Below are positions 1-64,000 of a DNA stretch of 64,000 bases, piece after piece (position 1 is the first letter of the stretch; each line of letters begins with the position of its first letter). This stretch comes from a virus, in IMG/VR virus record IMGVR_UViG_3300010413_000017, positions 1 to 64,000 of that record; one strand, written 5' to 3'. The position numbers and the translations under genes are program-made. Below the pieces are notes generated by a model. That model worked only from the letters and a program-made list of their open reading frames with translations, had not been told where the DNA came from and made no database searches.

Positions 1-3000
1 ACTGCTTGGGCCACTACTGATGCCACTGCCACTTATGGTGGAGCCAGCGACCTTTGGAGCTCTGGTTATTCCATCAGTGATATCAACGACTCTAGCTTTG
101 GTGTAGACTTATCTGCTACAAATGCTGATGGTAGTGCGGCTCGCGAAGCTAGAGTTGATGCTATTTGGATACGAGTAACTTATGATACTACTCCGACTCT
201 AACAGTCGCCAATACCTCGCATACTCATTCCTCCGAGGCTCCTACCTTATCACAGATAGAGCTAATAATCTCGCGAGTGTACCATTATTCTGCCAGCACA
301 AGCCAAGCATCGACAACTTCTACGAATTATGTCGATGCTCATTCATTAGCCTTTACTCCTGCTGCTAATTCTACTTATTTAATTTTTGGTTCGTGGTTTC
401 TGCGTACAAGTAATACAGGTTATGGTGCTTTTTCCAGATTAATTAATACTACCACCTCTACGACATTTACGGAAGTAAATTTAAATCCTAGGAATAGTGG
501 GAATTATTGGTCCTATGGAGCATTTGCTCAGCAAACATTTGGGGCGAGTCCTTCCACACATACATATAAAATCCAATATCGCCAGTATAGTTTTCTGGCT
601 AGGGCAGTTATTAAGCAATCGAGATTATTTGCTTTAAAACTGCAAGCAAGTGATGAGTTCGCTTCATCTGTAACCCAGTCCTCAACATCTAGTACTGCTT
701 GGCAAGATAAAACCACATTATCATTCACTCCTGCTTCTCCGGGCGATTATCTTTTATTAGCTTCGGCTGAACTTCGCAACAGTTCTGCAAGTTACGATTA
801 TCTCTGTCGCTTGGATGTAGACGGTACACAGTACGATACACAGAATACGAGTCCTAACTATGCTGGCTCTGAGGGCGACACAACTTGGGTTGTTGTTAAA
901 AAGGCCACTCTAACAACCGCGTCGCACACTATTAAAATACAATACAGAAGTGGGAGTGGCTCGGCTACAGCTTATATTCGTCGTGCTTATCTGACAGCTT
1001 TACGTTTAGATGATTTTCCTGGGTACGAATACGCAGAATCAGAGACTAGAAGTGCAACCCTCTCGACTGCTTGGCAAGACAAAACTAGCCTAACAACTTA
1101 CTGTGATGCTTATGACCGTATTGTTCTTGGTACTTGCGGTGGTGATGAAAATTACCATAACAATTCTGCCTGTCTCCGTAGACTCTTGCACGATTCTACT
1201 GATTTGGGTGAGATGGTTCATGAAGATAAAATTGATAACCAAAGACATCGCCCGTATGTAGCTCAAAATGTTTTTTCTTCAGCCGCCACCCATACTTGGA
1301 AATTCCAATACCGTACTAACAATACCTCTGCCACAGCTGGCATACAAGAAGCACGTATCTGTGTTTTACAACTTTACGGCTTAGGGTCGGCAGTCTTAGT
1401 TGTTTCAGACTCTCAGCATGACCACTCAGTTGAGTCTGTTAACTTAACTCAAAAATACAATCTAAGTATATCTTCTTGTTTACATAGCCAGACATCAACT
1501 AGCCCAACGCTGTCTCAACTCCACATTCTAGGTGTAGGTAGTAGTTTACACTCTCATGCGGCGATTAGCCCATTATTAGCACAACTTCATATTTTAAGTG
1601 CAGATAGTGGACTTCACAGTCATACAGCAACCAGCCCATCACTATCACAACTCCACGTTCTAAGTATAGCCGACGGTTTACATCCCCATACCTGTGAGTC
1701 TATAAACTTAATACAGCAGGTTAACTTGGTTGTAGATAATTGCTTACATACTCATATAACTGATAATATTTCCTTAATACAAAAGTATGTACTAGTAGTA
1801 GATAGTGCTCTACATGCTCATACAGCGGAAAGTCCTCTAGTCTCTTCGGTTACATTTATCTCCGAGGTCTACTCTGCTACACACGCTCACTCTGCTGAAT
1901 CTGCTACACTTACACAAGTACACAACCTAACTACGTCTAATGCAAACCATACACATACAGCAGAGAATGTAGTTTTAACTATTACCTATCTACTCGGTGT
2001 TGCTTCCAGTTTCCACAACCACTTAGCTGATTCTGTTTCGCTCTCCCAGACGCACAATCTTGTAGTTGCGAATTGTATTCACCAAACTACATCCCAATCG
2101 CTTATACTGTTTCAGCTTCATGTGCTAGTTGCTCAATTTGCTACTCATACCCATTCAGCCACATCTCTTGACATTTCTCAGCTCCATGTTCTTTTCGTTG
2201 GGAGCACTAGCCACATACACTCGGCTACTTCGGCTTCCCTTGCGCAAACGCATAATCTTGTTGCCAGTGATGCTAACCATCTGCACGTGGTTGATGGTGT
2301 CGAACTCTCCCTCTATTTAGTTATATCTAGTTCTGTCCATAGCCACGTAGTAACATCATTTGCTCTTGGATTCGGCTCCTTTTCTGATTTTATAGAGCCG
2401 AAGATACTCAATCATATTTTTAATGTTGAGTCGTACTCTCCTCCATCTACAGTCTATTTAGCTTTATCTTCAACGAATCCAACAGAAGATGCGAGTGGAT
2501 TGTCGGAGCCGATTGGGGGGGCTTATTCTCGTAAACCGATTACATTCGCAATGGCCGCACAACGACGAATAATACAAAATGCTACAGTCTTATTCGATAC
2601 AGCGACAGCTTCTTGGGGAACTATTAGCTACTGGGCCTTAATGGATTCTGAATCTGCCGGTAACATGATGGTGTATGGGGCGTTTAGCGCTCCTGTGACG
2701 ATTACAAGTGGTAGGGTGGCCGAGGTAAAATCTAGTGAGATAGTTGTTTCTGTGCTTCCACTGCTCACCGCCTCAAAAAACTTAACTGGTGGCTTTTTTA
2801 CCTCGTATGCTAACCTGATTTTAGACTGGTTGTTCAGAGCGCAATCATTATTTCAAAATTACGATATAAAGGTTAGTGCTTGCAATAATATTTCTGACGG
2901 ATGGTCCGAATGGTGGACTTCTCCGAGTGGTGGTGGGTACGCTCCAGTTATTCATAGTTCGTGGACAACCGCCTCTGTAGGCACGTGTTCCAATATTGGA

Positions 3001-3177
3001 ACAATAGCTTTTAATACAGCCACAGCTTCTTGGGGAACTATTACGGCGATAGCAGCGTACTCGATAGTATCACTAGGGTTTTTTAAAATTTGCTATAGTA
3101 CAATAACTCCCATATCAATAGGTACTGGAGACAAATTAATTATTACTAATGGTAACTTCCTAGTAACTGTGGACTAA
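1..3177 (+). CDS. Large tail-fibre-like protein with His-x-His repeats, cut at its 5' end
   Basis: The reading frame is open from the first base, so the true start lies left of the window; GTG at 277 is only an internal codon. Domains in order: one HTH-containing repeat unit near codon 75; three tandem copies of a domain of about 120 residues (each with a conserved TAWQDKT-like start and a THT.K.QYR motif); then about 14 units of a 24-residue repeat with an HxH pair followed by S..L.Q.H.L.V. The C-terminal third holds two copies of a domain with TVYLALS and F.TATASWGT motifs, a type common in phage structural proteins; the second copy is diverged. This suggests a long, beta-rich fibre or tail decoration protein. 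HxH motifs coordinate iron in the T4 gp37 fibre, but that role is only an analogy here. Confidence 0.75.
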   Translation, partial: TAWATTDATATYGGASDLWSSGYSISDINDSSFGVDLSATNADGSAAREARVDAIWIRVTYDTTPTLTVANTSHTHSSEAPTLSQIELIISRVYHYSASTSQASTTSTNYVDAHSLAFTPAANSTYLIFGSWFLRTSNTGYGAFSRLINTTTSTTFTEVNLNPRNSGNYWSYGAFAQQTFGASPSTHTYKIQYRQYSFLARAVIKQSRLFALKLQASDEFASSVTQSSTSSTAWQDKTTLSFTPASPGDYLLLASAELRNSSASYDYLCRLDVDGTQYDTQNTSPNYAGSEGDTTWVVVKKATLTTASHTIKIQYRSGSGSATAYIRRAYLTALRLDDFPGYEYAESETRSATLSTAWQDKTSLTTYCDAYDRIVLGTCGGDENYHNNSACLRRLLHDSTDLGEMVHEDKIDNQRHRPYVAQNVFSSAATHTWKFQYRTNNTSATAGIQEARICVLQLYGLGSAVLVVSDSQHDHSVESVNLTQKYNLSISSCLHSQTSTSPTLSQLHILGVGSSLHSHAAISPLLAQLHILSADSGLHSHTATSPSLSQLHVLSIADGLHPHTCESINLIQQVNLVVDNCLHTHITDNISLIQKYVLVVDSALHAHTAESPLVSSVTFISEVYSATHAHSAESATLTQVHNLTTSNANHTHTAENVVLTITYLLGVASSFHNHLADSVSLSQTHNLVVANCIHQTTSQSLILFQLHVLVAQFATHTHSATSLDISQLHVLFVGSTSHIHSATSASLAQTHNLVASDANHLHVVDGVELSLYLVISSSVHSHVVTSFALGFGSFSDFIEPKILNHIFNVESYSPPSTVYLALSSTNPTEDASGLSEPIGGAYSRKPITFAMAAQRRIIQNATVLFDTATASWGTISYWALMDSESAGNMMVYGAFSAPVTITSGRVAEVKSSEIVVSVLPLLTASKNLTGGFFTSYANLILDWLFRAQSLFQNYDIKVSACNNISDGWSEWWTSPSGGGYAPVIHSSWTTASVGTCSNIGTIAFNTATASWGTITAIAAYSIVSLGFFKICYSTITPISIGTGDKLIITNGNFLVTVD

Positions 3178-3237
3178 CCTTTAAAATATTTACAGTAGTT
3201 TTTGGGTTGGGTTTGGTGATTTCACTAGGCTAAAATT

Positions 3238-5433
3238 ATGGACTTGATTGTAGAAAACATACTCCACTCTCACGTAGCTACTAATGTTAATTTAGCACAA
3301 ACAAAAAGAGTGGGACCAACTCCTAAACTTACCGCTCAAGCGCGCTTTGCGGTTTTGTTAAAACCTTTTGGTCTGTATGTTGACAATGCTCTTCACGACC
3401 ACACAGCGACATCTCCTAGTCTTATCCAACAACACAATTTAGTTATTTCCAGCTGTTCGCACTACCATTTGGTTGAAAGTGCCGTCCTCTCGCAAACCCA
3501 TATTTTAACAGTAGCAAGTTGCGTACATAATCATACTGTAGAAAGTCCAGCCCTCTTTTCTGTCGATAACTGTTGGCACAGCCACTCAGTCGATGCTATT
3601 AGTCTGACTCAAGAACATTCCCTTGTTGTTAGTAATTGTTTACATTCGCATACAGCAGGTAGTATTTATTTAAGTGAATGGGATATCCTCACAGTTTCAT
3701 CTGCTACACATAGCCATACCGCAGGTAGTGTAAGCCTGTCCCAAAAACATATCCTTACAGTTTCTAATTGTGAGCACAGCCATACATCTGATAAAGTTTC
3801 ATTTGTTGTATGGTTGTATCCTAGTTCAGCATTCCACTCGCATTCAGCCGAAAATGTAGACTTAGTTCAAGAGCACAGCCTTTTTGCCAATAATGCGTTT
3901 CACACACACTCAGCTCAAAGTGTAAGTTTATTTCAATTACATACACTAAGCACCCAGAACTGTGCTCATCTGCACAGCACAAGCCCTGTAACTTTAACTC
4001 AGACGCACTCTCTAGTTGTTAGCCCTACTGCTCATTTACACTCAGCCGACTCTGTTAGCCTCTCCCAGTTGCATGTTCTTATTATCAGTGCGTGTACTCA
4101 TGCACACAGCTCGGAGAATGTGGCACTAGTCAAAATTAGTAGCCTAGCAGTTTCTCCAACACTTCATAGCCATACAGCGGAAAGTGTAACATTACTAGAA
4201 TGGGATATTCTCACAGTCTACGACTGTGTCCATTCGCATACAGCTGAATCTCCCATACTAACGCAGGTTCATAACCTTGCAGTTTCTAGTTCTATTCATT
4301 CGCACACAGCAACAAGAATAAGTCTTTCTGGAACAGGCTTTTTAGATGTTCGGAACGCGTTGCATTTTCACTCAACCGAGAGCGTTAGCCTGTCCCAAGC
4401 ACATACTCTTGTAGTTGCTGATAGTTTCCACTCCCATACTGCTGAAAACATCTCGCTGACAGTTTGGCTTAATGTATCATTAGCTTCTCACACCCATACA
4501 GCAGAGAGCATCACTCTAATTCAAGAGCATTCGCTTTCTGTTGAGAATTCCCTTCACTATCATACGGTTTTGAACGTAGAGCTTGGACAGGTCTACATTC
4601 TAGTCACAAGCTCTGCCTCACATGTTCATACTGTTCAGGGAATAGTTTTATCACAAACTCACATCCTTGAGGCTCAGTCTGGGTTAAGTCAGCACTACGC
4701 TTCTGCTCCGACAATATTCCAGATTCACTTTTTAAGCGTAGATAATACTGTACATCAACATACAGTCGATTCCCTTAGCCTATCTGGCGCTCAGTTTTTG
4801 GATGTTCTGGGATGCCTACATAGTCATTCTTCAACATCTCCAACTTTATCTCAGCTCCACATTATAGGTGTGGCGAACGGCTCCCATACTCACATCGCTA
4901 CGTCTTTAACGTTAACTCAAACACATTTACTTGACACAACCAGCGCGCTTCACGCTCACAGGGTCGACGGCATAGTTCTCTTAGAATGGGATATTCTAAC
5001 AGTTCAGGGCTGTAGCCATGGCCATACGGTCGACTCCACTGCATTGGTTCAGCTCCATAGCCTGCCTGTCAATGATGGAGTACATACCCATTCAGCACAG
5101 GCGGTTGCTCTAGGCCAGACACATAACCTACTTGTTTCAAGTCTCCTCCACAGTCATACCTGCTCATTACTTGTTTTAGTAGCGATTCTGGATTTAATTG
5201 TTGATAGTGGTCTGCATTCACATATTGCAGAGAGCCCGGAGGTAGAACTTGCCAGTTTAAGTGTAGGAAACTGTCTCCATTCGCTCGTTTCTGACGTTGT
5301 CGCCTTAACGCAAGAGCATCGTCTGTTGGTTGCTAACACACGACATGTACAGACAGCAGAATCTCTAGTTGTGGTGCATATACCAAGAGTTTTACCAGAA
5401 GTCGGGCTAATAGTTTATGTGGAAAGACGATGA
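3238..5433 (+). CDS. His-x-His repeat protein (fibre-like)
   Basis: Almost the whole 731-residue protein consists of roughly 25-30 degenerate units of about 24 residues with the pattern H.HTA.S..L.Q.H.L.V. This is the same repeat as in the preceding gene, without its other domains. Each unit looks like two or three beta strands with a histidine pair at the turn, which fits a trimeric fibre or an elongated decoration protein, possibly binding metal. There is no signal peptide or enzyme motif. The short C-terminus after the last unit is hydrophobic, with VLPEVGLIVYV. It is probably a virion protein; the exact location is unknown. Confidence 0.7.
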   Translation: MDLIVENILHSHVATNVNLAQTKRVGPTPKLTAQARFAVLLKPFGLYVDNALHDHTATSPSLIQQHNLVISSCSHYHLVESAVLSQTHILTVASCVHNHTVESPALFSVDNCWHSHSVDAISLTQEHSLVVSNCLHSHTAGSIYLSEWDILTVSSATHSHTAGSVSLSQKHILTVSNCEHSHTSDKVSFVVWLYPSSAFHSHSAENVDLVQEHSLFANNAFHTHSAQSVSLFQLHTLSTQNCAHLHSTSPVTLTQTHSLVVSPTAHLHSADSVSLSQLHVLIISACTHAHSSENVALVKISSLAVSPTLHSHTAESVTLLEWDILTVYDCVHSHTAESPILTQVHNLAVSSSIHSHTATRISLSGTGFLDVRNALHFHSTESVSLSQAHTLVVADSFHSHTAENISLTVWLNVSLASHTHTAESITLIQEHSLSVENSLHYHTVLNVELGQVYILVTSSASHVHTVQGIVLSQTHILEAQSGLSQHYASAPTIFQIHFLSVDNTVHQHTVDSLSLSGAQFLDVLGCLHSHSSTSPTLSQLHIIGVANGSHTHIATSLTLTQTHLLDTTSALHAHRVDGIVLLEWDILTVQGCSHGHTVDSTALVQLHSLPVNDGVHTHSAQAVALGQTHNLLVSSLLHSHTCSLLVLVAILDLIVDSGLHSHIAESPEVELASLSVGNCLHSLVSDVVALTQEHRLLVANTRHVQTAESLVVVHIPRVLPEVGLIVYVERR

Positions 5434-5527
5434 AGTATACTTTTATAACCATGATTGCTCAAACCATGATTTTCCTTGGCGTTTAACAAACTTGCCATTA
5501 TTATGTATGGAGAATGGACTATACTAG
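5417..5527 (+). CDS. Possible 36-residue protein
   Basis: An ATG-started frame overlaps the end of the HxH gene and the first codons of the next gene. It encodes a peptide rich in W, Y, D and H (MWKDDEVYFYNHDC at the start). It fills the otherwise empty 80-base gap and its composition is protein-like, but no good Shine-Dalgarno sequence precedes it. It may be a small coupled gene or chance. Confidence 0.25.
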   Translation: MWKDDEVYFYNHDCSNHDFPWRLTNLPLLCMENGLY

Positions 5528-5888
5528 CCTAAACTTGAAAGTTAGAGCGTTGATGCAAAGTTATGGAACAACATTGACCTTGCAACAGCCGACGTATAGC
5601 GCGTTTAGCCCAACACTCGGTCGGTATGTATCAAATGCGACTGTGAGCCACGAAGTAACCGGCCTTATTCGAGCGACGGACAGAATCTGGACAGGTGATA
5701 CTTATTGGGGGGCGGATGTTGTTGTTGAGGCGGGCGACAGAGAAATCGTTCTGGCTACTAAAGATGGCGTTGTCCCAGATGTAGGCGATGGACTGATAGT
5801 TGTGGGTGTTCCCTATAAAATTGTAGCGTGTAACGTTATTCAGCCCGGTGGGACTACTTTGCTTTATAAACTTCTGTTGAGAAAATAA
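5514..5888 (+). CDS. Head completion / head-tail stopper protein
   Basis: This 124-residue protein lies directly before an HK97 gp10-like gene and a tail-terminator gene, the usual slot for the head closure (stopper) protein. It is predicted to be all beta: a GLI, V.AGD and VGD.L.V.GV.YKIV pattern ending in L.Y.L.LRK is typical of the small beta-barrel head-tail joining family. It would bind the portal/adaptor ring and seal the filled capsid. The call rests on gene order and fold pattern rather than a diagnostic motif. The ATG has GGAG almost next to it, so the exact start is slightly uncertain. Confidence 0.6.
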   Translation: MDYTSLNLKVRALMQSYGTTLTLQQPTYSAFSPTLGRYVSNATVSHEVTGLIRATDRIWTGDTYWGADVVVEAGDREIVLATKDGVVPDVGDGLIVVGVPYKIVACNVIQPGGTTLLYKLLLRK

Positions 5889-5889
5889 T

Positions 5890-6411
5890 ATGGTTAACGT
5901 AGAGCTTGCTAACTTGGCAGAATTCGAGAAAGCTCTGGAAGACTTTCCTAAACGCGGGTACAGGCGTGCTAATATGGTCTTACGAGCTTCTGTGACGGAA
6001 TTGATGCGTCGAATACTGCGCGATACTCCTGTCAAGACGGGCAGGCTTAAAGGAGCATGGCGCGTAGGTGGAGCGGGCGGCGGAGCTGGATTTTCATCTG
6101 AGTTAGGTATACAGTCTCGTTCATTTGGATTATCCCAGAGACGTGAAACTAGCATGGAATTTGACAAAAGTGAGAGCGGTGACAAAACGTTGGCTAAATC
6201 CAAGGGCGCAATTAACTCGCTTAATCTTGAGAATGGAAACGTGTCAATCGAGATTTACAACAATACATATTATGCTGGGTTTGTTGAGTACGGGCGCGAA
6301 GGTCGTCCAGCTCGACACATGCTTACTCGGAACATAACTTCGTGGCCCGCCATCGTTGCCCAATTCGCGGGGATGGGAGGGTTGTCCGGGTACAGAGGCG
6401 GCGATAGATGA
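5890..6411 (+). CDS. HK97 gp10-like tail completion protein
   Basis: The 173-residue protein carries the hallmarks of the HK97 gp10 / minor tail completion family. An N-terminal helical part (LAEFEKALEDFPKRG) is followed by RDTPVKTGRLKGAWRV, where the TPV.TG.L..SW-like motif is the family signature. Near the C-terminus YYAGFVEYG is followed by PARHML. It joins the tail to the head-side connector. There is an insertion of about 50 residues between the TG.L motif and the C-terminal core. It overlaps the next gene by 4 bases (ATGA). Confidence 0.8.
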   Translation: MVNVELANLAEFEKALEDFPKRGYRRANMVLRASVTELMRRILRDTPVKTGRLKGAWRVGGAGGGAGFSSELGIQSRSFGLSQRRETSMEFDKSESGDKTLAKSKGAINSLNLENGNVSIEIYNNTYYAGFVEYGREGRPARHMLTRNITSWPAIVAQFAGMGGLSGYRGGDR

Positions 6412-6824
6412 CAACAACAAACGAAGACATAGCGCACGCCTTTTATAAGCACTACAGTACGTTTACAGCTTCAATCAGGATGGTAAGTGAGAACGAAAGT
6501 TACGAGCCCGCGTTGGGAACTCCATATTTACGCACATGGCACTCACCTGCTCAAACCGAGACTATCACACTAGGGCCGAACGGAGTGCACTGGTATATGG
6601 GAGTGTTCCAGATTAGTTGTTACTACCCACAAGCGTTTGGTTGGGCTGACGCAAAGGCGATGGCCGGAAGGTTAATTACTCATTTTTTTCGCGGAACTCA
6701 AGTAACGTACAATAATATTTCTGTGAAGGTGCGTCAGTCTTGGATGGTCCCGGGGTTTCAAGAAGACGCATGGTATCTTGTGCCAGTGATAGTGGAATAC
6801 TGGTGCTTCGACAATTCTAGCTAA
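6408..6824 (+). CDS. Tail terminator protein
   Basis: This 138-residue protein follows gp10 and precedes the tail tube gene, the conserved place of the tail terminator. The sequence fits the DUF4128-type terminator fold: an N-terminal helix (DIAHAFYKHY), a strand pair, a central W..AKAMAGRLITHFF helix and C-terminal strands ending in VPVIVEYWCF. The protein forms a ring that stops tube polymerisation and docks the tail to the head. The start overlaps the gp10 stop codon. Confidence 0.7.
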   Translation: MTTTNEDIAHAFYKHYSTFTASIRMVSENESYEPALGTPYLRTWHSPAQTETITLGPNGVHWYMGVFQISCYYPQAFGWADAKAMAGRLITHFFRGTQVTYNNISVKVRQSWMVPGFQEDAWYLVPVIVEYWCFDNSS

Positions 6825-6838
6825 GAGGTAAACAAGTC

Positions 6839-7978
6839 ATGACTTATATGTCTCAATTCGCGGCGGGGTCTGAACATGGACTTCGCTATTGCTCCGAAGC
6901 GACATGGGGGGTTACTCCTGGTTCCCCTAACATGATTTCGCTTCGTCATACTGGTTGCTCGTTGATTCTGAGTAAGGAGACTTTCCAGTCTGAGGAACTC
7001 AGAAACGACAGACAAATCACAGACTTTCGTCATGGAACATATCAAGTCGGGGGTGATTCTAACTTTGAGCTGTCGTATGGTGAATATGACGCTATCGTTA
7101 AGGGTGCCTTTTGCGGGACGTTCCAAACCCTTAAAAACGCAGTAACTGGGACAATGTCTTTTGGTAGCACCAGCAACCAAATCTATAGTTCCACTGTTAC
7201 TTTCACATCCTATGCAACTGGGGATTGTATTACTGTTTCAGGTAGTGTTAGCAATAACGGGTCGTATGTTGTCTCTGCCGCTCTACCTTATACACTTACT
7301 ATTCTGGCGAGCTTGGCCACAGAAGCATCTGTTTCTGCTACTGTGTCCCACAACATTGCTGTAAGTAATGGAACAGCGGATATGAGTTTCACTATCGAGC
7401 GCGCTCACGGTGATATTACTCAGTATCAGCAGTTCTCGGGTTGTCTAATCAACTCCCTCAGTCTCAGCATGAGACCCAACGGGATTGTCACAGGTGTGTT
7501 TGGTGTTATTGGCAAAAGCATTACTGTTACAAGTACTCCTTTGGACGCTAGCCCGACTGCTAGTCAGTCTGGTTCTCCCTACGACACATTCTCTGGATCA
7601 CTGCGGGAGGGCGGCAACCTTATCGCGACAATTACTGGTATCGACCTTGAGCTGGACAACGCTGGGGAAGCGACCTTTGTTATTGGTAGTCAAGTAGCAC
7701 AGAATGTTGTGCTGGGTCGTTGTAACATTACTGGAACTGTAGAAGCTTATTTCCAGAACATCACTTTGTTGAACAAGTTCATTAACGAAACAGAAACCAG
7801 TATTGAGGTTGATATCGGAGGAACATCTAACTACTACAAACTCTTTCTCCCGCGTGTCAAATATGGCGGGGGAGATACTTCCGTGGATGGCGAAGGTCCC
7901 ATCACTCTGAGTATGCCGTTCCAAGCACTTTATAGTTCAACATATGGCTACACGATTCGTTTAGCCAAAATCTCATAA
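6839..7978 (+). CDS. Major tail tube protein
   Basis: The 379-residue protein begins with a GSEHGLRYCSEATWGVTPGSP motif typical of phage tail tube proteins (E.TWG..P). It continues as an all-beta protein with a likely inserted Ig-like or beta-sandwich domain at about residues 100-175, rich in S, T, V and G. It lies between the terminator and the chaperones. An AAGAGG ribosome site sits 8 bases upstream. It would polymerise as stacked rings around the tape measure. Confidence 0.8.
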   Translation: MTYMSQFAAGSEHGLRYCSEATWGVTPGSPNMISLRHTGCSLILSKETFQSEELRNDRQITDFRHGTYQVGGDSNFELSYGEYDAIVKGAFCGTFQTLKNAVTGTMSFGSTSNQIYSSTVTFTSYATGDCITVSGSVSNNGSYVVSAALPYTLTILASLATEASVSATVSHNIAVSNGTADMSFTIERAHGDITQYQQFSGCLINSLSLSMRPNGIVTGVFGVIGKSITVTSTPLDASPTASQSGSPYDTFSGSLREGGNLIATITGIDLELDNAGEATFVIGSQVAQNVVLGRCNITGTVEAYFQNITLLNKFINETETSIEVDIGGTSNYYKLFLPRVKYGGGDTSVDGEGPITLSMPFQALYSSTYGYTIRLAKIS

Positions 7979-7994
7979 TAAGGGAATATATTTC

Positions 7995-8396
7995 ATGGAT
8001 TTAACCGACCTTAAATTAGCAAGCGCCAACGAAGAAGGCGTAAAAATGGAACTCTATCATCCGATAGAAGAGACATCTTTTGATCCTCCTGTGTATATCA
8101 CAGTTGTCGGGGTGGACTCTGAACGTTATCAAAAGGCACAGCTCGATTTACGGAACAAACAGTTCAAAAAGATGCAGAAGCGTAATCGTCTTCGTTTCGA
8201 GATGACAGCAGAAGAAACAGAAGAGAATGCGGTGGAGCTGTTGGCTAAGTGCATCTTGGGTTGGGAAAACATTGAGTGGGAAGGTAAGGAACTTCCTTAC
8301 AGCTATGAAAACACTAAAAAGTTACTCGGTGTACCTTGGATACGTGAACAAGTCGATATGTTTGTAGGCGACCGAGCTAACTTTATCTTGGACTGA
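7995..8396 (+). CDS. Tail assembly chaperone, short form (gpG-like)
   Basis: This 133-residue acidic, helical protein lies between the tail tube and the tape measure, where lambda has gene G. Its body has the typical pattern: early MELYHPIEE, a beta pair YITVVGVDSERY, then K..QKRNR...E and ENAVELLAKCILGWENIEW. It would coat the tape measure during tail assembly. The frame ends at TGA 8394-8396. A longer product is probably made by entering the -1 frame just before this stop (see next entry). An AAGGGAA site lies 9 bases before the ATG. Confidence 0.75.
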   Translation: MDLTDLKLASANEEGVKMELYHPIEETSFDPPVYITVVGVDSERYQKAQLDLRNKQFKKMQKRNRLRFEMTAEETEENAVELLAKCILGWENIEWEGKELPYSYENTKKLLGVPWIREQVDMFVGDRANFILD

Positions 8397-8770
8397 CTGA
8401 AGGGATAATTGAGGCACTCGAACGCACAGTAGAACTTGATTATCCCAAGCAGAATGGTACTACTCTGCGGGATCATCTAGAACAGGTAGAGCGTTCTACA
8501 CAAACGCCTCAACCTTGGCTAGAGGTGAAAGTCCCGGTTGAGGGCCAACATCTATGGGAGGTATTCTGGGAATTAAACTCTAGTCGGGGAAATTCGGGCT
8601 TTGGCCCGTCCCCGATTAGTTTTATGGAGATGGAGTCATGGTCGAGATTGACTAGAACTCCTCTTGCTTTGTGGGAAGTGGCCCTTTTGCGGCGCATGGA
8701 TTCTACGTATTTGACAAAAGCAGCAGAGATGCAAAAAAAGTACGAACCCAAATCTAAGGGTGGGAAGTAA
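8381..8770 (+). CDS. Tail assembly chaperone C-terminal extension (gpT-like), probably reached by frameshift
   Basis: The -1 frame relative to the short chaperone is open from 8381 to 8770 and reads as convincing protein (LTEGIIEALERTVELDY onward; then LWEVFWELNSSRG and LTRTPLALWEVALL). It has no ATG, GTG or TTG before GTG 8525, although the upstream 48 codons look coding. The two frames overlap only at 8381-8396. This is the layout of lambda gpG-gpGT, where -1 slippage yields a fused chaperone. No classical X-XXY-YYZ heptamer is visible in the overlap (codons AAC TTT ATC TTG GAC TGA), so the mechanism is open: an atypical slip site, CTG re-initiation overlapping TGA, or a sequence error. Confidence 0.65.
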   Translation, partial: LYLGLTEGIIEALERTVELDYPKQNGTTLRDHLEQVERSTQTPQPWLEVKVPVEGQHLWEVFWELNSSRGNSGFGPSPISFMEMESWSRLTRTPLALWEVALLRRMDSTYLTKAAEMQKKYEPKSKGGK

Positions 8771-8775
8771 AACAA

Positions 8776-11700
8776 ATGGCAGACGTTGCTGAACTTCGAC
8801 TTAGAATTAAAGCTCAAGCAGAACAGCTTCGCGAAGTACGTAGCCAGTTTAAGCTCTTACAGAAAGAGCTTCGAGCTTCGCAAAGCGCGTTTCAACAAGC
8901 CGCTGCTCAGGCCGAACGGTTTAAGGCTAGCGCTCAGAAAAGTCAGGCTCAAGTCCAAGCGCTCAGGCTCCAAATGAAGGGGCTAAACAACTCTATGCGT
9001 CAAAGTAAGGCGGCCTCAGAGGAGTTCAACAATAGCCTTTTGAAGTTTGGTCGTACCTTAGCCTCTTTTGCTGCCGTTTTTTACACGCTAAAGAATCTGT
9101 TAGGAGTTTTTAGGTATGGTATTGAGTTTAATAAGGTCATAGAAGACTCCAAAATTGGGCTGACAGCTTTGATTGCGGCAACTCATGACTACACAGACGC
9201 GACTGGGAAGACTGTAACAGGGATGACAGCGTTCAACGCCGCTCAAGAGGACGCAATCGGGCTACAGAAAGAGTTGAGAGTTGCGGCCCTGCGGACGGCG
9301 GCCACATATGAAGAGCTTGTTTATGCCCTCCAACAAGCCTTTGTACCTGCTACAGGAGCTGGGTTTCAACTAGACCAGTTGGTGGACTTTGCTCAACGTT
9401 TCGCTCAAATCATGCAAGTTGTAGGTATCCCGATGAACCAAATCGGGGAGGAGATGCGGAGCTTCTTAACAGCTACAGGTTCTCTGCGTACAACTCGAAC
9501 TTTGCCATTCTTTGAAGGACTTGGCTTGGGTCGCAAGGAAGTTAAAAAGCTGTTGGCCGAAGGCAAGCTTGCAGAAGAGTACTTTAAACGTACTTGGGCT
9601 GTTCAAATGATGGCGGCAGAGGCGTCTAAAACATGGACAGTATCCCTCTCAAACTTACAAGACGCTCTTCAGAATGTGATGGGGATTGGAACAGTAGAGA
9701 CGTTTGAGTTCCTAAAACAGACATTCTTGGATTTGACTAACTACGTGTTGCAGTATGATACGGCTACTCGGCACCTCTCTTTTAATCCAGCTGTGGTAGA
9801 CGCTGTCAGGGAACTCGATAGACGTATGGCTAACCTGCTTCTACGCACACGTGAGTTTATTGAAGCGCTAGCTAGGCTTAGAAACGAGTATCCTGTCGTA
9901 GCTCGCACAGCGTTTGAGATAGGTGACCTAGTCATCAATGTCGCGGCACTGGGGTTTGCATTCACAACAATTACTGGCTTTTTCAGATGGTTAGGAAGGA
10001 TGTCCTTTGTTAGACCATTCGAGATGGCGTACAACGCGTTCATGCGGTTTATTGCACTGTGGAAGAGATTGCCTGTTGTTGGGCGTGCTTCTCTTGTTGT
10101 GATAGGTGCTCTTTTAATCTATACGTTCAAAGACGCGATTGCAACTGTTGCACAGATGTTTTGGAACTGGCTAAAAGAGTTCCCCGTCTACGGTAAAACG
10201 ATTGGGGAGTGGGCCGAGGGCGTTAAACGTTATATTATTTTACAGTTCGCCAAGTTGGGGATTGACCTACCCGTTCTTTTGGAAAACATAGGATGGGCCG
10301 CCGGGAAAGCGTATAAAAAAGGTTGGGACGCGTCTGTTAAGGTCGAACAAATCAGGAAAGGTATAGTTCAGCGTGTTAAGGATTTTTATAGGTGGGAACT
10401 AGAAGGGGCTTTATGGATAATCGAAACTATAAAAAAGAAATTAACTGAGGCGTACCAGACGCGCCCTGATGTTGGGCAGTTACAACTTCCACGTATTAGC
10501 GCCACCCTTTTCGGTGTTGATGAGTTTGTAAGTGATGTTGAGACAGAGTGGGTTAGACTTAAGGACATCTGGAATGCTTTGTTGGAGGGATTGAAGACAA
10601 GCTGGGGGAACTTTACTAGTGCAGTAGAACGTGAGTGGGGAGACACCATTGATAGTTGGATTCGGGGTGTTAAACAGTTTGGAACTGATATGGTTAACTT
10701 GATTTGGCGGGCGTGGGAAGAGATAAAAAGCTGGCTTCCCTTTAGAATTCCTATAGAGTTGGATTTTTCTCTGCCAGATATTAACAAAATCATGGAACGT
10801 TCAAGGAAAGCTCTTGGATTAATGACTAAGGAGGAACAACAAAGAAAGATTGCTTCACTGAAGCCGATGGTGGGGCATGGCACAGAACTTGAGTACTTCA
10901 CAGGTCCTGAGCCGTTTTCTATGACGTGGACAGATTTGCTGAAAGGGCATGGATTGAAGCGTAAACCGAAGTCCGACGTAGGTCTAGGAGGGACAGGTGG
11001 AGGAAAAGGCGGAAAAGGCGGTGAAGCTGATAAAGAGAGTCGTCGTCTTCTGTCTTTGTATGACTCAATTTTGAAGCAATATTTAAGTCTCACTGAATCT
11101 ACATACGACGCAGAAGTTAGAAAACACAAAGAGATGATGGACAAAATCGTCGAAGGCAAAGAACGACAGGTAACGGCTGCGCAGGTAGTAGAGATGGAGG
11201 AGAAGCGTCATGCTGAAGCGGTTGCAAATATGCAACGTGATTACGACTTAATGGTTGCGAAGTCGTCTGGCGACAAGTTTGTAGAAATTGAGGAACAAGC
11301 CAAACAGTACATGGAGAAATGGGGGAACTTACAAGACAGAGATGTTGAAAAATGGGTTAAAGACTGGAAAACACGTCGAAAAGCCATGCTAGAGTTGGAG
11401 GGGCGCAACGATCTCCTTGCGGTCACAAATTCTATACTTAAGACCGCTGAAGACCTTACACCGAGTGTAAAGGCACAGTTAGACCTTCAGAAGCAACAAT
11501 TACTTGTCTCACAAGAAATTGAACGTAACGAGATGGAACGTAAGATTTTAAACGGTGACATAGATAAGACAATTAAAGATGAGTACCAGACACTTGTCCT
11601 TCAAAGGCAAGAACTAGAACGGCAAGTTCAGCTCCGTAAGGAATGGATGACCCAAGGTCCAATGGGCGGTATACGAGAAGGAATATACGAGAGAGTAGGA

Positions 11701-12702
11701 AAAGCAGATACATCGTCCGCGGAAGCAGCAAAAGAGTGGGTTTTGAGTCTGGAAGGGACAGTTACAGAGACAATTGCCGCCGGAATCGTTGGTGCCCTTA
11801 ACGGTTCTAGGACAGATTTCCAAAAGGTCGGGCGTGACATCGCTCAAGCTTTTGTTGAGCGCTCCATCAACATGTTGATGACTGAGTTGTGGAACGTCAT
11901 ATGGAGAGCTTTGGCTAACGCGTTCAATGCAACGATGCCAACGGCAGGCAACGCCATCACTCAGGCTACTACTACCGGTGGCCAAGTTTTGGTAACTTCC
12001 GGTATAAAAACAGGCGAGGCCATTTATCAGGGTTGTGCTAGAGGAGCAGCTGAATTTGACCGAGTGGTGGCCCAAGCCAACGTGAAAGGTGCGTCCAAGG
12101 GGATGTTCAAGAGTAGAGGTGGCGGAGGCGGGGCAGACGTTGAGGTCGAAGGCTTGCCCGGTGGAGATATTGCAGGGGCGAGACAGGCCGAGGGCGGCTT
12201 CTTCAAGGGATTTATTGACGGCTTTAAGAACATGTTTAAAACCATGTTCGATATGATGAAAAGTATGATGCAGGGACTAATGAAGATGCTTGGTGGGCTT
12301 TTAAAAAGCCTAGGTAACATCATCATGAAGCTTATCAGTAGCATAGTTAAAGGTATTGGTGGAATGTTCGGGGGTGGGATGCAATACGGTGGCTTTGTGA
12401 CAAGCCCGACTCTCGCTATGATAGGCGAAGCTGGTCCAGAGTTGGTTTTGCCTTTTAAGAAGGGAGGCAGAGGTAATATCAAACCGCTACCTGCCTATCT
12501 GGGTGATGGTGGAGATGTAAATGTCACAGTCATAAATGAAACAGGCGTCCCTGTCCAACCCGATGTTAAAATAAACGAGCGGGATATTATTGTTAGACTG
12601 AAACGTGAACTTGTGAGCGACATCAATCAGGGTGGAGACATTCCACGGGCGCTCAATCGCAACTATGTGATGAATCCAAGGCTGATGAGTAGGGGTGGAT
12701 AA
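8776..12702 (+). CDS. Tail tape measure protein
   Basis: At 1308 residues this is the longest gene in the window. An N-terminal coiled coil (LRLRIKAQAEQLREV, A..AERFKASAQKSQAQ) leads into hydrophobic helices at about 390-450. A long Lys/Glu coiled coil runs from about 760 to 960, followed by Met/Phe-rich amphipathic helices at about 1130-1190. The C-terminal motif GGFVTSPTLAMIGEAGPELV is typical of tape measure proteins. Length sets tail length: at about 0.15 nm per residue this implies a tail near 200 nm. Its stop overlaps the next start as TAATG. Confidence 0.92.
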   Translation: MADVAELRLRIKAQAEQLREVRSQFKLLQKELRASQSAFQQAAAQAERFKASAQKSQAQVQALRLQMKGLNNSMRQSKAASEEFNNSLLKFGRTLASFAAVFYTLKNLLGVFRYGIEFNKVIEDSKIGLTALIAATHDYTDATGKTVTGMTAFNAAQEDAIGLQKELRVAALRTAATYEELVYALQQAFVPATGAGFQLDQLVDFAQRFAQIMQVVGIPMNQIGEEMRSFLTATGSLRTTRTLPFFEGLGLGRKEVKKLLAEGKLAEEYFKRTWAVQMMAAEASKTWTVSLSNLQDALQNVMGIGTVETFEFLKQTFLDLTNYVLQYDTATRHLSFNPAVVDAVRELDRRMANLLLRTREFIEALARLRNEYPVVARTAFEIGDLVINVAALGFAFTTITGFFRWLGRMSFVRPFEMAYNAFMRFIALWKRLPVVGRASLVVIGALLIYTFKDAIATVAQMFWNWLKEFPVYGKTIGEWAEGVKRYIILQFAKLGIDLPVLLENIGWAAGKAYKKGWDASVKVEQIRKGIVQRVKDFYRWELEGALWIIETIKKKLTEAYQTRPDVGQLQLPRISATLFGVDEFVSDVETEWVRLKDIWNALLEGLKTSWGNFTSAVEREWGDTIDSWIRGVKQFGTDMVNLIWRAWEEIKSWLPFRIPIELDFSLPDINKIMERSRKALGLMTKEEQQRKIASLKPMVGHGTELEYFTGPEPFSMTWTDLLKGHGLKRKPKSDVGLGGTGGGKGGKGGEADKESRRLLSLYDSILKQYLSLTESTYDAEVRKHKEMMDKIVEGKERQVTAAQVVEMEEKRHAEAVANMQRDYDLMVAKSSGDKFVEIEEQAKQYMEKWGNLQDRDVEKWVKDWKTRRKAMLELEGRNDLLAVTNSILKTAEDLTPSVKAQLDLQKQQLLVSQEIERNEMERKILNGDIDKTIKDEYQTLVLQRQELERQVQLRKEWMTQGPMGGIREGIYERVGKADTSSAEAAKEWVLSLEGTVTETIAAGIVGALNGSRTDFQKVGRDIAQAFVERSINMLMTELWNVIWRALANAFNATMPTAGNAITQATTTGGQVLVTSGIKTGEAIYQGCARGAAEFDRVVAQANVKGASKGMFKSRGGGGGADVEVEGLPGGDIAGARQAEGGFFKGFIDGFKNMFKTMFDMMKSMMQGLMKMLGGLLKSLGNIIMKLISSIVKGIGGMFGGGMQYGGFVTSPTLAMIGEAGPELVLPFKKGGRGNIKPLPAYLGDGGDVNVTVINETGVPVQPDVKINERDIIVRLKRELVSDINQGGDIPRALNRNYVMNPRLMSRGG

Positions 12703-13724
12703 TGGGAGACAAAACCGACAATAATATTTTTTATAAGCCTGACTATAATGCAAGCGGGACCGGGGAAAAAGCCGCGTTTGACGCTGGGCTAGATATGGCG
12801 GACAAGATGATACTCCAAAGCGCTGCCCCCGGTGTTTTGGTTAATGGTAAACTGTCTGTTTCTTTTAGCTCAGGTACTTTGTATGTGGGTATCAAGACAG
12901 CTGACGGAGGAACTCCGTCTCCGACTAATCCCGTGTTTTGTAGGGTTGGGGCTAGGGTTGTAACAATAACTGCCGCCTTGGAGATGACAAAGACAGCCAG
13001 CGCATCGCTGGGGGCAGGCAACTCCTGGTTGCATTTGGCGCAACCTGCTATGAGTGGCTATGAAACGGACTTATTTGCCTATATAGGATATGATGAGATA
13101 GACGAAGAACCCACCCTATTTGTTTCGAGAAGTGGCTGGCACGACCGCCATGCTTTTAACTATGAAACCTCTGGGCACGGAGCGTTAACAAGCCAGACAT
13201 CTCTGCGTTCATATACAGGCGAAGAAATAGCAGTGTGCGGTAGATTTAATGCTATCCTAACGACTCCTAATGTTTGGTCGAGTCCTGCAACTCAAATTAT
13301 TATTCAAAAGCCGATTACTAACACACGTATGCTAGCGTGGAACCACATGATGTTTGCCCCCTATGGGGGGACCCTAGACCATACTTGGACTTTTTCCCTT
13401 TATCAAATGGAGGGTAAATTCTTTAACTACTATGTGTTCGGTTTCTTTGCCTATTCTGCGGCCCCTAACACATTAGCAAACTTCTTTGAGTTTACCTTGC
13501 CACTCTCATCTCAGTATCCAACTGCCTACATCTGGCAAGCGATGGGTAGGTACAAAGATTATGAAGCCGGTCCCGACCACGGAGTAGTGGTAGGTATATG
13601 TGAATATACAAACACACTACGTATTTGTAAACATACTTACGCGTCCTATAGCTTGGGAACTATTTTCCTAAGTTTTCATTTTAGACATTATATCCCAGGC
13701 ACTATAATTCACTTTGACTTATAA
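12702..13724 (+). CDS. Minor tail protein of unknown function, copy 1
   Basis: The 340-residue beta-rich protein begins MGDKTDNNIFYKPDYN and is closely similar over its whole length to the next gene (shared blocks include ILQSAAPGVLVNGKL, SRSGWHDRHAFN and GRFN). The two are a tandem duplication. They lie directly after the tape measure, where distal tail and tip-associated genes are found. VFCRVGARVVTI and WLHLAQPA..GYETDLFAYIGYDE suggest a carbohydrate-binding or jelly-roll-like fold, but I do not recognise the family. Start and tape-measure stop overlap by one base. Confidence 0.65.
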   Translation: MGDKTDNNIFYKPDYNASGTGEKAAFDAGLDMADKMILQSAAPGVLVNGKLSVSFSSGTLYVGIKTADGGTPSPTNPVFCRVGARVVTITAALEMTKTASASLGAGNSWLHLAQPAMSGYETDLFAYIGYDEIDEEPTLFVSRSGWHDRHAFNYETSGHGALTSQTSLRSYTGEEIAVCGRFNAILTTPNVWSSPATQIIIQKPITNTRMLAWNHMMFAPYGGTLDHTWTFSLYQMEGKFFNYYVFGFFAYSAAPNTLANFFEFTLPLSSQYPTAYIWQAMGRYKDYEAGPDHGVVVGICEYTNTLRICKHTYASYSLGTIFLSFHFRHYIPGTIIHFDL

Positions 13725-13733
13725 GGATGGGTA

Positions 13734-14753
13734 ATGGGCGACACAACTGAGAACAAAATTTTCTATAAACCAGACCACAATACCAGTGGAACTGGGGAGA
13801 AGGCATCTTTTGACGCTGGGTTAACATTGGCAGATAAGATGATTCTCCAAAGTGCTGCCCCAGGCGTTTTGGTCAACGGAAAACTAGCTGTCTCCTTTAA
13901 TTCCGGCACTCTATATGTAGGAATTAAAACAGCTGACGAAGGAACTCCGTCTCCGACCAATCCTGTATTTTGCAGAGTTGGAGCTAGGGTTGTAACAATA
14001 ACTTCTGCTCTAGAGATGAATAAAGCATCTAGTGGCCTAGGAGCAGGAAGTTCTTGGTTACATTTAGCACAACCTGCTACGAGTGGCTACGAGACAGATT
14101 TGTTTGCTTATATAGGATATGATGAAACAAACCAAGAGCCAATGTTGTTGGTTTCGAGAAGCGGATGGCACGACCGTCATGCTTTTAACTCCGAAACCTC
14201 TGGACGTGGTGCTTTAACCAGTCAAGCATCTTTAGCTACCTTTACAGGTGAAGATATTGCGGTATGTGGACGGTTTAATACCGTTCTTACTACGCCTAAT
14301 AATTGGTCTAGTCCGGCATCCCCATTGGTTGTCCAAAAACCCATTACCCAGACTCGTATGCTTAATTGGAACCCTATGTTTGTTGTCCCATACGGAGGTT
14401 CTCTGAGTCCCGGAACATATAACTTGGCTATTTACCAAATGGAAGGGAAATTTTTTAACTCTTATGTATTTGGTTACTTTAATTACTCAGCAGCCCCAAC
14501 TACCTTGGCAGACTATTTGGAACTTACCCTACCACATTCATCTCAGTCTCCAAATTTTTCTATTTGGCAAGCGCTGGGTAGGTACAGGGACTATGGGACG
14601 GGTGCTTATGGTATTGTGATAGGTATGTGTAGTGATACAAATACATGGCGGATACATAAGAGTGATTTAGCGTCATTCTCTCTTGGAACTATTTATTTGA
14701 GCTTTTATGTCCGACATTTTATTCCGGGTACTATATTTAAGTTTGACATATAA
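13734..14753 (+). CDS. Minor tail protein of unknown function, copy 2
   Basis: This 339-residue paralogue of the preceding gene is similar from end to end; copies are separated by 9 bases, with GGATGGGTA before the start. Differences cluster in loops and in the C-terminal third, as expected for duplicates diverging under selection, for example as two subunits of a tail-tip ring or alternative surface-binding proteins. It overlaps the next gene by one base (TAATG). Function is not identified from motifs. Confidence 0.65.
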   Translation: MGDTTENKIFYKPDHNTSGTGEKASFDAGLTLADKMILQSAAPGVLVNGKLAVSFNSGTLYVGIKTADEGTPSPTNPVFCRVGARVVTITSALEMNKASSGLGAGSSWLHLAQPATSGYETDLFAYIGYDETNQEPMLLVSRSGWHDRHAFNSETSGRGALTSQASLATFTGEDIAVCGRFNTVLTTPNNWSSPASPLVVQKPITQTRMLNWNPMFVVPYGGSLSPGTYNLAIYQMEGKFFNSYVFGYFNYSAAPTTLADYLELTLPHSSQSPNFSIWQALGRYRDYGTGAYGIVIGMCSDTNTWRIHKSDLASFSLGTIYLSFYVRHFIPGTIFKFDI

Positions 14754-15166
14754 TGGAAATTTGGCCTACGGCACTACCGAACTACCCTGACGACGGGGGG
14801 TTTACAGAGACTTTCAAGGCTAGCGCCTTTGTAAGTCCAATGGATGTCGGTCCACCTAAAGTCAGGCCTAGCGGAACTAAGTCTAGACAAATGGTATCTG
14901 CTAGTTATAAATTAACACGGTCGCAGATGCTTAGTTTTGATTTGTTTTTAAGCGATATTTCTGGTGGAGCGGACGCTTTTTATTGGCCACATCCACGACT
15001 TGCTCACTATGTAACAGCAAAAATGGTGAATACTCCAAATAGGAGCCATCTTCAATACCACTGGTATCAACTAAGCGTCGAGCTGGAAATTACAGACGCT
15101 ACTGACCCAGCTATCCTGTACGGCGCAGGTTGGTTTGTTAAGGGATGGTTTACGGATTGGTTCTAA
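14753..15166 (+). CDS. Minor tail protein, IWPTALPN family member 1
   Basis: This 137-residue protein starts MEIWPTALPNYPDDGGF and contains MDVGPPKVR, L...F and W..Y......L marks. The layout of PxLP near the start, then GP..R.R, then F.W.HPR..H is typical of small phage minor tail proteins beside the tip protein genes. The next gene has the same layout, so this is another paralogous pair. It probably joins the tube to the tip complex; no enzymatic motif is present. Confidence 0.6.
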   Translation: MEIWPTALPNYPDDGGFTETFKASAFVSPMDVGPPKVRPSGTKSRQMVSASYKLTRSQMLSFDLFLSDISGGADAFYWPHPRLAHYVTAKMVNTPNRSHLQYHWYQLSVELEITDATDPAILYGAGWFVKGWFTDWF

Positions 15167-15167
15167 G

Positions 15168-15548
15168 ATGAGCGGATACCCAACAGAAGAAGTGTGGCCT
15201 GCAAGTTTGCCCGTGAATCCTTTGATGTTTAACTACCAAGAGGATGTTTCTGACCAAGTTTTGAGGTCTGAATTTGAGTTAGGCCCAATCTCCATGCGTA
15301 GTAGAAGCGCGATGACCTTGACTCGTTTGGCAGTAACATTTGGCCTTACCCGAACCCAAGCAAATTCTCTGGTAAGCTTTTATGAGGATACTTTAGTTAG
15401 AGGTTCAAAGTCCTTTAGGTGGTATCATCCTAGAACAGGGGATGTGGTGGCCGCTCGATTTGTGTCACCACCCTCTCTAAGTGCGAAGTTTTTTGACTGG
15501 TACGAGGCTTCAGTTACACTTGAAACATTTTTATACATTGCGCCATAG
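15168..15548 (+). CDS. Minor tail protein, IWPTALPN family member 2
   Basis: I start this at ATG 15168, one base after the previous stop, giving 126 residues beginning MSGYPTEEVWPASLP. A longer frame exists upstream but would overlap the previous gene without a ribosome site. It shares E.WPASLP, ELGPISMRSRS, LTR.QA..L..F and SFRWYHPRTGDVVAARF with the previous gene (matching its YWPHPR block). It is probably a second subunit of the same distal tail structure. Confidence 0.6.
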   Translation: MSGYPTEEVWPASLPVNPLMFNYQEDVSDQVLRSEFELGPISMRSRSAMTLTRLAVTFGLTRTQANSLVSFYEDTLVRGSKSFRWYHPRTGDVVAARFVSPPSLSAKFFDWYEASVTLETFLYIAP

Positions 15549-15560
15549 GAGTAGCTAAAT

Positions 15561-16100
15561 ATGGCTTTTGAAACCAATACAGGTGTGAAGCGTTTTATGC
15601 GACTTGTGATGGACTCCACAAGTGCGACATATCCAGAGCGTATTACCTACCCACAGGATGTCTACGAGCATACGTCTACCCAGTTTTATACACAAGGTAC
15701 GGGTAATCAGCAATGTAATATGGGCCATCACATATATAGAAGTTTGCTGACTTTTTCTAATACGGATGTTAACCTATATGACTTAATATATTATCCAGAC
15801 AAATTTAATCGTAGAATACGATTCCAAACTATTAAGTGGATTTACATGAAGAACCACAGCGCTACATTATCTATAGATATTTTTCACGGCTCTGTGGCTG
15901 ATGTTTGGTCTAGTATGATTACTCCGTTTTCTGCTACCAGTGGAATAACTCTAGGGCCAAAGGGTGAATTCTTCATGTCTAAGCCCAATAGTGGTGGCAC
16001 AGTTTCGAGTGCGAATCGGAATATCAGAATAGTCAATTGGAGCCTATCAACAAGAGTGATGTTTGAAATGGCAATGGCTGGGCTTGGGACAATAATATAG
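15561..16100 (+). CDS. Tail-associated protein of unknown function, copy 1
   Basis: The 179-residue protein is paralogous to the next gene: both share GVKR.M near the start, YQ/QQCN.G.H.YRSL, WIYMKNHSAT or its variant, and a MA..GLGT C-terminus. A TAGGAG ribosome site lies 10 bases upstream. It looks beta-rich and lacks known motifs. Its place between minor tail genes and the DUF1833-like gene suggests a tail-tip component or an adhesin that binds the host surface. Confidence 0.55.
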   Translation: MAFETNTGVKRFMRLVMDSTSATYPERITYPQDVYEHTSTQFYTQGTGNQQCNMGHHIYRSLLTFSNTDVNLYDLIYYPDKFNRRIRFQTIKWIYMKNHSATLSIDIFHGSVADVWSSMITPFSATSGITLGPKGEFFMSKPNSGGTVSSANRNIRIVNWSLSTRVMFEMAMAGLGTII

Positions 16101-16112
16101 GGGGACTGTGAC

Positions 16113-16658
16113 ATGACCATCGAAACTCATGTTGGAGTCAAACGGTACATGAAAACTACTGCTTGGGCGGGAGTCTCTTCTGGGACGCTTTCTACTCCTA
16201 CTGATGAATACGACAGAAATGACCTTTGGCAATACTACTCTAATGGAACTGGAAACTATCAGTGTAATGTAGGGACGCACGTATATCGTTCCTTGGCTCC
16301 ATCCCAAACCCGAAGTCAGGACTTATACAATACCTCGACAGTTTCAGCCTTTTGGACAAATTTTGGCCAGAAAGTTCGTTTCACTGCCGTCAAATGGTTT
16401 TACGTTAAGAACCACAGTGCAACGTATTCGATGAACATCTTTCTTGATGCTCCAGCTACAGGTGTTTGGACAAGTTTGATAACCCCCTTGGGAGCGGCTG
16501 GGTTTGAGCTTGAACCGCAGGCAGAGTTTTATGCGTCTAAGCCTGTAGATGGCTTCCCTGTGAGCGGGACTAACCGTTGGTTTAGTGTTAGTAATATTTC
16601 TTCAACTAGGTCGATTGCTTATGAGATAGCAATAGCTGGACTCGGGACTCTGATGTAA
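16113..16658 (+). CDS. Tail-associated protein of unknown function, copy 2
   Basis: The 181-residue paralogue of the preceding gene has the same order of motifs (ETHVGVKRYM, YQCNVGTHVYRSL, WFYVKNHSATYSMNIF, IAIAGLGTLM). The pair are separated by 12 bases with a GGGGGA ribosome site. This is one of several side-by-side duplications in the tail module. It overlaps the next start by one base (TAATG). Function unknown. Confidence 0.55.
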   Translation: MTIETHVGVKRYMKTTAWAGVSSGTLSTPTDEYDRNDLWQYYSNGTGNYQCNVGTHVYRSLAPSQTRSQDLYNTSTVSAFWTNFGQKVRFTAVKWFYVKNHSATYSMNIFLDAPATGVWTSLITPLGAAGFELEPQAEFYASKPVDGFPVSGTNRWFSVSNISSTRSIAYEIAIAGLGTLM

Positions 16659-17122
16659 TGGTTGATGATATCTTCAAACAAGAGGCGTTTAAGCAATCAA
16701 CAGACGAAGTCATCCTAGAGTTGATTACAGTTACACATGATGATTTCTCTGTTCCGCTTAGGCTTGTGCGAAACAATGAAAACATTACAAGCCAAGGAGA
16801 GACTTTTGTCGCTTCGCAGTTTGAGCTGACTTGGCCCCAAGATAAGGAAAGCGAAGTTCCACGAGCTAGGATTAGGCACCAAAATATTAGTAGAGAACTT
16901 GTTGCCGCTGTGAGAGGTGTACGCACTCCGCCACAGGTAACAATGCAGGTTATTTTAGCTTCGGACCCTAATACAGTACAGTTTGAAGTAACTGGCATGA
17001 CTATGGGACGAGTAGATTACGACGCTAATGTGCTAAGCTTTGAACTAAATTTTGAACTATTATCGCAAACTCAGTTTCCAGGTAAGACGTTTAATCCGGC
17101 AAAATGGATAGGCTTATTCTAG
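16658..17122 (+). CDS. DUF1833-like minor tail protein
   Basis: The 154-residue protein matches the layout of DUF1833 minor tail proteins, which occupy the position of lambda gpL before the NlpC/P60 gene. Marks are LELITVTHDDFSVPLRLVRN, then the FVASQFELTWPQ pattern and RI.HQNISRELVAAVR. It would be part of the tail tip, bridging distal tail and J-like proteins. It overlaps the peptidase gene by 19 bases. Confidence 0.7.
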   Translation: MVDDIFKQEAFKQSTDEVILELITVTHDDFSVPLRLVRNNENITSQGETFVASQFELTWPQDKESEVPRARIRHQNISRELVAAVRGVRTPPQVTMQVILASDPNTVQFEVTGMTMGRVDYDANVLSFELNFELLSQTQFPGKTFNPAKWIGLF

Positions 17123-17508
17123 ACTTCGCAAATTCTGTAGTAGCAAAACCTGTGCCGTTTGTAGACAACGGCAGAACACAGGAAGGTTGGGATTGTTGGG
17201 GGCTTGTAGTATCTGCCTTTAAAATTATTGACATTGACCTAACTGCCTACGAAGAGGTTGCTACTAAAGACTTGAAACAGGCATATCTCACCTTGAGAGA
17301 GCAGGTGAAGCAATGGATTCCAGTACCTAGAGGAGAAGAGCAACCTTGGGATGTTATCCATTTGAGGCCCACGCATGTTGCCATTGTAGTGAAAAAGGGA
17401 GTGATGCTTCATACGATGGAAGGGGTCGGGACTTGCATTGTAAATTACAATAGCTATATGTGGGAAAAGCAGATTGAAGGAATTTACCGACATGCCAGAC
17501 TTAGCTGA
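17104..17508 (+). CDS. NlpC/P60-type tail tip peptidase (gpK-like)
   Basis: The 134-residue protein carries the NlpC/P60 cysteine motif GWDCWGLV (catalytic Cys31) and the partner His91 in THVAIVV, in a domain of normal size. In lambda the homologous gpK acts in tail tip assembly and may cut peptidoglycan cross-links during entry. Gene order (DUF1833-like, NlpC, J-like) matches lambda L-K-I-J. It overlaps both neighbours. Confidence 0.82.
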   Translation: MDRLILDFANSVVAKPVPFVDNGRTQEGWDCWGLVVSAFKIIDIDLTAYEEVATKDLKQAYLTLREQVKQWIPVPRGEEQPWDVIHLRPTHVAIVVKKGVMLHTMEGVGTCIVNYNSYMWEKQIEGIYRHARLS

Positions 17509-20500
17509 GAAAAATCTAATCCAAGTTGTAGCTTGTCCGAATCCGTTCACCCTAGACAGAATGGAGTTTTGTGAAGAGGCGCGGCTAAGTCTACAAGAGA
17601 TTTTAGAGCAAGTCCAGCCCAAGGCCCATCTGCGTCGAAGAGCGCGTATTGCAGTTAACGGCGAACCCATCGACCCCGATGACTGGCCCTTTTTCTTTCC
17701 TGCTCCGGGTTCGTATATTGATATCCGGGTAGTTCCCAAAGCCCCAATAGCTGCTATTTTTATCGGTATAGCGGCTATTGCCGCACAAGCCGGTATTGCT
17801 GGGGCAGTTGCTGCTCCGTGGGGAATGTTGCTGGGGGCGTTAGCGGCTACGGTGATTTCCGTTGTAGGGTATTTGTTGTTGGGAGCATTCGTCAAGCCTC
17901 CTTCTCTACAAGGACCTGGGCAACCTGCAACTGAGTCTACTGAAGATACCCCAACTAGATACTTAACTGGTGCTAGGAATAGGGCTGTTCCCTACGGTGT
18001 CGTTCCTAGAGTCTACGGCAGGATTCGTATGACTCCTCCGCTAGCCGCTATGTATTACACAGAGTTGAGTAATGTTACCAGCGCCAACGCTATAGCTTAC
18101 AAGTGGAGACATTCGTCTGACTATTGGGCACCTACTCCTAAAACACAAACAAATCCAGATGAGTATTTAGCGCGTTCTCAGCATTTTCAAACTTCGTCAG
18201 GCGAGCGTACAGGTGAAGAGCAGTGGCTACGTATGTTAGTTACTTGGGGACTGGGGCCATTAGAAGTCACTGATATAAAGATTGCTGATACAGATTTGTA
18301 TGAATTTCAGGGTGTAGAATACGATTTCAGACCTGGGTATCACGAGGATAACCGAATCGGCCTATATACCAATGATTATTACGAAGAATCACTAAATATT
18401 GCTTTAACAAACGCTGGCGGGAGACAATATAGAACGACAGCAGATGATACAGATGAGTTTAGTATAGATATCGTCTTCAATGGACTGTATTCAATAGACA
18501 AGCAATACGGTGGGAAAAACCTTGTTAATGTTAGCTTCAATATTTGGTATCGTAAAGAAGGTACTACCAACGATGTTTGGGCAGGGGCACTGTCTGTTAC
18601 GTGCGCCAAGATGGGAGCCATTCGTCGTGGCTTTAGATTTATCTTACCTGAGCCTGGAAAATATACTATTGGAGTAGAGCGTACAACAGCGGACTCGGAC
18701 GACGAAAATGTAGTTGATGAATCCTATTGGGGCGCTCTACGGTCAGTTAAATACGAATATCCAGTTAAAGAGACAGGTGTTGCGTTATCGGCTGTCAGGA
18801 TTAAAGCTTCTGACCAGTTAAGCGGAGCGGTGGATGAGCTTAACGGAATAGCGTATAGTATTATCAGGGACTGGGACCGCTATTCTCAGCAATGGGTTAG
18901 ACGTAAAACAAAAAATCCAGCTTCTCACTATTTGCATATTTTGACAGATGAGGATGCAAATCCTGATGCTATACCTGACGCTAGGGTAGATTTTACCAGC
19001 TTACAAGAATTCCATGAGTTTTGCGAAGACAACGAGTTTGATTGTAATATTGTTTTCGATTCCAGAATCAGCGCCCAATCAGCTTTAGACTTAGTAGCCG
19101 CTTGTGGTCGAGCTGTTAGGGCGATGCCTTCCGGTAAGCACGGTGTTGTGATCGACAAACCGAGGGAAATTATTGCCCAACATTTTACTCCCAGAAACAG
19201 TTGGGACTTTAGTGCTAGCCAAGCATTCATCAACGAAGTACACGGTTTTCGTTGCCCATTCACAGACGAGAATAACAACTGGCAGGAAACTGAAGTCACT
19301 GTTTACGCCGATGGCTATAGTGAAAACAATGCAACCAAATTTGAAGAACTAAAGCTGGAAGGTATTACAAAATACGAACAGGTTTATAAACTGGCACGTT
19401 ATTACTTGGCGGTTGCTGAGTACCAGCGTGAGATTGTTACATTCAAATCCGATTTCGAGTATTTAACTTGCGAGAGGGGCAGTAGAATTGTCTTTTCGCA
19501 CGATGTGATGCTCATTGGGTTGAAAGCCGGCAGGCTGAAAGAGGTCCATACTAATCCCGTTTCGACATATGTTGATTGGCTCTACTTTGATGACCCTGTT
19601 ACTGTAGAACCTGGGAGTAGTTATAGTGTGCAAGTTAGGCTCTATGACGGCGAGTCGTTAATAATTCCTGTTACAAATCCAGCTACAACTAGTACAATTA
19701 CTGTAGACAATTTAGAGATAACAACTCCAATTAATCCTGCTATACAGACAGAACCCAGAGTAGGGGATTTGTTTTCTTTTGGGGAAAGTGGACTTGTTAC
19801 CCAAGAGCTTTTGGTATTAGGAATTGAGCCTCATCCAGATTTGACAGCGACGCTTACTTGTACTATTTACGACCCTGTTGTTTATACTGCGGCTGACGGG
19901 CCTATCCCTAAATATACTCCGAAAATCAGCGTTCCGGTAGAGTGGAACACACCTACCGTTGCTGGGATTTATTCAGATGGCTCTGTGCTCTATTGGGCTC
20001 AAGGTTCTTGGCAAAGCAGGATTTTGGTGACGTTTAGCTACCCACCTATCATGCCCGGATATTGGGGAATTGAGGGGCAGATTCGTCGGTATGGGGAGGA
20101 CGAAGGTTCGTGGCAGAGTGTGGAAGCCCCGCTGACAGAGGGAGAAATTAGTTTTAAAGACGTTGAGGATGGTAAGACATACGAGATGCGTTTTAGGTAC
20201 ATTAAAACTTCTGGATTTCGTCAAGGCATGCCTTGGACAGACTCAGTTACTCATACAGTTTTAGGTAAAACAGCACCGCCTGCTGATGTAACGGGTTTTC
20301 ATGTATACCAGGACCACGGCGTCGTTGTGCTAAAATGGTCTGAGGTCAATGAGCATGACCTCAAAGAATACATCTTAAAGTACGCTGGGGCAGGGTATGC
20401 GAATTGGGATACTGCCGGATACCTAACGACTGCCGCCAAGGGGACAAACAGGACAGATAAAAGCCTGCCCCAAGGGATATACGACTTTTTTATTAAAGCT

Positions 20501-21355
20501 AAAGACCTATCTGGAAATGTGTCTGTTAATGCAACCGTTGTTCGGAATGTTAGAATTTTAGAATACTACATGCCCACATCTCAAGACTATATAGGTGATT
20601 ACGATAACGGTACGCAGTTTTCAATCTCTGGTTCATCTTTTTCATTGGCTGAAAGTTATGCAACTGTAACTAACATGCACTTTGACTATGCTAGAAATAG
20701 ATACAGACCAGTATCTAAGAACACAGCTAACTTCATTGATTCTATGTATCCTCTTAGTTATTATTGTTGGAATCCAGCTACCCCAATGGAAATTGGAATG
20801 TATAGCAACCAAGCTAATTTCACTACCTGTAGAGTTTGGGTAAGTGCCGAAGGCGGCGTGCCTGAAGTGTCGTGGTATAAGGATTATGGCGCGGGTGTAT
20901 GGAATCCAACATATTATACTAAAGTTTGGGAGGTTGGTGGGGCAGAAACAGACTGGGACGAGCAACAAATGGGTGTGTACGGGACAAGTGAAGTTGGGTG
21001 GTATAATTGGAAAACTAAAATGAAGTTAGCTGACCCTCTAGATGAAGATGGAGAAGGATGCGTCTATGTGCAGAATTATACCCAATCAGCCGATATACCT
21101 ATGGAAGCTATTAATGATATAGCAACAATTGCAGTGGGTGGGAGTTATATACATTTCTACAAGTATATTGGAAACTTCCCCAGAGTTACAGCTACAATAA
21201 GTTCTGGGGATGGTTACTCTGTCAAACTAAGTGACATTACGAGTGAAGGCTTTGCTTGCACAATCTATGACGAGGACGGTATTGATGTAGGTGGGTCAGT
21301 CCACTGGAAGGCAACTACTGGGCTGGGGATTGTTGCACCTGGAGGTTATACATAA
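17492..21355 (+). CDS. Tail tip / host specificity protein (gpI-gpJ-like)
   Basis: The start is taken at ATG 17492, which has AAGGA 10 bases upstream, giving 1287 residues. The N-terminal 90 residues resemble a gpI-like ubiquitin-type domain; a hydrophobic Ala/Gly segment at about 85-135 follows, as in lambda gpI. The J-like core begins with RNAVPYGVVPRVYGR and includes LRMLVTWGLGPLEVTDIKIAD and the ISAQSALDLVAACGRAV region. A fibronectin type III domain lies at about 920-1010 (PADVTGFHVYQDHGVVVLKW), then a beta-rich C-terminus for receptor contact. It forms the central tail tip. Confidence 0.85.
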   Translation: MPDLAEKNLIQVVACPNPFTLDRMEFCEEARLSLQEILEQVQPKAHLRRRARIAVNGEPIDPDDWPFFFPAPGSYIDIRVVPKAPIAAIFIGIAAIAAQAGIAGAVAAPWGMLLGALAATVISVVGYLLLGAFVKPPSLQGPGQPATESTEDTPTRYLTGARNRAVPYGVVPRVYGRIRMTPPLAAMYYTELSNVTSANAIAYKWRHSSDYWAPTPKTQTNPDEYLARSQHFQTSSGERTGEEQWLRMLVTWGLGPLEVTDIKIADTDLYEFQGVEYDFRPGYHEDNRIGLYTNDYYEESLNIALTNAGGRQYRTTADDTDEFSIDIVFNGLYSIDKQYGGKNLVNVSFNIWYRKEGTTNDVWAGALSVTCAKMGAIRRGFRFILPEPGKYTIGVERTTADSDDENVVDESYWGALRSVKYEYPVKETGVALSAVRIKASDQLSGAVDELNGIAYSIIRDWDRYSQQWVRRKTKNPASHYLHILTDEDANPDAIPDARVDFTSLQEFHEFCEDNEFDCNIVFDSRISAQSALDLVAACGRAVRAMPSGKHGVVIDKPREIIAQHFTPRNSWDFSASQAFINEVHGFRCPFTDENNNWQETEVTVYADGYSENNATKFEELKLEGITKYEQVYKLARYYLAVAEYQREIVTFKSDFEYLTCERGSRIVFSHDVMLIGLKAGRLKEVHTNPVSTYVDWLYFDDPVTVEPGSSYSVQVRLYDGESLIIPVTNPATTSTITVDNLEITTPINPAIQTEPRVGDLFSFGESGLVTQELLVLGIEPHPDLTATLTCTIYDPVVYTAADGPIPKYTPKISVPVEWNTPTVAGIYSDGSVLYWAQGSWQSRILVTFSYPPIMPGYWGIEGQIRRYGEDEGSWQSVEAPLTEGEISFKDVEDGKTYEMRFRYIKTSGFRQGMPWTDSVTHTVLGKTAPPADVTGFHVYQDHGVVVLKWSEVNEHDLKEYILKYAGAGYANWDTAGYLTTAAKGTNRTDKSLPQGIYDFFIKAKDLSGNVSVNATVVRNVRILEYYMPTSQDYIGDYDNGTQFSISGSSFSLAESYATVTNMHFDYARNRYRPVSKNTANFIDSMYPLSYYCWNPATPMEIGMYSNQANFTTCRVWVSAEGGVPEVSWYKDYGAGVWNPTYYTKVWEVGGAETDWDEQQMGVYGTSEVGWYNWKTKMKLADPLDEDGEGCVYVQNYTQSADIPMEAINDIATIAVGGSYIHFYKYIGNFPRVTATISSGDGYSVKLSDITSEGFACTIYDEDGIDVGGSVHWKATTGLGIVAPGGYT

Positions 21356-22993
21356 ATGGCTTTACATTATCCAATCTGGGCTACGCCTATGTGGATTACC
21401 ACACAAGCGACTCACACAGCTATGCTGGCGAACATGAACTGCTTACAGCCAAATATGAAGCCGTGGACTTTATTTACAGACTTGGGTGGTGCTGTTACTG
21501 TTACATATTATGGTGGTGGTGGATGTTCCCTTAGTGATAACTTTGGTTGGATAAATTGCAACGTAACTAATGGTGGTAGCACTGTTGATGATGTGAGCTT
21601 TCGCCAGTCAGCTAATCTGTTTGGCGAAGGTATAAGGATGCAAAAGGATAATACTTATCTTGTTCTTGCATACGTGAAGCCTAGCTCGGCGGCCAAACAA
21701 GTTCGTCTTGACGTCTACTCTCCTGACTTTGGACTTCATACTAGCGGCTTACTAACAGGCTGGACTCCTGCCACTTGGAGCATTGCGGCATTTTACTGTA
21801 CTCCTAGCACGTCCACCCGCAATGCGGAAGTTAGGTTTTGTATAGGCGGCAATACTGGTCAGATTGGATTAACCTTATTTTGGCTTCGTCCAGAGGTTAA
21901 TAACTACACCAAATTGGGGATTGACGACGCTTTCACCCGTCTAACAAAATTTAGTCACTTTAATGTCTACGGCAAACCGATTGGTACGACATTTCTGAAT
22001 GTTGTAAAATGTTGTGTAGCATCAGGCACTTATTTTAAAGAATCTACACGCACTATATCAACGAAATCTAGACAAGAGGTGACGTTTACTTTTGACACTG
22101 TACGGCGCGGCTGGCGTTACAACCAAGTTTATATATCGCAAGAGACAGGAGCGGCTGGATATGCAAAGGGAACAGTCTCCTTCTATCCTGTTGAACCAGA
22201 ACTGCCTGACTTACCTTCGGCTGGAGGTATTCCTTTGGCGGCAGTGCGTTGGATGTCAACTCAGTACGGTATTTCTGGTCCTGACGTCACAGATAACAGA
22301 TGTGTGTCAACTCTAGGGGAAGAAATATCGGGTACAGGTAGTACCCAAACTTTTGCTTCTTCAGGCTCGTTTACTGTCCCACACGACGGTTGGTACATTG
22401 TTCGCCTGCTTGGAGGTGGTGGAGGAGGTGGGGCAGGTAGTTCGTCTGCTACTTGTGGCGGAGGTGGTGGTGGAGGCTCGCCTCTGTACGGTTATGTTGT
22501 AGAACTCTCAGAGGGTGACATATATAATGTTTTACTTGGCCCAGGTGGTACAGGAGGTTCTGGTGCTGGTTCTAACGGTGCTGATGGAACAACGACGTCC
22601 TTTTTACGCCACTCGGGAGTAGGAGCTAATCAAGCAACTCTTTATGGGTGGGGAGGTTATGGAGGTAAAGGGGCAGGCGCGAATCCGGGCACGGGTGGGG
22701 TAGGTGATGTACTTAGTGTAGGTGGTTCTACTACTGTTTGTCGCAAACTCTTTACTTATTCCCTAGGAGAGACTGGGGAAGACGGCTTCGGTGCTTCCGG
22801 TAGTGGTTATGGAGGCGATGGCGGTAACAGTGGGGCGCGCCAAGGAAACGGAGGTTCTGGTGGGTCTCCTGGGGTTGGAGGCGCTGGCTCGAACTATGGT
22901 GCTGGCGGCGGTGCGGGTAGTGGTAGTGTTGGTTCGGGCTTAAATGGCGCAGGAGGTAGTCCCGGTTGGGCTTCAGTAGCATGGCTTTTATAG
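21356..22993 (+). CDS. Tail fibre / adhesin with glycine-rich C-terminal domain 1
   Basis: The 545-residue protein follows the tip gene with a TAA-ATG junction. Residues 1-320 look like beta sandwich modules (FASSGSFTVPHDGWYIV marks the last). From about 340 to the end it is dominated by long glycine runs in the GGGGGGGAG style. Such runs form polyglycine type II sheets in phage adhesins such as S16 gp38, with variable loops between runs contacting the receptor. A related glycine-rich tip is repeated in the next two genes, so this is probably one of three co-existing receptor-binding proteins. Confidence 0.7.
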   Translation: MALHYPIWATPMWITTQATHTAMLANMNCLQPNMKPWTLFTDLGGAVTVTYYGGGGCSLSDNFGWINCNVTNGGSTVDDVSFRQSANLFGEGIRMQKDNTYLVLAYVKPSSAAKQVRLDVYSPDFGLHTSGLLTGWTPATWSIAAFYCTPSTSTRNAEVRFCIGGNTGQIGLTLFWLRPEVNNYTKLGIDDAFTRLTKFSHFNVYGKPIGTTFLNVVKCCVASGTYFKESTRTISTKSRQEVTFTFDTVRRGWRYNQVYISQETGAAGYAKGTVSFYPVEPELPDLPSAGGIPLAAVRWMSTQYGISGPDVTDNRCVSTLGEEISGTGSTQTFASSGSFTVPHDGWYIVRLLGGGGGGGAGSSSATCGGGGGGGSPLYGYVVELSEGDIYNVLLGPGGTGGSGAGSNGADGTTTSFLRHSGVGANQATLYGWGGYGGKGAGANPGTGGVGDVLSVGGSTTVCRKLFTYSLGETGEDGFGASGSGYGGDGGNSGARQGNGGSGGSPGVGGAGSNYGAGGGAGSGSVGSGLNGAGGSPGWASVAWLL

Positions 22994-23005
22994 GAGTTAA
23001 TATCA

Positions 23006-24076
23006 ATGGGTAATAGTGGTCTTTGGCAAATACCTGACAGGTGTATAGACGAACCAGTTATCTGCCAAGTCAAGGTAGAAAATTGTTTACAAGTCTTAGG
23101 CAATCAATATTTAAGATTTTGCGTAGAGCAGTCTTTGCCAACTGCGAGTCGAACTCTATACATAAGTGGCGGTTACATCTATAAAACAGTAGACAGAACC
23201 ATTAACTCCATAAGCGCAACATACGTAACCTTAGCGACAGGAGATGCTACCTTTGCTCGGCGTGATTTGATTCAAATGAATAACTCAGGCACTATTAGTG
23301 TTAAGCAGGGTACGCCTGCCGCCTCGCCACAGTATGCTACAGTCACTACTGGATATTTCCCTCTAGCTGGAATTTACGTACCTGCAAACGCAACAACTCT
23401 TGGGGCACAAAGAATAACTGATTTACGTTTCATAGATAGGATTGGGTTACAAAGTGAAGATTCTGGTATAACTACCTTTGCCGGTAATGGAACTTTCACC
23501 GCTGTTAAAACAGGACCACACTATATCACTATGATTGGAGGTGGTGGAGGAGGAGGAGGCGGCACAAGAGTTTCTGCGGCTACTCATTCTGGCGGCGCTG
23601 GTGGAGGTGGTGGAGGACAAGCTAGTTGGGTGTTAGACTTATCACAGGGAGTGCAATATACTATTACTATCGGTGCTGGTGGTAGCGGAGGGGGAGTAGG
23701 TGCAGACGGGAGTCCGGGTCAAGCCACAAACTTTAAACAGGGTGCTACCTCACTGGCATCGGTTCATGGTGGTGGACAAGGGCAAAGAGGTATGTGGCCT
23801 GCTAATGCTGCTGGTGGGTACGGAGGCTATGCTCAGCCGAATAGTAAAGCCTCTCATCATGCACGAGGATATACAGGAGACGGCTGTTTGGCGGGTGGAT
23901 GGACAGGCGGAGATGGTGGCAACGCAGGTGCCAGATTTGGTACTGGAGGCTCGGGTGGGACACATTACGTCGGTGGAAGCAATGGCGCGGCCTACGGCGG
24001 TGGTGGTGGTGGCGGAGGCGGAGACTGGACTTCGGGCGGAGATGGCGCGAGTGGATACGTCAGAATTATTTATTGA
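23006..24076 (+). CDS. Tail fibre / adhesin with glycine-rich C-terminal domain 2
   Basis: The 356-residue protein starts MGNSGLWQIPDRCIDEP after a TAGGAG site. Residues 1-160 form a base domain (GYIYKTVDRTI, FARRDLIQMN, GYFPLAGIYVPA), also present in the next gene and probably a fibre-attachment module. F.GNGTFTAVKTGPHYITMIGGGGG opens the glycine-rich tip, built from long G runs with variable loops. The two neighbouring copies share the base domain closely but differ in loop sequence, which fits receptor-range variation. Confidence 0.7.
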   Translation: MGNSGLWQIPDRCIDEPVICQVKVENCLQVLGNQYLRFCVEQSLPTASRTLYISGGYIYKTVDRTINSISATYVTLATGDATFARRDLIQMNNSGTISVKQGTPAASPQYATVTTGYFPLAGIYVPANATTLGAQRITDLRFIDRIGLQSEDSGITTFAGNGTFTAVKTGPHYITMIGGGGGGGGGTRVSAATHSGGAGGGGGGQASWVLDLSQGVQYTITIGAGGSGGGVGADGSPGQATNFKQGATSLASVHGGGQGQRGMWPANAAGGYGGYAQPNSKASHHARGYTGDGCLAGGWTGGDGGNAGARFGTGGSGGTHYVGGSNGAAYGGGGGGGGGDWTSGGDGASGYVRIIY

Positions 24077-24087
24077 GGTAAGAAGAT

Positions 24088-25131
24088 ATGGGTGGAATTT
24101 GGCATTTACCTGACAGCACAACGCAGGATTGCTCTCTCTGGGCGATTAACATAGAAAATTGTTTAGTCACACTTGAACGCTATGGCTCGTGGCTATTAGT
24201 TCAACCTACATCACCTGTAGATATGAAAGTTAGAGTGTTACCTGGCTACATATTCAAGAGCGGAGACAGGAGCCTGACAGAAGTCAGTAGCGCTACACTT
24301 ACCATTTCTGCTGCTCATGCTACTAATCCTAGGCAGGACGTTATTGAAATTAATGCTGAAGGCACTATACAAGTTAAGAGTGGTACAGCGGCGTCACCTG
24401 CTTTGTTCCCCACTCTTACTACTGGATTTCATCCATTGGCAGTTATCTACGTTCCTGCTCAGGCTACTTTAATTCACTTAGATAACATTCTTGATTTGCG
24501 CTTGTTAGGGGGGCTAGGTTATCAGCAAGCCGCGATAGGTGTAGAAGAATTTACTGCGGTAGGTACATATGTTTTTACCGCTAAGAAAACTAGCCCACAT
24601 GTAATAACCTGTGTAGGTGGGGGCGGTGGTGGCGGAGCTGCGGGCGGTGTAAGTTACGCTACAGGAGGCGGTGGAGGAGGTGGAGGCGAAACGACTACAG
24701 CCATCATACAACTCACAGAAGGGGTAAACTATACAGTAGTTGTTGGACTAAAGGGTTTTAGTAGTAGTGGTGCCGCCTCTAACGGAAACTCATCCTCGCT
24801 GGCTTCGGGTGCAACTACTTTCATATATGCGTCAGGTGGAGTAGGTGGGAGGTCAGGATGGGAGTCGCCCAACGGCGGTGCTGGTGGCGGCCCACCTGGG
24901 ATTGACAGAGATAGACTTTCAACTAGTAATGGGGCAGATGGTGGGAACGGCACTGCCTCTGTAGGTGGAAATGGAGGTGGCTCGGGGGCTTTTGTGGGCT
25001 CAGGGGGTAGTGGCGCGTCAGGCCACGGAGACAATGCTACAGGTTATGGCGGTGGCGGCGGAGGTGGCTGTCCAGGCGGAGCCTACGGAGGCGGTAATGG
25101 TACAGACGGTTATGTGAGGATTTCATACTAA
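24088..25131 (+). CDS. Tail fibre / adhesin with glycine-rich C-terminal domain 3
   Basis: The 347-residue paralogue of the previous gene has the same base domain (GIWHLPDSTTQDC, GYIFKSGDRSLTEV, RQDVIEIN, FHPLAVIYVPAQAT) and the same junction (GTYVFTAKKTSPHVITCVGGGG). Its glycine-rich tip differs in loop composition. A GAGGTAAGA ribosome site precedes it, and its stop overlaps the next start (TAATG). The tandem arrangement looks like a recent duplication that gives the phage alternative tips. Confidence 0.7.
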   Translation: MGGIWHLPDSTTQDCSLWAINIENCLVTLERYGSWLLVQPTSPVDMKVRVLPGYIFKSGDRSLTEVSSATLTISAAHATNPRQDVIEINAEGTIQVKSGTAASPALFPTLTTGFHPLAVIYVPAQATLIHLDNILDLRLLGGLGYQQAAIGVEEFTAVGTYVFTAKKTSPHVITCVGGGGGGGAAGGVSYATGGGGGGGGETTTAIIQLTEGVNYTVVVGLKGFSSSGAASNGNSSSLASGATTFIYASGGVGGRSGWESPNGGAGGGPPGIDRDRLSTSNGADGGNGTASVGGNGGGSGAFVGSGGSGASGHGDNATGYGGGGGGGCPGGAYGGGNGTDGYVRISY

Positions 25132-25559
25132 TGCGTCAGTTTGTTAAGATTAATAAACAAGGTATTGTTGATGAAGTCATTTCCGAGTTCATCCCCGAAC
25201 AGGGTGTAGATTTTGAGTTCTTGGAAGTGTCACCTGAGCTTGCTAGCCGCATTAAGAAGAAACCCAGAAACTGGCGAGTTGAGAAAGGCAAGCTTTTTAA
25301 ACAAGAATCTGACAACCTGAGTGAGAAGCCGGAATTGAGTAAACGGCTTAAACGGGATTTTACTAATTTCGCTGTTGTGGAAGCACTAGGCCAGTTTATT
25401 TCTACTCCGGCTTTTTTGGCCTTTCGAACTCAATGGAGAGTATACATTAGGACTCTAGTCAAGGCTGTGCGTAAGGGGGAATATGACGATTTGCCTACTT
25501 CCCCACTACCTGCCGAAGAGGTGTTACTAAGAATTTCTTTAGATGAGGGATGGACATGA
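25131..25559 (+). CDS. Small protein after the fibre genes, possible fibre assembly factor
   Basis: The 142-residue protein is charged and mostly helical (LASRIKKKPRNWRVEKGKLF, LSKRLKRDFTNFAVVEALG, WRVYIRTLVKAVRKGEYDDLP). Its place directly after the last fibre gene, coupled by TAATG, is the usual slot of a fibre chaperone. The C-terminal W..Y...L..........LP pattern resembles tail fibre assembly proteins, but similarity is too weak to be sure. Confidence 0.5.
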   Translation: MRQFVKINKQGIVDEVISEFIPEQGVDFEFLEVSPELASRIKKKPRNWRVEKGKLFKQESDNLSEKPELSKRLKRDFTNFAVVEALGQFISTPAFLAFRTQWRVYIRTLVKAVRKGEYDDLPTSPLPAEEVLLRISLDEGWT

Positions 25560-25562
25560 ACA

Positions 25563-25931
25563 ATGATGAATCTTGGCGAAAAAGAATTTGTAGCGGGTTG
25601 GACATTCGACGGCTGGGTAACTGCCGAGGAGCTAACAAAGGTCCTCCTTGATACAGTAGTATATGTCGAAATGACTGTTTTTGATGACCCTGTGGTACGA
25701 GACTTCCCCACATCCGATGGCAAGGGAGGTGAAGGGTCTATGGCTTTTGTTATGTTGCACGAATCTGGAATAATGGGGAACACATACCAATACGTCAAAC
25801 ATGACAAAACAGAAAAACGTGTGAGAATCCTCTTAGCATCCTGCAAGCAGTTTATGGCTTACGATGTGGGGGTCTTTTTAAAGAATAGATTAGACCTGCC
25901 GATGATATGTCGGGGACAATTCACTTATTAA
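25563..25931 (+). CDS. Hypothetical protein
   Basis: The 122-residue protein is soluble with a mixed alpha/beta profile (FVAGWTFDGWVTAEEL, VVYVEMTVFDDPVV, KRVRILLASCKQFMAYDVGVFL). ATG 25563 is followed by a second in-frame ATG, so the start may be one codon later. It lies in the group of small genes between fibres and the end of the rightward operon. Family not recognised. Confidence 0.55.
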   Translation: MMNLGEKEFVAGWTFDGWVTAEELTKVLLDTVVYVEMTVFDDPVVRDFPTSDGKGGEGSMAFVMLHESGIMGNTYQYVKHDKTEKRVRILLASCKQFMAYDVGVFLKNRLDLPMICRGQFTY

Positions 25932-25941
25932 AAGGAATAAT

Positions 25942-26490
25942 ATGAGCGACTTAATAGACAGAATAAATAAAATTCCTGGGAATAAGATTATTGTTCCCAA
26001 TGGTAGTACAAAAGCAATTATTAAAGCTATTCTTGTGATGCTAATTGCTACTACTTTATTCTTTTTTGGCGTTTCCTTTTGGCCATATAAAATCTTTGAT
26101 AAAGCTATAGCAACAGCTGTCCCTGATAATGGTGCTACATTCAATCCTGGCTGTCCTATAAGGTGGTCTGTTGAATACGTCTTACCCACTGAATTACCAA
26201 CGTCGCACAGAATCCAATTAATTGTTGAATATCCAGGACCAGACTGGATAATTACATATCAATCGCATGAGGGCACTATACACGGAGCAGAGCGAGATAA
26301 AACTGGCCGAAGTGATGTTATAGAAGTTGGTACTATAACACTACCAAGAGGTAAGATTTTGGAGAATAGACGGTTTAAAATTAAGCATATCTATAAAACC
26401 CAACTGTGGTGGCGGCCAATTTTCCAAGAAGTCGAAACGCCGTGGTATTTGTCTGGTAAATTTGACATGCAGGAGGACGAATGTGAGTAA
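25942..26490 (+). CDS. Membrane-anchored hypothetical protein
   Basis: The 182-residue protein has one N-terminal transmembrane segment at about residues 24-46 (AIIKAILVMLIATTLFFFGV). The remainder looks like a beta-sandwich ectodomain (FNPGCPIRWSVEYVL, HRIQLIVEYPGPDWIITY). An AAAGGAATAAT site lies before the ATG. A single-pass protein with an external beta domain near other small membrane proteins could act in lysis, entry or superinfection exclusion, but nothing is diagnostic. It overlaps the next gene by 8 bases. Confidence 0.6.
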   Translation: MSDLIDRINKIPGNKIIVPNGSTKAIIKAILVMLIATTLFFFGVSFWPYKIFDKAIATAVPDNGATFNPGCPIRWSVEYVLPTELPTSHRIQLIVEYPGPDWIITYQSHEGTIHGAERDKTGRSDVIEVGTITLPRGKILENRRFKIKHIYKTQLWWRPIFQEVETPWYLSGKFDMQEDECE

Positions 26491-26746
26491 TGTTGGTGTT
26501 GGTGTTGATTTAGTTGAGCATATCGGTACTCTTTTAGGCATTTTATCCGCCCTGCTAGCTGTTTCAGTATATTTGTTTTGGCGTACTTTTGTCAGTGTCG
26601 AGAACAAATGCGCAGAGGTTGAACGTATTGTTAAGGAGATGCTCATTGGTGACCATTTTGCAAAAAATAAAGATTTGGACAGAGAAATAGCAGAGTTGTG
26701 GAAAGCTGTAAATGAGGTTAGGAGAGGGGAGTGGTCGCAAAAATGA
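26483..26746 (+). CDS. Small single-pass membrane protein with coiled coil
   Basis: The start is GTG 26483, preceded by a strong AGGAGG, giving 87 residues. A transmembrane helix at about residues 15-36 (LGILSALLAVSVYLFWRTFV) is followed by a charged coiled coil (VENKCAEVERIVKEML, LDREIAELWKAVNEV). Topology is like holin partners or inner-membrane spanins, but there is no endolysin next door, so I leave the role open. The frame ends inside a duplicated 13-base sequence that also carries the next gene's ribosome site. Confidence 0.6.
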   Translation: MSNVGVGVDLVEHIGTLLGILSALLAVSVYLFWRTFVSVENKCAEVERIVKEMLIGDHFAKNKDLDREIAELWKAVNEVRRGEWSQK

Positions 26747-26770
26747 GGTACTTAAGTGAGGTGCTTAAGT
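26745..26770 (+). repeat. Tandem 13-base duplication covering a stop codon and the next ribosome site
   Basis: GAGGTACTTAAGT and GAGGTGCTTAAGT lie head to tail with one mismatch. The first overlaps the stop of the upstream gene. The second supplies GAGGTG as ribosome site, and its end supplies the first two bases of the GTG start at 26769. The duplication looks like the event that created or improved translation of the downstream 53-residue gene. Confidence 0.8.
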
Positions 26771-26930
26771 GCAACGACAGGCGGAAGTAATAGAGAAAAT
26801 ACTAGCATATTCCGTAGAAAGGTTGGCAAAAGAGAGAGCAAAGCTGCGGCATAGGCTTTTAGCTATTATTGCGATGAATGTGGTGGAGATAGCGCTAATT
26901 ATAGCGGTTTTATTAAAGCTCTACTTTTAA
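26769..26930 (+). CDS. 53-residue membrane protein
   Basis: A GTG-started frame of 54 codons has GAGGTG at 5 bases spacing. The product has an amphipathic, charged N-terminal helix (VIEKILAYSVERLAKERAKL) and a C-terminal transmembrane helix (LLAIIAMNVVEIALIIAVLL) ending KLYF. It is the third membrane protein in a row, suggesting a membrane-acting cassette at the end of the rightward operon (holin-like or exclusion). Family not recognised. Confidence 0.6.
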   Translation: MQRQAEVIEKILAYSVERLAKERAKLRHRLLAIIAMNVVEIALIIAVLLKLYF

Positions 26931-27027
26931 AATGTTAAAGTATCTTTTCTCTTCCTGCTATCTTTAGGGCAACCACTGCCACGCTAGGTCGTTCACAAAG
27001 ATGCGAAGGAAACTAAGTGAGGTAAAT

Positions 27028-27198
27028 ATGGGTGATGTAATCGAGTTTAAAATTACAGATAAGATTTTAAGAAAACGATTAGAACATGAACGAAGAGAGA
27101 TGTTGAACAATTTGTATCATGTAACACGTGGATTTCAGTTCCCCGGACAGGACGAAGAGACAAGAACTCAGTTCGAAGAGGGGTATTTTGAGCTTTGA
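27028..27198 (+). CDS. Small hypothetical protein at the end of the rightward operon
   Basis: I start at ATG 27028, which has GAGG 6 bases upstream, rather than at the earlier in-frame ATG 27001; this gives 56 residues. The protein is charged and helical (GDVIEFKITDKILRKRLEHERREML) with an acidic C-terminus. Its stop codon lies inside the inverted repeat that ends the operon. The preceding 97 bases (26931-27027) hold nothing I can recognise. Confidence 0.5.
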   Translation: MGDVIEFKITDKILRKRLEHERREMLNNLYHVTRGFQFPGQDEETRTQFEEGYFEL

Positions 27199-27220
27199 TA
27201 CGTTGTTGCTCAAAACACCC
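27181..27220. terminator. Hairpin at the point where the two gene blocks converge
   Basis: A 13-pair inverted repeat (GGGTATTTTGAGC with GCTCAAAACACCC, one mismatch) with a 14-base loop overlaps the last codons of the rightward operon, 75 bases before the end of the leftward block. There is no U run on either side, so it may act as a bidirectional or Rho-aided stop, or protect the 3' ends. Confidence 0.5.
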
Positions 27221-27294
27221 CTATCATAAATTATCTACTTGTTAAAAACTCCCGTTAGACGCCGACTCAGAAGCTCAAAATGCTAGAGTGCGGG

Positions 27295-27549
27295 TTATTC
27301 TTCGTCTGTAAGCTCGTCGAGGGGTATTCCTGTTCCATGTAAGAACCTGTCGTGCGCAAGTCCTGTAATAATTCCATACCATTCCAACGAGTCAGAAAGT
27401 CCTCCTGTCAAAATCCGCCTGTCCATGTGCCCAGCCTCTGTACGCACAGTGAAGATAACGCAAATCTCGTCGATGTCATTACTTAGAGCGTCGAGTCGAC
27501 GTAGCACCTTTTGTACAGAGTTCTTATCCAAGTGAACCACTTTTGCCAT
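27295..27549 (-). CDS. Hypothetical protein
   Basis: The 84-residue protein is last in the leftward block. It starts MAKVVHLDKNSVQKVLRRLDAL and has a strand-rich centre (ICVIFTVRTEAGHMDRRILTGG). It looks like a small alpha/beta protein of the kind that binds nucleic acid or partners, but no family is recognised. It overlaps the glycosyltransferase upstream by 26 bases, with AGGAGG ahead of the start inside that gene. Confidence 0.55.
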   Translation of the reverse strand: MAKVVHLDKNSVQKVLRRLDALSNDIDEICVIFTVRTEAGHMDRRILTGGLSDSLEWYGIITGLAHDRFLHGTGIPLDELTDEE

Positions 27550-28555
27550 ACAACAAACCTCCTTTTAGTAGTGCGGTTAGAAATGGGTCACACACAAGTG
27601 TGGAACGCAGGTTGTCCAATTTCCATTCAAACGGATACTCATTCAACGTAGAAACATAAGCATCAAGGTGCTCTTTCATATCTGGGTGGGACGCAACGAA
27701 CCGGTTCAGAAGAACGAATAAGGCGTTGAGCCACGCCTCTCTGTTATAGAACTGTTCCGCGGTATATGGGTCTAGCCCTCCTCTGATGAGATAACGCAGG
27801 ACAATGCGCTTGACAATTTTCTCTGATTGTATATACTCGTCATTACAGAAATCAGACAAGGACGTTACCGGATGTAGAAACGAGTCTTGGCCGTGTAGCC
27901 TGACAAGTGTACTATACTTTGTTTGTTTGAGCGCATCTCGGATTCTGCCACTCGAGACAGATATGCATGAAGGGAGTACTTCTGTTGCTAGCCATCTGTT
28001 GGGTATCATATTAGCATATTTGAACATCTGCCGCCAAGTTCCTACCCTATGGACGTAGTGGATGGTACATACTCTAGAGCGGAGATATGACAGCAGACGT
28101 TCTGTTACATAATGCGATTCTACTTCCAGACAACGAGTACTGAATATCCCAACGTTGTCTCCACACTGTAGGCGAGTTCCTCTTGTCCCCCCTGCCGCTA
28201 CGTATGACGGATTTTTATCTAGTACGTTTACACACTCGATGATTCCGCCTTTTATAGCTCTGTCACCATCGCAACAATACATAACATACGGAGTTCTAAT
28301 GGACTTGTTGACGTTCTTGATGGCTTCCCCTTCGTGTGCGGCTGTTGGACAACATTCTAACTTGAGGTTTAAGTTAGAGTGCTGGAAGTCCTCTACAACA
28401 TTACGTGTGGCTCTAATACTTCTGCCTGTACTTAGGTCTGCTATGATGATAAGCCCAGCAAAGCGTTTTTGGTTGTAATATTGAAGGGCTGTTCTAAGTT
28501 TTGGGGAACCGTTCTTCGTTGTAATAATGAGTGTTATTTTCTTGTCTGCGCTCAT
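27524..28555 (-). CDS. GT-A glycosyltransferase (TIGR00180-type), paralogue 1
   Basis: The 343-residue protein has the GT-A N-terminus (ITLIITTKNGSPKLRTALQYY), a metal/sugar-nucleotide motif DGD at 96-98 in CCDGDRA, and AHEGEAI before it. Two further paralogues are in this window (30821-31864 and 57109-58065). The C-terminal half (NRWLATEVLPSCISVSSGRIRDAL) is shared with them. Such proteins transfer sugars from nucleotide donors. In this phage they may modify DNA bases, virion proteins or host glycans. The canonical DDD of the paralogues is DGD here. Confidence 0.75.
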   Translation of the reverse strand: MSADKKITLIITTKNGSPKLRTALQYYNQKRFAGLIIIADLSTGRSIRATRNVVEDFQHSNLNLKLECCPTAAHEGEAIKNVNKSIRTPYVMYCCDGDRAIKGGIIECVNVLDKNPSYVAAGGTRGTRLQCGDNVGIFSTRCLEVESHYVTERLLSYLRSRVCTIHYVHRVGTWRQMFKYANMIPNRWLATEVLPSCISVSSGRIRDALKQTKYSTLVRLHGQDSFLHPVTSLSDFCNDEYIQSEKIVKRIVLRYLIRGGLDPYTAEQFYNREAWLNALFVLLNRFVASHPDMKEHLDAYVSTLNEYPFEWKLDNLRSTLVCDPFLTALLKGGLLYGKSGSLG

Positions 28556-28562
28556 TCAAATC

Positions 28563-29405
28563 TCACGTTTTTGTTTGGTGTGTAACCAAACATGTTTTTA
28601 AATAAGTGGCTAACTCTCCTTTTGGACAACAGGCGTGCCAAGAAGGGTCATCACAAATATCTTCTATACCTTTGCCTTTTACTGTATGAGCAACCAGAGC
28701 AAACGGCTGACTGTAGTGCCTAGAATTAATATACTTGAATGCTTCAAGAAGTGAGGCAAAGTCATGTCCGTCGCATACGGCCGTCCTCCACCCAAAAGCG
28801 GAAAACTTTTCTTGGATGTTGTCTAGCGGTATAAAGTTGTCTGTAAAATCTGTCGCACATATTCCATTCCTGTCTATGATCGCTACTAGGTTGTTCAACC
28901 TGTGAGCGGCGGCGAAATCTGCGGCTTCCCATATTTGTCCCTCGTAGCACTCTCCATCACCTAGAAGAGCGAACACAGTATTGTTTTTTCTGTCAAGCTT
29001 TAACGCCTTGGCCATCCCACACGCATATGAGAGTCCATGCCCGAGACTTCCGGTTGTAAATTCGACTCCGGGCACGTCATGTTGCAAATGAACTCCAAAT
29101 TTCCCCCCTGCTTGACAGAACGTATCTGTCCAATTACGTGGAAAGAACGCGAGGTCGGACAGAACGGCGTAAAGAATTGGAGAGGCTTGTCCTTTACTCA
29201 ACACAAAGTAGTCACGCTTATCAGAATCTACACTAACTTCTCGCATGACTTGGTAATACAATGCCACAAGAATTTCCACGCAGGAAAACGAGCTTGTAAT
29301 ATGCCCTGTTTCTGCTTGGCAACACATATCATACGTCACTGTGCGTAAATGGTGAGCCTTTTCTGTCAAGTATTCTGTGAGCTGTTTGTGGAGTTCGTTC
29401 GTCAT
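28563..29405 (-). CDS. Transketolase-like, N-terminal (thiamine diphosphate-binding) subunit
   Basis: The 280-residue protein corresponds to the first third of transketolase. It has GHITSSFSCVEIL, LSKGQASPILYA, TTGSLGHGLS and the diphosphate/Mg site GDGECYEGQIWEA (149-161) with IIDRNG about 28 residues later. Together with the separate C-terminal subunit at 31861-32748 it should form one enzyme moving two-carbon ketol units, for example making sedoheptulose 7-phosphate or extending a sugar. Split transketolases are common in sugar and antibiotic pathways. Coupled to the radical SAM gene by ATGA. Confidence 0.85.
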   Translation of the reverse strand: MTNELHKQLTEYLTEKAHHLRTVTYDMCCQAETGHITSSFSCVEILVALYYQVMREVSVDSDKRDYFVLSKGQASPILYAVLSDLAFFPRNWTDTFCQAGGKFGVHLQHDVPGVEFTTGSLGHGLSYACGMAKALKLDRKNNTVFALLGDGECYEGQIWEAADFAAAHRLNNLVAIIDRNGICATDFTDNFIPLDNIQEKFSAFGWRTAVCDGHDFASLLEAFKYINSRHYSQPFALVAHTVKGKGIEDICDDPSWHACCPKGELATYLKTCLVTHQTKT

Positions 29406-30820
29406 GTGAGTAGATTCCTTTCCAAAGTCTGTGTTGTCATAAATTCAATGTGCTCCTTTGTATCACGCCCAAATCCATACTCTACTAGTCTTAGGTAGTA
29501 GGGGTTAGTGAAGTATGTTGTGAAAGCATAATCTCTAAACGCTAGAACATCTCTAGCCGCTAGTGTTTCTGTAGGTAGGGGTAACGTTTCTTTGGCGTAT
29601 TGGCTGTAGCCTTGCCACGTCTTGGGTAAGTCGAGCGCTTGCTCGACTGCTTGTAGATGGAGTTGGCTACCCGGGTAGGCCATCGCACAATAGAAATTAG
29701 CCCACTCAGAACATATGTACTGTGCCAAGTGGAGAGTTTGTAACATGGTGTCCCATGTATCTTGGGGAAAGCCGAACATCCAATTAGCATTAATACAAAT
29801 TCCTGCCTCGTGGGTTAGGTTAGACACCTCTACTATTTTGTTTGTCCAATTACCCGCGCTCTTTGTCTTTCCCGTTTCGTACGCTATTTTGTTGTTACCA
29901 GTTTCAAACCCGTAACACAGCCACTTAATTCCTATACTGCGTATGTTCTGTAGCATAGCGGAATCAACTGTATCAACACTTGCGTAGGCCCAGATGTTCA
30001 GTTCGTCAAGGTCAAACTTTTCTTGTTCAGCTTTATGTTTTACAGCGGCACAGATGTCACTGACATGTTTTTTGTTAAGGGTGAAGTTTTCATCTAGGAT
30101 GCGAATGTTGTAGATATCTTGCTTCACCCATTCAAAAAGCTCGTCCGCTACAACTTGGGGTGACTTGTACCTAACTTGCCTAGAACCCCTAAACATAGCA
30201 TGAATTACGCAGAAAGAGCATTTTCTCGGGCAACCCAAGGAGGTAAAGAGAACTCCGTATGGGCTTCTGTCATAAATGCGTCCAAAGCAGTGCCAGTTGT
30301 GGGCACGATATTCCACCAAGGGTAATAAATCCCACGCAGGACGTGGAAGCAGGTCCAGCTCAGGAAAGTTCTCGCTGTAGACGACTCCAGATAACTCATG
30401 GGCTTGGACTATAACATCGAATCCTTCTCCGACTATAACAGCGTCAGCGTTTGTTTTAAGAAGGGTTAGTTCTGGGAGTGCGGAGGGATGAAGCCCGTGA
30501 ATGATAGTTTTAATGCCATAATGAGTGAGAGGGAAGGAGATGTGTGGGACACTAACCATGCTTTGTGTGGAGGCAGAAGGATTGTGGCCACACACAGAAA
30601 TAACAACTGCTGTCGGTTTGAGTTCTAGGATTCTCCACAACAACTCGCTGTATGTTAGGTTCTCCACTTCATTGTCGATGAGAGCAACATCAACGCCTCT
30701 CTGACGACACTGGGCGGCAAGTAGAGCCGCCCAAATAGGAGGCTCTATGGCTGTTAGATTAAAATCATCTAAGACTCCGTACACTTGTTTTTTGCTTGAG
30801 GGTCTGACTATAACTATCAT
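29402..30820 (-). CDS. Radical SAM protein with B12-binding-like N-terminus
   Basis: The 472-residue protein has the [4Fe-4S] cysteines C197, C201 and C204 in GCPRKCSFCV, followed by the usual GFETG-type and LDENF motifs of the radical SAM barrel. The N-terminal 140 residues look like the cobalamin-binding Rossmann domain of B12 radical SAM enzymes (AALLAAQCRQRGVDVALID, LKPTAVVISVCG), but the DxHxxG motif is absent, so cobalamin may not be bound. Lying between transketolase and glycosyltransferase genes, it may methylate or rearrange a sugar or lipid intermediate. Substrate unknown. Confidence 0.8.
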   Translation of the reverse strand: MIVIVRPSSKKQVYGVLDDFNLTAIEPPIWAALLAAQCRQRGVDVALIDNEVENLTYSELLWRILELKPTAVVISVCGHNPSASTQSMVSVPHISFPLTHYGIKTIIHGLHPSALPELTLLKTNADAVIVGEGFDVIVQAHELSGVVYSENFPELDLLPRPAWDLLPLVEYRAHNWHCFGRIYDRSPYGVLFTSLGCPRKCSFCVIHAMFRGSRQVRYKSPQVVADELFEWVKQDIYNIRILDENFTLNKKHVSDICAAVKHKAEQEKFDLDELNIWAYASVDTVDSAMLQNIRSIGIKWLCYGFETGNNKIAYETGKTKSAGNWTNKIVEVSNLTHEAGICINANWMFGFPQDTWDTMLQTLHLAQYICSEWANFYCAMAYPGSQLHLQAVEQALDLPKTWQGYSQYAKETLPLPTETLAARDVLAFRDYAFTTYFTNPYYLRLVEYGFGRDTKEHIEFMTTQTLERNLLT

Positions 30821-31864
30821 TTAACCTTCCTGAGTATCAGTTCTTTGGATGTTGTTCAGTTGTTCGAGTTTATTGAACAAATGTTCGTCGCCTATAATGG
30901 CGTCGGACATTGTTGGTCTAAGCCACTCAAATGGATACGATTCTAGGCTTTGGCTGTACATGTCAATCACCTGTTTAAGGTGCGGATAGCGTTCAACGAA
31001 CCTGTTAAGTAACAACGCTACTGTAGACAGCCACATCTCCTTGTCGTATATTTTTTCGGCTAGCGCTTCGGAAATACCATCTTGGACTAAGTACGGAACG
31101 ACGACTTCTTTCATGATGCCGAGAGAGTCAACATAATCGTGGGAAAACATCATGTCAAACAAACTCACATTCTGAATCCATGATTCCTTGGTATCAATCC
31201 GGTAGATGGCAAGCGTAGTCCTGTCTGATAGAGCGTCCTTAATCTTTCCGCTCATGACTGATATACAGCAGGGCAAAACTTCTCCGCCTAACCATCTGTT
31301 TGGCATTCTGTCGGCGTGTTCGAACATCGCTATCCACGTTGGTGTTCTGTGTACATAATATGTTGTACAGATACGTGCGCGAATGTATGAAGCGAAACGT
31401 TCCACAACAGAATCGGCCTCTACTTGTAGGCACGATGTATACTGAACTTGTGACCTATTTTGGTTTCCGACTTCTGTGCCTTTCACTCCGCTAGCGGCTG
31501 TATATTCCGGGTTGTGTTCTAGGAACTTTACGCACTCCATGACCCCGCTTTGAACAGCAATGTCGTCGTCTCCACAATACATAGCATAGTCTGTATTTAT
31601 GAGATTGTTCGCTTTTTTAACGGCGTCTCCGTCGTGCATTTGCTCTATGCACTTACATAGACGTATGTTCAGCCCGTTTGTGGAGGCAGACTGCACAAGC
31701 TCATCAACATCAGAGGCTTGTTCTGTGCTTGAGTCAGCTACAATCACATCGCCCTTAAACTCTGTACGTGTATAATAGTCAAGAGTTTTAGCTAACTTTG
31801 AGGCTCGTTCCTTTGTGGGGATGACGATTGTGACTTTTTTATCGAGAGTAGAGTCTTGCGTCAT
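30821..31864 (-). CDS. GT-A glycosyltransferase (TIGR00180-type), paralogue 2
   Basis: The 347-residue protein has VTIVIPTKERASKLAKTLDYY, VADSSTEQ and the GDDD motif at 98-101, with HDGDAVKKAN before it; these are the nucleotide-sugar binding elements of GT-A enzymes. Clear similarity to the 27524-28555 protein continues through RMPNRWLGGEVLPCCISV. The two flank the transketolase-N and radical SAM genes, which points to gene duplication inside one pathway cluster. It overlaps the transketolase-C gene by ATGA. Confidence 0.8.
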   Translation of the reverse strand: MTQDSTLDKKVTIVIPTKERASKLAKTLDYYTRTEFKGDVIVADSSTEQASDVDELVQSASTNGLNIRLCKCIEQMHDGDAVKKANNLINTDYAMYCGDDDIAVQSGVMECVKFLEHNPEYTAASGVKGTEVGNQNRSQVQYTSCLQVEADSVVERFASYIRARICTTYYVHRTPTWIAMFEHADRMPNRWLGGEVLPCCISVMSGKIKDALSDRTTLAIYRIDTKESWIQNVSLFDMMFSHDYVDSLGIMKEVVVPYLVQDGISEALAEKIYDKEMWLSTVALLLNRFVERYPHLKQVIDMYSQSLESYPFEWLRPTMSDAIIGDEHLFNKLEQLNNIQRTDTQEG

Positions 31865-32748
31865 GATTCATAGCATAGAGCAAGGAGGCTCGCTTTGTCG
31901 AGACCGTAGTGCGAACGTAATTGCTCTCTTCCTCCGTAGTCATAGTTATACCCGGAAGCTCTTGTCACTTTGATGTGACGATACGGGGGAATTTTCAGCA
32001 CCGAAACAATGGGCTCATACAGGCCGCCGAAACTCTCCTCAAGAAGAATGTACGGAAATCGACATACTATCGGGTGGAAAATCCTGCCGAATTGTCTAAC
32101 GTCAAAAGGAAGAGAGAATACATCTACATAAGGTCTTCCGGTATCCTTGACAGAGTGAATAAGGTCACCTTGAGTTATAAAAAACGGACTCTTAACCCTT
32201 GCCTCCCAGTTGAAAAAGCTAAACCCACGTTCGAGTACGGGCAACTTCTCTGTATAGACAGGTTCGCGTGTAGCTCTGTCTAAACGAATGTAGGTAGGCC
32301 CACTCGAAACCCTAGCCAAAGCTTCAGCCATGACAGAGTCAGTCACAGTAATCACAGTCATGTTAGGAAGTGCGGACATAATGGCTACATCTTCTAAGGT
32401 GTGATGCGTTGGCCCCGAGTCCTCATAGCTGAAGCCTGCTCCTACACCTACTAAGGTTATAGGAAGGTTGTGTGCACATGGACCCAACTTTACCTGTTCA
32501 TAACAGCGCAGAGAGATGAAAGGGGCGATTGCGTACACAAAGACCTTTTTCCCTAACTTGGCCAAACCTGTAGCAATACTAACAGCATTGGCCTCGGCTA
32601 TTCCGACGTTTAAGTACTGGCTAGGTAGGTCGAGTCTCCATTGGTCGAGAGAGGGTGCCCCCATGTCAGCCGAGACCAGCACGATGTTCCTGTCTTGTTT
32701 GGCAAGTAAAAAGAGCGCGTTGAAGAAAGCATCACGTTGGGAAATCAC
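31861..32748 (-). CDS. Transketolase-like, C-terminal (pyrimidine-binding) subunit
   Basis: The 295-residue protein holds the pyrimidine-binding domain with catalytic Glu52 in YLNVGIAEANAV, the GAGFSYEDSGPTHHTLEDVA motif and the C-terminal domain. It is the partner of the 28563-29405 subunit, separated from it by a glycosyltransferase and a radical SAM gene, so the enzyme is encoded as an interrupted pair in one operon. Length and motif order are normal for this half. Confidence 0.87.
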   Translation of the reverse strand: MISQRDAFFNALFLLAKQDRNIVLVSADMGAPSLDQWRLDLPSQYLNVGIAEANAVSIATGLAKLGKKVFVYAIAPFISLRCYEQVKLGPCAHNLPITLVGVGAGFSYEDSGPTHHTLEDVAIMSALPNMTVITVTDSVMAEALARVSSGPTYIRLDRATREPVYTEKLPVLERGFSFFNWEARVKSPFFITQGDLIHSVKDTGRPYVDVFSLPFDVRQFGRIFHPIVCRFPYILLEESFGGLYEPIVSVLKIPPYRHIKVTRASGYNYDYGGREQLRSHYGLDKASLLALCYES

Positions 32749-33740
32749 TCAGTTTCCTCCTCAAGTTCCCATCCTAACTTAGTTAGCACAGTTGTCCACC
32801 AATGATGAGCTGTGTACTTGTGATGGGCCAGTCCGTGCCCGTTCGTTGCCACCATAATACGCTCCCCTGGAAGAGCGAGGAAGTAATGAAGTTGCTCAGC
32901 TAGGTCGTCGTAATCGGGCTCATCTCCGTTCATTTTGTATGTGATGTAGTGAACCTTTGGAACAAACCAGCGGTTAATTTGTGATGTCTCCGCCGCTACT
33001 AGAAGCGCTCCGCATAGTGTTGTTTCCCAAGCTCTACCCTTATGAAGGACAGGGGTGAAATCCAACATGATTTGGCTTTGGCGAAACTGCTCTGCATAGG
33101 CTTCTCTAGACAGGGCGTCCTCCTTTTGTCCCCCGGCATGTGTGACTTCAATACCTCGCTTGCCAAGCTCCTCCAAAGCCTTGACTCGCTCGGGTCTGTT
33201 GTCCAACCTTCCAGCATGGGCAACTCTGACAGGGCGTTCAGAGCGCGGATCGCCATAATACAACCTAGGACTTTGTGGTGTCCACAGTGGCATTATTTTG
33301 TCCGGAGCGCTCTCGAACGAATAGTCGATTGTCAAGTGCAAATCTATTACGTTGTAAAGAACCTGAATCATTTGTTGGCTCACTGTCCACGCCGAGTCCC
33401 ACCATACCGCACATATTTTGACATTCGGATTTATCCGTTTAAGTCTGTCAAAAGTTCTTACACTTGGGTTGAACGGGCCGAAGAAGTCTGTAGGAGCACT
33501 TGGGCTGACTAACCAAGTCCAAACAACAACATCTATACCCTCAGCTACCAGTGTGAGCAACTCCTCAGTCGCTACTTCGGCGTGGGTTTGAAACCATTGG
33601 TCTGGGTGAAGAATAGCAATTGTTTCGGCTAGACCTGTAGTATCAAGTGAATCGAACAGATTATGGTAAGAGTTTGTTAGACCAAACTCAGGATTATTCG
33701 ACGGCCATTTTTCAGTAACAAACAGAACTCTAGGTTTCAT
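32745..33740 (-). CDS. GT-B-like glycosyltransferase
   Basis: The start is ATG 33740, which has a perfect AGGAGG 5 bases upstream, giving 331 residues. The N-terminus MKPRVLFVTEKWP and the C-terminal block (VRVAHAGRLDNR, MLDFTPVLHKGRAWETTLCGALLVA, AHHKYTAHHWW) fit the Glyco_trans_1_2 family with the E in KGRAWE as donor contact. It is probably a transferase using a nucleotide sugar from the pathway encoded to the right. Coupled by ATGA to the transketolase-C gene. Confidence 0.7.
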   Translation of the reverse strand: MKPRVLFVTEKWPSNNPEFGLTNSYHNLFDSLDTTGLAETIAILHPDQWFQTHAEVATEELLTLVAEGIDVVVWTWLVSPSAPTDFFGPFNPSVRTFDRLKRINPNVKICAVWWDSAWTVSQQMIQVLYNVIDLHLTIDYSFESAPDKIMPLWTPQSPRLYYGDPRSERPVRVAHAGRLDNRPERVKALEELGKRGIEVTHAGGQKEDALSREAYAEQFRQSQIMLDFTPVLHKGRAWETTLCGALLVAAETSQINRWFVPKVHYITYKMNGDEPDYDDLAEQLHYFLALPGERIMVATNGHGLAHHKYTAHHWWTTVLTKLGWELEEETE

Positions 33741-33747
33741 GCTCCTC

Positions 33748-34176
33748 CTAGTTAAATGTATAGAATGTAACGCCCCCCAATACTTCTTGGCAGATTGCTT
33801 CACTCAAGGGCTTTTCCCAAACTTCTCCTTTTCCGTGGATAAAAACTTGAAGGGAGACAATGCATTGAAGTATCAGTGAAATAGGATAAGTAATATAGTA
33901 AATGATTCTTGACGAGTCCTTAAGTGAAGCCTTAGATAATCTCCAAATTAGTGCTAAGTTGTGGGCACCGTAGACACAAACCTTGTCTGGGGCAAGGGCC
34001 GCAACAGTGGCAAAGGCTCCGTCGTCCCAGTATCTAATCGCAACATGACCACATCGGCATGAACCGACCTGCGTCTCGACTTGTTCATCAACTACGTTGT
34101 CCCCATCATATTTGTGAGTATGACAAACCTTACTCAAAACAAGACTGCGGCAAATCTGACAATAAGCTACTTTCAT
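33748..34176 (-). CDS. Cysteine-containing hypothetical protein
   Basis: The 142-residue protein has CQICRSLVLSKVCHTH near the start and SCRCGH at about 40, giving enough Cys/His for one zinc site. A hydrophobic stretch (IIYYITYPISLILQCIVSLQVF) in the second half may be a membrane helix. It is coupled by ATGA to the EEP gene upstream. It could be a zinc-ribbon membrane-associated protein; no family assigned. Confidence 0.55.
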   Translation of the reverse strand: MKVAYCQICRSLVLSKVCHTHKYDGDNVVDEQVETQVGSCRCGHVAIRYWDDGAFATVAALAPDKVCVYGAHNLALIWRLSKASLKDSSRIIYYITYPISLILQCIVSLQVFIHGKGEVWEKPLSEAICQEVLGGVTFYTFN

Positions 34177-34799
34177 AGCGTAACAAGTACTCCGTTATGT
34201 ACGTCAGAAGCTCCTTGTAAAACGACTTCAGGTTGTGGGGCTAAAGAAGCTTTACTCCGTACCCATATACCGTCTACGCCGTCCCAACCCACAGCAGAAA
34301 AACCTTCGTTTTTCAAAACATTCCAAGCATAACCGTTTTCTTTATAGTTAAAGTCCCCTCCGATAATCTCAAAGACAGGATAGCGGGTTGGAAGGCTGTC
34401 TAAAAACGATAACGTTTTCTGTATCTGTTCTAAGTGTTGCGAGTGGCCGAGATGAACAGAAACAGCCTTTATCCCTCCGTTAAGGCACGCCCCAAGGATA
34501 CTCCTGCGCCATCCGTTAGCATCGGGATAACCCAATACGTATTCGTCCCAGTGCATAATTTTAAACTTACTTAATATCCCTAGTTTCCAACCCCCCCAAA
34601 ACCGCTTTTCCATTCTGATAGTACGACAGTCCCATCCTGTACTTATTGATTCGATGGAGTCCCACCCGAATAGACCCACTCCCTCTTGGAGAAGAGCGAT
34701 GTCCACTCCTCGTGCAAGCATAAGATTTCGTGTTTTCCCTGTGCTTCCATGCTTGATTACGCCTACTAAATGCGCCATATTGAAAGTTAGTATCTTCAT
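34173..34799 (-). CDS. Endonuclease/exonuclease/phosphatase (EEP) fold protein
   Basis: The 208-residue protein carries the EEP motifs in order: LTFNMAH (metal Asn7), LLQEGVG (metal Glu), GILSK, VSVHLGH, GGDFN and near the C-terminus ASDVHNGVLV, matching the SDH-type end with the His shifted by one. Enzymes of this fold cleave phosphodiesters in DNA, RNA, lipids or nucleotides. The small size argues for a minimal catalytic domain. It lies between the polybasic peptide and glycosyltransferase genes. Confidence 0.72.
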   Translation of the reverse strand: MKILTFNMAHLVGVIKHGSTGKTRNLMLARGVDIALLQEGVGLFGWDSIESISTGWDCRTIRMEKRFWGGWKLGILSKFKIMHWDEYVLGYPDANGWRRSILGACLNGGIKAVSVHLGHSQHLEQIQKTLSFLDSLPTRYPVFEIIGGDFNYKENGYAWNVLKNEGFSAVGWDGVDGIWVRSKASLAPQPEVVLQGASDVHNGVLVTL

Positions 34800-34891
34800 T
34801 TTTTCTTCCTTTTGCGTCTGTGTCTACGTCTGCGTTGAGCCCTGCGCTTTTTGCTACCTTGTTTGCGTCTTCCTTTACCTCTTTTTCTCAT
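34796..34891 (-). CDS. 31-residue polybasic peptide
   Basis: A 32-codon frame encodes a peptide in which about 24 of 31 residues are Lys or Arg (MRKRGKGRRKQGSKK, ending RRKRKKK). Both ends are fixed by 4-base ATGA overlaps: its ATG overlaps the stop of the NADAR gene and its TGA overlaps the ATG of the EEP gene. This strongly supports real translation. The composition suggests nucleic-acid binding or condensation, or masking of a ribosome or membrane surface. Nothing known to me matches it. A chance frame would be unlikely to keep both couplings. Confidence 0.7.
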   Translation of the reverse strand: MRKRGKGRRKQGSKKRRAQRRRRHRRKRKKK

Positions 34892-35334
34892 TGGCTGGAC
34901 TCTCTGCGAAGTTGCATGAGTAGAGTGCCTAGTACATTTTTGCCCTCTACATCTTTACACTTAGCACATACACAATTCCCCCAAAAATTGTCATGCCAAG
35001 TATTACCTTCAATAAGGGTAGCCGAGTTTGTAGCAAGTAATTGTTTCTTAAGTTTGGGTAGCCAGAATTTAGATTTTAAAATTTGGTACATAATATCGAC
35101 TTTGATGTTGTCCCAATCTGGACGTAGGGTAACAGACCGCCCTATTCGTTTAGCCTTGGCGGGAGTTGGGGCGGCAATAATCCAAGCGCGTTCTGACCAG
35201 TTATTTGTTTTCGCCGCTTGATAGGCATGTTCAACTGACGGATAAACAATACCTTGGAACAACACCTCGCACTCGTAGAAGTTACTCAAAAACCTATACT
35301 TGCCAGTAAATGACGCTATGACTTTATCCGTCAA
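34888..35334 (-). CDS. NADAR-family protein (YbiA-like N-glycosidase fold)
   Basis: The 148-residue protein shows the full NADAR layout: FTGKYRFLSNFYECEV, YPSVEHAYQAAK, A..A..P..AK.IGR, W...K...M, F...LK..LLATN, LIEGN..HDNFWGNC and GKNVLGTLLMQLR. Members act on ADP-ribose-linked substrates or riboflavin intermediates, and some reverse DNA ADP-ribosylation by DarT toxins. In a phage it may counter such host defence or process modified nucleotides. The insertion CVCAKCKDVEG is longer than usual. Confidence 0.85.
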   Translation of the reverse strand: MTDKVIASFTGKYRFLSNFYECEVLFQGIVYPSVEHAYQAAKTNNWSERAWIIAAPTPAKAKRIGRSVTLRPDWDNIKVDIMYQILKSKFWLPKLKKQLLATNSATLIEGNTWHDNFWGNCVCAKCKDVEGKNVLGTLLMQLRRESSQ

Positions 35335-35536
35335 CAGACCGTTCTCCTATAAGCGAAATAGCGAATGTACCGAAACATTCCAGACAGGCTACTTTGAGGT
35401 CAACAGTACATTCGCTGTGCTTGAGGGTGTAGTCTCCATCAATGATACGTAGATAACCTTGGCATGTTGGGCAACTAGGCACGTGCTCTTTTAGGTGGTT
35501 CATCTCTGTAGTGCTTAACGTTGATATCTTAGGCAT
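35324..35536 (-). CDS. Zinc-ribbon small protein
   Basis: The 70-residue protein has CPTCQG at about 22-25 and CLECFG at about 51-54, with strands between, as in a four-cysteine zinc ribbon. It overlaps the NADAR start by 11 bases and shares one base with the stop of the upstream gene (TAATG). Probably a nucleic-acid or protein binding adaptor; function unknown. Confidence 0.6.
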   Translation of the reverse strand: MPKISTLSTTEMNHLKEHVPSCPTCQGYLRIIDGDYTLKHSECTVDLKVACLECFGTFAISLIGERSVDG

Positions 35537-35721
35537 TACCTGTCAGTTACTCCCTTTTGGTAGAAGGACGGTTCACCCAAGAGACTAGCAGTGAGTGATA
35601 GAGCGTCAACTAAGTTCTTGGCTTCCTCTTTGTGCACATGCCCGTCAAGGGAGTACTGATAGGAGACGCAGTACTTCCCTTCTCTACGTTCAATACAGAC
35701 ATTCATGGGCTGAAGTGCCAT
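35536..35721 (-). CDS. Small hypothetical protein
   Basis: The 61-residue protein reads as two beta strands plus a helix (VCIERREGKYCVSYQYSLDG, AKNLVDALSLTASLLG). It has no known motif. Tight packing with neighbours on both sides (4-base gap, 1-base overlap) supports expression. Confidence 0.5.
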   Translation of the reverse strand: MALQPMNVCIERREGKYCVSYQYSLDGHVHKEEAKNLVDALSLTASLLGEPSFYQKGVTDR

Positions 35722-35724
35722 ATA

Positions 35725-36501
35725 CTATACCTCTAACCAACCACTCCTTAAAACAGCCCAGAAGTCGCTACACTGGTTGTTTTCAAAGTACCAGTTAGGT
35801 ATATATCCATATCCACGGTCGCCCCATCCTGTCCCCCAAGAATTGCGAATGATAATGTGCTCGGAGTCGTAGCCGATAGCTGAGACTGCGTGGCCTCCGA
35901 CTGTGCGTTCTCCTGCTTTCGGAACAGGAATTATCCCGGCTGACCCTACAGAGTCGATGCTTTCGTAACATGTGAACCCAAACGCTACAGGAAGACTGAT
36001 GCGCAAAAAGGACTTAATGTGTTCTAAGGTTTCAAGCTTCACGTAGAACAGCCCTTTGTACGTTTGAGCCAGCGAATAGGCATCTGAGGGCGGTTCATCG
36101 TCGTAACGGGCAATATCGTATGGCCAAATCCATTCAGGAGGACAACCGAAAGCGGCTAGGGCTTTGATAGTTGTTCGAATTTCGCAACCTGTGTCTCCTA
36201 CTAGAACTTCACCTTGAGCTTTAAAATACAATTTTCGAGAAGCTCTGTATAGGAAAAGTCTGGAGTGGTCAATATAGTTACCATGTGTTTTACGTTCAAG
36301 ATATTCAACGATACCCACCACCGCTTGCGCGGTACACGAGCCGAGCTGTCCTTGGTCTTCAATAGGCGAAAAAAATCCTGTTTCTCGAAGATCAACCCGC
36401 TCGGGACGATAGCCAGCCCGCAACAGCGGGGCTGTTGTAGTGTGACCAACAGCCCCGAAGTCGCGAAAATCCGGTTTGTCTGGAATCCAACCAAACTTCA
36501 T
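35725..36501 (-). CDS. Papain-like (C1A) cysteine protease
   Basis: The 258-residue protein has the papain catalytic set: Gln50 and Cys56 in DQGQLGSCTA, His204 in GGHAVSAIGY and Asn220 in RNSWGTGWGDRGYGYI. There is no signal peptide or long propeptide, so it should be active as made. C1 proteases are rare in phages. Possible roles are maturation of virion or fibre proteins, or degradation of host envelope proteins at lysis. Coupled by ATGA to a lipoprotein gene upstream. Confidence 0.88.
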   Translation of the reverse strand: MKFGWIPDKPDFRDFGAVGHTTTAPLLRAGYRPERVDLRETGFFSPIEDQGQLGSCTAQAVVGIVEYLERKTHGNYIDHSRLFLYRASRKLYFKAQGEVLVGDTGCEIRTTIKALAAFGCPPEWIWPYDIARYDDEPPSDAYSLAQTYKGLFYVKLETLEHIKSFLRISLPVAFGFTCYESIDSVGSAGIIPVPKAGERTVGGHAVSAIGYDSEHIIIRNSWGTGWGDRGYGYIPNWYFENNQCSDFWAVLRSGWLEV

Positions 36502-36899
36502 TTGCTTTTCTCCGCCCTTGCCATCTTCATCGCTTTAGTAGTAACAGCTGTCATCGCCTCAGCCTGTACTTCCAACACACCTAAGGCTTCCAGCTCAGGG
36601 CAAGCAACCTCGTAGACGAGATGATAAGCCGCTTCCATTACCACTGTTGCTATGCTGATAGCTCCAGTTAACGCTACAACAACAACAGCATTCGTACTCT
36701 CGTCAAGTAGAGCAGTTAACGTGTCAATTGTTAATTTAGCATTGTGCATGATTACCTTAGCTTGCGTTTTTACATGCAGTGCCGTTTCTTGATTTTCACA
36801 CACAACTGTGACAGGTTTCTTTATCCAAGACGGACACGCAGGAAGAAAACACAAGCTCGCCACAACCAAACACGCCATGTACTTCTTAATTCCGTTCAT
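36498..36899 (-). CDS. Lipoprotein
   Basis: The 133-residue protein starts with a lipoprotein signal peptide: MNGIKKYMACLVVASLCFLPAC with lipobox LPAC, cleaved before Cys22. The mature part is helical, with Ala/Val-rich segments (VVVVALTGAISIATVVMEAA). Between a small membrane protein and the papain-like protease it may be an outer-membrane spanin-like or exclusion lipoprotein, but proline richness typical of o-spanins is absent. Confidence 0.65.
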   Translation of the reverse strand: MNGIKKYMACLVVASLCFLPACPSWIKKPVTVVCENQETALHVKTQAKVIMHNAKLTIDTLTALLDESTNAVVVVALTGAISIATVVMEAAYHLVYEVACPELEALGVLEVQAEAMTAVTTKAMKMARAEKSK

Positions 36900-37120
36900 T
36901 TGTTCTCCTTGCTGAGTTTAAGGTTAAACTGTTTGATGGGTCGGGCTGTCTTCAGATTGCGTACAAGTACCATACCTATCATAGCAATCAATCCTACCAC
37001 GCCGTTAGGGAGAGTCGAACCAGTTAACCAGTTAATCAGTTCAACAACTCCACCTCCAAAGGCTATCCAGTTTTCGTAGGAAGTCCACCAGTCCTTTGGG
37101 TCACCTATTATATTACTCAT
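36896..37120 (-). CDS. Small membrane protein, holin candidate
   Basis: The 74-residue protein has an aromatic N-terminus (DPKDWWTSYENWIAFGGGVVELINW), a transmembrane helix (VVGLIAMIGMVLVRNL) and a basic tail (KTARPIKQFNLKLSKENK). AGGAGA precedes the start. Size, one or two helices and a charged tail fit a holin. It is coupled to the lipoprotein gene and lies near the protease and polysaccharide lyase. No experimental family link. Confidence 0.5.
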   Translation of the reverse strand: MSNIIGDPKDWWTSYENWIAFGGGVVELINWLTGSTLPNGVVGLIAMIGMVLVRNLKTARPIKQFNLKLSKENK

Positions 37121-37141
37121 GTTAATTTTCTCCTGTTAACG

Positions 37142-37804
37142 TCATGTCTTGACTTTTTGTTTGTACCAAAGAGTAGAGTCTTCTACTCGGTCGTATTTCC
37201 CTTTGAATACTTCATGTACCGCTTTAATAATTCCCGGGTGGAGCGAGTGCTTGCCAGAATACTCCTGTTCAATCTCTTCGTCCACTTCTTTTCTCTTTTC
37301 TGGGTAATCGTAAAGCAGATTTCTACCGCAAATTATACCTTTGTTTTTTAGCTTCTTCCAAGACTCTTTGAGGGCAAATTTCATAGGCTCATATCTGTTG
37401 TCAGCGTCTATGAAGATAAAATCAAAGAAGTTAGCTGGAAGAATAGTAGTAGCCTGCTCAAGCGATGTGGCTATAAGACTAACTGCTGATTGCCAAGCAT
37501 GTATCATCTTCATGTTGCGTACAAAAATGGCTTGGATGTCGGCGTGCTCAGCCACCTTTGCACTTGCTGTATTCGGTGAGCCTAGAAAATGATCAACGCA
37601 CCAAACCACGCCTCTTTCTTGAACTGTCACGATGGACAGACAGGCTGTCGATTTACCTTTCCAGGGTCCTATTTCTAAGAAGTTGCACTTAGGTTTAGTT
37701 GCCTTTTTAGCCAACTGTATGAGCGCTAGTGCATCCTTGTCTGTTAGGTTGCCGTCGTGAATGTCAAATGCTTGTAATTGTTTTAAGAACTCTTCAGGTT
37801 TCAC
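37142..37804 (-). CDS. Class I SAM-dependent methyltransferase
   Basis: The 220-residue protein has motif I FLEIGPWKGKST (43-54), a WCVDHF acidic loop, and FIFIDADNRYEPM as motif IV with metal-binding Asp residues, as in the Methyltransf_24 / CmcI-type O-methyltransferases. These often methylate sugars or small molecules. Close to the RmlC-like epimerase and sugar genes, it may methylate a phage-made sugar. Confidence 0.75.
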   Translation of the reverse strand: MKPEEFLKQLQAFDIHDGNLTDKDALALIQLAKKATKPKCNFLEIGPWKGKSTACLSIVTVQERGVVWCVDHFLGSPNTASAKVAEHADIQAIFVRNMKMIHAWQSAVSLIATSLEQATTILPANFFDFIFIDADNRYEPMKFALKESWKKLKNKGIICGRNLLYDYPEKRKEVDEEIEQEYSGKHSLHPGIIKAVHEVFKGKYDRVEDSTLWYKQKVKT

Positions 37805-37849
37805 GTTTTATTTCCCACTTGGATTTTTACTGTTGAAGTACACCATGGC

Positions 37850-38002
37850 TTACCAGTTGAACCAACCTCCGCCTGACGGTCCAGGCGGGCCTTGAATTCC
37901 GGGTGGACCTTGAGGCCCGGGTGGACCTTGAGGCCCGGGCGGACAACTACAGCATCCGCCCAACATTAAAAACACCAGAATAACAGTGCACAGTTTATAC
38001 AC
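37850..38002 (-). CDS. Collagen-like small lipoprotein
   Basis: The start is GTG 38002, overlapping the end of the lyase gene by 8 bases, giving 50 residues; a longer frame upstream only shadows the lyase. A signal sequence (MYKLCTVILVFLMLGGC) with lipobox-like LGGC is followed by CSC and a run of collagen triplets (GPQGPPGPQGPPGIQGPPGPSG) ending GGGWFNW. It is probably a lipid-anchored collagen-like trimer on the outer surface of the host envelope, perhaps acting in superinfection exclusion or lysis. Confidence 0.65.
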   Translation of the reverse strand: MYKLCTVILVFLMLGGCCSCPPGPQGPPGPQGPPGIQGPPGPSGGGWFNW

Positions 38003-38843
38003 CGGTGAAATAAGCCTCCCTAAAAATGTGGACGCCGCCTTGCAACGGCCTGTTGGCATAGTCCTTCCATCGTTGGTTGTCGAACTCTTGGCCTGCGGCA
38101 AGAAAAAGATTAGCAGGCCAATCGTTAGTTCTAGGTAACTGAAGAGCATCAGCATGTGGATAAACAATGTTTTGAAGCCACCCTAGGATTCCTGTCATGG
38201 GTCTATACGGCCAGCGATGTGGGTATTTAGAATAATAGAAAAGCCACAGCAGTGGACTTTCTAAGCGTTTTATTAGGGGCGAGTTTAATAGCTGACACGC
38301 CCTCAACATCGGTGCCAAAGAGAAGTAACTATACCAGATGCCTGAATTTGTACGTTTTATTTCATGTGTCATTACACCTACTGAGTCCCACGACTGGTCC
38401 ATGTGATCAGCAAGTCGAGCTTCATGCCTTTTACAGTTCCTGTTTAGGATTTTGTCGGATAGGATACAACCTAGAATCCCCCATGAACCGTGATTGTTGT
38501 TTTTCCAGTATGATTGTTCGGCACATTCGCGGTAGATAATATCAACCCACGGAAGGAACACGCCGCTGTTCCAACTTTCCGGGTCTAAGTTGAGATAAGT
38601 CTCTAAGAAGAGATGCCCGATAAACGTCATAGTGAACTTTGCTTCTTTGTTAACGACCTCGCTACATTGAAGTGCCCAGTCAAGTAAAATTGTTGATGCT
38701 ACCTTTTCATTCATCCCCCCTGATTGTTTCGATGCGTCATAAGCGGTGTGGGCGTCAACACGTAGCGGCTCCACATCCCTGTCATGTTGTGTATTATCTT
38801 TATAGTAGGGCGTAACATAAAAAGAACTCGGAACATGCATCAT
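37995..38843 (-). CDS. Alginate-lyase-like polysaccharide lyase
   Basis: The 282-residue, mainly helical protein has the NNNHGSW motif (115-121), matching the catalytic NNH..W of PL5-type alginate lyases. It then has SGIWYSYFSLAPMLRACQLL and YRPMTGILGW, typical of the alpha/alpha toroid. There is no signal peptide. It could cut uronic-acid polymers of the host capsule or biofilm, either released at lysis or in virions. The family match is by motif and fold pattern only. Confidence 0.65.
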   Translation of the reverse strand: MMHVPSSFYVTPYYKDNTQHDRDVEPLRVDAHTAYDASKQSGGMNEKVASTILLDWALQCSEVVNKEAKFTMTFIGHLFLETYLNLDPESWNSGVFLPWVDIIYRECAEQSYWKNNNHGSWGILGCILSDKILNRNCKRHEARLADHMDQSWDSVGVMTHEIKRTNSGIWYSYFSLAPMLRACQLLNSPLIKRLESPLLWLFYYSKYPHRWPYRPMTGILGWLQNIVYPHADALQLPRTNDWPANLFLAAGQEFDNQRWKDYANRPLQGGVHIFREAYFTGV

Positions 38844-39361
38844 TTTACAGTCCCCAAAAACGGAGCGTTTTTATCTCTTTCACTCAGTATAGGGTTCTTT
38901 ATCGGCCACGGAACACAGAGTGCCGGGTCGAGTGGATGAATGGTGAACTGATTTTGTGCCCCCAGATAGAGCTGGGATTGTTTATACCAAAATAGAGCTT
39001 CGTCGCTTAGTACCTGATGAGCAAGGCCATACTTAGGAGGAATAAAAAGTTGCTTTCTATTAAACTCGTCAATTTGGAACATCTCCCACTTCAAGTAGTG
39101 TTTATTTTTTGGGTCGGCTACAACAACGACGACTACTAAGCTACCCAATAAACACGAGACCAACTTGTATGTGCTCTCGTCTCCGTGAAACCCACGGATG
39201 ACCCCATGTTTCGATTTGCTTAAATCGTCCTCTTTCCAGTGCGCATCGAGCCCAACAGGAGTTTTGGCGTTCCACAAGTTAACATACTCCCCTCTGTGGT
39301 CCTTAAAGATTTCAGGGGTGAGTATTAGGACTCCGGGCAGTAACGTTTTTCTAATCTTCAT
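38840..39361 (-). CDS. RmlC-like sugar 3,5-epimerase (cupin)
   Basis: The 173-residue protein has the dTDP-4-dehydrorhamnose 3,5-epimerase layout: LTPEIFKDHRGEYVNLWN, the catalytic His59 in VIRGFHG, then KLVSCLLGSLVVVVV and LFIPPKYGLAHQVLS. It acts on a nucleotide-linked 4-keto sugar. With the kinase, nucleotidyltransferase and SDR genes it fits a modified heptose or deoxyhexose route. Length is normal. Coupled by ATGA to the lyase. Confidence 0.82.
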   Translation of the reverse strand: MKIRKTLLPGVLILTPEIFKDHRGEYVNLWNAKTPVGLDAHWKEDDLSKSKHGVIRGFHGDESTYKLVSCLLGSLVVVVVVADPKNKHYLKWEMFQIDEFNRKQLFIPPKYGLAHQVLSDEALFWYKQSQLYLGAQNQFTIHPLDPALCVPWPIKNPILSERDKNAPFLGTVK

Positions 39362-39533
39362 CCATCACCTGTTCGTTTAAGTTGTCTGTGTAAGTAAACA
39401 GGGCAGAATAGGCTGACTGCTTTGTTAAGTACGGACCTAACACTCTTCCGTGTTGGCCAGTAAACCACCACTTGTTGTCGTGGAAATAGACTTCCGCCAT
39501 TTCCCAAGTCCACTTTTCTTTTTTTTGGTACAT
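39351..39533 (-). CDS. Small hypothetical protein
   Basis: The 60-residue protein is rich in Trp, Tyr and Lys (KKEKWTWEMAEVYFHDNKWWFTGQHGR) and ends acidic (NEQVMDED). It looks like a small beta protein (KWWFTG...GPY.TK..A), a pattern seen in DUF-type phage proteins. It overlaps the epimerase gene by 11 bases. Confidence 0.45.
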   Translation of the reverse strand: MYQKKEKWTWEMAEVYFHDNKWWFTGQHGRVLGPYLTKQSAYSALFTYTDNLNEQVMDED

Positions 39534-39536
39534 TTT

Positions 39537-39803
39537 TTAGTGTCTTGTGAATGTATCGAACGCCGACGCTTCTGCTCTAGCTTTTTCAAGGAAAGCTTGT
39601 ATTTCCTCTTCACCGAACAGCTGTTCTAGCACTACAGAGCAACCTAGAATTGCAGTCATATACGCTGTCACGACAAGCTCGAGTCCGGGTGATCGTTCTC
39701 CTGAAAACCAGTGTGAGATAGGAGTTAGGAGTTCCTTCGCAATTTCCTGTGACATAGCGTGAGCGGCTTCAATTAATTCGGATTTTGTAAGTGTGTCTGT
39801 CAT
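39537..39803 (-). CDS. Small helical hypothetical protein
   Basis: The 88-residue helical protein (TKSELIEAAHAMSQEIAKELL, LVVTAYMTAILGCSVVLEQLF, IQAFLEKARAEAS) starts with an ATG overlapping the upstream TGA. No motif recognised; may be a small regulator or inhibitor. Confidence 0.5.
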   Translation of the reverse strand: MTDTLTKSELIEAAHAMSQEIAKELLTPISHWFSGERSPGLELVVTAYMTAILGCSVVLEQLFGEEEIQAFLEKARAEASAFDTFTRH

Positions 39804-39973
39804 TCATTTTCTCCTGTGTCTTTGATAAAACACAAATCTCGCTCATTTGTATGCGAGTCCATTCCTACCGAGTAAAGCGTCCAGTCGTTTTGAATCAGAA
39901 GATTTTTTAGACGTAGTTCTAAGTCCGACTCGATTGGACCGTCATAGAGCACTACCAGTCTGCGTTCTGTCAT
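39800..39973 (-). CDS. 57-residue hypothetical protein
   Basis: A 58-codon frame is fixed by ATGA overlaps at both ends: with the sugar kinase stop upstream and the next ATG downstream. The product (MTERRLVVLYDGPIESDLEL, then LKNLLIQNDWTLYSVGMD) reads like a small alpha/beta protein. Coupling on both sides is good evidence for translation; no family known. Confidence 0.65.
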   Translation of the reverse strand: MTERRLVVLYDGPIESDLELRLKNLLIQNDWTLYSVGMDSHTNERDLCFIKDTGENE

Positions 39974-40944
39974 GTCACAACCACCCTACTCCCAAAGAAT
40001 TCAAGTTTAAGTGGGATTTGTATGTAATCGTGCAGAGCTGAGACAAGTGACTGTCTCTTTTCGGGAGGGACGCAGAATAGGAAGAAACCACCGCCGCCAG
40101 CTCCTAGAAGTTTCCCGCCTACTGCCCCTGCTTTGAGTCCCTGTTCATAAAGGGCGTCAATTTCGTCTGTCGTTGTCGCGGGGCTGAGTTTCTTCTTGTG
40201 TTGCCAACTTAGGTCTAGCAACTCACCAATCATCACCGGGTTATCTGCGTGGAGAGCTTTAACTCCAGCATCGACGTATTCTGTTAAGATACTCATATCT
40301 ACCTTTGGGTCATACGAGCTAGCTACGTCGCTGGCTATCTTCGGGCGAAGTCCTGCAAAAATAAGAAGCAGATGGTTCTCCAAATTGCGTATCTTTTGAA
40401 GTGGAGCCAGCACAGGCTCGACTTCGAACTCGAAGCCATCGTCACCGCTCTGAAAAAAGGAGATTTTGTTAAGTCCTCCAAACGCAACAGCAACTTGGTC
40501 TTGGTTCCCTACCTTTTCTCCCAACACATTACGTTCGATGTGAATAGCTTCAGAGGCCAGTAACTTTGGATGAGGTTGGTATCCGCCTGTCAGATTGTAC
40601 ATAGCGTTCACCATTCCAACTGTGAAGGCAGAACTGCTACCTAGCCCACCTCCGGCAGGCAAGTCTCCGTGGTGGAAAACCTCTACTCCGTTTACTTGGT
40701 AGTACTGTAGTACACCCCTGACTACTGGGTGCTGAATCTCCTCGGGTGTATTTGTTGTTTCCATGCGCGAGTATACGACTTTGTTCTTGTAGGGGAACAT
40801 CTGTGGCAACCAACGCAACAGAATATAACAGTACTTGTCAATGGTAAAGCTTAACACTCTACCCCCGTGTTGCTTGTACCAGTCAGGATAGTCAGTTCCT
40901 CCACCCAACAACGAAACCCTATACGGTGTCTTGGAAAGTATCAT
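39970..40944 (-). CDS. hddA: GHMP sugar kinase, HddA-like (heptose 7-phosphate kinase)
   Basis: The start is placed at ATG 40944, because family members begin MI..KTP.R.S..GGGTD as seen here (MILSKTPYRVSLLGGGTDYP); this gives 324 residues. The ATP loop GGGLGSSSA lies at about 98-106 and the C-terminal GAGGGGFFLF motif is present. The closest pattern is D-glycero-D-manno-heptose 7-phosphate kinase, with fucokinase-like enzymes as alternative. The adjacent nucleotidyltransferase is the matching next step (HddC-like). Confidence 0.8.
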   Translation of the reverse strand: MILSKTPYRVSLLGGGTDYPDWYKQHGGRVLSFTIDKYCYILLRWLPQMFPYKNKVVYSRMETTNTPEEIQHPVVRGVLQYYQVNGVEVFHHGDLPAGGGLGSSSAFTVGMVNAMYNLTGGYQPHPKLLASEAIHIERNVLGEKVGNQDQVAVAFGGLNKISFFQSGDDGFEFEVEPVLAPLQKIRNLENHLLLIFAGLRPKIASDVASSYDPKVDMSILTEYVDAGVKALHADNPVMIGELLDLSWQHKKKLSPATTTDEIDALYEQGLKAGAVGGKLLGAGGGGFFLFCVPPEKRQSLVSALHDYIQIPLKLEFFGSRVVVT

Positions 40945-41569
40945 ACGCCTGTTGTAGTCCCTCCGGGGTACCAATGTCAATAAAGTGCGGGCCTTCGTAC
41001 AGAGCAATATCTGCCGGAATAAGTTCCTCCCTGTCCGTGCCCCCTAAGTTAACTATGTCATGGAAGACGTCAGAATACATCAGCCAGATGCCCGCGTTCA
41101 CTCCTTTATGACTGACAATTGTCCATTCCTGACTAGCTTCTCTGTGCCAGTTTTCCAACACATCCAAATCAATCGGACAGAAGGTATCTCCGTTTATCAC
41201 CAAAAGCAAGTCTTCGGAGAGGTAGGGTAATGCTTCACGTATCCCAGAAACTGTGCCGCTACGCTCACCTTCTGTAAAAACCACGGGCGTTCCTCGACGG
41301 AATAGTGTTGGGGAAGGTCGGTCTAAGTTGTTAACTGTCCAAGTATACCTGTCTGGAAAATAAGATACAAGAGCGTTCCTGACTCGCTTTGTTTTGTCGC
41401 TACAGCAAAAAACGAAACCCCTAACATCAAAGCTACTTAAGTGATCTACCATATACAGAACAAAAGGCTTTCCGTGAACAGGATAAACACACTTTGGAAT
41501 GTCGGCCGTAATATGCTTGAGACGAGTTCCTTCTCCTCCGCAAAGGATAATCACTTGGACGCTAGACAT
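40919..41569 (-). CDS. hddC: Sugar-1-phosphate nucleotidyltransferase, HddC-like
   Basis: The 216-residue protein has the nucleotidyltransferase signature VIILCGGEGTRL (8-17), with PK at 25-26, LLLVINGDTFCPID (metal Asp) and FIDIGTPEGL near the end. This layout is typical of HddC/GmhD-type enzymes that activate heptose 1-phosphate with GTP or CTP. It overlaps the kinase gene by 26 bases and the SDR gene by 8, so the three are translated together. Confidence 0.8.
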   Translation of the reverse strand: MSSVQVIILCGGEGTRLKHITADIPKCVYPVHGKPFVLYMVDHLSSFDVRGFVFCCSDKTKRVRNALVSYFPDRYTWTVNNLDRPSPTLFRRGTPVVFTEGERSGTVSGIREALPYLSEDLLLVINGDTFCPIDLDVLENWHREASQEWTIVSHKGVNAGIWLMYSDVFHDIVNLGGTDREELIPADIALYEGPHFIDIGTPEGLQQAYDTFQDTV

Positions 41570-42488
41570 TACGCCAAACCTCTGTTTGGGGCATCATGCT
41601 GTACGCCACCATCAGTTCCTGAATTCCATCCTCCAAACAGTATATAGCTGTGAAACCGGCTTTTTGAAGCTTCTTGTTCGATACAACATAATTACGTTTA
41701 TCTGGGTCGATTGTTCGCGCCGAGGTAAATATTTCACATTTTGTGTAGAATTTAACAATTTCGGCCAGTTCGAGCTTGGAAAGGTTAGCTGCTTCTAGCC
41801 CCACATTATATGCCTGACCAATCATACGCTCCCAGTTCTTGAGACAAAAGAGCAAGCAACCGACTACATCCTTAATATGAACATAGTTTCTTTTGTAATG
41901 CGGCTCGTATAAAACAACGCTCCTTAAACGCATGGCGTCGTAAACAAGTCCATTAACAAGTAAGTCCCACCGCATTCTTGCAGAGGGACCGAAGACTGTT
42001 GCTAAGCGCAAAGATATTGTTTTTGGATGGTATTGTAACAGAAAGCGTTCCGCCTCTACTTTATGAAGGCCATACTCCGAGATGGGTTCGAGGGGAGTTT
42101 CCTCTGTACAATGCTTCACACCTGATTTTGCACCATAACCACTATTTGTATTTGGATAAACAATTAACGTGTCTTTTAGTCCAACAAGATGTTCTACAGC
42201 ATCCTTGTTAATAGCTTCACTTAAGTCTGGATCCTTTCGACAAGCAGGGGCTCCAACAATACCTGCTAGGGGAATAATTATATCGGCTGATTGATAGAGT
42301 GGCTCTACTTGTCTATCCCTAACATCTAGCTTATAGAAAGAAAAGGACGGGTTGTCTACATGCCCAAGTAGACTTGTTTGATTGTAGAGTAGAGAATCAA
42401 CAGCAATTACTGTATAATTCTCCTGAAGGAGTTTCGGAACAAGGACAGACCCAATGTAACCAGCGGCTCCAGTAACTAATACCCTCAT
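41562..42488 (-). CDS. NAD-dependent epimerase/dehydratase (extended SDR)
   Basis: The 308-residue protein has the Rossmann motif GAAGYIG (7-13), NTNSGYG with the catalytic Ser, and YGLHK (Tyr139, Lys143). It modifies a nucleotide-activated sugar by 4-epimerisation, dehydration or reduction. Coupled upstream by ATGA to the split-SMC gene and downstream to the nucleotidyltransferase, it belongs to the sugar cassette by function although translated with its neighbours. Confidence 0.83.
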   Translation of the reverse strand: MRVLVTGAAGYIGSVLVPKLLQENYTVIAVDSLLYNQTSLLGHVDNPSFSFYKLDVRDRQVEPLYQSADIIIPLAGIVGAPACRKDPDLSEAINKDAVEHLVGLKDTLIVYPNTNSGYGAKSGVKHCTEETPLEPISEYGLHKVEAERFLLQYHPKTISLRLATVFGPSARMRWDLLVNGLVYDAMRLRSVVLYEPHYKRNYVHIKDVVGCLLFCLKNWERMIGQAYNVGLEAANLSKLELAEIVKFYTKCEIFTSARTIDPDKRNYVVSNKKLQKAGFTAIYCLEDGIQELMVAYSMMPQTEVWRNV

Positions 42489-43081
42489 GCGATAGATGAG
42501 ACTCCGTTATGTTGATGTACTTTGAACACTTTGTCTGCTCCCTCTGTAAGCTCACGAGAGTGGGAAATCATAATTATTTGTATATTGAGTTTATATGCTA
42601 ACTGTTTTAACATTGCAAGTGATTTCTGATGTAAATCCCCAGATAAATGCTTAAAAGGCTCATCCAACACCAGAACAGGTCTGTTTTTGTTAAGGGACCA
42701 CAAACTCAATCTGAGTCCAAATGATGCTACATCAATTGGACCGCCCCCCGTGGCGTCTGTAGGTCTGATTAAGTATCCGTTTTTCTCAAACCATAGGTCG
42801 CACTCTGTTTTACCGCGCCGAAGGACAAATTCAGTTTTAAACTTATAAGGATTATCGAAGACCGTTTCCAAGGCAAGTGAGACTATATCAGAGATAAAAA
42901 ACTCAAGTTGCTGTTGGGTTTGCTGAGCTATAAGACGCAGAATCTCTTTTGCTTGCTCAATGTCCTCCTGCTGAAGTTTTAGGTTTTTTAGTTCTGCGTT
43001 GAGTTCGCGACGTTCTTGGATGAGCCTGTTGAACTTGCCGCGTTCTTGTTCAACCTCTTGCCTGAGCTGATTGAGCATCAC
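42485..43081 (-). CDS. Rad50/SbcC-like ATPase, C-terminal half
   Basis: The 198-residue protein begins with a coiled coil (QEVEQERGKFNRLIQERREL). It continues as the C-lobe of an SMC/Rad50 ATPase: signature-like TGGGPIDVASFGLRLSL (111-127), Walker B RPVLVLDEPF (134-143) and the switch His in MISHSREL. It has no Walker A. The N-lobe with Walker A and zinc hook is encoded 4.2 kb upstream at 47317-48261, next to the Mre11-like gene. The two would assemble one nuclease-associated ATPase for recombination and end processing. Confidence 0.82.
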   Translation of the reverse strand: MMLNQLRQEVEQERGKFNRLIQERRELNAELKNLKLQQEDIEQAKEILRLIAQQTQQQLEFFISDIVSLALETVFDNPYKFKTEFVLRRGKTECDLWFEKNGYLIRPTDATGGGPIDVASFGLRLSLWSLNKNRPVLVLDEPFKHLSGDLHQKSLAMLKQLAYKLNIQIIMISHSRELTEGADKVFKVHQHNGVSSIA

Positions 43082-43260
43082 TCTCCGGTTCCACCTTCGT
43101 CTCTGTTTGCCCTAGATTCATCAGAAGGACGTTTAAACATGGTACACCATTTTTCCACTTGGCGCTCAGAAACGACCAAGTAAACATCTTTCTCTACCTC
43201 TAGGGCCACCTCTGGGCCAGAGAACATCGTGGTAGCGAGAAATTTAAAATAATCAGCCAT
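43078..43260 (-). CDS. Small hypothetical protein
   Basis: The 60-residue protein (MADYFKFLATTMFSGPEVALEVEKDVYLVVSER, charged tail) is coupled on both sides: ATGA into the Rad50 C-half and TAATG from the small membrane gene. No motif is recognised. Confidence 0.5.
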   Translation of the reverse strand: MADYFKFLATTMFSGPEVALEVEKDVYLVVSERQVEKWCTMFKRPSDESRANRDEGGTGE

Positions 43261-43400
43261 TAGTCAAACTCACCAGCACGGTACCAGCTCGGATAAACAA
43301 TAGCAACAACTACCGCTCCCCAAAACAAATACATAGGGGCTTTAGGAAACATAAGGCTTAGCAGAGCAGATACTATTACTCCAAGTAGAAAGTTTTTCAT
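43260..43400 (-). CDS. 46-residue two-helix membrane protein
   Basis: A 47-codon frame lies between the TS-like gene (4-base overlap at its start) and the next gene (TAATG). The product has two hydrophobic helices (NFLLGVIVSALLSLMF and MYLFWGAVVVAIVYP) with a short loop. The couplings support real translation. It could be a small inhibitor or pore-like protein. Confidence 0.6.
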   Translation of the reverse strand: MKNFLLGVIVSALLSLMFPKAPMYLFWGAVVVAIVYPSWYRAGEFD

Positions 43401-44227
43401 GTTCCCCTCCGCATTTGTGCTAGTTCCCAGACATACTTGTAGAGATGTAACCCTTTACTGCTCGCGACAATCTCACCATCCTCAACACCGACCTCGCTCG
43501 CCATGTACTCTTTTAGGACTTGAATTGCCGCTAAATTAGCCGGGAAGCCGCCCCACAAATCCCATGACCGGAAGTATGGAAAAAAGTGAAGCTTACCATC
43601 CTGAATGCGAGTATCAATATGCCGAAGGCAGGGTGGGTCTGTTAGAAGGATATCTTGGGGTTGTGCTATCTGGAGCACCATCTGGTTGTTACGATAACCG
43701 TGCTTTTTATAGGTTGTTATCACATGTTGAATCTGATCTACACTGTCAAGAGGGAGAATTCCTTTTTGTAGGTTGCTGTATTCTTCCACGTTTGAGCAGA
43801 GTTCAGTAGTTCCGCATAAGCATGGCCCATCACTGACACCTTTTGAGGAAAGCCGTTTGACGGCCTTATCGGATATGTACCTATGTCCACACAGTCTACT
43901 CCCGTAGGTGTAATCCTCGCCTTCTTCTTTGTGGCAAGACATGAGGTATTCGATGTACGGTCTACCCTTGTAGTCAGGATGGTCACCCAACACATAGCCG
44001 GGGTCAACTGGGTTGGGTATGCCGTAATGGGAAGGTATCTGAGGTTCAAGTGGACGAGTGTTAGGGTGGGTGATGTGCACAGTGATGTAATCGAACTCTA
44101 GGCGGTAATCTCCTGCATAACTCCCACGGTCAATCTTAAATTTCCGACCGTGGTCTAGAGCGGCGAACACACACTGGTGCCACGCATCGTTTAGGTCTGT
44201 GGCTTTTATGAAGACTGGGTTAAGCAT
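43397..44227 (-). CDS. Thymidylate synthase family protein
   Basis: The 276-residue protein has the TS core: YTYGSRL, catalytic Cys200 in DPPCLRHID, DGKLHFFPYFRSWDLWGGFP with the phosphate-binding RS.D, and Asn231 in PANLAAI, the position that selects dUMP over dCMP. The closest layout is the archaeal-type TS. It has a Cys-rich insertion at about 98-145 (CGH, CLCG, LC) that looks like a zinc site and is unusual. It may make dTMP or a modified base such as hydroxymethyl-dUMP. Confidence 0.8.
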   Translation of the reverse strand: MLNPVFIKATDLNDAWHQCVFAALDHGRKFKIDRGSYAGDYRLEFDYITVHITHPNTRPLEPQIPSHYGIPNPVDPGYVLGDHPDYKGRPYIEYLMSCHKEEGEDYTYGSRLCGHRYISDKAVKRLSSKGVSDGPCLCGTTELCSNVEEYSNLQKGILPLDSVDQIQHVITTYKKHGYRNNQMVLQIAQPQDILLTDPPCLRHIDTRIQDGKLHFFPYFRSWDLWGGFPANLAAIQVLKEYMASEVGVEDGEIVASSKGLHLYKYVWELAQMRRGT

Positions 44228-44424
44228 TACTCCTCCACAGGAAAGAATTCAGCGCACGCTGGAGTGTGAGAAAGCACTCGGCGGTAGAAGACTCTAAAGG
44301 GTTCAGACGCAGTCGTTGGAGGGAATCTTCTGCAATCCCCAAAGTAAGAACCGTCTGCGGCAACAAAGTAGTCACACACAACACATGTCTTGTCTTTCCA
44401 ACTTAACCTACTGATTGATAGCAC
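44227..44424 (-). CDS. Small Cys-rich protein
   Basis: The start is GTG 44424 with AAGGAGGAG upstream. The 65-residue protein has CVVCDYF, a single CRRF and a TPACAEFFP C-terminus. Four cysteines suggest a small metal site or disulfide fold. Its stop abuts the TS-like start. Family unknown. Confidence 0.5.
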   Translation of the reverse strand: MLSISRLSWKDKTCVVCDYFVAADGSYFGDCRRFPPTTASEPFRVFYRRVLSHTPACAEFFPVEE

Positions 44425-44434
44425 TGTCTCCTCC

Positions 44435-45127
44435 TTACAGTGAGACTCCTAGCGCATCCGCAGTTTGTGGTCCAACTTCACCATCCACAACAAGGCCGTT
44501 AACCTCTTGGAACCTGACAACAGCGTTGTGTGTCATCGGCCCAAAGACAGCGTCAATCTGACCTTCGTAGAACCCATCATCTCTGAGTTCCCTTTGAATG
44601 GCGGCAACAACGTCGCCTCTCATGTACGGAGTTGTCAGTCTGTAGATTTGAGTTTGCGGGGGTGTGATGTCGGGTATGTCTCCCTGAGTAGCATCATAGT
44701 TAATCCAAGGGATGAGGATTCCTGTTGTCCATCTTCGTCCAGCAATCACGTGTTGGATTACTCCGCGTTTGGAAGAGTAGGCTTCAATCGTCCCTCCCTT
44801 TCCATCAGAGATTGCTATGTGGCCGACTTTCGTACCTAGACGTAAAACAAATGCGCCTGGTGTTTTGGCGGCAAGTGCTATAGAGATTTTCGTTCCGAGG
44901 TTATCAGCATCTTCCCCCCACTTGCCTGTGAATGAATCTGCTGTTTCTGGCATTGTTCCAAAACACCCGTAGAGCCGTTGTGAGACTTGATAAACAGCCC
45001 ACGAGCAGAATTCAGCACAGTCCCACGGACCGTGCCAGTTTGGGTCGTTCTTAGGCGCAACTGCCCCAAATACGTAGGCTTCGCCAATATGTGGCTCTGC
45101 CACTTCGATGATTTTGTTACTTGTCAT
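44435..45127 (-). CDS. Endolysin: NlpC/P60-CHAP-like peptidase plus peptidoglycan-binding domain
   Basis: The 230-residue protein has an N-terminal cysteine peptidase domain with Cys37 in PWDCAEFCSWAVYQ and His103 in KVGHIAISDG. A PG_binding_1 domain follows at about 168-228 (DVVAAIQRELRDDGFYEGQID, FGPMTHNAVVRFQ, VDGEVGPQT). There is no signal peptide, so a holin is needed. It would cut peptide cross-links of host peptidoglycan at lysis. It overlaps the DUF2493-like gene by 11 bases. Confidence 0.85.
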   Translation of the reverse strand: MTSNKIIEVAEPHIGEAYVFGAVAPKNDPNWHGPWDCAEFCSWAVYQVSQRLYGCFGTMPETADSFTGKWGEDADNLGTKISIALAAKTPGAFVLRLGTKVGHIAISDGKGGTIEAYSSKRGVIQHVIAGRRWTTGILIPWINYDATQGDIPDITPPQTQIYRLTTPYMRGDVVAAIQRELRDDGFYEGQIDAVFGPMTHNAVVRFQEVNGLVVDGEVGPQTADALGVSL

Positions 45128-45485
45128 TGGTAGCGTCTCCTTGCTCGTATTTGACTAGCCAAGTCGGTTTTCTCGACTTGATCATTATATTTAACATGCT
45201 TTTGGTTCCTTTGCTTTGTCCATCCCAGATGATTATAGCCGCGTCTGCGTATTGTTCCATCTCCTTGTTGCGGATAGGGCCAGCTCTTTTTCCGTATTTC
45301 TCCCAGTCCGCAGGGAATTCTTTCACTGGAATCCCGTTCTCTTTGGCCCATTTATACCCCAACATATCAACCCCCCGAGCCATTCCACAGACAACTTCTG
45401 TAATCTCGGAAGGGTATTTTTTAATTATAGAATGGAAAATCCGTTCCGATGTAAACGACCTCGGACCAGCAATTATTGTTTTCAT
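45117..45485 (-). CDS. DUF2493 / SLOG-like nucleotide-binding protein
   Basis: The 122-residue protein has IIAGPRSFTS at the start, CGMARGVDMLGYKWA and GPIRNKEMEQYADAAIIIWDG, the marks of the SLOG-type Rossmann family (YspA/cpYpsA-related). Such proteins bind nucleotides or ADP-ribose-like ligands and occur widely in phages. Its role here is not clear. Coupled by ATGA to the upstream zinc-ribbon gene. Confidence 0.78.
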   Translation of the reverse strand: MKTIIAGPRSFTSERIFHSIIKKYPSEITEVVCGMARGVDMLGYKWAKENGIPVKEFPADWEKYGKRAGPIRNKEMEQYADAAIIIWDGQSKGTKSMLNIMIKSRKPTWLVKYEQGDATNDK

Positions 45486-45820
45486 TCCTGTCCTCGCACT
45501 GTTGTTACAGCAGCGGCATGTTCTCCAAAGTCCCTAAATCCAGCACATTGGTAGTATGAGGTGTTGCATTTATCGCACAATATGGTTATTGAGTCGTAAC
45601 TTTCATAGCTGGACAGACAGTCAACTTCATTACAAGCAGGGCATTTAAGGCTTCCAAGAACGAAACCTAGGAGCTTACACCGGAAAGACGTCACGCTCCA
45701 TTTGTCCTGCATTGGAAACGACTTAATATTCCATGTTTTCTTACGACAAATTTCTTGCATCATGTGAAATATAGAAGGATACAGAAACAACCGCCAAAGT
45801 AGTCCTTTCTTCTTGTTCAC
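45482..45820 (-). CDS. Zinc-ribbon protein
   Basis: The 112-residue protein has CPACNEVDC and CDKCNTSYYQC in the centre, a likely zinc ribbon, with a basic, hydrophobic N-terminus (KKKGLLWRLFLYPSIFHMM). It may bind nucleic acid. Function unknown. Confidence 0.5.
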   Translation of the reverse strand: MNKKKGLLWRLFLYPSIFHMMQEICRKKTWNIKSFPMQDKWSVTSFRCKLLGFVLGSLKCPACNEVDCLSSYESYDSITILCDKCNTSYYQCAGFRDFGEHAAAVTTVRGQE

Positions 45821-45829
45821 CGCTTTTCC

Positions 45830-46060
45830 TCACTGCCAAGTATAGACTAGCCAAGCCGCACCGAAACACAGCCCAATCAGGACAGCTCCAGTGATTGCTC
45901 CAACCAACGCTTTTTTCCACAGCGGCCAGTCCTCCCCTGAGATGAAGACTATAGCGCCGACGACCCAAAGTATATTAGCTACATACAGCATACCTGCTTG
46001 AATGTGTTTTTTAACTTTTTCTTTGTTTATCCATTCAGGTTTCTGGATTAGGTTCATCAT
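45830..46060 (-). CDS. Two-helix membrane protein, holin candidate
   Basis: From ATG 46060 (GAAGGA upstream; a TTG one codon earlier is possible) the protein is 76 residues. A charged N-terminus (PEWINKEKVKKHIQ) is followed by two transmembrane helices (GMLYVANILWVVGAIVFISG and ALVGAITGAVLIGLCFGAAWLVY) with a short WPLWKK loop. Class II holin-like topology near the endolysin (two genes away) makes it the best holin candidate in the window. Confidence 0.6.
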   Translation of the reverse strand: MMNLIQKPEWINKEKVKKHIQAGMLYVANILWVVGAIVFISGEDWPLWKKALVGAITGAVLIGLCFGAAWLVYTWQ

Positions 46061-46205
46061 CAATCCTTCTTTGGCAGTTCTCTAAACATTGCTGGCACGT
46101 TACCCGTGTCAAATCCGTAGTCATACGCAGGGGTCTATGGAACAAACTACGTTTGTCACACCAAGTGACAAAGTCGTCTTTAATATAATGAACGAGTGCC
46201 GCCAA
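46035..46205 (-). CDS. 56-residue Cys-containing protein
   Basis: A TTG-started frame (GAGAAAGGA just upstream) overlaps both neighbours by 26 bases. The product reads as a compact protein: LVHYIKDDFVTWCDKRSLF, then MTTDLTRVTCQQCLENCQ. The W-C...VTC..C pattern is like small zinc proteins often seen in actinophages. It fills a 119-base gap that otherwise has no gene. The start codon is uncertain because no ATG precedes the conserved part. Confidence 0.5.
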   Translation of the reverse strand: MAALVHYIKDDFVTWCDKRSLFHRPLRMTTDLTRVTCQQCLENCQRRIDDEPNPET

Positions 46206-46440
46206 GTTCCTTTCTCACTTCTTCGATGGCTTTTTCAATTTGGGTTTTAAGTTCTTCAACTTCTTGGCTGAGTTCTTTTGCGTATTCTTCCGCTTCCTCT
46301 TTGCTATCGCAATCATAGTTAGCGAGTTGTCTGTAGAGCTCATCTAAGCGTCCTTTTGCTTCTGCTTGAGCAAGCTTTTTTTGTTCAAGCTGTTCTTTTA
46401 GGTTGAGTAGTTTTGTGGCTAAGACTTTCGAGTGTGTCAC
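46180..46440 (-). CDS. Coiled-coil protein
   Basis: The start is GTG 46440 with AAGGAG 9 bases upstream. The 86-residue protein is one long heptad helix (LLNLKEQLEQKKLAQAEAKGRL, LSQEVEELKTQIEKAIEEVRKEL). It overlaps the end of the Mre11-like gene by 56 bases. It may bridge subunits of the nearby split Rad50 complex, or be unrelated. Confidence 0.6.
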   Translation of the reverse strand: MTHSKVLATKLLNLKEQLEQKKLAQAEAKGRLDELYRQLANYDCDSKEEAEEYAKELSQEVEELKTQIEKAIEEVRKELGGTRSLY

Positions 46441-47320
46441 CCAAGCATCTCCTTACAAGTGTTTGAACTGAATCTGAGACAGAGTTATGTGCAAGAAAGA
46501 TTTCTAAGTTGCGCTCAAAACTTACACCTACTTCGTAACCTGTTTGTAGGTGTTCTATAAAACTGGCTATCCGAGCCTCACGTTCGGCTTTGCTAACAGA
46601 CTGTGTCATGTCGAAGACATCATCGTCGATGGGTAAGTAGATAAATTTGTTCTGTTCCACATCATAAACACAGGGCTTGTGGTCTACTTGGTCAATAGAC
46701 ATTCTCATCATGCTCCCTGGATTGATGTGGCGGCGTTTACGCGTTGTTTCGATAAAGGTTTGATGATTGTCCCCTGTTATAACTAAATCATACTGTCTGA
46801 GGCGTCTCAGCACCTGTCCGGCAATTGTAGCCTTTTGGCCAGGCCAAAGTTCTTCCCCTTTACGAATAACCAAGTGGTGCCAGATTAGCACCTTAGTAAA
46901 GTTTGAAATATCACCTTCAATCTCAGAGGAAGGGTTTTTACCAAATGGACAACCAAACAAGGCGTACTGTTCATAGAAGTAGGGCTCGCTAGGATGAATT
47001 AAAATGTTTACGAGTCCAGCTGCCTGTAGAATACCTAGGCCGCTATCGTCCAACCTGTTCAGTGAGTGGTAGGGCATATCGTGCTGGCCCGGTATGACAA
47101 TAGGAACAACATCGTAGTGAATGAGCGCGTCGATAACCCACCGAATAAGAGGAATGGGTGGTCTAGCCTTGTGGAAGAAGTCTCCTGCTACAACAAGAGG
47201 CGAGTTCTGTCTAGCTAATTCTAGGAGAGTAAAAAACTTCTTTTCTTGGGCTTGCCAGTAATCATCCTTTCGAGCTGTGGGTTTATCGTGTCGAAGGTGG
47301 ATATCAGCAACGGCAATCAC
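46385..47320 (-). CDS. Mre11/SbcD-like nuclease (gp47-like)
   Basis: The 311-residue metallophosphoesterase has the five motifs in order: DIH (6-8), GDFFH (46-50), GQHD (78-81, normally GNHD), HH (148-149) and GDNH (183-186, normally GHxH). It would cut DNA ends together with the Rad50-like subunits, as T4 gp46/gp47 do in recombination and host DNA breakdown. Coupled by ATGA to the Rad50 N-half gene. The GQHD and GDNH changes keep the metal-binding residues. Confidence 0.85.
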   Translation of the reverse strand: MIAVADIHLRHDKPTARKDDYWQAQEKKFFTLLELARQNSPLVVAGDFFHKARPPIPLIRWVIDALIHYDVVPIVIPGQHDMPYHSLNRLDDSGLGILQAAGLVNILIHPSEPYFYEQYALFGCPFGKNPSSEIEGDISNFTKVLIWHHLVIRKGEELWPGQKATIAGQVLRRLRQYDLVITGDNHQTFIETTRKRRHINPGSMMRMSIDQVDHKPCVYDVEQNKFIYLPIDDDVFDMTQSVSKAEREARIASFIEHLQTGYEVGVSFERNLEIFLAHNSVSDSVQTLVRRCLGDTLESLSHKTTQPKRTA

Positions 47321-48261
47321 AGTTTCACCGCCTTCTGTTTATTCGCTCCACCACTAGCAAACAGGGTTGGGTTTATTGTATGCCCACACAAAGGACATAG
47401 ATTTGGGCACAACGACTTTAATCTGTTTTGGTATGTAACAAATTCCCCTTTTAGTCTCTCGAGTTCGGCATCTTGTTTTTGCATGTGTTGGAGTAGTGAA
47501 ACAAGGCGTTGATATTGTGCCTCTTTGTGTTGCAGTTGTTCAAGTTTAAGTTCTATGTCGGAGAGGCTAATGTCAGGCACACATATATTATCCAGTTTAT
47601 CCGTACAGATTTCAATCTCTTTTATGAGTTTAACTATTTCGCTAGCAGTTTTTTGGCTGTTGGTTTGTTTTGTATGAGCGTTAGATATAACTGTCAACTG
47701 CGTATCAATCCACCCAAAGTCTGGCGACTTGGCAATCTCCTCATTGCGTTGTTCAATTTCTTTTTGGACGTGAGTTAACTTAGTTTTTGTGTCAGTTTCA
47801 AGCTTCTGTATCTGGGAAAGAGATTCATCTATCTTATCTAGGCTGACTACCCTGTTCAATGTTCTTGCAACAAAACCCGGACTTTCATCAAGTAGAAACG
47901 GACTGTCTAGTTGATATTGAATGTTGCGCTCGTCTATCTGAGTAAGTTCAACTATTTCAGACGGAACTTCCTGTCCAAACCCAACAAGCTCCTGCTCGTT
48001 GATAACATAACAGTTTCGTGCCTCGTTTCTAACCCTTGCTAATGTTATGTTATCTAGCACAACTTGAACAGAAGCAGTCTTAGCCCAGTGAGAAATGAAC
48101 TCAGCCCCAGCAGGTCTGTTGTGGAATACCCAACGGAGGGCACGTACAACAGAACTCTTGCCTACATCGCTCGAACCCACAATCACATTGACTCCTGGAC
48201 AGAAGGTCAGCGTAGAGGCTTTGTGAGACTGAAAATTATTCAGCGTCAGGGAGTGAATCAT
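47317..48261 (-). CDS. Rad50/SbcC-like ATPase, N-terminal half with zinc hook
   Basis: The 314-residue protein starts as an SMC N-lobe (MIHSLTLNNFQSHKAS, Walker A VGSSDVGKSS at 28-37, Q-loop region). It runs through a coiled coil from about 165 to 280 and ends soon after a zinc-hook motif CPLCG at about 288-292. A full Rad50 would continue through a second coil to the C-lobe; here the C-lobe is a separate gene at 42485-43081. The break is just past the hook, so the two chains could still pair along the coil. Confidence 0.83.
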   Translation of the reverse strand: MIHSLTLNNFQSHKASTLTFCPGVNVIVGSSDVGKSSVVRALRWVFHNRPAGAEFISHWAKTASVQVVLDNITLARVRNEARNCYVINEQELVGFGQEVPSEIVELTQIDERNIQYQLDSPFLLDESPGFVARTLNRVVSLDKIDESLSQIQKLETDTKTKLTHVQKEIEQRNEEIAKSPDFGWIDTQLTVISNAHTKQTNSQKTASEIVKLIKEIEICTDKLDNICVPDISLSDIELKLEQLQHKEAQYQRLVSLLQHMQKQDAELERLKGEFVTYQNRLKSLCPNLCPLCGHTINPTLFASGGANKQKAVKL

Positions 48262-48418
48262 CTATTTTTCCTGCTGTAAACAGATTTAGAATAGCGTTTT
48301 CTTTCCCACAATGTTCGCATCTGAACGTTGTGAAGTCTGACGACGGAGCGTAATAGACTTCTGAGTTCATATAGCCACAGTAAGCGCACTCTAGGTACAG
48401 AAACCATCGGTCACCCAT
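48236..48418 (-). CDS. Zinc-ribbon small protein
   Basis: The start is ATG 48418 with AAGGAG 7 bases upstream, giving 60 residues (MGDRWFLYLECAYCGYMNSE). CAYC and CEHCGKEN form a four-cysteine ribbon. It overlaps the start of the Rad50-N gene by 26 bases and may be co-expressed with the repair complex. Function unknown. Confidence 0.6.
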   Translation of the reverse strand: MGDRWFLYLECAYCGYMNSEVYYAPSSDFTTFRCEHCGKENAILNLFTAGKIDDSLPDAE

Positions 48419-48481
48419 TTTGTTCTCCTTTTCGTGTACAAAGTTGTCCGCCACGCCGAATCCGGTCAATCATATAAGGGG

Positions 48482-48552
48482 CAGGGGAATCTGGACTCGA
48501 ACCAGAAATGTGAGGTCCAAAACCTCACGTGTTACCTTTACACCATTCCCCT
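48482..48552 (-). tRNA. tRNA-Gln (TTG)
   Basis: A 71-base cloverleaf: acceptor AGGGGAA/TTCCCCT, D stem GTGT/ACAC, anticodon stem TGAGG/CCTCA with loop TTTTGGA (anticodon TTG), and T arm TCTGG-TTCGAGT-CCAGA. Discriminator G; CCA is not encoded. First of three tRNA genes in a cluster between the zinc-ribbon genes. Confidence 0.9.
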
Positions 48553-48560
48553 CTTTTAGT

Positions 48561-48637
48561 TGGTACGGGCAGAGGGATTCGAACCCCCGACAACGTGGCC
48601 CCAAACCACGCACTCTACCAGACTGAGCTATGCCCGT
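48561..48637 (-). tRNA. tRNA-Pro (TGG)
   Basis: A 77-base cloverleaf including encoded CCA: acceptor ACGGGCA/TGCCCGT, anticodon stem CGTGG/CCACG with loop TTTGGGG (anticodon TGG), T arm with GGGGG-TTCGAAT-CCC pairing. It lies 8 bases upstream of tRNA-Gln in the same direction, so the two are probably processed from one transcript. Confidence 0.93.
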
Positions 48638-48638
48638 A

Positions 48639-48758
48639 CTATCGTAGTAATCCACTGTCGAACAACTCAAGAATCCACTCTACGACCATGCTACCTACCA
48701 TGGCAGAGAGGAGTATGACAATTGTGACGATCAGGAAAAATCGTGTATAGTCTCTCAA
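48639..48758 (-). CDS. 39-residue membrane peptide inside the tRNA cluster
   Basis: A TTG-started frame (AAGGA about 9 bases upstream; another TTG lies two codons earlier) encodes a single hydrophobic helix (FFLIVTIVILLSAMVGSMVV) followed by EWILELFDSGLLR. It ends one base before tRNA-Pro. Hydrophobic composition and the ribosome site support it, but its location between two tRNA genes leaves doubt. Confidence 0.4.
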   Translation of the reverse strand: MRDYTRFFLIVTIVILLSAMVGSMVVEWILELFDSGLLR

Positions 48759-48760
48759 TT

Positions 48761-49006
48761 TCAACCGTCCTTGGAGCGGAACGAGGGATACGAACCCTCA
48801 TCTTTAGACGGGAAGTCTAACGTTTTACTTAAACTAGTTCCGCTTGGTTGTTCAATCGCTCGTTCGATGGCACACCTAACAAGAGGGATAAGTATGTCTA
48901 GACAACGTGTGCAATAGAGGTCAGGTAAATCGTAGCCTTGTTCAGCTAATGCAACAACATCGTCAATTAAGTCCCCGCAACCTTGGCAAAAAACATTTAT
49001 GGTCAT
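48761..49006 (-). CDS. Zinc-ribbon protein whose 3' end runs through a tRNA gene
   Basis: The 81-residue protein has CQGCGDLIDDVVALAEQGYD and LYCTRCLDILIPLV, a normal small zinc ribbon. The last 27 residues are read from the tRNA-Gly gene and its flank, on the same strand, before a stop is met. The original protein probably ended near ERAIEQ, and a tRNA took the place of its 3' end. The start ATG overlaps the resolvase-like stop (ATGA). Confidence 0.6.
   Translation of the reverse strand: MTINVFCQGCGDLIDDVVALAEQGYDLPDLYCTRCLDILIPLVRCAIERAIEQPSGTSLSKTLDFPSKDEGSYPSFRSKDG
48772..48843 (-). tRNA. tRNA-Gly (TCC)
   Basis: A 72-base sequence with encoded CCA: acceptor GCGGAAC/GTTCCGC, anticodon stem TTAGA/TCTAA with loop CTTCCCG (anticodon TCC), T arm GAGGG-TTCGTAT-CCCTC and discriminator T, as usual for bacterial tRNA-Gly. 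The D arm is short (GTT TAAGTAA AAC). It overlaps the 3' part of the zinc-ribbon frame. Confidence 0.85.
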
Positions 49007-49401
49007 TTTACCCTCCCTAGTAAAGCGAAAAACACCTTCGCATCTAATACAACGACTTCTTCAGTGCGTTCCTCTTTTTTCCGTCCGCTACGCTTCATAA
49101 CCAACAACCAATCTGTGTCTGGATAACAGTTTGCCTTCGCTTGTTCAATCCACTCTAAAAGTGACCACCTCTTTTGGTTTTTACACTCTACTGTAAAGGG
49201 GAATAACTTACGAGCTTTAACTGAAAGTATAACATCAGGCCCGCGTTGACCCATCGGTCGAGGCTTGATTTCAGCGTCATCGCTTTTGCCCCAAGGAACA
49301 TTTATGGCTTGTGAGATACACTCACATGCCCAGTCTTGTAATGCTCTGCCCTTCGCCTTTCGGCTCGCAACGGAGATTGTCTTGCTTTTCTTTTTGGCCA
49401 T
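49003..49401 (-). CDS. PD-(D/E)XK nuclease, Holliday-junction-resolvase-like
   Basis: The 132-residue protein has a basic N-terminus (KKKSKTISVASRKAKGRALQDW) and a PD-(D/E)XK core: GPDVILS (Asp56), FTVECKNQ (Glu72, Lys74), then W.L.EWI.QA...C. Phage proteins of this kind cut branched DNA or act as restriction-like nucleases. It overlaps the nucleotidase gene by 80 bases, an unusually long overlap. Confidence 0.72.
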   Translation of the reverse strand: MAKKKSKTISVASRKAKGRALQDWACECISQAINVPWGKSDDAEIKPRPMGQRGPDVILSVKARKLFPFTVECKNQKRWSLLEWIEQAKANCYPDTDWLLVMKRSGRKKEERTEEVVVLDAKVFFALLGRVK

Positions 49402-49936
49402 TAAGTATATCTCTCAAAGAATCAACTCGAACAACATCTGGGTGAGTCCATCTGCCCATGTTCCACGGTCGATTTATTAAATAACAGATAAGCCCTTTCT
49501 CCGCTACTTGGTTGGCTGTTTGGAGTCTGTCTTCCACAATCCCATCCAAACCAAGTTTAACAAGGAGGTCAGCTTTGTGCTTACTTCTAGACTGATAGAT
49601 GCGATAAACCAAACTTGGAAAGTTATGCTCTATCCAGCTTTGCGTAGCAGGTAAGAGGCCGTGCCTGCGTGCTGTAATGAAAGTAACAGGCTCGAACTCA
49701 GACAAGAGTTCAGTATCTGGGTAAGGCGCAATTCCAGTCCAGTGATGCTCTAGGATACTAAAGAAGTAGTCCAAGAACGGTTCAAAATATCCTACCTGAC
49801 AGATTTGCTCGAAGAAGTCATGACGACTTATCGTAGTAGGGTCAAAGGTAATACCCCAGTCTCTGCGCGCCCTCTGTCTTAGCGCCTGTATAACGTCTGC
49901 CAAAGTTCCATCAATATCAAAGGCTAGTTTTATCAT
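49322..49936 (-). CDS. HAD-family 5'-deoxynucleotidase-like phosphatase
   Basis: The start is ATG 49936 (GGAAG upstream), giving 204 residues. HAD motif I AFDIDGTLADV has nucleophile Asp7 and Asp9; TFITAR is motif II (Thr), and GIVEDR with upstream KADLL is the motif III/IV region. This fits NT5C-type 5'(3')-deoxyribonucleotidases, which dephosphorylate dUMP or dTMP. It may balance nucleotide pools with the TS-like protein, dCMP deaminase and RNR. Confidence 0.75.
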   Translation of the reverse strand: MIKLAFDIDGTLADVIQALRQRARRDWGITFDPTTISRHDFFEQICQVGYFEPFLDYFFSILEHHWTGIAPYPDTELLSEFEPVTFITARRHGLLPATQSWIEHNFPSLVYRIYQSRSKHKADLLVKLGLDGIVEDRLQTANQVAEKGLICYLINRPWNMGRWTHPDVVRVDSLRDILNGQKEKQDNLRCEPKGEGQSITRLGM

Positions 49937-49953
49937 CCTATCTTCCACAGGTC

Positions 49954-50094
49954 TCAGTTTGACTGTTGGAGCCGACGCTGGCATCCGCACGCGTCCAAAA
50001 GAGTACTAAAGTTACCGCAGGTCTCACAACGAAACCCAGGTGGCCATTTGGGTTTGATATGTTTGTTAATCCCTTTAGGAGTTTTATCTTTCAT
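49954..50094 (-). CDS. 46-residue zinc-binding protein
   Basis: A 47-codon ATG frame ends 17 bases before the nucleotidase start. The product is basic (MKDKTPKGINKHIKPKWPPG) with FRCETCGN and DACGCQRR, enough for one zinc site. It fills what would otherwise be a 178-base gap between genes. Short zinc proteins of this style are frequent in the region. Confidence 0.55.
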   Translation of the reverse strand: MKDKTPKGINKHIKPKWPPGFRCETCGNFSTLLDACGCQRRLQQSN

Positions 50095-50114
50095 AGCTTC
50101 ATCTGAACCTTATG

Positions 50115-50393
50115 TCAATGTTTTATAGCTGTTAGGTGCTCATCCTCTCGATGTAACCTAGCAACAATTTTGTTCTGAACAGTTATACCGGTGAAAGAAT
50201 AGCTTGTTACATATCCGCGAATCTTCTCGTTAAATTCCTCTACAAGATGTTGCCAGCTGTCCTCGTAAATGCAACAACCTTGCGGAGTAAGCTCAACTGC
50301 GTTGGTGTCAATTTCAAGTTCGAACCTAACTTCGCCTTTTAGGCCGGAACTAACATATATATGACCGTGAAGCATTACTGTTTGTTTGTCCAC
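50115..50393 (-). CDS. Hypothetical protein
   Basis: The 92-residue protein is beta-rich (LHGHIYVSSGLKGEVRFELEI) with a helical middle (SWQHLVEEFNEKIRGY). No motif recognised. Spacing to its neighbours is short (30 bases upstream), consistent with one operon. Confidence 0.5.
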   Translation of the reverse strand: MDKQTVMLHGHIYVSSGLKGEVRFELEIDTNAVELTPQGCCIYEDSWQHLVEEFNEKIRGYVTSYSFTGITVQNKIVARLHREDEHLTAIKH

Positions 50394-50422
50394 ACTACTT
50401 CTCCTATGGGTTTCCTTTCGTA

Positions 50423-50647
50423 TTATTCCTCTACAGTTATGATGAACCCACGTTCTATATCGTCTGGTATAGACTTGAAGATGTCACTTGGATAGACGTT
50501 GTAAAGGTGTGGATGGAAATCGTTCCTATCAAATTCCTCATCGGGTTCTCTGTTTATCAAGGCAATGTAGATTTCTTTTGTAACGGCCCAGACAAAGCAC
50601 TCATAATCGCCACTCATTATTCCCCTAAAGTGGACATGCTTTAACAT
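50423..50647 (-). CDS. Hypothetical protein
   Basis: The 74-residue acidic protein (GDYECFVWAVTKEIYIALIN, EFDRNDFHPHLYNVYPSDIF) is likely a small alpha/beta fold. It starts directly after the stop of the membrane protein upstream. No family recognised. Confidence 0.5.
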   Translation of the reverse strand: MLKHVHFRGIMSGDYECFVWAVTKEIYIALINREPDEEFDRNDFHPHLYNVYPSDIFKSIPDDIERGFIITVEE

Positions 50648-51037
50648 TTAGTCCTCCTTGTTTTTACTGCCGTTGTTGCTTTCCCTTTTCTTACTTACTG
50701 CCATATTGTACTTAGTTGCCAGTTCATCGTAAGCTACTCCTGTATCATCAGACATCTCAGAAAGTTGCACCTCTTCCGAACTCCAAAGGCGTCCTGCGTT
50801 GTTCTCGTGTTTTGTTACAAGTGCGAATACTACAATCGCCGCTAGAAAAATTAAAAAAATCGTTTTTGCGCTGTCCGGACCGCTACCGGGAAGGTCTGAA
50901 TAGAGAGCAAAAAATGAAAACACAGACCCTAGTACAGCGAGTAGGACTACCCCAAACCAGAACTCAGGGACACAGTGTTCGTCCCAAGTGACTTTACGTG
51001 GCTTCCCAAACTCATCAAGTTTGCGTACTCTCTTCAT
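50648..51037 (-). CDS. Two-helix membrane protein
   Basis: The 129-residue protein has a basic N-terminus, two transmembrane helices (EFWFGVVLLAVLGSVFSFFALY and TIFLIFLAAIVVFALV) and a charged C-terminal tail (KKRESNNGSKNKED). It shares one base with the stop of the upstream gene. Role unknown; holin-like but with a long cytoplasmic tail and far from the endolysin. Confidence 0.55.
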   Translation of the reverse strand: MKRVRKLDEFGKPRKVTWDEHCVPEFWFGVVLLAVLGSVFSFFALYSDLPGSGPDSAKTIFLIFLAAIVVFALVTKHENNAGRLWSSEEVQLSEMSDDTGVAYDELATKYNMAVSKKRESNNGSKNKED

Positions 51038-51243
51038 CAGTCTTCCTCTTTTTGTTTACTGCCCTGCGGATTTGTCATAGGCGTACCGTCAGGGAACAGT
51101 ACGAAATCTTCCTTTTGTTTAACCCAGTTGCACGGGCCATACTGACGTTCGAATTCGCGTATAAATTCGCGCCTGTCCTGTTCTTCAAGATGACGAAAGA
51201 ACGCGTCAGTCCACTTCTTCCAGAGCTTCTTAATTTTATCCAC
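51037..51243 (-). CDS. Small charged hypothetical protein
   Basis: The start is GTG 51243, overlapping the RNR stop, with GGAG 5 bases upstream; this gives 68 residues (MDKIKKLWKKWTDAFFRHLEE). The rest is charged with W and F (VKQKEDFVLFPDGTP). A longer upstream frame would overlap RNR without a ribosome site. No motif recognised. Confidence 0.5.
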   Translation of the reverse strand: MDKIKKLWKKWTDAFFRHLEEQDRREFIREFERQYGPCNWVKQKEDFVLFPDGTPMTNPQGSKQKEED

Positions 51244-53509
51244 AGTTACTCCATCCACAAAAAGGATTAGGACAAGTTTCACATCCCTCTTTTGCTACCA
51301 AGATTTCTCCGCAATCTGGGCACATCTTAGCGTCCCCAGGTAGTACTCGGGTTGAGCGGTAGATTTCTAATTCATCCTCTGGAGCACTGGGGCTGGCGGC
51401 AGGAATCGAACCCGCGACCGTCTCATTACAAGTGAGGCGCTCTACCTGCTGAGCTACGCCAGCCCGTGCTTGTTGCTCTTGGGTTTGTTGGCTTTGTAAC
51501 TTTCTCTTGCGAATGACTTTTGCAATGCCGTCAGGGGGGGATAAGACTTGTTCTCCATTGTGGAACATTACACGCTCGCCGCCGATGCCCCGCAACTGCT
51601 TCTCGATGTCTTCCCACGACGCTCCATACTTAAGTGCAAGTGTCCCGAGGCGTCCGACAGCGTCGTTCATCGCCGCAATAGTTCTACCTGATTTAGAAAT
51701 CTGAGTCCACATTTCTTTAAACCCTGTATTAGAGTCTTCAAACAGATGCACCCAAAGAGTGCCGTCCCCAGTCTTAACTCTATCTCTGGACCCAGCTAGA
51801 AATTCAGGGGTTTCTAGAGTTACAGAAGACGTATATGACGCATGTTCTGCCTTTTTAGTATGGCGTAGGCTGGGTGGGAGAGATTTGATAATATCCCTGT
51901 ATGCTTTTGTATCTCGTTGGGCTTCCTCTTCTCGACTCCCCTGTCGGTAGAAAGTGATGCCCTTGCACCCAAGTTTATACGCGAGCCTGAAAGCTCTGTC
52001 CACTTCCTCGATAGTTACAGAACTGGGAGCGTTGATAGTCTTGCTTACAGCATTGTCTGTATATTTTTGGAAAGCGGCCTGCATCTTAACATGATGTTCG
52101 ATTGGGACGTCCTTAGATTCGATGAAATAGTCGGGACATTTTATCCCTTCATTGATGGCTTGCCAGTCCTCGTATAGAGGATGCATTACGACCAGCGTTT
52201 CATCTATTGCTTTTTTCTCGTAGACGAATGAGAATACTGGCTCAATCCCCGAGCTACACCCGGCTATTAAACTGAGTGTGCCTGTAGGAGCTATCGTTGT
52301 AACCGTCCCGTTTCTGCGGTCAATAAGGGGTGTATCCTTGCGCCCAGAAGGTAAGTCTGCCCAAGCTGGGTATCCTTTTTCCTTAGCTAACTCTGTAGAA
52401 CAGAGATGAGCTACGTCATTAACGAATTGCATCACCTGTTCAGCTAGGACTAGAGCCGTTTCCATGTCATAACGTATTCGCATCTTAATAAGCATGTCAG
52501 CCCAGCCCATAACACCTAGCCCTATTTTGCGGAACTTTGTTGTTTCTCGTTTTATTTCGATAATTGGGTAATTATTAACGTCAATTACGTTATCAAGAAA
52601 ACGGACGGCTGTTTGCACAACCTCCATGAGCCTGTCCCACTGGATTGCGGGGAATATTGTTCCGGTATCTTCATTTAGTAAAGGCTCAACAAAATTACTT
52701 AGATTGATGCTTCCTAAAACACAAGACTCATAAGGGGACAACGGTTGCTCCCCACAAGGATTTGTGGCTGTAATCTTTTGATACTTTCCGACAGGGTTAG
52801 TCTCGTTAACCTTGTCTATAAAGACAATGCCCGGTTCTCCGTTCTTCCATGCGCCGTCGATTATACTCGCCCAAATGTAATCTACGTGTGGATACCCTGT
52901 CAAGGCGACCTTATCCATGAAATCATCTGTTAAAGCAACCGAGATATTGAAATGTCTCAACTCTCCTTCTTTTTCTTTGCACTTAATAAACTCGAGAACA
53001 TCTGGATGGTCACAGCGTAGAATACCCATCTGCGCTCCTTTGCGAACTCCTCCCTGCTCAATTATTTCTCCTACAACAAAGTCAAAGACACGCATAAATC
53101 CAACAGGTCCAGAGGCTTTGCCTTTTGTTGTACTAATTAATGAACCGCGCGGTCGGAGATTCGAGAAATCGTAACCTGTGCCTCCACCGAAAGCCTGAAC
53201 TTCGACTGCGTCTGTGAGAGCTTTAAAAATAGACTGACGAGAATCTTCGATTGGGATAACAAAGCAGGCGGCTAAGTTACCGTGATTGGCTCCTGCGTTC
53301 CGCAGGGTGGGGGAGTTGGGAAGAAAATCCAAATTGGACATTACTGAGTAGAACTCTTGTTCCCAGTAGTCCTTGTCCTTTTCCACAGAGGCGATATGGC
53401 GTGCTACACGCCTGAACATCTCTTCCGGTGCTTCAATAACGTTGCCACGTGCATCCTGCTGTAGAATCCGCTTTTCTAAAACTCGAATCGCGTTAGCCGA
53501 CAGATTCAA
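51236..53509 (-). CDS. nrdJ: Class II (adenosylcobalamin-dependent) ribonucleotide reductase with a tRNA gene inside
   Basis: The start is TTG 53509 with GGAGG 7 bases upstream; 757 residues. Key residues are Cys82 (AACFVIPIED), Cys252 in NPCGE (250-254) and Cys263 (SCVLGSINL), with GGGTGYDFSNLRPRGS before them. There is no ATP cone. It makes deoxynucleotides using cobalamin. Residues about 683-708 are encoded by a complete tRNA-Thr gene on the same strand. The frame stays open and continues into the C-terminal cysteine domain (CPDCG, CETC, CGWSNCG) needed for re-reduction. A terminator lies just before its ribosome site. Confidence 0.9.
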   Translation of the reverse strand: MNLSANAIRVLEKRILQQDARGNVIEAPEEMFRRVARHIASVEKDKDYWEQEFYSVMSNLDFLPNSPTLRNAGANHGNLAACFVIPIEDSRQSIFKALTDAVEVQAFGGGTGYDFSNLRPRGSLISTTKGKASGPVGFMRVFDFVVGEIIEQGGVRKGAQMGILRCDHPDVLEFIKCKEKEGELRHFNISVALTDDFMDKVALTGYPHVDYIWASIIDGAWKNGEPGIVFIDKVNETNPVGKYQKITATNPCGEQPLSPYESCVLGSINLSNFVEPLLNEDTGTIFPAIQWDRLMEVVQTAVRFLDNVIDVNNYPIIEIKRETTKFRKIGLGVMGWADMLIKMRIRYDMETALVLAEQVMQFVNDVAHLCSTELAKEKGYPAWADLPSGRKDTPLIDRRNGTVTTIAPTGTLSLIAGCSSGIEPVFSFVYEKKAIDETLVVMHPLYEDWQAINEGIKCPDYFIESKDVPIEHHVKMQAAFQKYTDNAVSKTINAPSSVTIEEVDRAFRLAYKLGCKGITFYRQGSREEEAQRDTKAYRDIIKSLPPSLRHTKKAEHASYTSSVTLETPEFLAGSRDRVKTGDGTLWVHLFEDSNTGFKEMWTQISKSGRTIAAMNDAVGRLGTLALKYGASWEDIEKQLRGIGGERVMFHNGEQVLSPPDGIAKVIRKRKLQSQQTQEQQARAGVAQQVERLTCNETVAGSIPAASPSAPEDELEIYRSTRVLPGDAKMCPDCGEILVAKEGCETCPNPFCGWSNCG
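51388..51463 (-). tRNA. tRNA-Thr (TGT) nested in the RNR gene
   Basis: A 76-base cloverleaf with encoded CCA: acceptor GCTGGCG/CGCCAGC, D stem GCTC/GAGC with loop AGCAGGTA, anticodon loop CTTGTAA (anticodon TGT), variable CGGTC, T arm GCGGG-TTCGATT-CCTGC. All conserved tRNA positions are present. One outer anticodon pair is C-A. It lies entirely in frame inside nrdJ, in the same direction. Confidence 0.93.
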
Positions 53510-53521
53510 TAAACTACCTCC

Positions 53522-53550
53522 AAAAAGGGCACTAGTTTTTACTAGTGCCC
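53522..53550 (-). terminator. Rho-independent terminator directly ahead of the RNR gene
   Basis: Read on the - strand, a perfect 10-pair stem GGGCACTAGT/ACTAGTGCCC closes a TTTT/AAAA loop and is followed by TTTTT. It ends transcription of the 53560-54111 gene. Its U run stops only 12 bases before the RNR start codon, and the RNR ribosome site lies between, so RNR expression needs read-through or anti-termination. Confidence 0.88.
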
Positions 53551-53559
53551 TACTAAGAA

Positions 53560-54111
53560 CTACTCAACGCCAAAGGAAGGCTCGTCCCAGACGGCCAGAA
53601 CAGTCACATGCTCGTGCTCTCTCGAACCTTTTGGGATTGCCATAAGAAACGGGTCAGGGGTGAGTGCTCGATAATCTGTGACATAGAAGCCGAACTTTTG
53701 GCGCAACTCTTCAGGTATGTCTGCGATTAAACGCAGAACACGGATAGGAACCTCTTTTGTATACAGCGAAATCCTTAAGTCACCGTTGAACCGTCCCAAA
53801 GACTGGGAGTGATGCCCTCTGTTGTCTTCGGCGCGCAAGGGAAACCAATCCCAACCACAACCTTCTTTGCGGGCTACTGCGTCCATGTAGGCCCAAACCT
53901 CGTTTGTATCATAGACGGGCAAGCCTTTGTTAGCCAAGAATACGCGTAACTCATGAACAACTCGCGTGGGAGGTTCGTAGCCAATCTCTGCGGCAAGGTT
54001 GTCATATGTATCGAGGGCCACAACCTTTCCAACTAGCTTGGGTTTAGGTTGTAACGGATTACGTCGCCTCTCCCGTCGTTCGATGAAATCGTTTATTAAC
54101 TTAGGCAACAT
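53560..54111 (-). CDS. Hypothetical protein
   Basis: The 183-residue protein begins basic (NDFIERRERRRNPLQPKPK) and continues as an alpha/beta fold (LRVFLANKGLPVYDTNEVWAYMD, WFPLRAEDNRGHHSQSLG, DLRISLYTKEVPIRVLRLI). AAGGAG lies 7 bases before the ATG. It is followed by the strong terminator, so it ends a transcript. No family recognised. Confidence 0.6.
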   Translation of the reverse strand: MLPKLINDFIERRERRRNPLQPKPKLVGKVVALDTYDNLAAEIGYEPPTRVVHELRVFLANKGLPVYDTNEVWAYMDAVARKEGCGWDWFPLRAEDNRGHHSQSLGRFNGDLRISLYTKEVPIRVLRLIADIPEELRQKFGFYVTDYRALTPDPFLMAIPKGSREHEHVTVLAVWDEPSFGVE

Positions 54112-54140
54112 GTCAGTCTCCTTTTTTCAGGATAAAGAGG

Positions 54141-54167
54141 TGCCCGTCTATTCAGACCCGACGGGCA
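54141..54167. other. Hairpin ahead of the 53560-54111 gene
   Basis: A perfect 8-pair inverted repeat TGCCCGTC/GACGGGCA with an 11-base loop sits 30 bases before the ATG. No U run follows on the - strand. It may mark the end of the tRNA-like patch or control the leader of the gene. Confidence 0.5.
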
Positions 54168-54179
54168 GGGGCTACGTGA

Positions 54180-54250
54180 TGTCCCAATGGATAGACCGGC
54201 CGTCCTCCGAATGGGCCTGTGTGGGTTCGAATCCCATCGGGGGCATTGGA
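54180..54250 (+). pseudogene. tRNA-like sequence A (arginine-type, broken acceptor)
   Basis: On the + strand, CCCAATGGATAGACC resembles a D arm and GTGGG-TTCGAAT-CCCAT is a perfect T arm followed by CGGGGGCA, a normal 3' acceptor half. The matching 5' half (GCCCCCG) is missing, and the anticodon arm pairs poorly around CTCCGAA. It looks like a damaged tRNA-Arg, on the strand opposite to all genes here. Confidence 0.5.
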
Positions 54251-54323
54251 GTAGGTAGACAACGTTCACTTCCAATGAACTAGGGTGGCCGCCCCGTGCA
54301 GGTTCGAGTCCAGCCGCCAGCAC
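54243..54323 (+). pseudogene. tRNA-like sequence B (class II shape with glycine-type anticodon)
   Basis: GGAGTAGGTAGACAACG resembles a leucine-type D arm. A perfect stem GTTCA/TGAAC encloses CTTCCAA (anticodon TCC), then a long variable arm (AGGGTGGCCGCCCC) and GCAGG-TTCGAGT-CCAGC with one mismatch, then CGCCAGCACC. No 5' acceptor half pairs with it. It starts inside sequence A. It looks like a recombined or decayed tRNA. Confidence 0.5.
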
Positions 54324-54328
54324 CTAAA

Positions 54329-54383
54329 TGGGGGTCGCAGGTTTGCCGCGGGGGCTTTCCATCCAATTGAGCTACGACCCCCA
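54329..54383 (-). pseudogene. tRNA-like sequence C (55 bases, deleted)
   Basis: Read on the - strand, TGGGGGTCG/CGACCCCCA gives a perfect 9-pair acceptor-like stem enclosing TAGCTCAATTGGAT, a clear D-arm sequence. Only about 25 bases remain where anticodon and T arms should be. It is too short for a functional tRNA. Confidence 0.55.
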
Positions 54384-54431
54384 TGTTGGGTCGGCTTGGA
54401 TTCGAACCAAGATTTCCTGTTTATCAGTAGC
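54384..54431 (-). pseudogene. tRNA-like sequence D (3' half only)
   Basis: Read on the - strand, CTTGG-TTCGAAT-CCAAG is a perfect T arm followed by CCGACCC-A, a 3' acceptor half, and the loop CTGATAA is anticodon-like (GAT). Upstream there is no D arm or 5' acceptor because the VWA gene ends there. It is a 3' tRNA fragment placed directly before sequence C. Confidence 0.5.
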
Positions 54432-55091
54432 TTATTTGGACTTTTGTTTAGCCTTTGTCTTCGCACGCTTGCGTTGCTTAGCGTCGAAGGCCATACTCAT
54501 AGCAACCCCTGTCCTGTATGAGGTCAAGTTATCCGCCATAGACGCGAACGCTACTTGAGTCCCTACACCAGAAGGGTCATAGCTCAGAGTATTTGCGGCT
54601 TGGATACCATATCTGAAAGCGTCCTGTTCACAATGGATGTCGGACGACAGAAAGAGCACTTCCCATTTGTACACATCCTGCTGATGTTCAATCATCTCGC
54701 GGACTTTCTCCTCGGTGTACTCTTGGCTATCGTTCTCACGACCGTCAGTCATGATAGCGAAGACAACTTTAGACGGACGCTCTGCCTCAGGTAGAGCCGC
54801 TAAGCGTTCTCCGATTGTGTTCATCGTTTTGCCGATGGCATCCAAGAGACGTGTCATGCCTCTAGGCTGATAGTTTCTCTCGTTAAGAATCCGAGCATCA
54901 GCGATGTCTACACAGTCCTGTAGTAACTCGTAGCGATCATCGAATTGAGCCAGCGTATATGTCGCCTTTCCAGGTACTTGCTGTTGGGATTTGATAAATT
55001 CGTTGTAGCCACCGATAGTATCGTCTTTTACGCGTTGCATCGAACCAGACCTGTCCAGTACAAGTCCAATGTGTGTGTAGTCTTGTCGCAT
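54432..55091 (-). CDS. VWA (von Willebrand factor A) domain protein
   Basis: The 219-residue protein is one VWA domain with the MIDAS motif DRSGSM (13-18), a MTRLLDAIG Thr and VVFAIMTDGREND. The C-terminus is a Lys-rich tail (KQRKRAKTKAKQKSK). VWA proteins of this size bind partners through Mg and occur in phages with unknown roles. A GGAGG site precedes the start. The stop is followed directly by the tRNA-like patch. Confidence 0.85.
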   Translation of the reverse strand: MRQDYTHIGLVLDRSGSMQRVKDDTIGGYNEFIKSQQQVPGKATYTLAQFDDRYELLQDCVDIADARILNERNYQPRGMTRLLDAIGKTMNTIGERLAALPEAERPSKVVFAIMTDGRENDSQEYTEEKVREMIEHQQDVYKWEVLFLSSDIHCEQDAFRYGIQAANTLSYDPSGVGTQVAFASMADNLTSYRTGVAMSMAFDAKQRKRAKTKAKQKSK

Positions 55092-55103
55092 AGTACGACC
55101 TCC

Positions 55104-55310
55104 TTAGAAGATTTCTTTGCTGAGTTCAAGCGCCTGTTCTTCCGAGAACCCCTCGGCCAGAAGCGCGTCGTATTTGGCTCGAGTCATGCGGGCCTGAATT
55201 CCTAAAAACTCAATGAGAGCTTCCAAATTTGTCTTTAGGTCTTGCAGAGACTGCTTAACCTCCACAGGGTTCAACTTTGAAGGGAAGGGTTTAACATTGT
55301 CTTTAGTCAT
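55104..55310 (-). CDS. Small helical hypothetical protein
   Basis: The start is ATG 55310 (AGGAG upstream), giving 68 residues (MTKDNVKPFPSKLNPVEVKQ). It is helical, with ALIEFLGIQARMTRAKYDALLAEGFSEEQALEL; the last part resembles a UBA-like GFSEEQALEL helix pair. It may bind the VWA protein or serve as an adaptor. Function unknown. Confidence 0.55.
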   Translation of the reverse strand: MTKDNVKPFPSKLNPVEVKQSLQDLKTNLEALIEFLGIQARMTRAKYDALLAEGFSEEQALELSKEIF

Positions 55311-55321
55311 GGGGGTTACTC

Positions 55322-55525
55322 CTACGGCGAATTGATACTGACCAGCCATACACGTTTGTAGTTGTTGAAGTAGTGTCTTTCTCTTCGGTTAAGTCTCCGT
55401 TTAATTTTCTTGCGTCTTCCGGGTTTGTTGAGTAAAATGAACTTAACGCCATTGTTTACCAGCGCAATCTCGTCATGTTGCTTGATGAACATTCTCCGTC
55501 TGAGTGTCGGGTTCAGCACCATCAT
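55322..55525 (-). CDS. Small basic hypothetical protein
   Basis: The 67-residue protein is strongly basic (NKPGRRKKIKRRLNRRERHYF) with a beta start (IALVNNGVKFILLN). GGGAG lies 5 bases before ATG 55525; it overlaps the DUF1599-like gene by 53 bases. The basic stretch suggests binding to nucleic acid. Confidence 0.5.
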   Translation of the reverse strand: MMVLNPTLRRRMFIKQHDEIALVNNGVKFILLNKPGRRKKIKRRLNRRERHYFNNYKRVWLVSINSP

Positions 55526-55883
55526 ACATCTCCCTTAGTAAACAGACACCGATTAATGAGTATACGCCTTGGTCCATTAAGGTCTCGTCTATCGCTTCTC
55601 CTACCCTGTCGGGAATCCCGCTAGCGAGGTTTTTAATTCGGCTCCACTTGTCGGACAGCCTGACAAGCACACCCAACCAAGAAGGAATACCAAAGTCCTC
55701 ACACTCTCGAAAGTTTCTAAAGGGGTCACCGCCTATCCCAGCGTAGTTGTGGTTTTTCCTAGCGTGGAGTTCTGCCGCCTCGACTAGGACTTTGTAAAAG
55801 GGGGATGGACGGCTGTCCCCGACGTCGAGAGTAATATTCCCACAGAAATAAAGAGAGCCTTCTTGAGTTGTCTTAGGTTTCAT
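55473..55883 (-). CDS. DUF1599-like protein (nucleotide modification associated domain 1)
   Basis: The 136-residue helical protein has ARKNHNYAG, PFRNFRECEDFGIPSWLGVLVRL, DKWSRIKNLA and ETLMDQGVYSLI, the sequence style of DUF1599 (Nmad1). That family is linked to modified nucleotide metabolism in phages and has a fold related to all-alpha NTP pyrophosphatases. It may clear unmodified or modified nucleotides together with the TS-like protein and dCMP deaminase. Confidence 0.75.
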   Translation of the reverse strand: MKPKTTQEGSLYFCGNITLDVGDSRPSPFYKVLVEAAELHARKNHNYAGIGGDPFRNFRECEDFGIPSWLGVLVRLSDKWSRIKNLASGIPDRVGEAIDETLMDQGVYSLIGVCLLREMYDGAEPDTQTENVHQAT

Positions 55884-56173
55884 TTGTGTGTTTTCCTTAC
55901 CTCTACGACTTCGAGTTTGTTGTTTTTGTCAAATCCCAACCGGAAACATTGCTTCGCAGTGGGGAGCCAGATGTCAATCTTGCGCTTCTGATATGAAGGC
56001 ATTAGGTCCATAAAGACATAATAGCCATCGAATCCGTCGGTTCCAGTTAATCGAACTATACTCCCCCAACGTGATTGAAAGATAGACTTCCCTTTTGGAC
56101 ACAGACCCAGCTCGCGGACTAAATCGCGAGAGAGGGCGCACGCACCGGGGAAGACTCGTACACCAGAGGACAT
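55880..56173 (-). CDS. Double-psi beta-barrel (3D/RlpA-like) protein
   Basis: The start is ATG 56173, one base after the upstream stop with AAAGG ahead, giving 97 residues. CALSRDLVRELGL, DGFDGYYVFMDLM and KIDIWLPTAKQCFRLG follow the 3D-type barrel with its aspartates. Such domains occur in cell-wall lytic proteins. No signal peptide is present. Coupled by ATGA to the DUF1599-like gene. Confidence 0.55.
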   Translation of the reverse strand: MSSGVRVFPGACALSRDLVRELGLCPKGKSIFQSRWGSIVRLTGTDGFDGYYVFMDLMPSYQKRKIDIWLPTAKQCFRLGFDKNNKLEVVEVRKTHK

Positions 56174-56174
56174 C

Positions 56175-56402
56175 TTACCTTTTAGGCAGTAGCCTGTCGA
56201 CCTCACTTTCGAGGCTGTCGCTCCCTTTTTTGCGGTCGGAGAGGCTAATCTTGAACTTACCTTCCCGCCAGAGGCGCATAAAACGTTCGAAGTGCGTTTC
56301 ATTGGCAAGCACATAGCCAGTAGAATTACACCAATCACAGTTAACTTCAGTTGTTGAACCCTCCCACTCGTGATGACATTTTGAACAGTGAAACAGAGGC
56401 AT
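56175..56402 (-). CDS. Zinc-ribbon small protein
   Basis: The start is ATG 56402 with AAGG upstream, giving 75 residues. MPLFHCSKCHHEWEG and NCDWCNSTGYVL form a zinc ribbon like those of regulatory FmdB-type proteins. A helical part follows (FERFMRLWREGKF) with an acidic/basic tail. Longer frames in this area only read through the neighbouring small gene. Confidence 0.6.
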   Translation of the reverse strand: MPLFHCSKCHHEWEGSTTEVNCDWCNSTGYVLANETHFERFMRLWREGKFKISLSDRKKGSDSLESEVDRLLPKR

Positions 56403-56412
56403 CTTGACCTTC

Positions 56413-56577
56413 TTACGTAAAGTCTGGGCCTGTCCAAGAAATAGGACTATAGGATAACCATGTTCTACATTTTGGACACTGAATTTCCCGCGGTGGGTTC
56501 TTGTCAACAACATCCTTCCATCCACAAGAACACTTTGCTTCAAAAATAGTACGTTTAACCAATCGTTCGTACGTCAT
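56413..56577 (-). CDS. 54-residue zinc-ribbon protein
   Basis: A 55-codon frame has its ATG overlapping the dCMP deaminase TGA (ATGA) and ends 10 bases before the next start. The product has AKCSCGWKDVVD and IQCPKCRTWLSY, a complete four-cysteine ribbon. Coupling, ribbon motif and exact fit between neighbours support it as a real gene. Confidence 0.65.
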   Translation of the reverse strand: MTYERLVKRTIFEAKCSCGWKDVVDKNPPREIQCPKCRTWLSYSPISWTGPDFT

Positions 56578-57122
56578 GCTGTCTCCTTTCTTTTTTCAAT
56601 CTGCACAACTTCAATTCCTGCCTGTTCGAGAAGCCACATCGCCATGTTATCATAAGCAGGTCCAGAATAGCAAATGATTTTTGCGATGCCTGCATTGATA
56701 ATTTCTTTTGCACATTCAAAGCAGGGTAAAGGACAACTACATACCAAAAAACATCCTTTTGTCTTGATGCCCTCTCTAGCTGAGTTTATCAACGCATTCC
56801 TTTCGGCGTGACCAGCTGTACACAGATGAGTTCCTTCCCCGCTTTTAAATCCTACTATATATCTTGGACATGTTGTACCGAAACCGTTCTCTTTGAGAAA
56901 ATCACCAATGTTCCCAAAGAAACTCTTTTCAAGTTGCCCAACCAACCAGCTAAATCTTTCTTCCGAATCACAATGTGCTACTCTTCTGGGCGGGCCGTTA
57001 TAGCCTGTACCAACAATAGTTCCGTCGGGTGTAATTATGACGGCCCCGATTTTGCGCGAGAGACATTTCGACTTGTAAGCTACCCGTTCGGCTATGGCTA
57101 GCCAGTATTCATACTGATTCAT
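56574..57122 (-). CDS. Deoxycytidylate (dCMP) deaminase
   Basis: The start is ATG 57122, which removes an extension overlapping the glycosyltransferase; 182 residues. Zinc motifs are HAE (His105, Glu107) and PCFEC (Cys134, Cys137); AERVAYKSKCLSRKIGAVI and GYNGPPR are typical of ComEB/phage dCMP deaminases. It converts dCMP to dUMP, the substrate of the TS-like enzyme. An insertion at about 55-100 resembles the regulatory insert of T4 Cd. Confidence 0.85.
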   Translation of the reverse strand: MNQYEYWLAIAERVAYKSKCLSRKIGAVIITPDGTIVGTGYNGPPRRVAHCDSEERFSWLVGQLEKSFFGNIGDFLKENGFGTTCPRYIVGFKSGEGTHLCTAGHAERNALINSAREGIKTKGCFLVCSCPLPCFECAKEIINAGIAKIICYSGPAYDNMAMWLLEQAGIEVVQIEKRKETA

Positions 57123-58065
57123 CCAATATCTCACGAATAACACCGAGTAAATCGGAAATCTCAGGAGCAATCGCACCAAAGTCGTAGTCCACTTGACTTG
57201 CTTTATGTTGTTGCGGGAGTCCATAACGCATCTGAAACTGAGCGGCGAGGACTGAAATGATGTGATGGTCTAATTCTCGCTTCATCACCTGTATGTCAGG
57301 CTTTTCCATAAACTCAACTAGACGCGTTAACATATTGTTGTACGAAACATGCCAGTCTGGAGTATTAATCAAATCGAAGAGTTGAGTTTTGTCGAACGAG
57401 AAAACCCTATCAGGATTGTCTTGGTAAAACATAAATGAGATAACACCAGCCAGATATTTGACCTTGCCCAAAAGAGCTGTCGTGCACTCTTGTACAAGTT
57501 CTCCACCTAGGTAGCGGGTAGGAATTCGCATACACGGTTTATAACGCTCAATCCAAGCGTCTTTCCTGTGCAAATAACTCGCGAGTGCTATTCCTGTGCG
57601 CAGATAGTCTTGTAGACGATCTAACTGTGAGAATGAATCGTCCCAGTTGTAGCCATAGCGTACACCCAGTAGTTTAGGAACGTTGTTATGCAGAGCAAAG
57701 TTAACTCTGTGTCCGTGACACGCAACATAGTCTGGGTTGTTCTCCAAGAACTCTGCGCATTGTTTTAGCCCGTCACCAATGTGGAAATCATCGTCCCCTG
57801 AGAAAGCGACATACTTAACTGAGTCGTGAAGGTATTCGTTGACTTGGGCCACGGCCCCGCCGTCGTGCGGGGCCATTACCCAATGGTAGCTGATAAACAG
57901 AGAACCTCCGTATTCATCAACAACCGCTTTGTTGTTAGTGGCCTCTTCGTCGTCAGACGAATCGGCTATATATACAACACCGTCGAAATCGGTGCGTGCG
58001 TAAAACGACAATGCACGGCGTAAGTACCGACTTCGATTCAGTGTAGGGATGACGATGGCAATCAC
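57109..58065 (-). CDS. GT-A glycosyltransferase (TIGR00180-type), paralogue 3
   Basis: The 318-residue protein has IAIVIPTLNRSRYLRRALSFY, VYIADSSDDEE, PHDGGAVAQVN and FSGDDDFH (GDDD at 90-93). It is related to the two transferases at 27-32 kb but more distant, and lies between nucleotide enzymes and a zinc-ribbon gene. Its location near dCMP deaminase is suggestive of DNA base glycosylation, though this is inference. Confidence 0.78.
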   Translation of the reverse strand: MIAIVIPTLNRSRYLRRALSFYARTDFDGVVYIADSSDDEEATNNKAVVDEYGGSLFISYHWVMAPHDGGAVAQVNEYLHDSVKYVAFSGDDDFHIGDGLKQCAEFLENNPDYVACHGHRVNFALHNNVPKLLGVRYGYNWDDSFSQLDRLQDYLRTGIALASYLHRKDAWIERYKPCMRIPTRYLGGELVQECTTALLGKVKYLAGVISFMFYQDNPDRVFSFDKTQLFDLINTPDWHVSYNNMLTRLVEFMEKPDIQVMKRELDHHIISVLAAQFQMRYGLPQQHKASQVDYDFGAIAPEISDLLGVIREILDESV

Positions 58066-58425
58066 TTACTTCCTCCTGTTTCTGAGTCTGTTCAAGTACA
58101 CGTACATGTCACAGTCATGAACAGATTCTTTCCTGTCATTCCGTTGAATACGAAAGGTGCCACCAAGGACATTGATATCAACTTCGATATGTCCATGTCT
58201 GTCTGTATAAAGACGCGCAACCGGCCGTCCAGAAGACGCTTGTGCAAGCTCCTGTCTAAGCCTGCTGAGTAAGCTGTCGCCTCCGCATGAACATACGTCA
58301 CCCCTATACATGCTGGACGGTCTGTCTTCGTCAAACGACCTTGTAAACGCAGTCCCACAGCTTCTACAGAAGTTGTCGTCAGAACTTACTTCCCATCCAC
58401 AGTCAGTACAAATCATGTCGTCCAT
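58066..58425 (-). CDS. Zinc-ribbon protein
   Basis: The 119-residue protein has an N-terminal double ribbon (CTDCGWEVSSDDNFCRSCG, then CSCGG) of the kind seen in zinc_ribbon_2 adaptors. A strand-rich C-terminal part follows (PVARLYTDRHGHIEVDINVLGG, TFRIQRND). The start is preceded by AAAGGAG. Its stop abuts the glycosyltransferase start. The 131 bases before it hold no clear gene. Confidence 0.6.
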   Translation of the reverse strand: MDDMICTDCGWEVSSDDNFCRSCGTAFTRSFDEDRPSSMYRGDVCSCGGDSLLSRLRQELAQASSGRPVARLYTDRHGHIEVDINVLGGTFRIQRNDRKESVHDCDMYVYLNRLRNRRK

Positions 58426-58556
58426 AACTTTCTCCTTTTTTATGTTAGCAGTTCTGGTCTTCCGGTTATAATTTATTGTTTCGTTTCCCCTTGTTGTAGT
58501 GTTTAATGAATAAACGAAGGAGTTCGTGGGTATCTGTAATCGAGCCTCCTCCTTGT

Positions 58557-59630
58557 TTATCGTTTGGTGAACCTGCTTTTGCGTTTTGGTACTACAGCGG
58601 CCTCCACTTCTAGCCAGTCCTTCTCGGCAAGCGTTTTGAGTTCTGCTAAGTCTTCGGGAGAGTCCTCAAGGAATGAAATGAATGACTGGCGTTTAAACGT
58701 CTTGTCGCCCCACTTAATCTCTTTGTCCCCATACATATAGTCAATGAGGGAATTAATATCGTCTATGCCGTAGTCGAACAAAATGGAAAACTCGGCCATA
58801 CGAAACGGTTTTGCTACTTTGTTGCGTTTGAAATTAGCCTTGACTGTCACCCCATATGTGCGTTTCTGTCCACGAAACGTTTTATCCAGCTTGCCGGTGT
58901 GGGCTAACCAGCATACTTGGTGTGTATAAAAATCGAGGGCTTTGCCGCCAGTTCTATAGTGCTTCTCACCAAACATCTGCCCAATCTTTTCTCGTACTTG
59001 AGAAATACAAATAAGTGTGGAATCCTTGCCTTGCATACTTTTACACAGATGATTGAAAAAACCTGAGCTAAAAAACTTAGCCTTCTCTGCGCCCATAGAA
59101 CCGGGGGCTTTCTGTTCGTCAAGTATTTTTTGCATTCTGTCAGCCGCCGCGTCTGGCACAAGTGCGTCGACTGAATCTATAACATAAATCAGACACTGCC
59201 CGGGTGTGAGAGCGTTAACGCGCCTAAGATAATCTGTCCCGAAATCCTCCGCGATGGGTGTCTGAATCCATGTGACAGCGCTAACGAAGTCATCTCCATA
59301 CATGTCTTCGATGGGGAAGTCCATGACTCCTTCAACGTTGTTGTAAACGATGAAAAGCTCTTTTATGGGCGGATAGAGGGCAGAGGGTTTCGCTTTTAAG
59401 TTGTAAAAAGCGTGGGCGCAAGCCTCCAAGGAGAGGAGCGTTTTCCCGCTTGAGCCGTCTCCGACAATGTTAACAATCCTACCTCTGGCCCAACCTCCAC
59501 TTAGACCTCTTTGGGAGGCGGCGAGGTTGAGCAGGGTCGAGCCCGTATCAATGAACTCGACCCTTTCACCCCGCTCCACTGGCTTCCGTGCCAGCTTCTC
59601 TGTTTCCTCGACGATTGCTGATTTAGCCAT
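58557..59630 (-). CDS. RecA/UvsX-like recombinase
   Basis: The 357-residue protein has Walker A GDGSSGKT (57-64), YVIDSVDAL as Walker B and LICISQVREKIG as the loop 1 region, with SMGAEKAKFFS before it. It lacks the RecA C-terminal domain and has a basic tail (PKRKSRFTKR). It drives strand exchange in recombination and replication. It shares one base with the ssDNA-binding gene. Confidence 0.87.
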   Translation of the reverse strand: MAKSAIVEETEKLARKPVERGERVEFIDTGSTLLNLAASQRGLSGGWARGRIVNIVGDGSSGKTLLSLEACAHAFYNLKAKPSALYPPIKELFIVYNNVEGVMDFPIEDMYGDDFVSAVTWIQTPIAEDFGTDYLRRVNALTPGQCLIYVIDSVDALVPDAAADRMQKILDEQKAPGSMGAEKAKFFSSGFFNHLCKSMQGKDSTLICISQVREKIGQMFGEKHYRTGGKALDFYTHQVCWLAHTGKLDKTFRGQKRTYGVTVKANFKRNKVAKPFRMAEFSILFDYGIDDINSLIDYMYGDKEIKWGDKTFKRQSFISFLEDSPEDLAELKTLAEKDWLEVEAAVVPKRKSRFTKR

Positions 59631-60622
59631 TATCTACGCCGTCTCGGAGTTGGACGGGGAGCCTCTTCCTCTTCATACTCCTCATCAGGTTGTACCTCTT
59701 CTCTTTCGGCTTCTTCTTCTGCGTACTCTGACTGCCAAAGTTCATGGCAAGGATTGTAGAGTTCGCATCCGGACAAGCACTCTTCATACGCCTCAAACGA
59801 TTCTCCAAAGACCCCACCATGAGGACAGGTAGGAGAACTCTTTTTGAAGCTTCTGGGAGTCCCCGGCACAGTTTCAGCCGCCATATCCTCAACTTCCAGA
59901 CCAGCCCAGAACGCCTTTTTGACCTGCTCATAGGTCGGAATGTCGAGCAGTTCATCTAAGGTCGGAACGTTGTCGATGATTGAGTCAGGAATATCATCTT
60001 CACGCTCTGAGAACTGAAAGCCAGTCCACTGTTGCTGAGTTTTACTGCCTTTGATTTGGAAGGCGATGGAGCGTCCCTCTTCGGCAGTCGGGTCAGCAAA
60101 GGCGACAACCCCGCCAGTCCGAGGCTTTTTGCAGATGTTCATGACGTTATTCTGGAAGAACCAATGAGCCACAGTCCAGATTTGAATGCCTTTAGACTCG
60201 TTGTCTCTGTCCAGAATGGCGTAGACTGAATACCGCTTCGGACGTGCACTATCAATCTGGCCTTTAACATCGTCAGAGGGATTGTCTACCCGCCTTAACT
60301 TCTCGCGGTATTCGCAGATAGGACAGTTCTTGTTGTATGTCCTAAAGAGGCAGATGAAATCGTCCTCATTAGGTCCGATAAACCTATGGACATAGAGGTC
60401 GACAAGGTAAGTGGGTTCTCCCTCGTTCTTCACAGGGTCATTTGGGCCTGCGAAGTAGGGGAGGACATCAACAAGATGTTCGCCAATATCCGGGTTGAAG
60501 ATTGACAAGCTACCTAACTTGTTTCTGTCCAGAATCCCCCTTCGCCTGTCTTCTCGGGTGTCATAGGTTTCCTGCGTGCGTTGGCGTAAGCCCGCACTAA
60601 GTGCTTTTCTGCGATCTTTCAA
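59630..60622 (-). CDS. ssDNA-binding protein (gp32-like)
   Basis: The start is TTG 60622 with AGGAG upstream. The 330-residue protein has a basic N-terminus, an OB-fold-like core with LPYFAGP, HRFIGP and a zinc site around CPICEY (Cys100, Cys103). A second Cys cluster lies at about 270-297 (CPHGG, ECLSGC, PC) and a long Glu-rich tail ends in PRPTPRRRR. This matches gp32-type proteins that coat ssDNA. It is located between recombinase and a mediator candidate. Confidence 0.8.
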   Translation of the reverse strand: MKDRRKALSAGLRQRTQETYDTREDRRRGILDRNKLGSLSIFNPDIGEHLVDVLPYFAGPNDPVKNEGEPTYLVDLYVHRFIGPNEDDFICLFRTYNKNCPICEYREKLRRVDNPSDDVKGQIDSARPKRYSVYAILDRDNESKGIQIWTVAHWFFQNNVMNICKKPRTGGVVAFADPTAEEGRSIAFQIKGSKTQQQWTGFQFSEREDDIPDSIIDNVPTLDELLDIPTYEQVKKAFWAGLEVEDMAAETVPGTPRSFKKSSPTCPHGGVFGESFEAYEECLSGCELYNPCHELWQSEYAEEEAEREEVQPDEEYEEEEAPRPTPRRRR

Positions 60623-60660
60623 ACGGTTTTCTCCTGTATTAAATTTGTGTAGTTAGGGTG

Positions 60661-61152
60661 TTACTGCGCCGGAACAGCTGAACGGCTAGGACGCTTTTCT
60701 CCAAGCGCCTCCTTGAGTTTCTTACTGACCTGTTCCTGAACAAGGTCAGCACCAACAGTGCTACGCGGCTCGGAGAAGTAGCTGGTCAGGTGCAAATCAA
60801 CCAGCTTTTCCAAGCCCTTGCGCTTGTGTTCCAAAGCCCGAACGACGGCTCGGAGCATATTCAGCTCGTATTTAGCGAGGATGATTTCCTCTTCCAGTTC
60901 TTGGAATTCGGGCTGTCTGGCGATGAAGTTTTTGAGGACAGCTTCTGTGACACGTTCTGTTGCAGTTTCTCTGAGTTGTTGGTCGAGCTGAGCGATTAAG
61001 ACATCTTTCCTGAGTTCCAAGCGTGAGACTACACGCTCGGCTTCGACTGCCTGCTCGCTATAGCTCAACACGTTGCTAGGATGTTTTACCCATTCGTCGT
61101 CGAGGGCAAATTTGTCAATGCTGACATCTGCCTCTACCTGAGATTTGTCCAT
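60661..61152 (-). CDS. Helical protein, recombination mediator candidate
   Basis: The 163-residue protein is almost all helix/coiled coil (QAVEAERVVSRLELRKDVLIAQLDQQ, FQELEEEIILAKYELNMLRAVVRAL). It starts with GGAGG upstream and directly precedes the ssDNA-binding gene. By position and shape it could load the recombinase as UvsY does in T4; sequence alone does not prove this. Confidence 0.55.
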   Translation of the reverse strand: MDKSQVEADVSIDKFALDDEWVKHPSNVLSYSEQAVEAERVVSRLELRKDVLIAQLDQQLRETATERVTEAVLKNFIARQPEFQELEEEIILAKYELNMLRAVVRALEHKRKGLEKLVDLHLTSYFSEPRSTVGADLVQEQVSKKLKEALGEKRPSRSAVPAQ

Positions 61153-61171
61153 AATTCCTCCTTACTTTATT

Positions 61172-61189
61172 ATAGCCTGTACCGGCTAT
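61172..61189. other. Hairpin between array 1 and the coiled-coil gene
   Basis: ATAGCC-TGTACC-GGCTAT, a perfect 6-pair stem, lies 36 bases beyond the last regular repeat of array 1. It may end or process the array transcript. It is weak as a terminator. Confidence 0.4.
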
Positions 61190-61225
61190 TTTGGAAGTTA
61201 AAAGTGTGAGTGCGCTCAGCTTCTT

Positions 61226-61459
61226 TGGGTTCCTTATTGTTTTTGGCTCGCTTTTGGTGTTTGGTGTCCTTGGACAAGATAGCTCGCTTGCCACTTTTGG
61301 GTTTCTTAGAGTCAATGGCTCGCTTTCCTCTGATGGGTTTCTTATTATAACTGGCTCGCTTGCCACTTTTGGGTTTCTTAACCTATAGGACTCGCTTCTG
61401 GTTAATGGGTTTCTTTATGCAGGTGGCTCGCTTATATCTGATGGGTGCCTTGGGCGTGT
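61226..61459. repeat. TIGR-like array 1 (36-base period, two alternating repeats)
   Basis: On the + strand repeat B (consensus TGGGTTTCTT) starts at 61226, 61262, 61298, 61334, 61370, 61406 and 61442, and repeat A (TGGCTCGCTT) at 61244, 61280, 61316, 61352, 61388 and 61424, each with exactly 36-base spacing. All gaps between A and B are 8 bases and differ, except gccacttt, which occurs twice (61290 and 61362). End repeats are degenerate. On the - strand the units read AAGAAACCCA-N8-AAGCGAGCCA-N8. Two spacers per 36-base unit is the hallmark of tandem interspaced guide RNA arrays, not CRISPR. Confidence 0.9.
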
Positions 61460-61463
61460 TGAC

Positions 61464-62492
61464 TTAAGCCACATCGTCAGGTGAAACAGACTCTCGTCCG
61501 GCCTCTACAGGAACCGGTGTAGCGTCATAAACCCAGCCACGTTCCTCTGGCATAATCGTTCTGTGCGGCCCGTCTAGAACTGCCTCTGCGTATAGAGGTG
61601 AAGTAGGTAATCCCAAAAGTGTTCTGCCTACATACCAATAGTCCGCAAGGAAGTGCTTCATAATGACACGCAGTGCGGCCATGTGCCTGTGATTAGGAAC
61701 GGTCTCTTTCCATGGTTTCTCGACAAGCCTGTGCCGACCGTTATGTAAGCCAAATGTCTTAACAAGTTTCTCAGAGTTATCCAACTTGGAGCGCGTTTTG
61801 TCGTACAGATAACCATACGCGCTACCTTTGTTCCTCTGTTTCATCTGTGAGTTAGCCATAGTGAAGAGAGCAGTCCGAAGAGACCTGTTACCACCACTAG
61901 GTTCCCCCGGAGTATAGCGGGCGTGGGCGGGAGTGTGCAGTCCAGTGTACCTCCACAGACTGGAGGCGTGCTTCGCCTTTGCCAGATCTATGTAGACAAG
62001 GCAGTAAGCTATGGTCACAAAGCCAACAGAATGTACTCCCAATGCGGCTTGCACCAACGGGTTCGTTTGGGCAATCTCGTTAACCGTTTTTTTGAGTGCG
62101 TGCGTACGCTTGCTCAACAGAGACGTTAATTGGTCGAGTTGTATAGACAGAAACTCGGCTGTTTCTGGGTTAAGAGTATCTGTACGCCTTCGATACGCGC
62201 GTAACTGATTGCCGATTTTGGTGTGGAGTTTCAAGACTTGGTTCCTGTCATCCACTTGGGCTTTGAGACGTTCAAACAGTTCAGGACGCTCCCGAAAGAT
62301 GCCATGGTGCCGCATGTGAGTGATGGGGTCTACCACGCATGTGTTATCGGGAGTATACCTTCCACCTTTGCTTTTGGGTTTCAGCCTGTGTGTGTCGAAG
62401 CTTTCAGTAGGTTCACCTAGTGGTTGTCCAGTAAATGCGTCAACTCCAAGTTGTTTCTCCTTAGTCGTACGTTTCAGTTCTTCTTTTGCCAC
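61464..62492 (-). CDS. TasH-like protein: HNH nuclease fused to a Nop/Transposase_20-like RNA-binding region
   Basis: The start is GTG 62492 with AAAGGAGAG upstream; 342 residues. The N-terminal HNH motif has His35 (FDTHRLKPKSKGG), Asn50 (TPDN) and His62-His63 (MRHHG). A helical linker at about 75-145 leads to a C-terminal region with ALGVHSVGFVTIA, LWRYTGLHTPA and GGNRSLRTALFTMAN, the pattern of the IS110 Transposase_20 / Nop guide-RNA-binding fold. Arrays flank it on both sides. In TIGR-Tas systems such proteins bind 36-base guides and the HNH domain is the presumed DNA-cutting part. The RuvC-like DEDD domain of IS110 is absent. Confidence 0.85.
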   Translation of the reverse strand: MAKEELKRTTKEKQLGVDAFTGQPLGEPTESFDTHRLKPKSKGGRYTPDNTCVVDPITHMRHHGIFRERPELFERLKAQVDDRNQVLKLHTKIGNQLRAYRRRTDTLNPETAEFLSIQLDQLTSLLSKRTHALKKTVNEIAQTNPLVQAALGVHSVGFVTIAYCLVYIDLAKAKHASSLWRYTGLHTPAHARYTPGEPSGGNRSLRTALFTMANSQMKQRNKGSAYGYLYDKTRSKLDNSEKLVKTFGLHNGRHRLVEKPWKETVPNHRHMAALRVIMKHFLADYWYVGRTLLGLPTSPLYAEAVLDGPHRTIMPEERGWVYDATPVPVEAGRESVSPDDVA

Positions 62493-62527
62493 GCTGTGCT
62501 CTCCTTTTGAGATTCGTTACTAAACGC

Positions 62528-62663
62528 TGGGTTTCTTCAAACTGATGGCTCGCTTAAGGTTTTTGGGTTTCTTGAGTATGCTGACTCGCTTTCCAATGTT
62601 GGGTTTCTTAGATGATGTGGCTCACTTGGTATTTATGGGTTTCTTTCAGGGCTTGGCTCTTAC
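62528..62663. repeat. TIGR-like array 2 (36-base period), between polymerase and tasH-like gene
   Basis: Repeat B (TGGGTTTCTT, invariant) starts at 62528, 62564, 62600 and 62636. Repeat A starts at 62546 (TGGCTCGCTT), 62582 (TGACTCGCTT), 62618 (TGGCTCACTT) and, degenerate, 62654. The seven 8-base spacers in + orientation are caaactga, aaggtttt, gagtatgc, tccaatgt, agatgatg, ggtattta and tcagggct. None equals a spacer of array 1. The array fills the space from 6 bases before the polymerase stop to the ribosome-site region of the tasH-like gene. Confidence 0.9.
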
Positions 62664-62668
62664 CTAGT

Positions 62669-64000
62669 TTATAGCCCGTTGGGGGCGTACTTCCCATCTA
62701 AAAACTCAGTATAGGGAACCTTTTTCTTAGTTGACCAAGGAGCGTCGATATCACACAACTCGAACTCAACTTCGAGTGGCACGTTACACCAAGAATGTAC
62801 TTGCAACGCCCTTTCAGACATAATCCAGTTCGCCATAGTCACAACTCGATGAAGTTCCTCTGGCTGAACACTCAGCAAAATACAATCGTGAATCTGGCCG
62901 AGGATAACTGAACTTAGCCTGTCTTTTTTTAGAAACTTGCTGAGTTCTATCAGGCTCCACAGTAAGATATGAAAAGCTGTTCCCTGAATTGGAGTGTTCA
63001 AAATCTCATTCCTAGCCAAGTAGCCTTGGCGTCTGAACCCATATTTGAGGGGTACACGACCGGTCTTATAATAGCGTGCTACCCATTTTTCTTTCCATTT
63101 GGCGTAGGTAGAGAACTGTTTCCAGAACCTGTTCTCTTCTGCTTGAATGTGCTCTGTGAAAACATCCAAAGAAGTAAGCTTCTGGTTCATTAAATGTTCT
63201 CGTAAAGAAGAGCCGTCGGCAAGGAGTAGTTGCTCTCCGTCTTTCCAGAGTTTCTCAGCACAAGGTCTGTACCACGAGCCGTATAACTGAGCAAAAACAA
63301 ACGCTCCTTTAACAAGATTGCGTACAGCTTTTGTAATCTGGTCTCGGGGTAATAGGTATACTCGTTCGGTCTGGTCCCTGTGCATATCTGACGTGGGGTC
63401 TTTACAGTAACGAATAAGTTCAGGGTCTTGGGTGAACGTTGCCGCAATCCGGACTTCGTGCATTCCAAAGTCTATTTCAAGAAGTTGTTGGCCGTGATGA
63501 GGAAACATACCGCTTCGCACAAGCTGAGTCATACGCTCGTCGCGAGCTGGAATGTTTTGTAAATTAGGACGGCTCGATGAACCTCGATATGTTCTTACTC
63601 TGTGAAGATGGAAAAAGGGATGTAAAGTCTCCTTATAGATTTCACGGATAATCCCTTTTATATAGGTAGATTCAGTTTTAGTTGCACTACGGAGTCGAGT
63701 TACATCAATCAAGAAAGAGCGTAGACTCTGTTGTGGAAGAGTCCGAGAGAACTCCTCAATGTCCTCTTTGTCTAAGGTGGGATTTCCCTTCGCTGACTTC
63801 TTCCTAGGTTCGATCCCAACATAGTCAAAGAGAAGAGTTTTGAGTTGTGGAGCAGACCCGGGGTTAAGTGGAACGCCTGTCTTCTTTTCCCATAACCGAG
63901 CGTAGTGAGAGTCCATGACTCTCGCTTTTGCGGCCTTGCTCTCCTCTGAGATAGTGGTAAACGCTTCTTGGAATACCTCAGAGGAAGCTCTAAAGCCTGT
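62669..64000 (-). CDS. polA: DNA polymerase I family polymerase, 5' end outside the window
   Basis: The frame is open to the right edge with no stop, so ATG 63916 is probably internal. Family A motifs are motif A LLEIDFGMHEVRIAA, motif B RNLVKGAFVFAQLYG and motif C GQIHDCILL, where the usual HDE is HDC. RPNLQNIPARDERM precedes motif A. Only the palm/fingers/thumb part is visible; any exonuclease domain lies beyond the window. It replicates the phage genome and is followed by array 2. Confidence 0.9.
   Translation of the reverse strand, partial: TGFRASSEVFQEAFTTISEESKAAKARVMDSHYARLWEKKTGVPLNPGSAPQLKTLLFDYVGIEPRKKSAKGNPTLDKEDIEEFSRTLPQQSLRSFLIDVTRLRSATKTESTYIKGIIREIYKETLHPFFHLHRVRTYRGSSSRPNLQNIPARDERMTQLVRSGMFPHHGQQLLEIDFGMHEVRIAATFTQDPELIRYCKDPTSDMHRDQTERVYLLPRDQITKAVRNLVKGAFVFAQLYGSWYRPCAEKLWKDGEQLLLADGSSLREHLMNQKLTSLDVFTEHIQAEENRFWKQFSTYAKWKEKWVARYYKTGRVPLKYGFRRQGYLARNEILNTPIQGTAFHILLWSLIELSKFLKKDRLSSVILGQIHDCILLSVQPEELHRVVTMANWIMSERALQVHSWCNVPLEVEFELCDIDAPWSTKKKVPYTEFLDGKYAPNGL

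What the first reader, a model, noticed from the sequence alone, without database searches (positions are those of the whole stretch)
62528..62663. Array 2: separate spacer set upstream of the tasH-like gene
A second array with the same two repeats but seven different spacers lies in the 176-base gap between polA and the tasH-like gene. Two arrays of one repeat type around one gene suggest either separate expression or array splitting by insertion of the gene. B repeats are invariant while A repeats vary (TGACTCGCTT, TGGCTCACTT), so A and B probably have different roles in the guide.
Basis: partly seen in the sequence, partly recalled or inferred. Interest (0 to 1): 0.75.

Follow-up and report, generated by a model that had tools for sequence, protein, structure and literature searches.

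The report
Second TIGR guide array beside tasH
This phage carries a known kind of RNA-guided DNA-cutting system (TIGR-TasH), and the stretch in question is one of its two guide banks, an ordinary layout; closely related phages, however, can carry largely different guides, which suggests that the guides change quickly.

Summary
The array is real: a TIGR guide array on the minus strand (the tasH strand), about 62515-62658. It encodes four 36-nt guides (eight 8-nt spacers, not seven) in the 176-nt gap between a UDG-PolA fusion gene and tasH. The neighbour is a true TasH (PDB TasH E 5.6e-82; predicted fold closest to TasH-tigRNA-DNA complexes; NCBIfam TIGR_Tas_endo just above cut-off). Array 1 (seven guides) starts inside the tasH stop codon. 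Arrays on both sides of tasH are common: 12 of 24 records examined, all arrays on the tasH strand. Both variant edges of array 2 keep their pairs as G-U wobbles. In two pairs of close relatives spacers are replaced, internally or entirely, while repeats and flanks stay 87-98% identical; this suggests turnover by exchange at the repeats. No natural target was found; matches are at chance level, with a mispaired control. Verdict: new member of a known kind, of moderate interest for how such arrays evolve.

The parts
62515..62658 (-). Array 2: four predicted 36-nt guides (62658-62623, 62622-62587, 62586-62551, 62550-62515), each half-edge, 8-nt spacer A, 10-nt loop, 8-nt spacer B, half-edge
61464..62492 (-). 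tasH, 342 aa: N-terminal HNH plus Nop-like domain; residues 326-342 predicted disordered
61213..61464 (-). Array 1: seven predicted 36-nt guides; the first half-edge (AGTCA) begins on the last base of the tasH stop codon
62669..64000 (-). C-terminal part of a UDG-PolA fusion gene (903 aa, to 65380 in the contig), directly upstream of array 2
60661..61152 (-). UvsY-like protein gene, downstream of array 1 (weak match)
   Evidence: phrog_231 E 1.5e-4
59630..60622 (-). gp32-like single-strand DNA-binding protein gene
   Evidence: PF08804 E 8.9e-8
58557..59630 (-). UvsX/RecA-like recombinase gene

Best explanation
Array 2 is the upstream guide bank of a two-array TIGR-TasH system inside a phage replication/recombination gene cluster (UDG-PolA, array 2, tasH, array 1, UvsY-like, gp32-like, UvsX-like). 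Working, as inferred: the minus strand is transcribed across the cluster; TasH binds the box C/D-like repeats; a host RNase cuts each edge repeat at about AAGCG^AGCCA and frees up to four 36-nt tigRNAs from array 2 and seven from array 1; a TasH dimer holds one tigRNA, spacer A pairs with one strand of a DNA target and spacer B with the other, and the HNH domains cut both. Shown here: protein identity, array anatomy, strand, edge/loop assignment, spacer replacement between close relatives. Taken from published TasR/TasH work: expression, processing, cleavage. Inferred only: that the guides are aimed at competing mobile DNA; spacer turnover and the lack of sites in the phage's own contig fit this better than regulation of its own genes.
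For: TasH identity: PDB TasH E 5.6e-82, fold match to 9w04 TasH-tigRNA-dsDNA, NCBIfam TIGR_Tas_endo 102.3 against 100 bits. Array anatomy: 36-nt units with half-edges at both ends, as the paper describes for TIGR arrays, with 16 variable nt per guide as it reports for SpTIGR. Edge pair 4-7 present in 242 of 254 edges but 51 of 299 loops. All arrays on the tasH strand in 24 of 24 records. Spacer turnover in two pairs of relatives. No site with at most 1 mismatch for the 11 own guides in the own contig.
Against: No RNA or biochemical data for this locus. The last half-edge of array 2 is degenerate (TAACG), so guide 4 may not be processed; the paper found processing only with complete edges, so first and last guides are uncertain. 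No terminator-like site on the minus strand at 60500-64000. No natural target found. In the paper a TasR system in E. coli did not stop phage or conjugation. The NCBIfam score passes only narrowly.
Confidence: 0.82

Rival explanations
1. One ancestral array was split in two when tasH inserted into an edge repeat; array 2 and array 1 are its halves.
For: Repeats of the two arrays are alike, and the inner ends are complementary halves of an edge (TAACG before, AGTCA after tasH).
Against: The same half-edges bound outer ends; one-sided layouts in 12 of 24 records; seven mini-arrays between genes in G021; arrays of one locus share repeats in any case because they serve one protein.
Confidence: 0.08
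2. Array 2 is a decaying remnant that no longer makes guides.
For: The last half-edge is degenerate.
Against: Exact 36-nt register, and edge variants that keep their pairs; upstream arrays, several of them short, occur in 14 of 24 records.
Confidence: 0.05
3. The guides act on the phage's own DNA or host genes (regulation) and not on rivals.
For: Arrays sit in a replication cluster; the target is unknown.
Against: No near-exact site for the 11 own guides in the own contig; spacers are replaced between phages that are about 90% identical, unlike regulators of conserved genes. Host genomes were not searched.
Confidence: 0.15

Closest known systems
TIGR-TasH of Salicola phage CGphi29 (SpTIGR; Faure et al. 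2025, PMC12045711; record NC_020844, L018/W01 here)
   Same: TasH 45.5% identical over 94% of the query; edge AAGCGAGCCA identical, loop AAGACAACCA similar, 8-nt spacers, 36-nt units, array downstream of tasH
   Different: Only a downstream array was detected there, ending in a sequence that looks like a terminator hairpin with a T run; tasH lies among head genes; here an upstream array too, in a replication cluster
TIGR-TasR (TaTasR, PDB 9mty)
   Same: Nop-like core, dual-spacer 36-nt guide
   Different: RuvC in place of HNH; repeats start with UG; 9-nt spacers (passages)
tasA-tasParB loci with arrays upstream, downstream and between the genes (same paper, passage seen)
   Same: Arrays in intergenic gaps of a tas operon
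   Different: TasA has no nuclease; the partner gene is parB-like
IS110/IS621 RNA-guided transposases
   Same: Related Nop-like RNA-binding domain (8wt6/8wt9); weak transposase labels
   Different: NCBIfam IS110 29.1 against cut-off 140 bits; here an HNH domain and dual-repeat arrays

Membership tests
TIGR-Tas, TasH type | Tas protein: Nop-like domain with N-terminal HNH | tested here: met
   conserved D33, N50, H59, H63 in the HNH region (assignment as HNH residues is mine, by recall)
TIGR-Tas, TasH type | Array of two alternating 8-12-nt repeats with short spacers, 36-nt units, next to tas | tested here: met
TIGR-Tas, TasH type | Edge and loop share motifs (CCA-type box C); edge has an extra pair | tested here: met
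TIGR-Tas, TasH type | Truncated edges at array ends (typical) | tested here: met
   the 3' half of array 2 is degenerate
TIGR-Tas, TasH type | Rho-independent terminator after the array (typical, not defining) | tested here: inconclusive
   no minus-strand site in a simple consensus scan of 60500-64000
TIGR-Tas, TasH type | 36-nt guides bound by Tas; guided DNA cleavage | not testable with these tools
   needs RNA sequencing and biochemistry
CRISPR-Cas | One repeat of about 25-36 nt with spacers of similar size | tested here: not met
   two 10-nt repeats, 8-nt spacers
CRISPR-Cas | cas genes nearby | not tested
   PADLOC was not run
IS110 transposon | IS110-type transposase above the family cut-off | tested here: not met
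   29.1 against 140 bits; Pfam Transposase_20 15.6 against 21.3 bits

The most novel reading that the evidence does not exclude
TIGR arrays need no spacer-acquisition machinery: they are recombining spacer banks in which whole guides and half-guides are exchanged between phages at the short edge and loop repeats, anywhere in the array, so that spacers A and B are reshuffled as pairs and singly. Arrays 1 and 2 would be two such banks turning over independently in one gene cluster.
Probability: 0.3. Interest if true: 0.75.

Novelty: new member of a known kind. Interest (0 to 1): 0.42.

Why it matters
The TIGR-Tas paper leaves open what the natural targets are and how arrays arise, last and grow. 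The window adds a clean two-array TasH locus. Two pairs of close relatives show guides replaced inside an array or entirely, rather than added at one end, which makes the second question testable by sampling more such pairs. The targets stay unknown.

Tried and rejected
Targets in related phages: 278 distinct guides (of 299 parsed; guides with a spacer not 8 nt long and repeats of the same pair were dropped) against 1.1 Mb from 24 records with arrays masked, four arrangements by eleven gaps, null of 12 re-pairings within records. The arrangement I expected (5'-A, 2 nt, reverse complement of B) gave 22 sites with at most 1 mismatch against 11.8 (sd 3.8). An unexpected arrangement gave 23 against 10.2. 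Among 44 combinations I claim no signal.

Targets in IMG/VR: the four array-2 guides, exact, gap 2 only, hit 11, 74, 22 and 16 contigs, that is 7, 36, 11 and 7 independent sites. The high count of guide 2 comes from its A half: a mispaired control with that half hit 78 contigs (not grouped). The seven guides of array 1, other gaps, hosts, plasmids and metagenomes were not scanned.

Other dead ends: relatives by the polA protein, none. TasH in genome contigs: 12 pattern matches, none confirmed. Solitary guides outside arrays in 24 records: 7 sites with at most 2 mismatches against 1.3 expected from mononucleotide shuffles; one of them lies directly beside the upstream array of its record; none in this contig. 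Rfam on 60600-63000: no match at E up to 1. The Microcystis phage hit was not followed.

Full report
What is there. On the minus strand, between the stop of a UDG-PolA fusion gene (62669) and the start of a 342-aa gene (62492), lies an array of two alternating 10-nt repeats, AAGCGAGCCA-like and AAGAAACCCA-like, with 8-nt spacers in 36-nt units. With the half repeats at both ends there are four units, 62658-62515. In the window the longest phased run of the motif is 9; 20 base shuffles reach at most 2. A second array of seven units, 61464-61213, follows the gene, and the two arrays share no spacer. No further array was found in the 73,860-base contig.

The protein. It matches PDB TasH over residues 14-323 (E 5.6e-82) and passes NCBIfam's TIGR_Tas_endo cut-off narrowly (102.3 against 100 bits). 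The AlphaFold model (mean pLDDT 86.9, 19 sequences) matches the TasH-tigRNA-dsDNA cryo-EM complex best. Pfam and PHROGs give only transposase labels. So this is TIGR-TasH, described by Faure et al. 2025 (PMC12045711; I read sections 4-7, 9, 10, 25 and the figure legends, and passages of others; figures and supplements not seen).

Relatives. Two scans of IMG/VR gave 22 loci; the phage collection gave Salicola phage CGphi29 (two records of one phage) and a weaker Microcystis phage hit. A scan of genome contigs gave none. With the window these are 24 records (the Microcystis phage not included), and all 24 have at least one array, always on the tasH strand: 12 on both sides, 10 downstream only, 2 upstream only. 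Some records are fragments (G012 and G014 for example), so absences are uncertain. My array finder used repeat models written after seeing these loci; a model-free autocorrelation scan of the first 16 related loci and the window shows period 36 beside tasH in each. The paper says that arrays lie upstream and/or downstream, so two arrays are ordinary.

Edge and loop. Over 45 arrays the first repeat keeps positions 6-10 of the A-type repeat (41-45 of 45) and the last keeps positions 1-5 better (29-39 of 45) than 6-10 (17-31 of 45). The A type is therefore the edge, with a predicted cut AAGCG^AGCCA. It has the extra pair 4-7 expected of edges: 242 of 254, within-record null mean 238.1, reached in 9 of 1000 shuffles; loops lack it (51 of 299). 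The pair 3-8 is common in both (235 of 254 edges, 282 of 299 loops), but in edges shows no within-record covariation (897 of 1000 shuffles reach it). G-U outnumbers A-C at edge 3-8 (55 against 14), which fits RNA from the tasH strand. The first edge of each array was left out of these edge counts.

Turnover of spacers. G001 and G002 align over 36.6 kb at 92%; their tasH genes agree at 852 of 930 positions and the stretch after the array at 534 of 563. Their arrays (15 and 16 guides) share eight guides in the same order: five identical, two with one change, one with spacer A kept and four differences in B. Between these stand unrelated guides: two against three, one against one, three against one (in the last set one B spacer may be distantly alike). 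G014 and G015 agree at 258 of 287 and 602 of 690 flanking positions and at 78 of 80 repeat positions, but at 23 of 64 spacer positions: all four guides differ. Eight spacers recur within six records, most with another partner; in this window AAAGTGGC is spacer B of guides 3 and 5 of array 1 (about 2.7 identical pairs expected by chance among all 598 spacers over all records). This fits exchange of whole and half units at the repeats and does not look like growth at one end. Two record pairs are a lead, not proof.

Targets. From the paper's C-5 rule and its 8-nt 3' overhang I derived the target order 5'-spacer A, reverse complement of spacer B-3' (my derivation). No arrangement gave a convincing excess. 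None of the 11 own guides has a site with at most 1 mismatch in the own contig, array regions masked. Exact scans of IMG/VR with the four array-2 guides gave chance-like hits, judged by one mispaired control. The natural targets remain unknown.

Context. The genes on both sides are on one strand: UDG-PolA, tasH, a UvsY-like protein (weak), a gp32-like protein, a UvsX-like recombinase. Next to tasH or its arrays in relatives I found PolA (G016, G020), RecA (G010), 5'-3' exonuclease (G015), a primase-like protein (G003), a helicase (G001) and gp32 (G021). I scanned ten proteins chosen by eye, so this is no test of enrichment; in Salicola phage tasH lies among head genes.

A side observation. In 9 of 24 records (22 have a downstream array) the first half-edge of the downstream array starts inside the tasH stop codon, here TA|AGTCA; one upstream array (G006) does so with another gene. 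If the first guide is cut there, maturation would remove the stop codon of the mRNA it came from. Array 2 ends 7-9 nt before the likely Shine-Dalgarno sequence of tasH. A feedback on TasH levels is possible (I would say 0.1), but the paper found processing only with complete edges, and tight packing explains it as well.

Verdict. What is worth following is the change of guides between close relatives. On print: searches found only the 2025 paper as a primary TIGR-Tas study in the held library; many journals are not held, and the TasH structures show that other work exists.

Noticed in passing
window 61464-61466 and eight other TasH records: The tasH stop codon overlaps the first half-edge of the downstream array (9 of 24 records).
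   Followed up: partly
G021 (L070) 9400-14678: Seven mini-arrays (20 guides) are scattered between genes over 5.3 kb around tasH, including after a gp32-like gene.
   Followed up: partly
L006 2983-3924 (record G004): This TasH has R and Q where its relatives have the two HNH-region histidines (H59, H63), so its nuclease may be dead although its array is regular.
   Followed up: no
window 62669-64000, to 65380 in the contig: The PolA gene carries an N-terminal uracil-DNA glycosylase domain (PF03167, E 2.3e-11).
   Followed up: no
window 61464-61525: The window's TasH runs about 20 residues past the end shared by its relatives; the tail is predicted disordered.
   Followed up: no
window 1516-1669: A 66-nt tandem repeat, 2.3 copies, 70% matches.
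   Followed up: no
window 51388-51463: A predicted tRNA-Thr lies inside the long reading frame 51236-53509 that matches a ribonucleotide reductase large subunit; three more tRNAs lie at 48480-48843.
   Followed up: no
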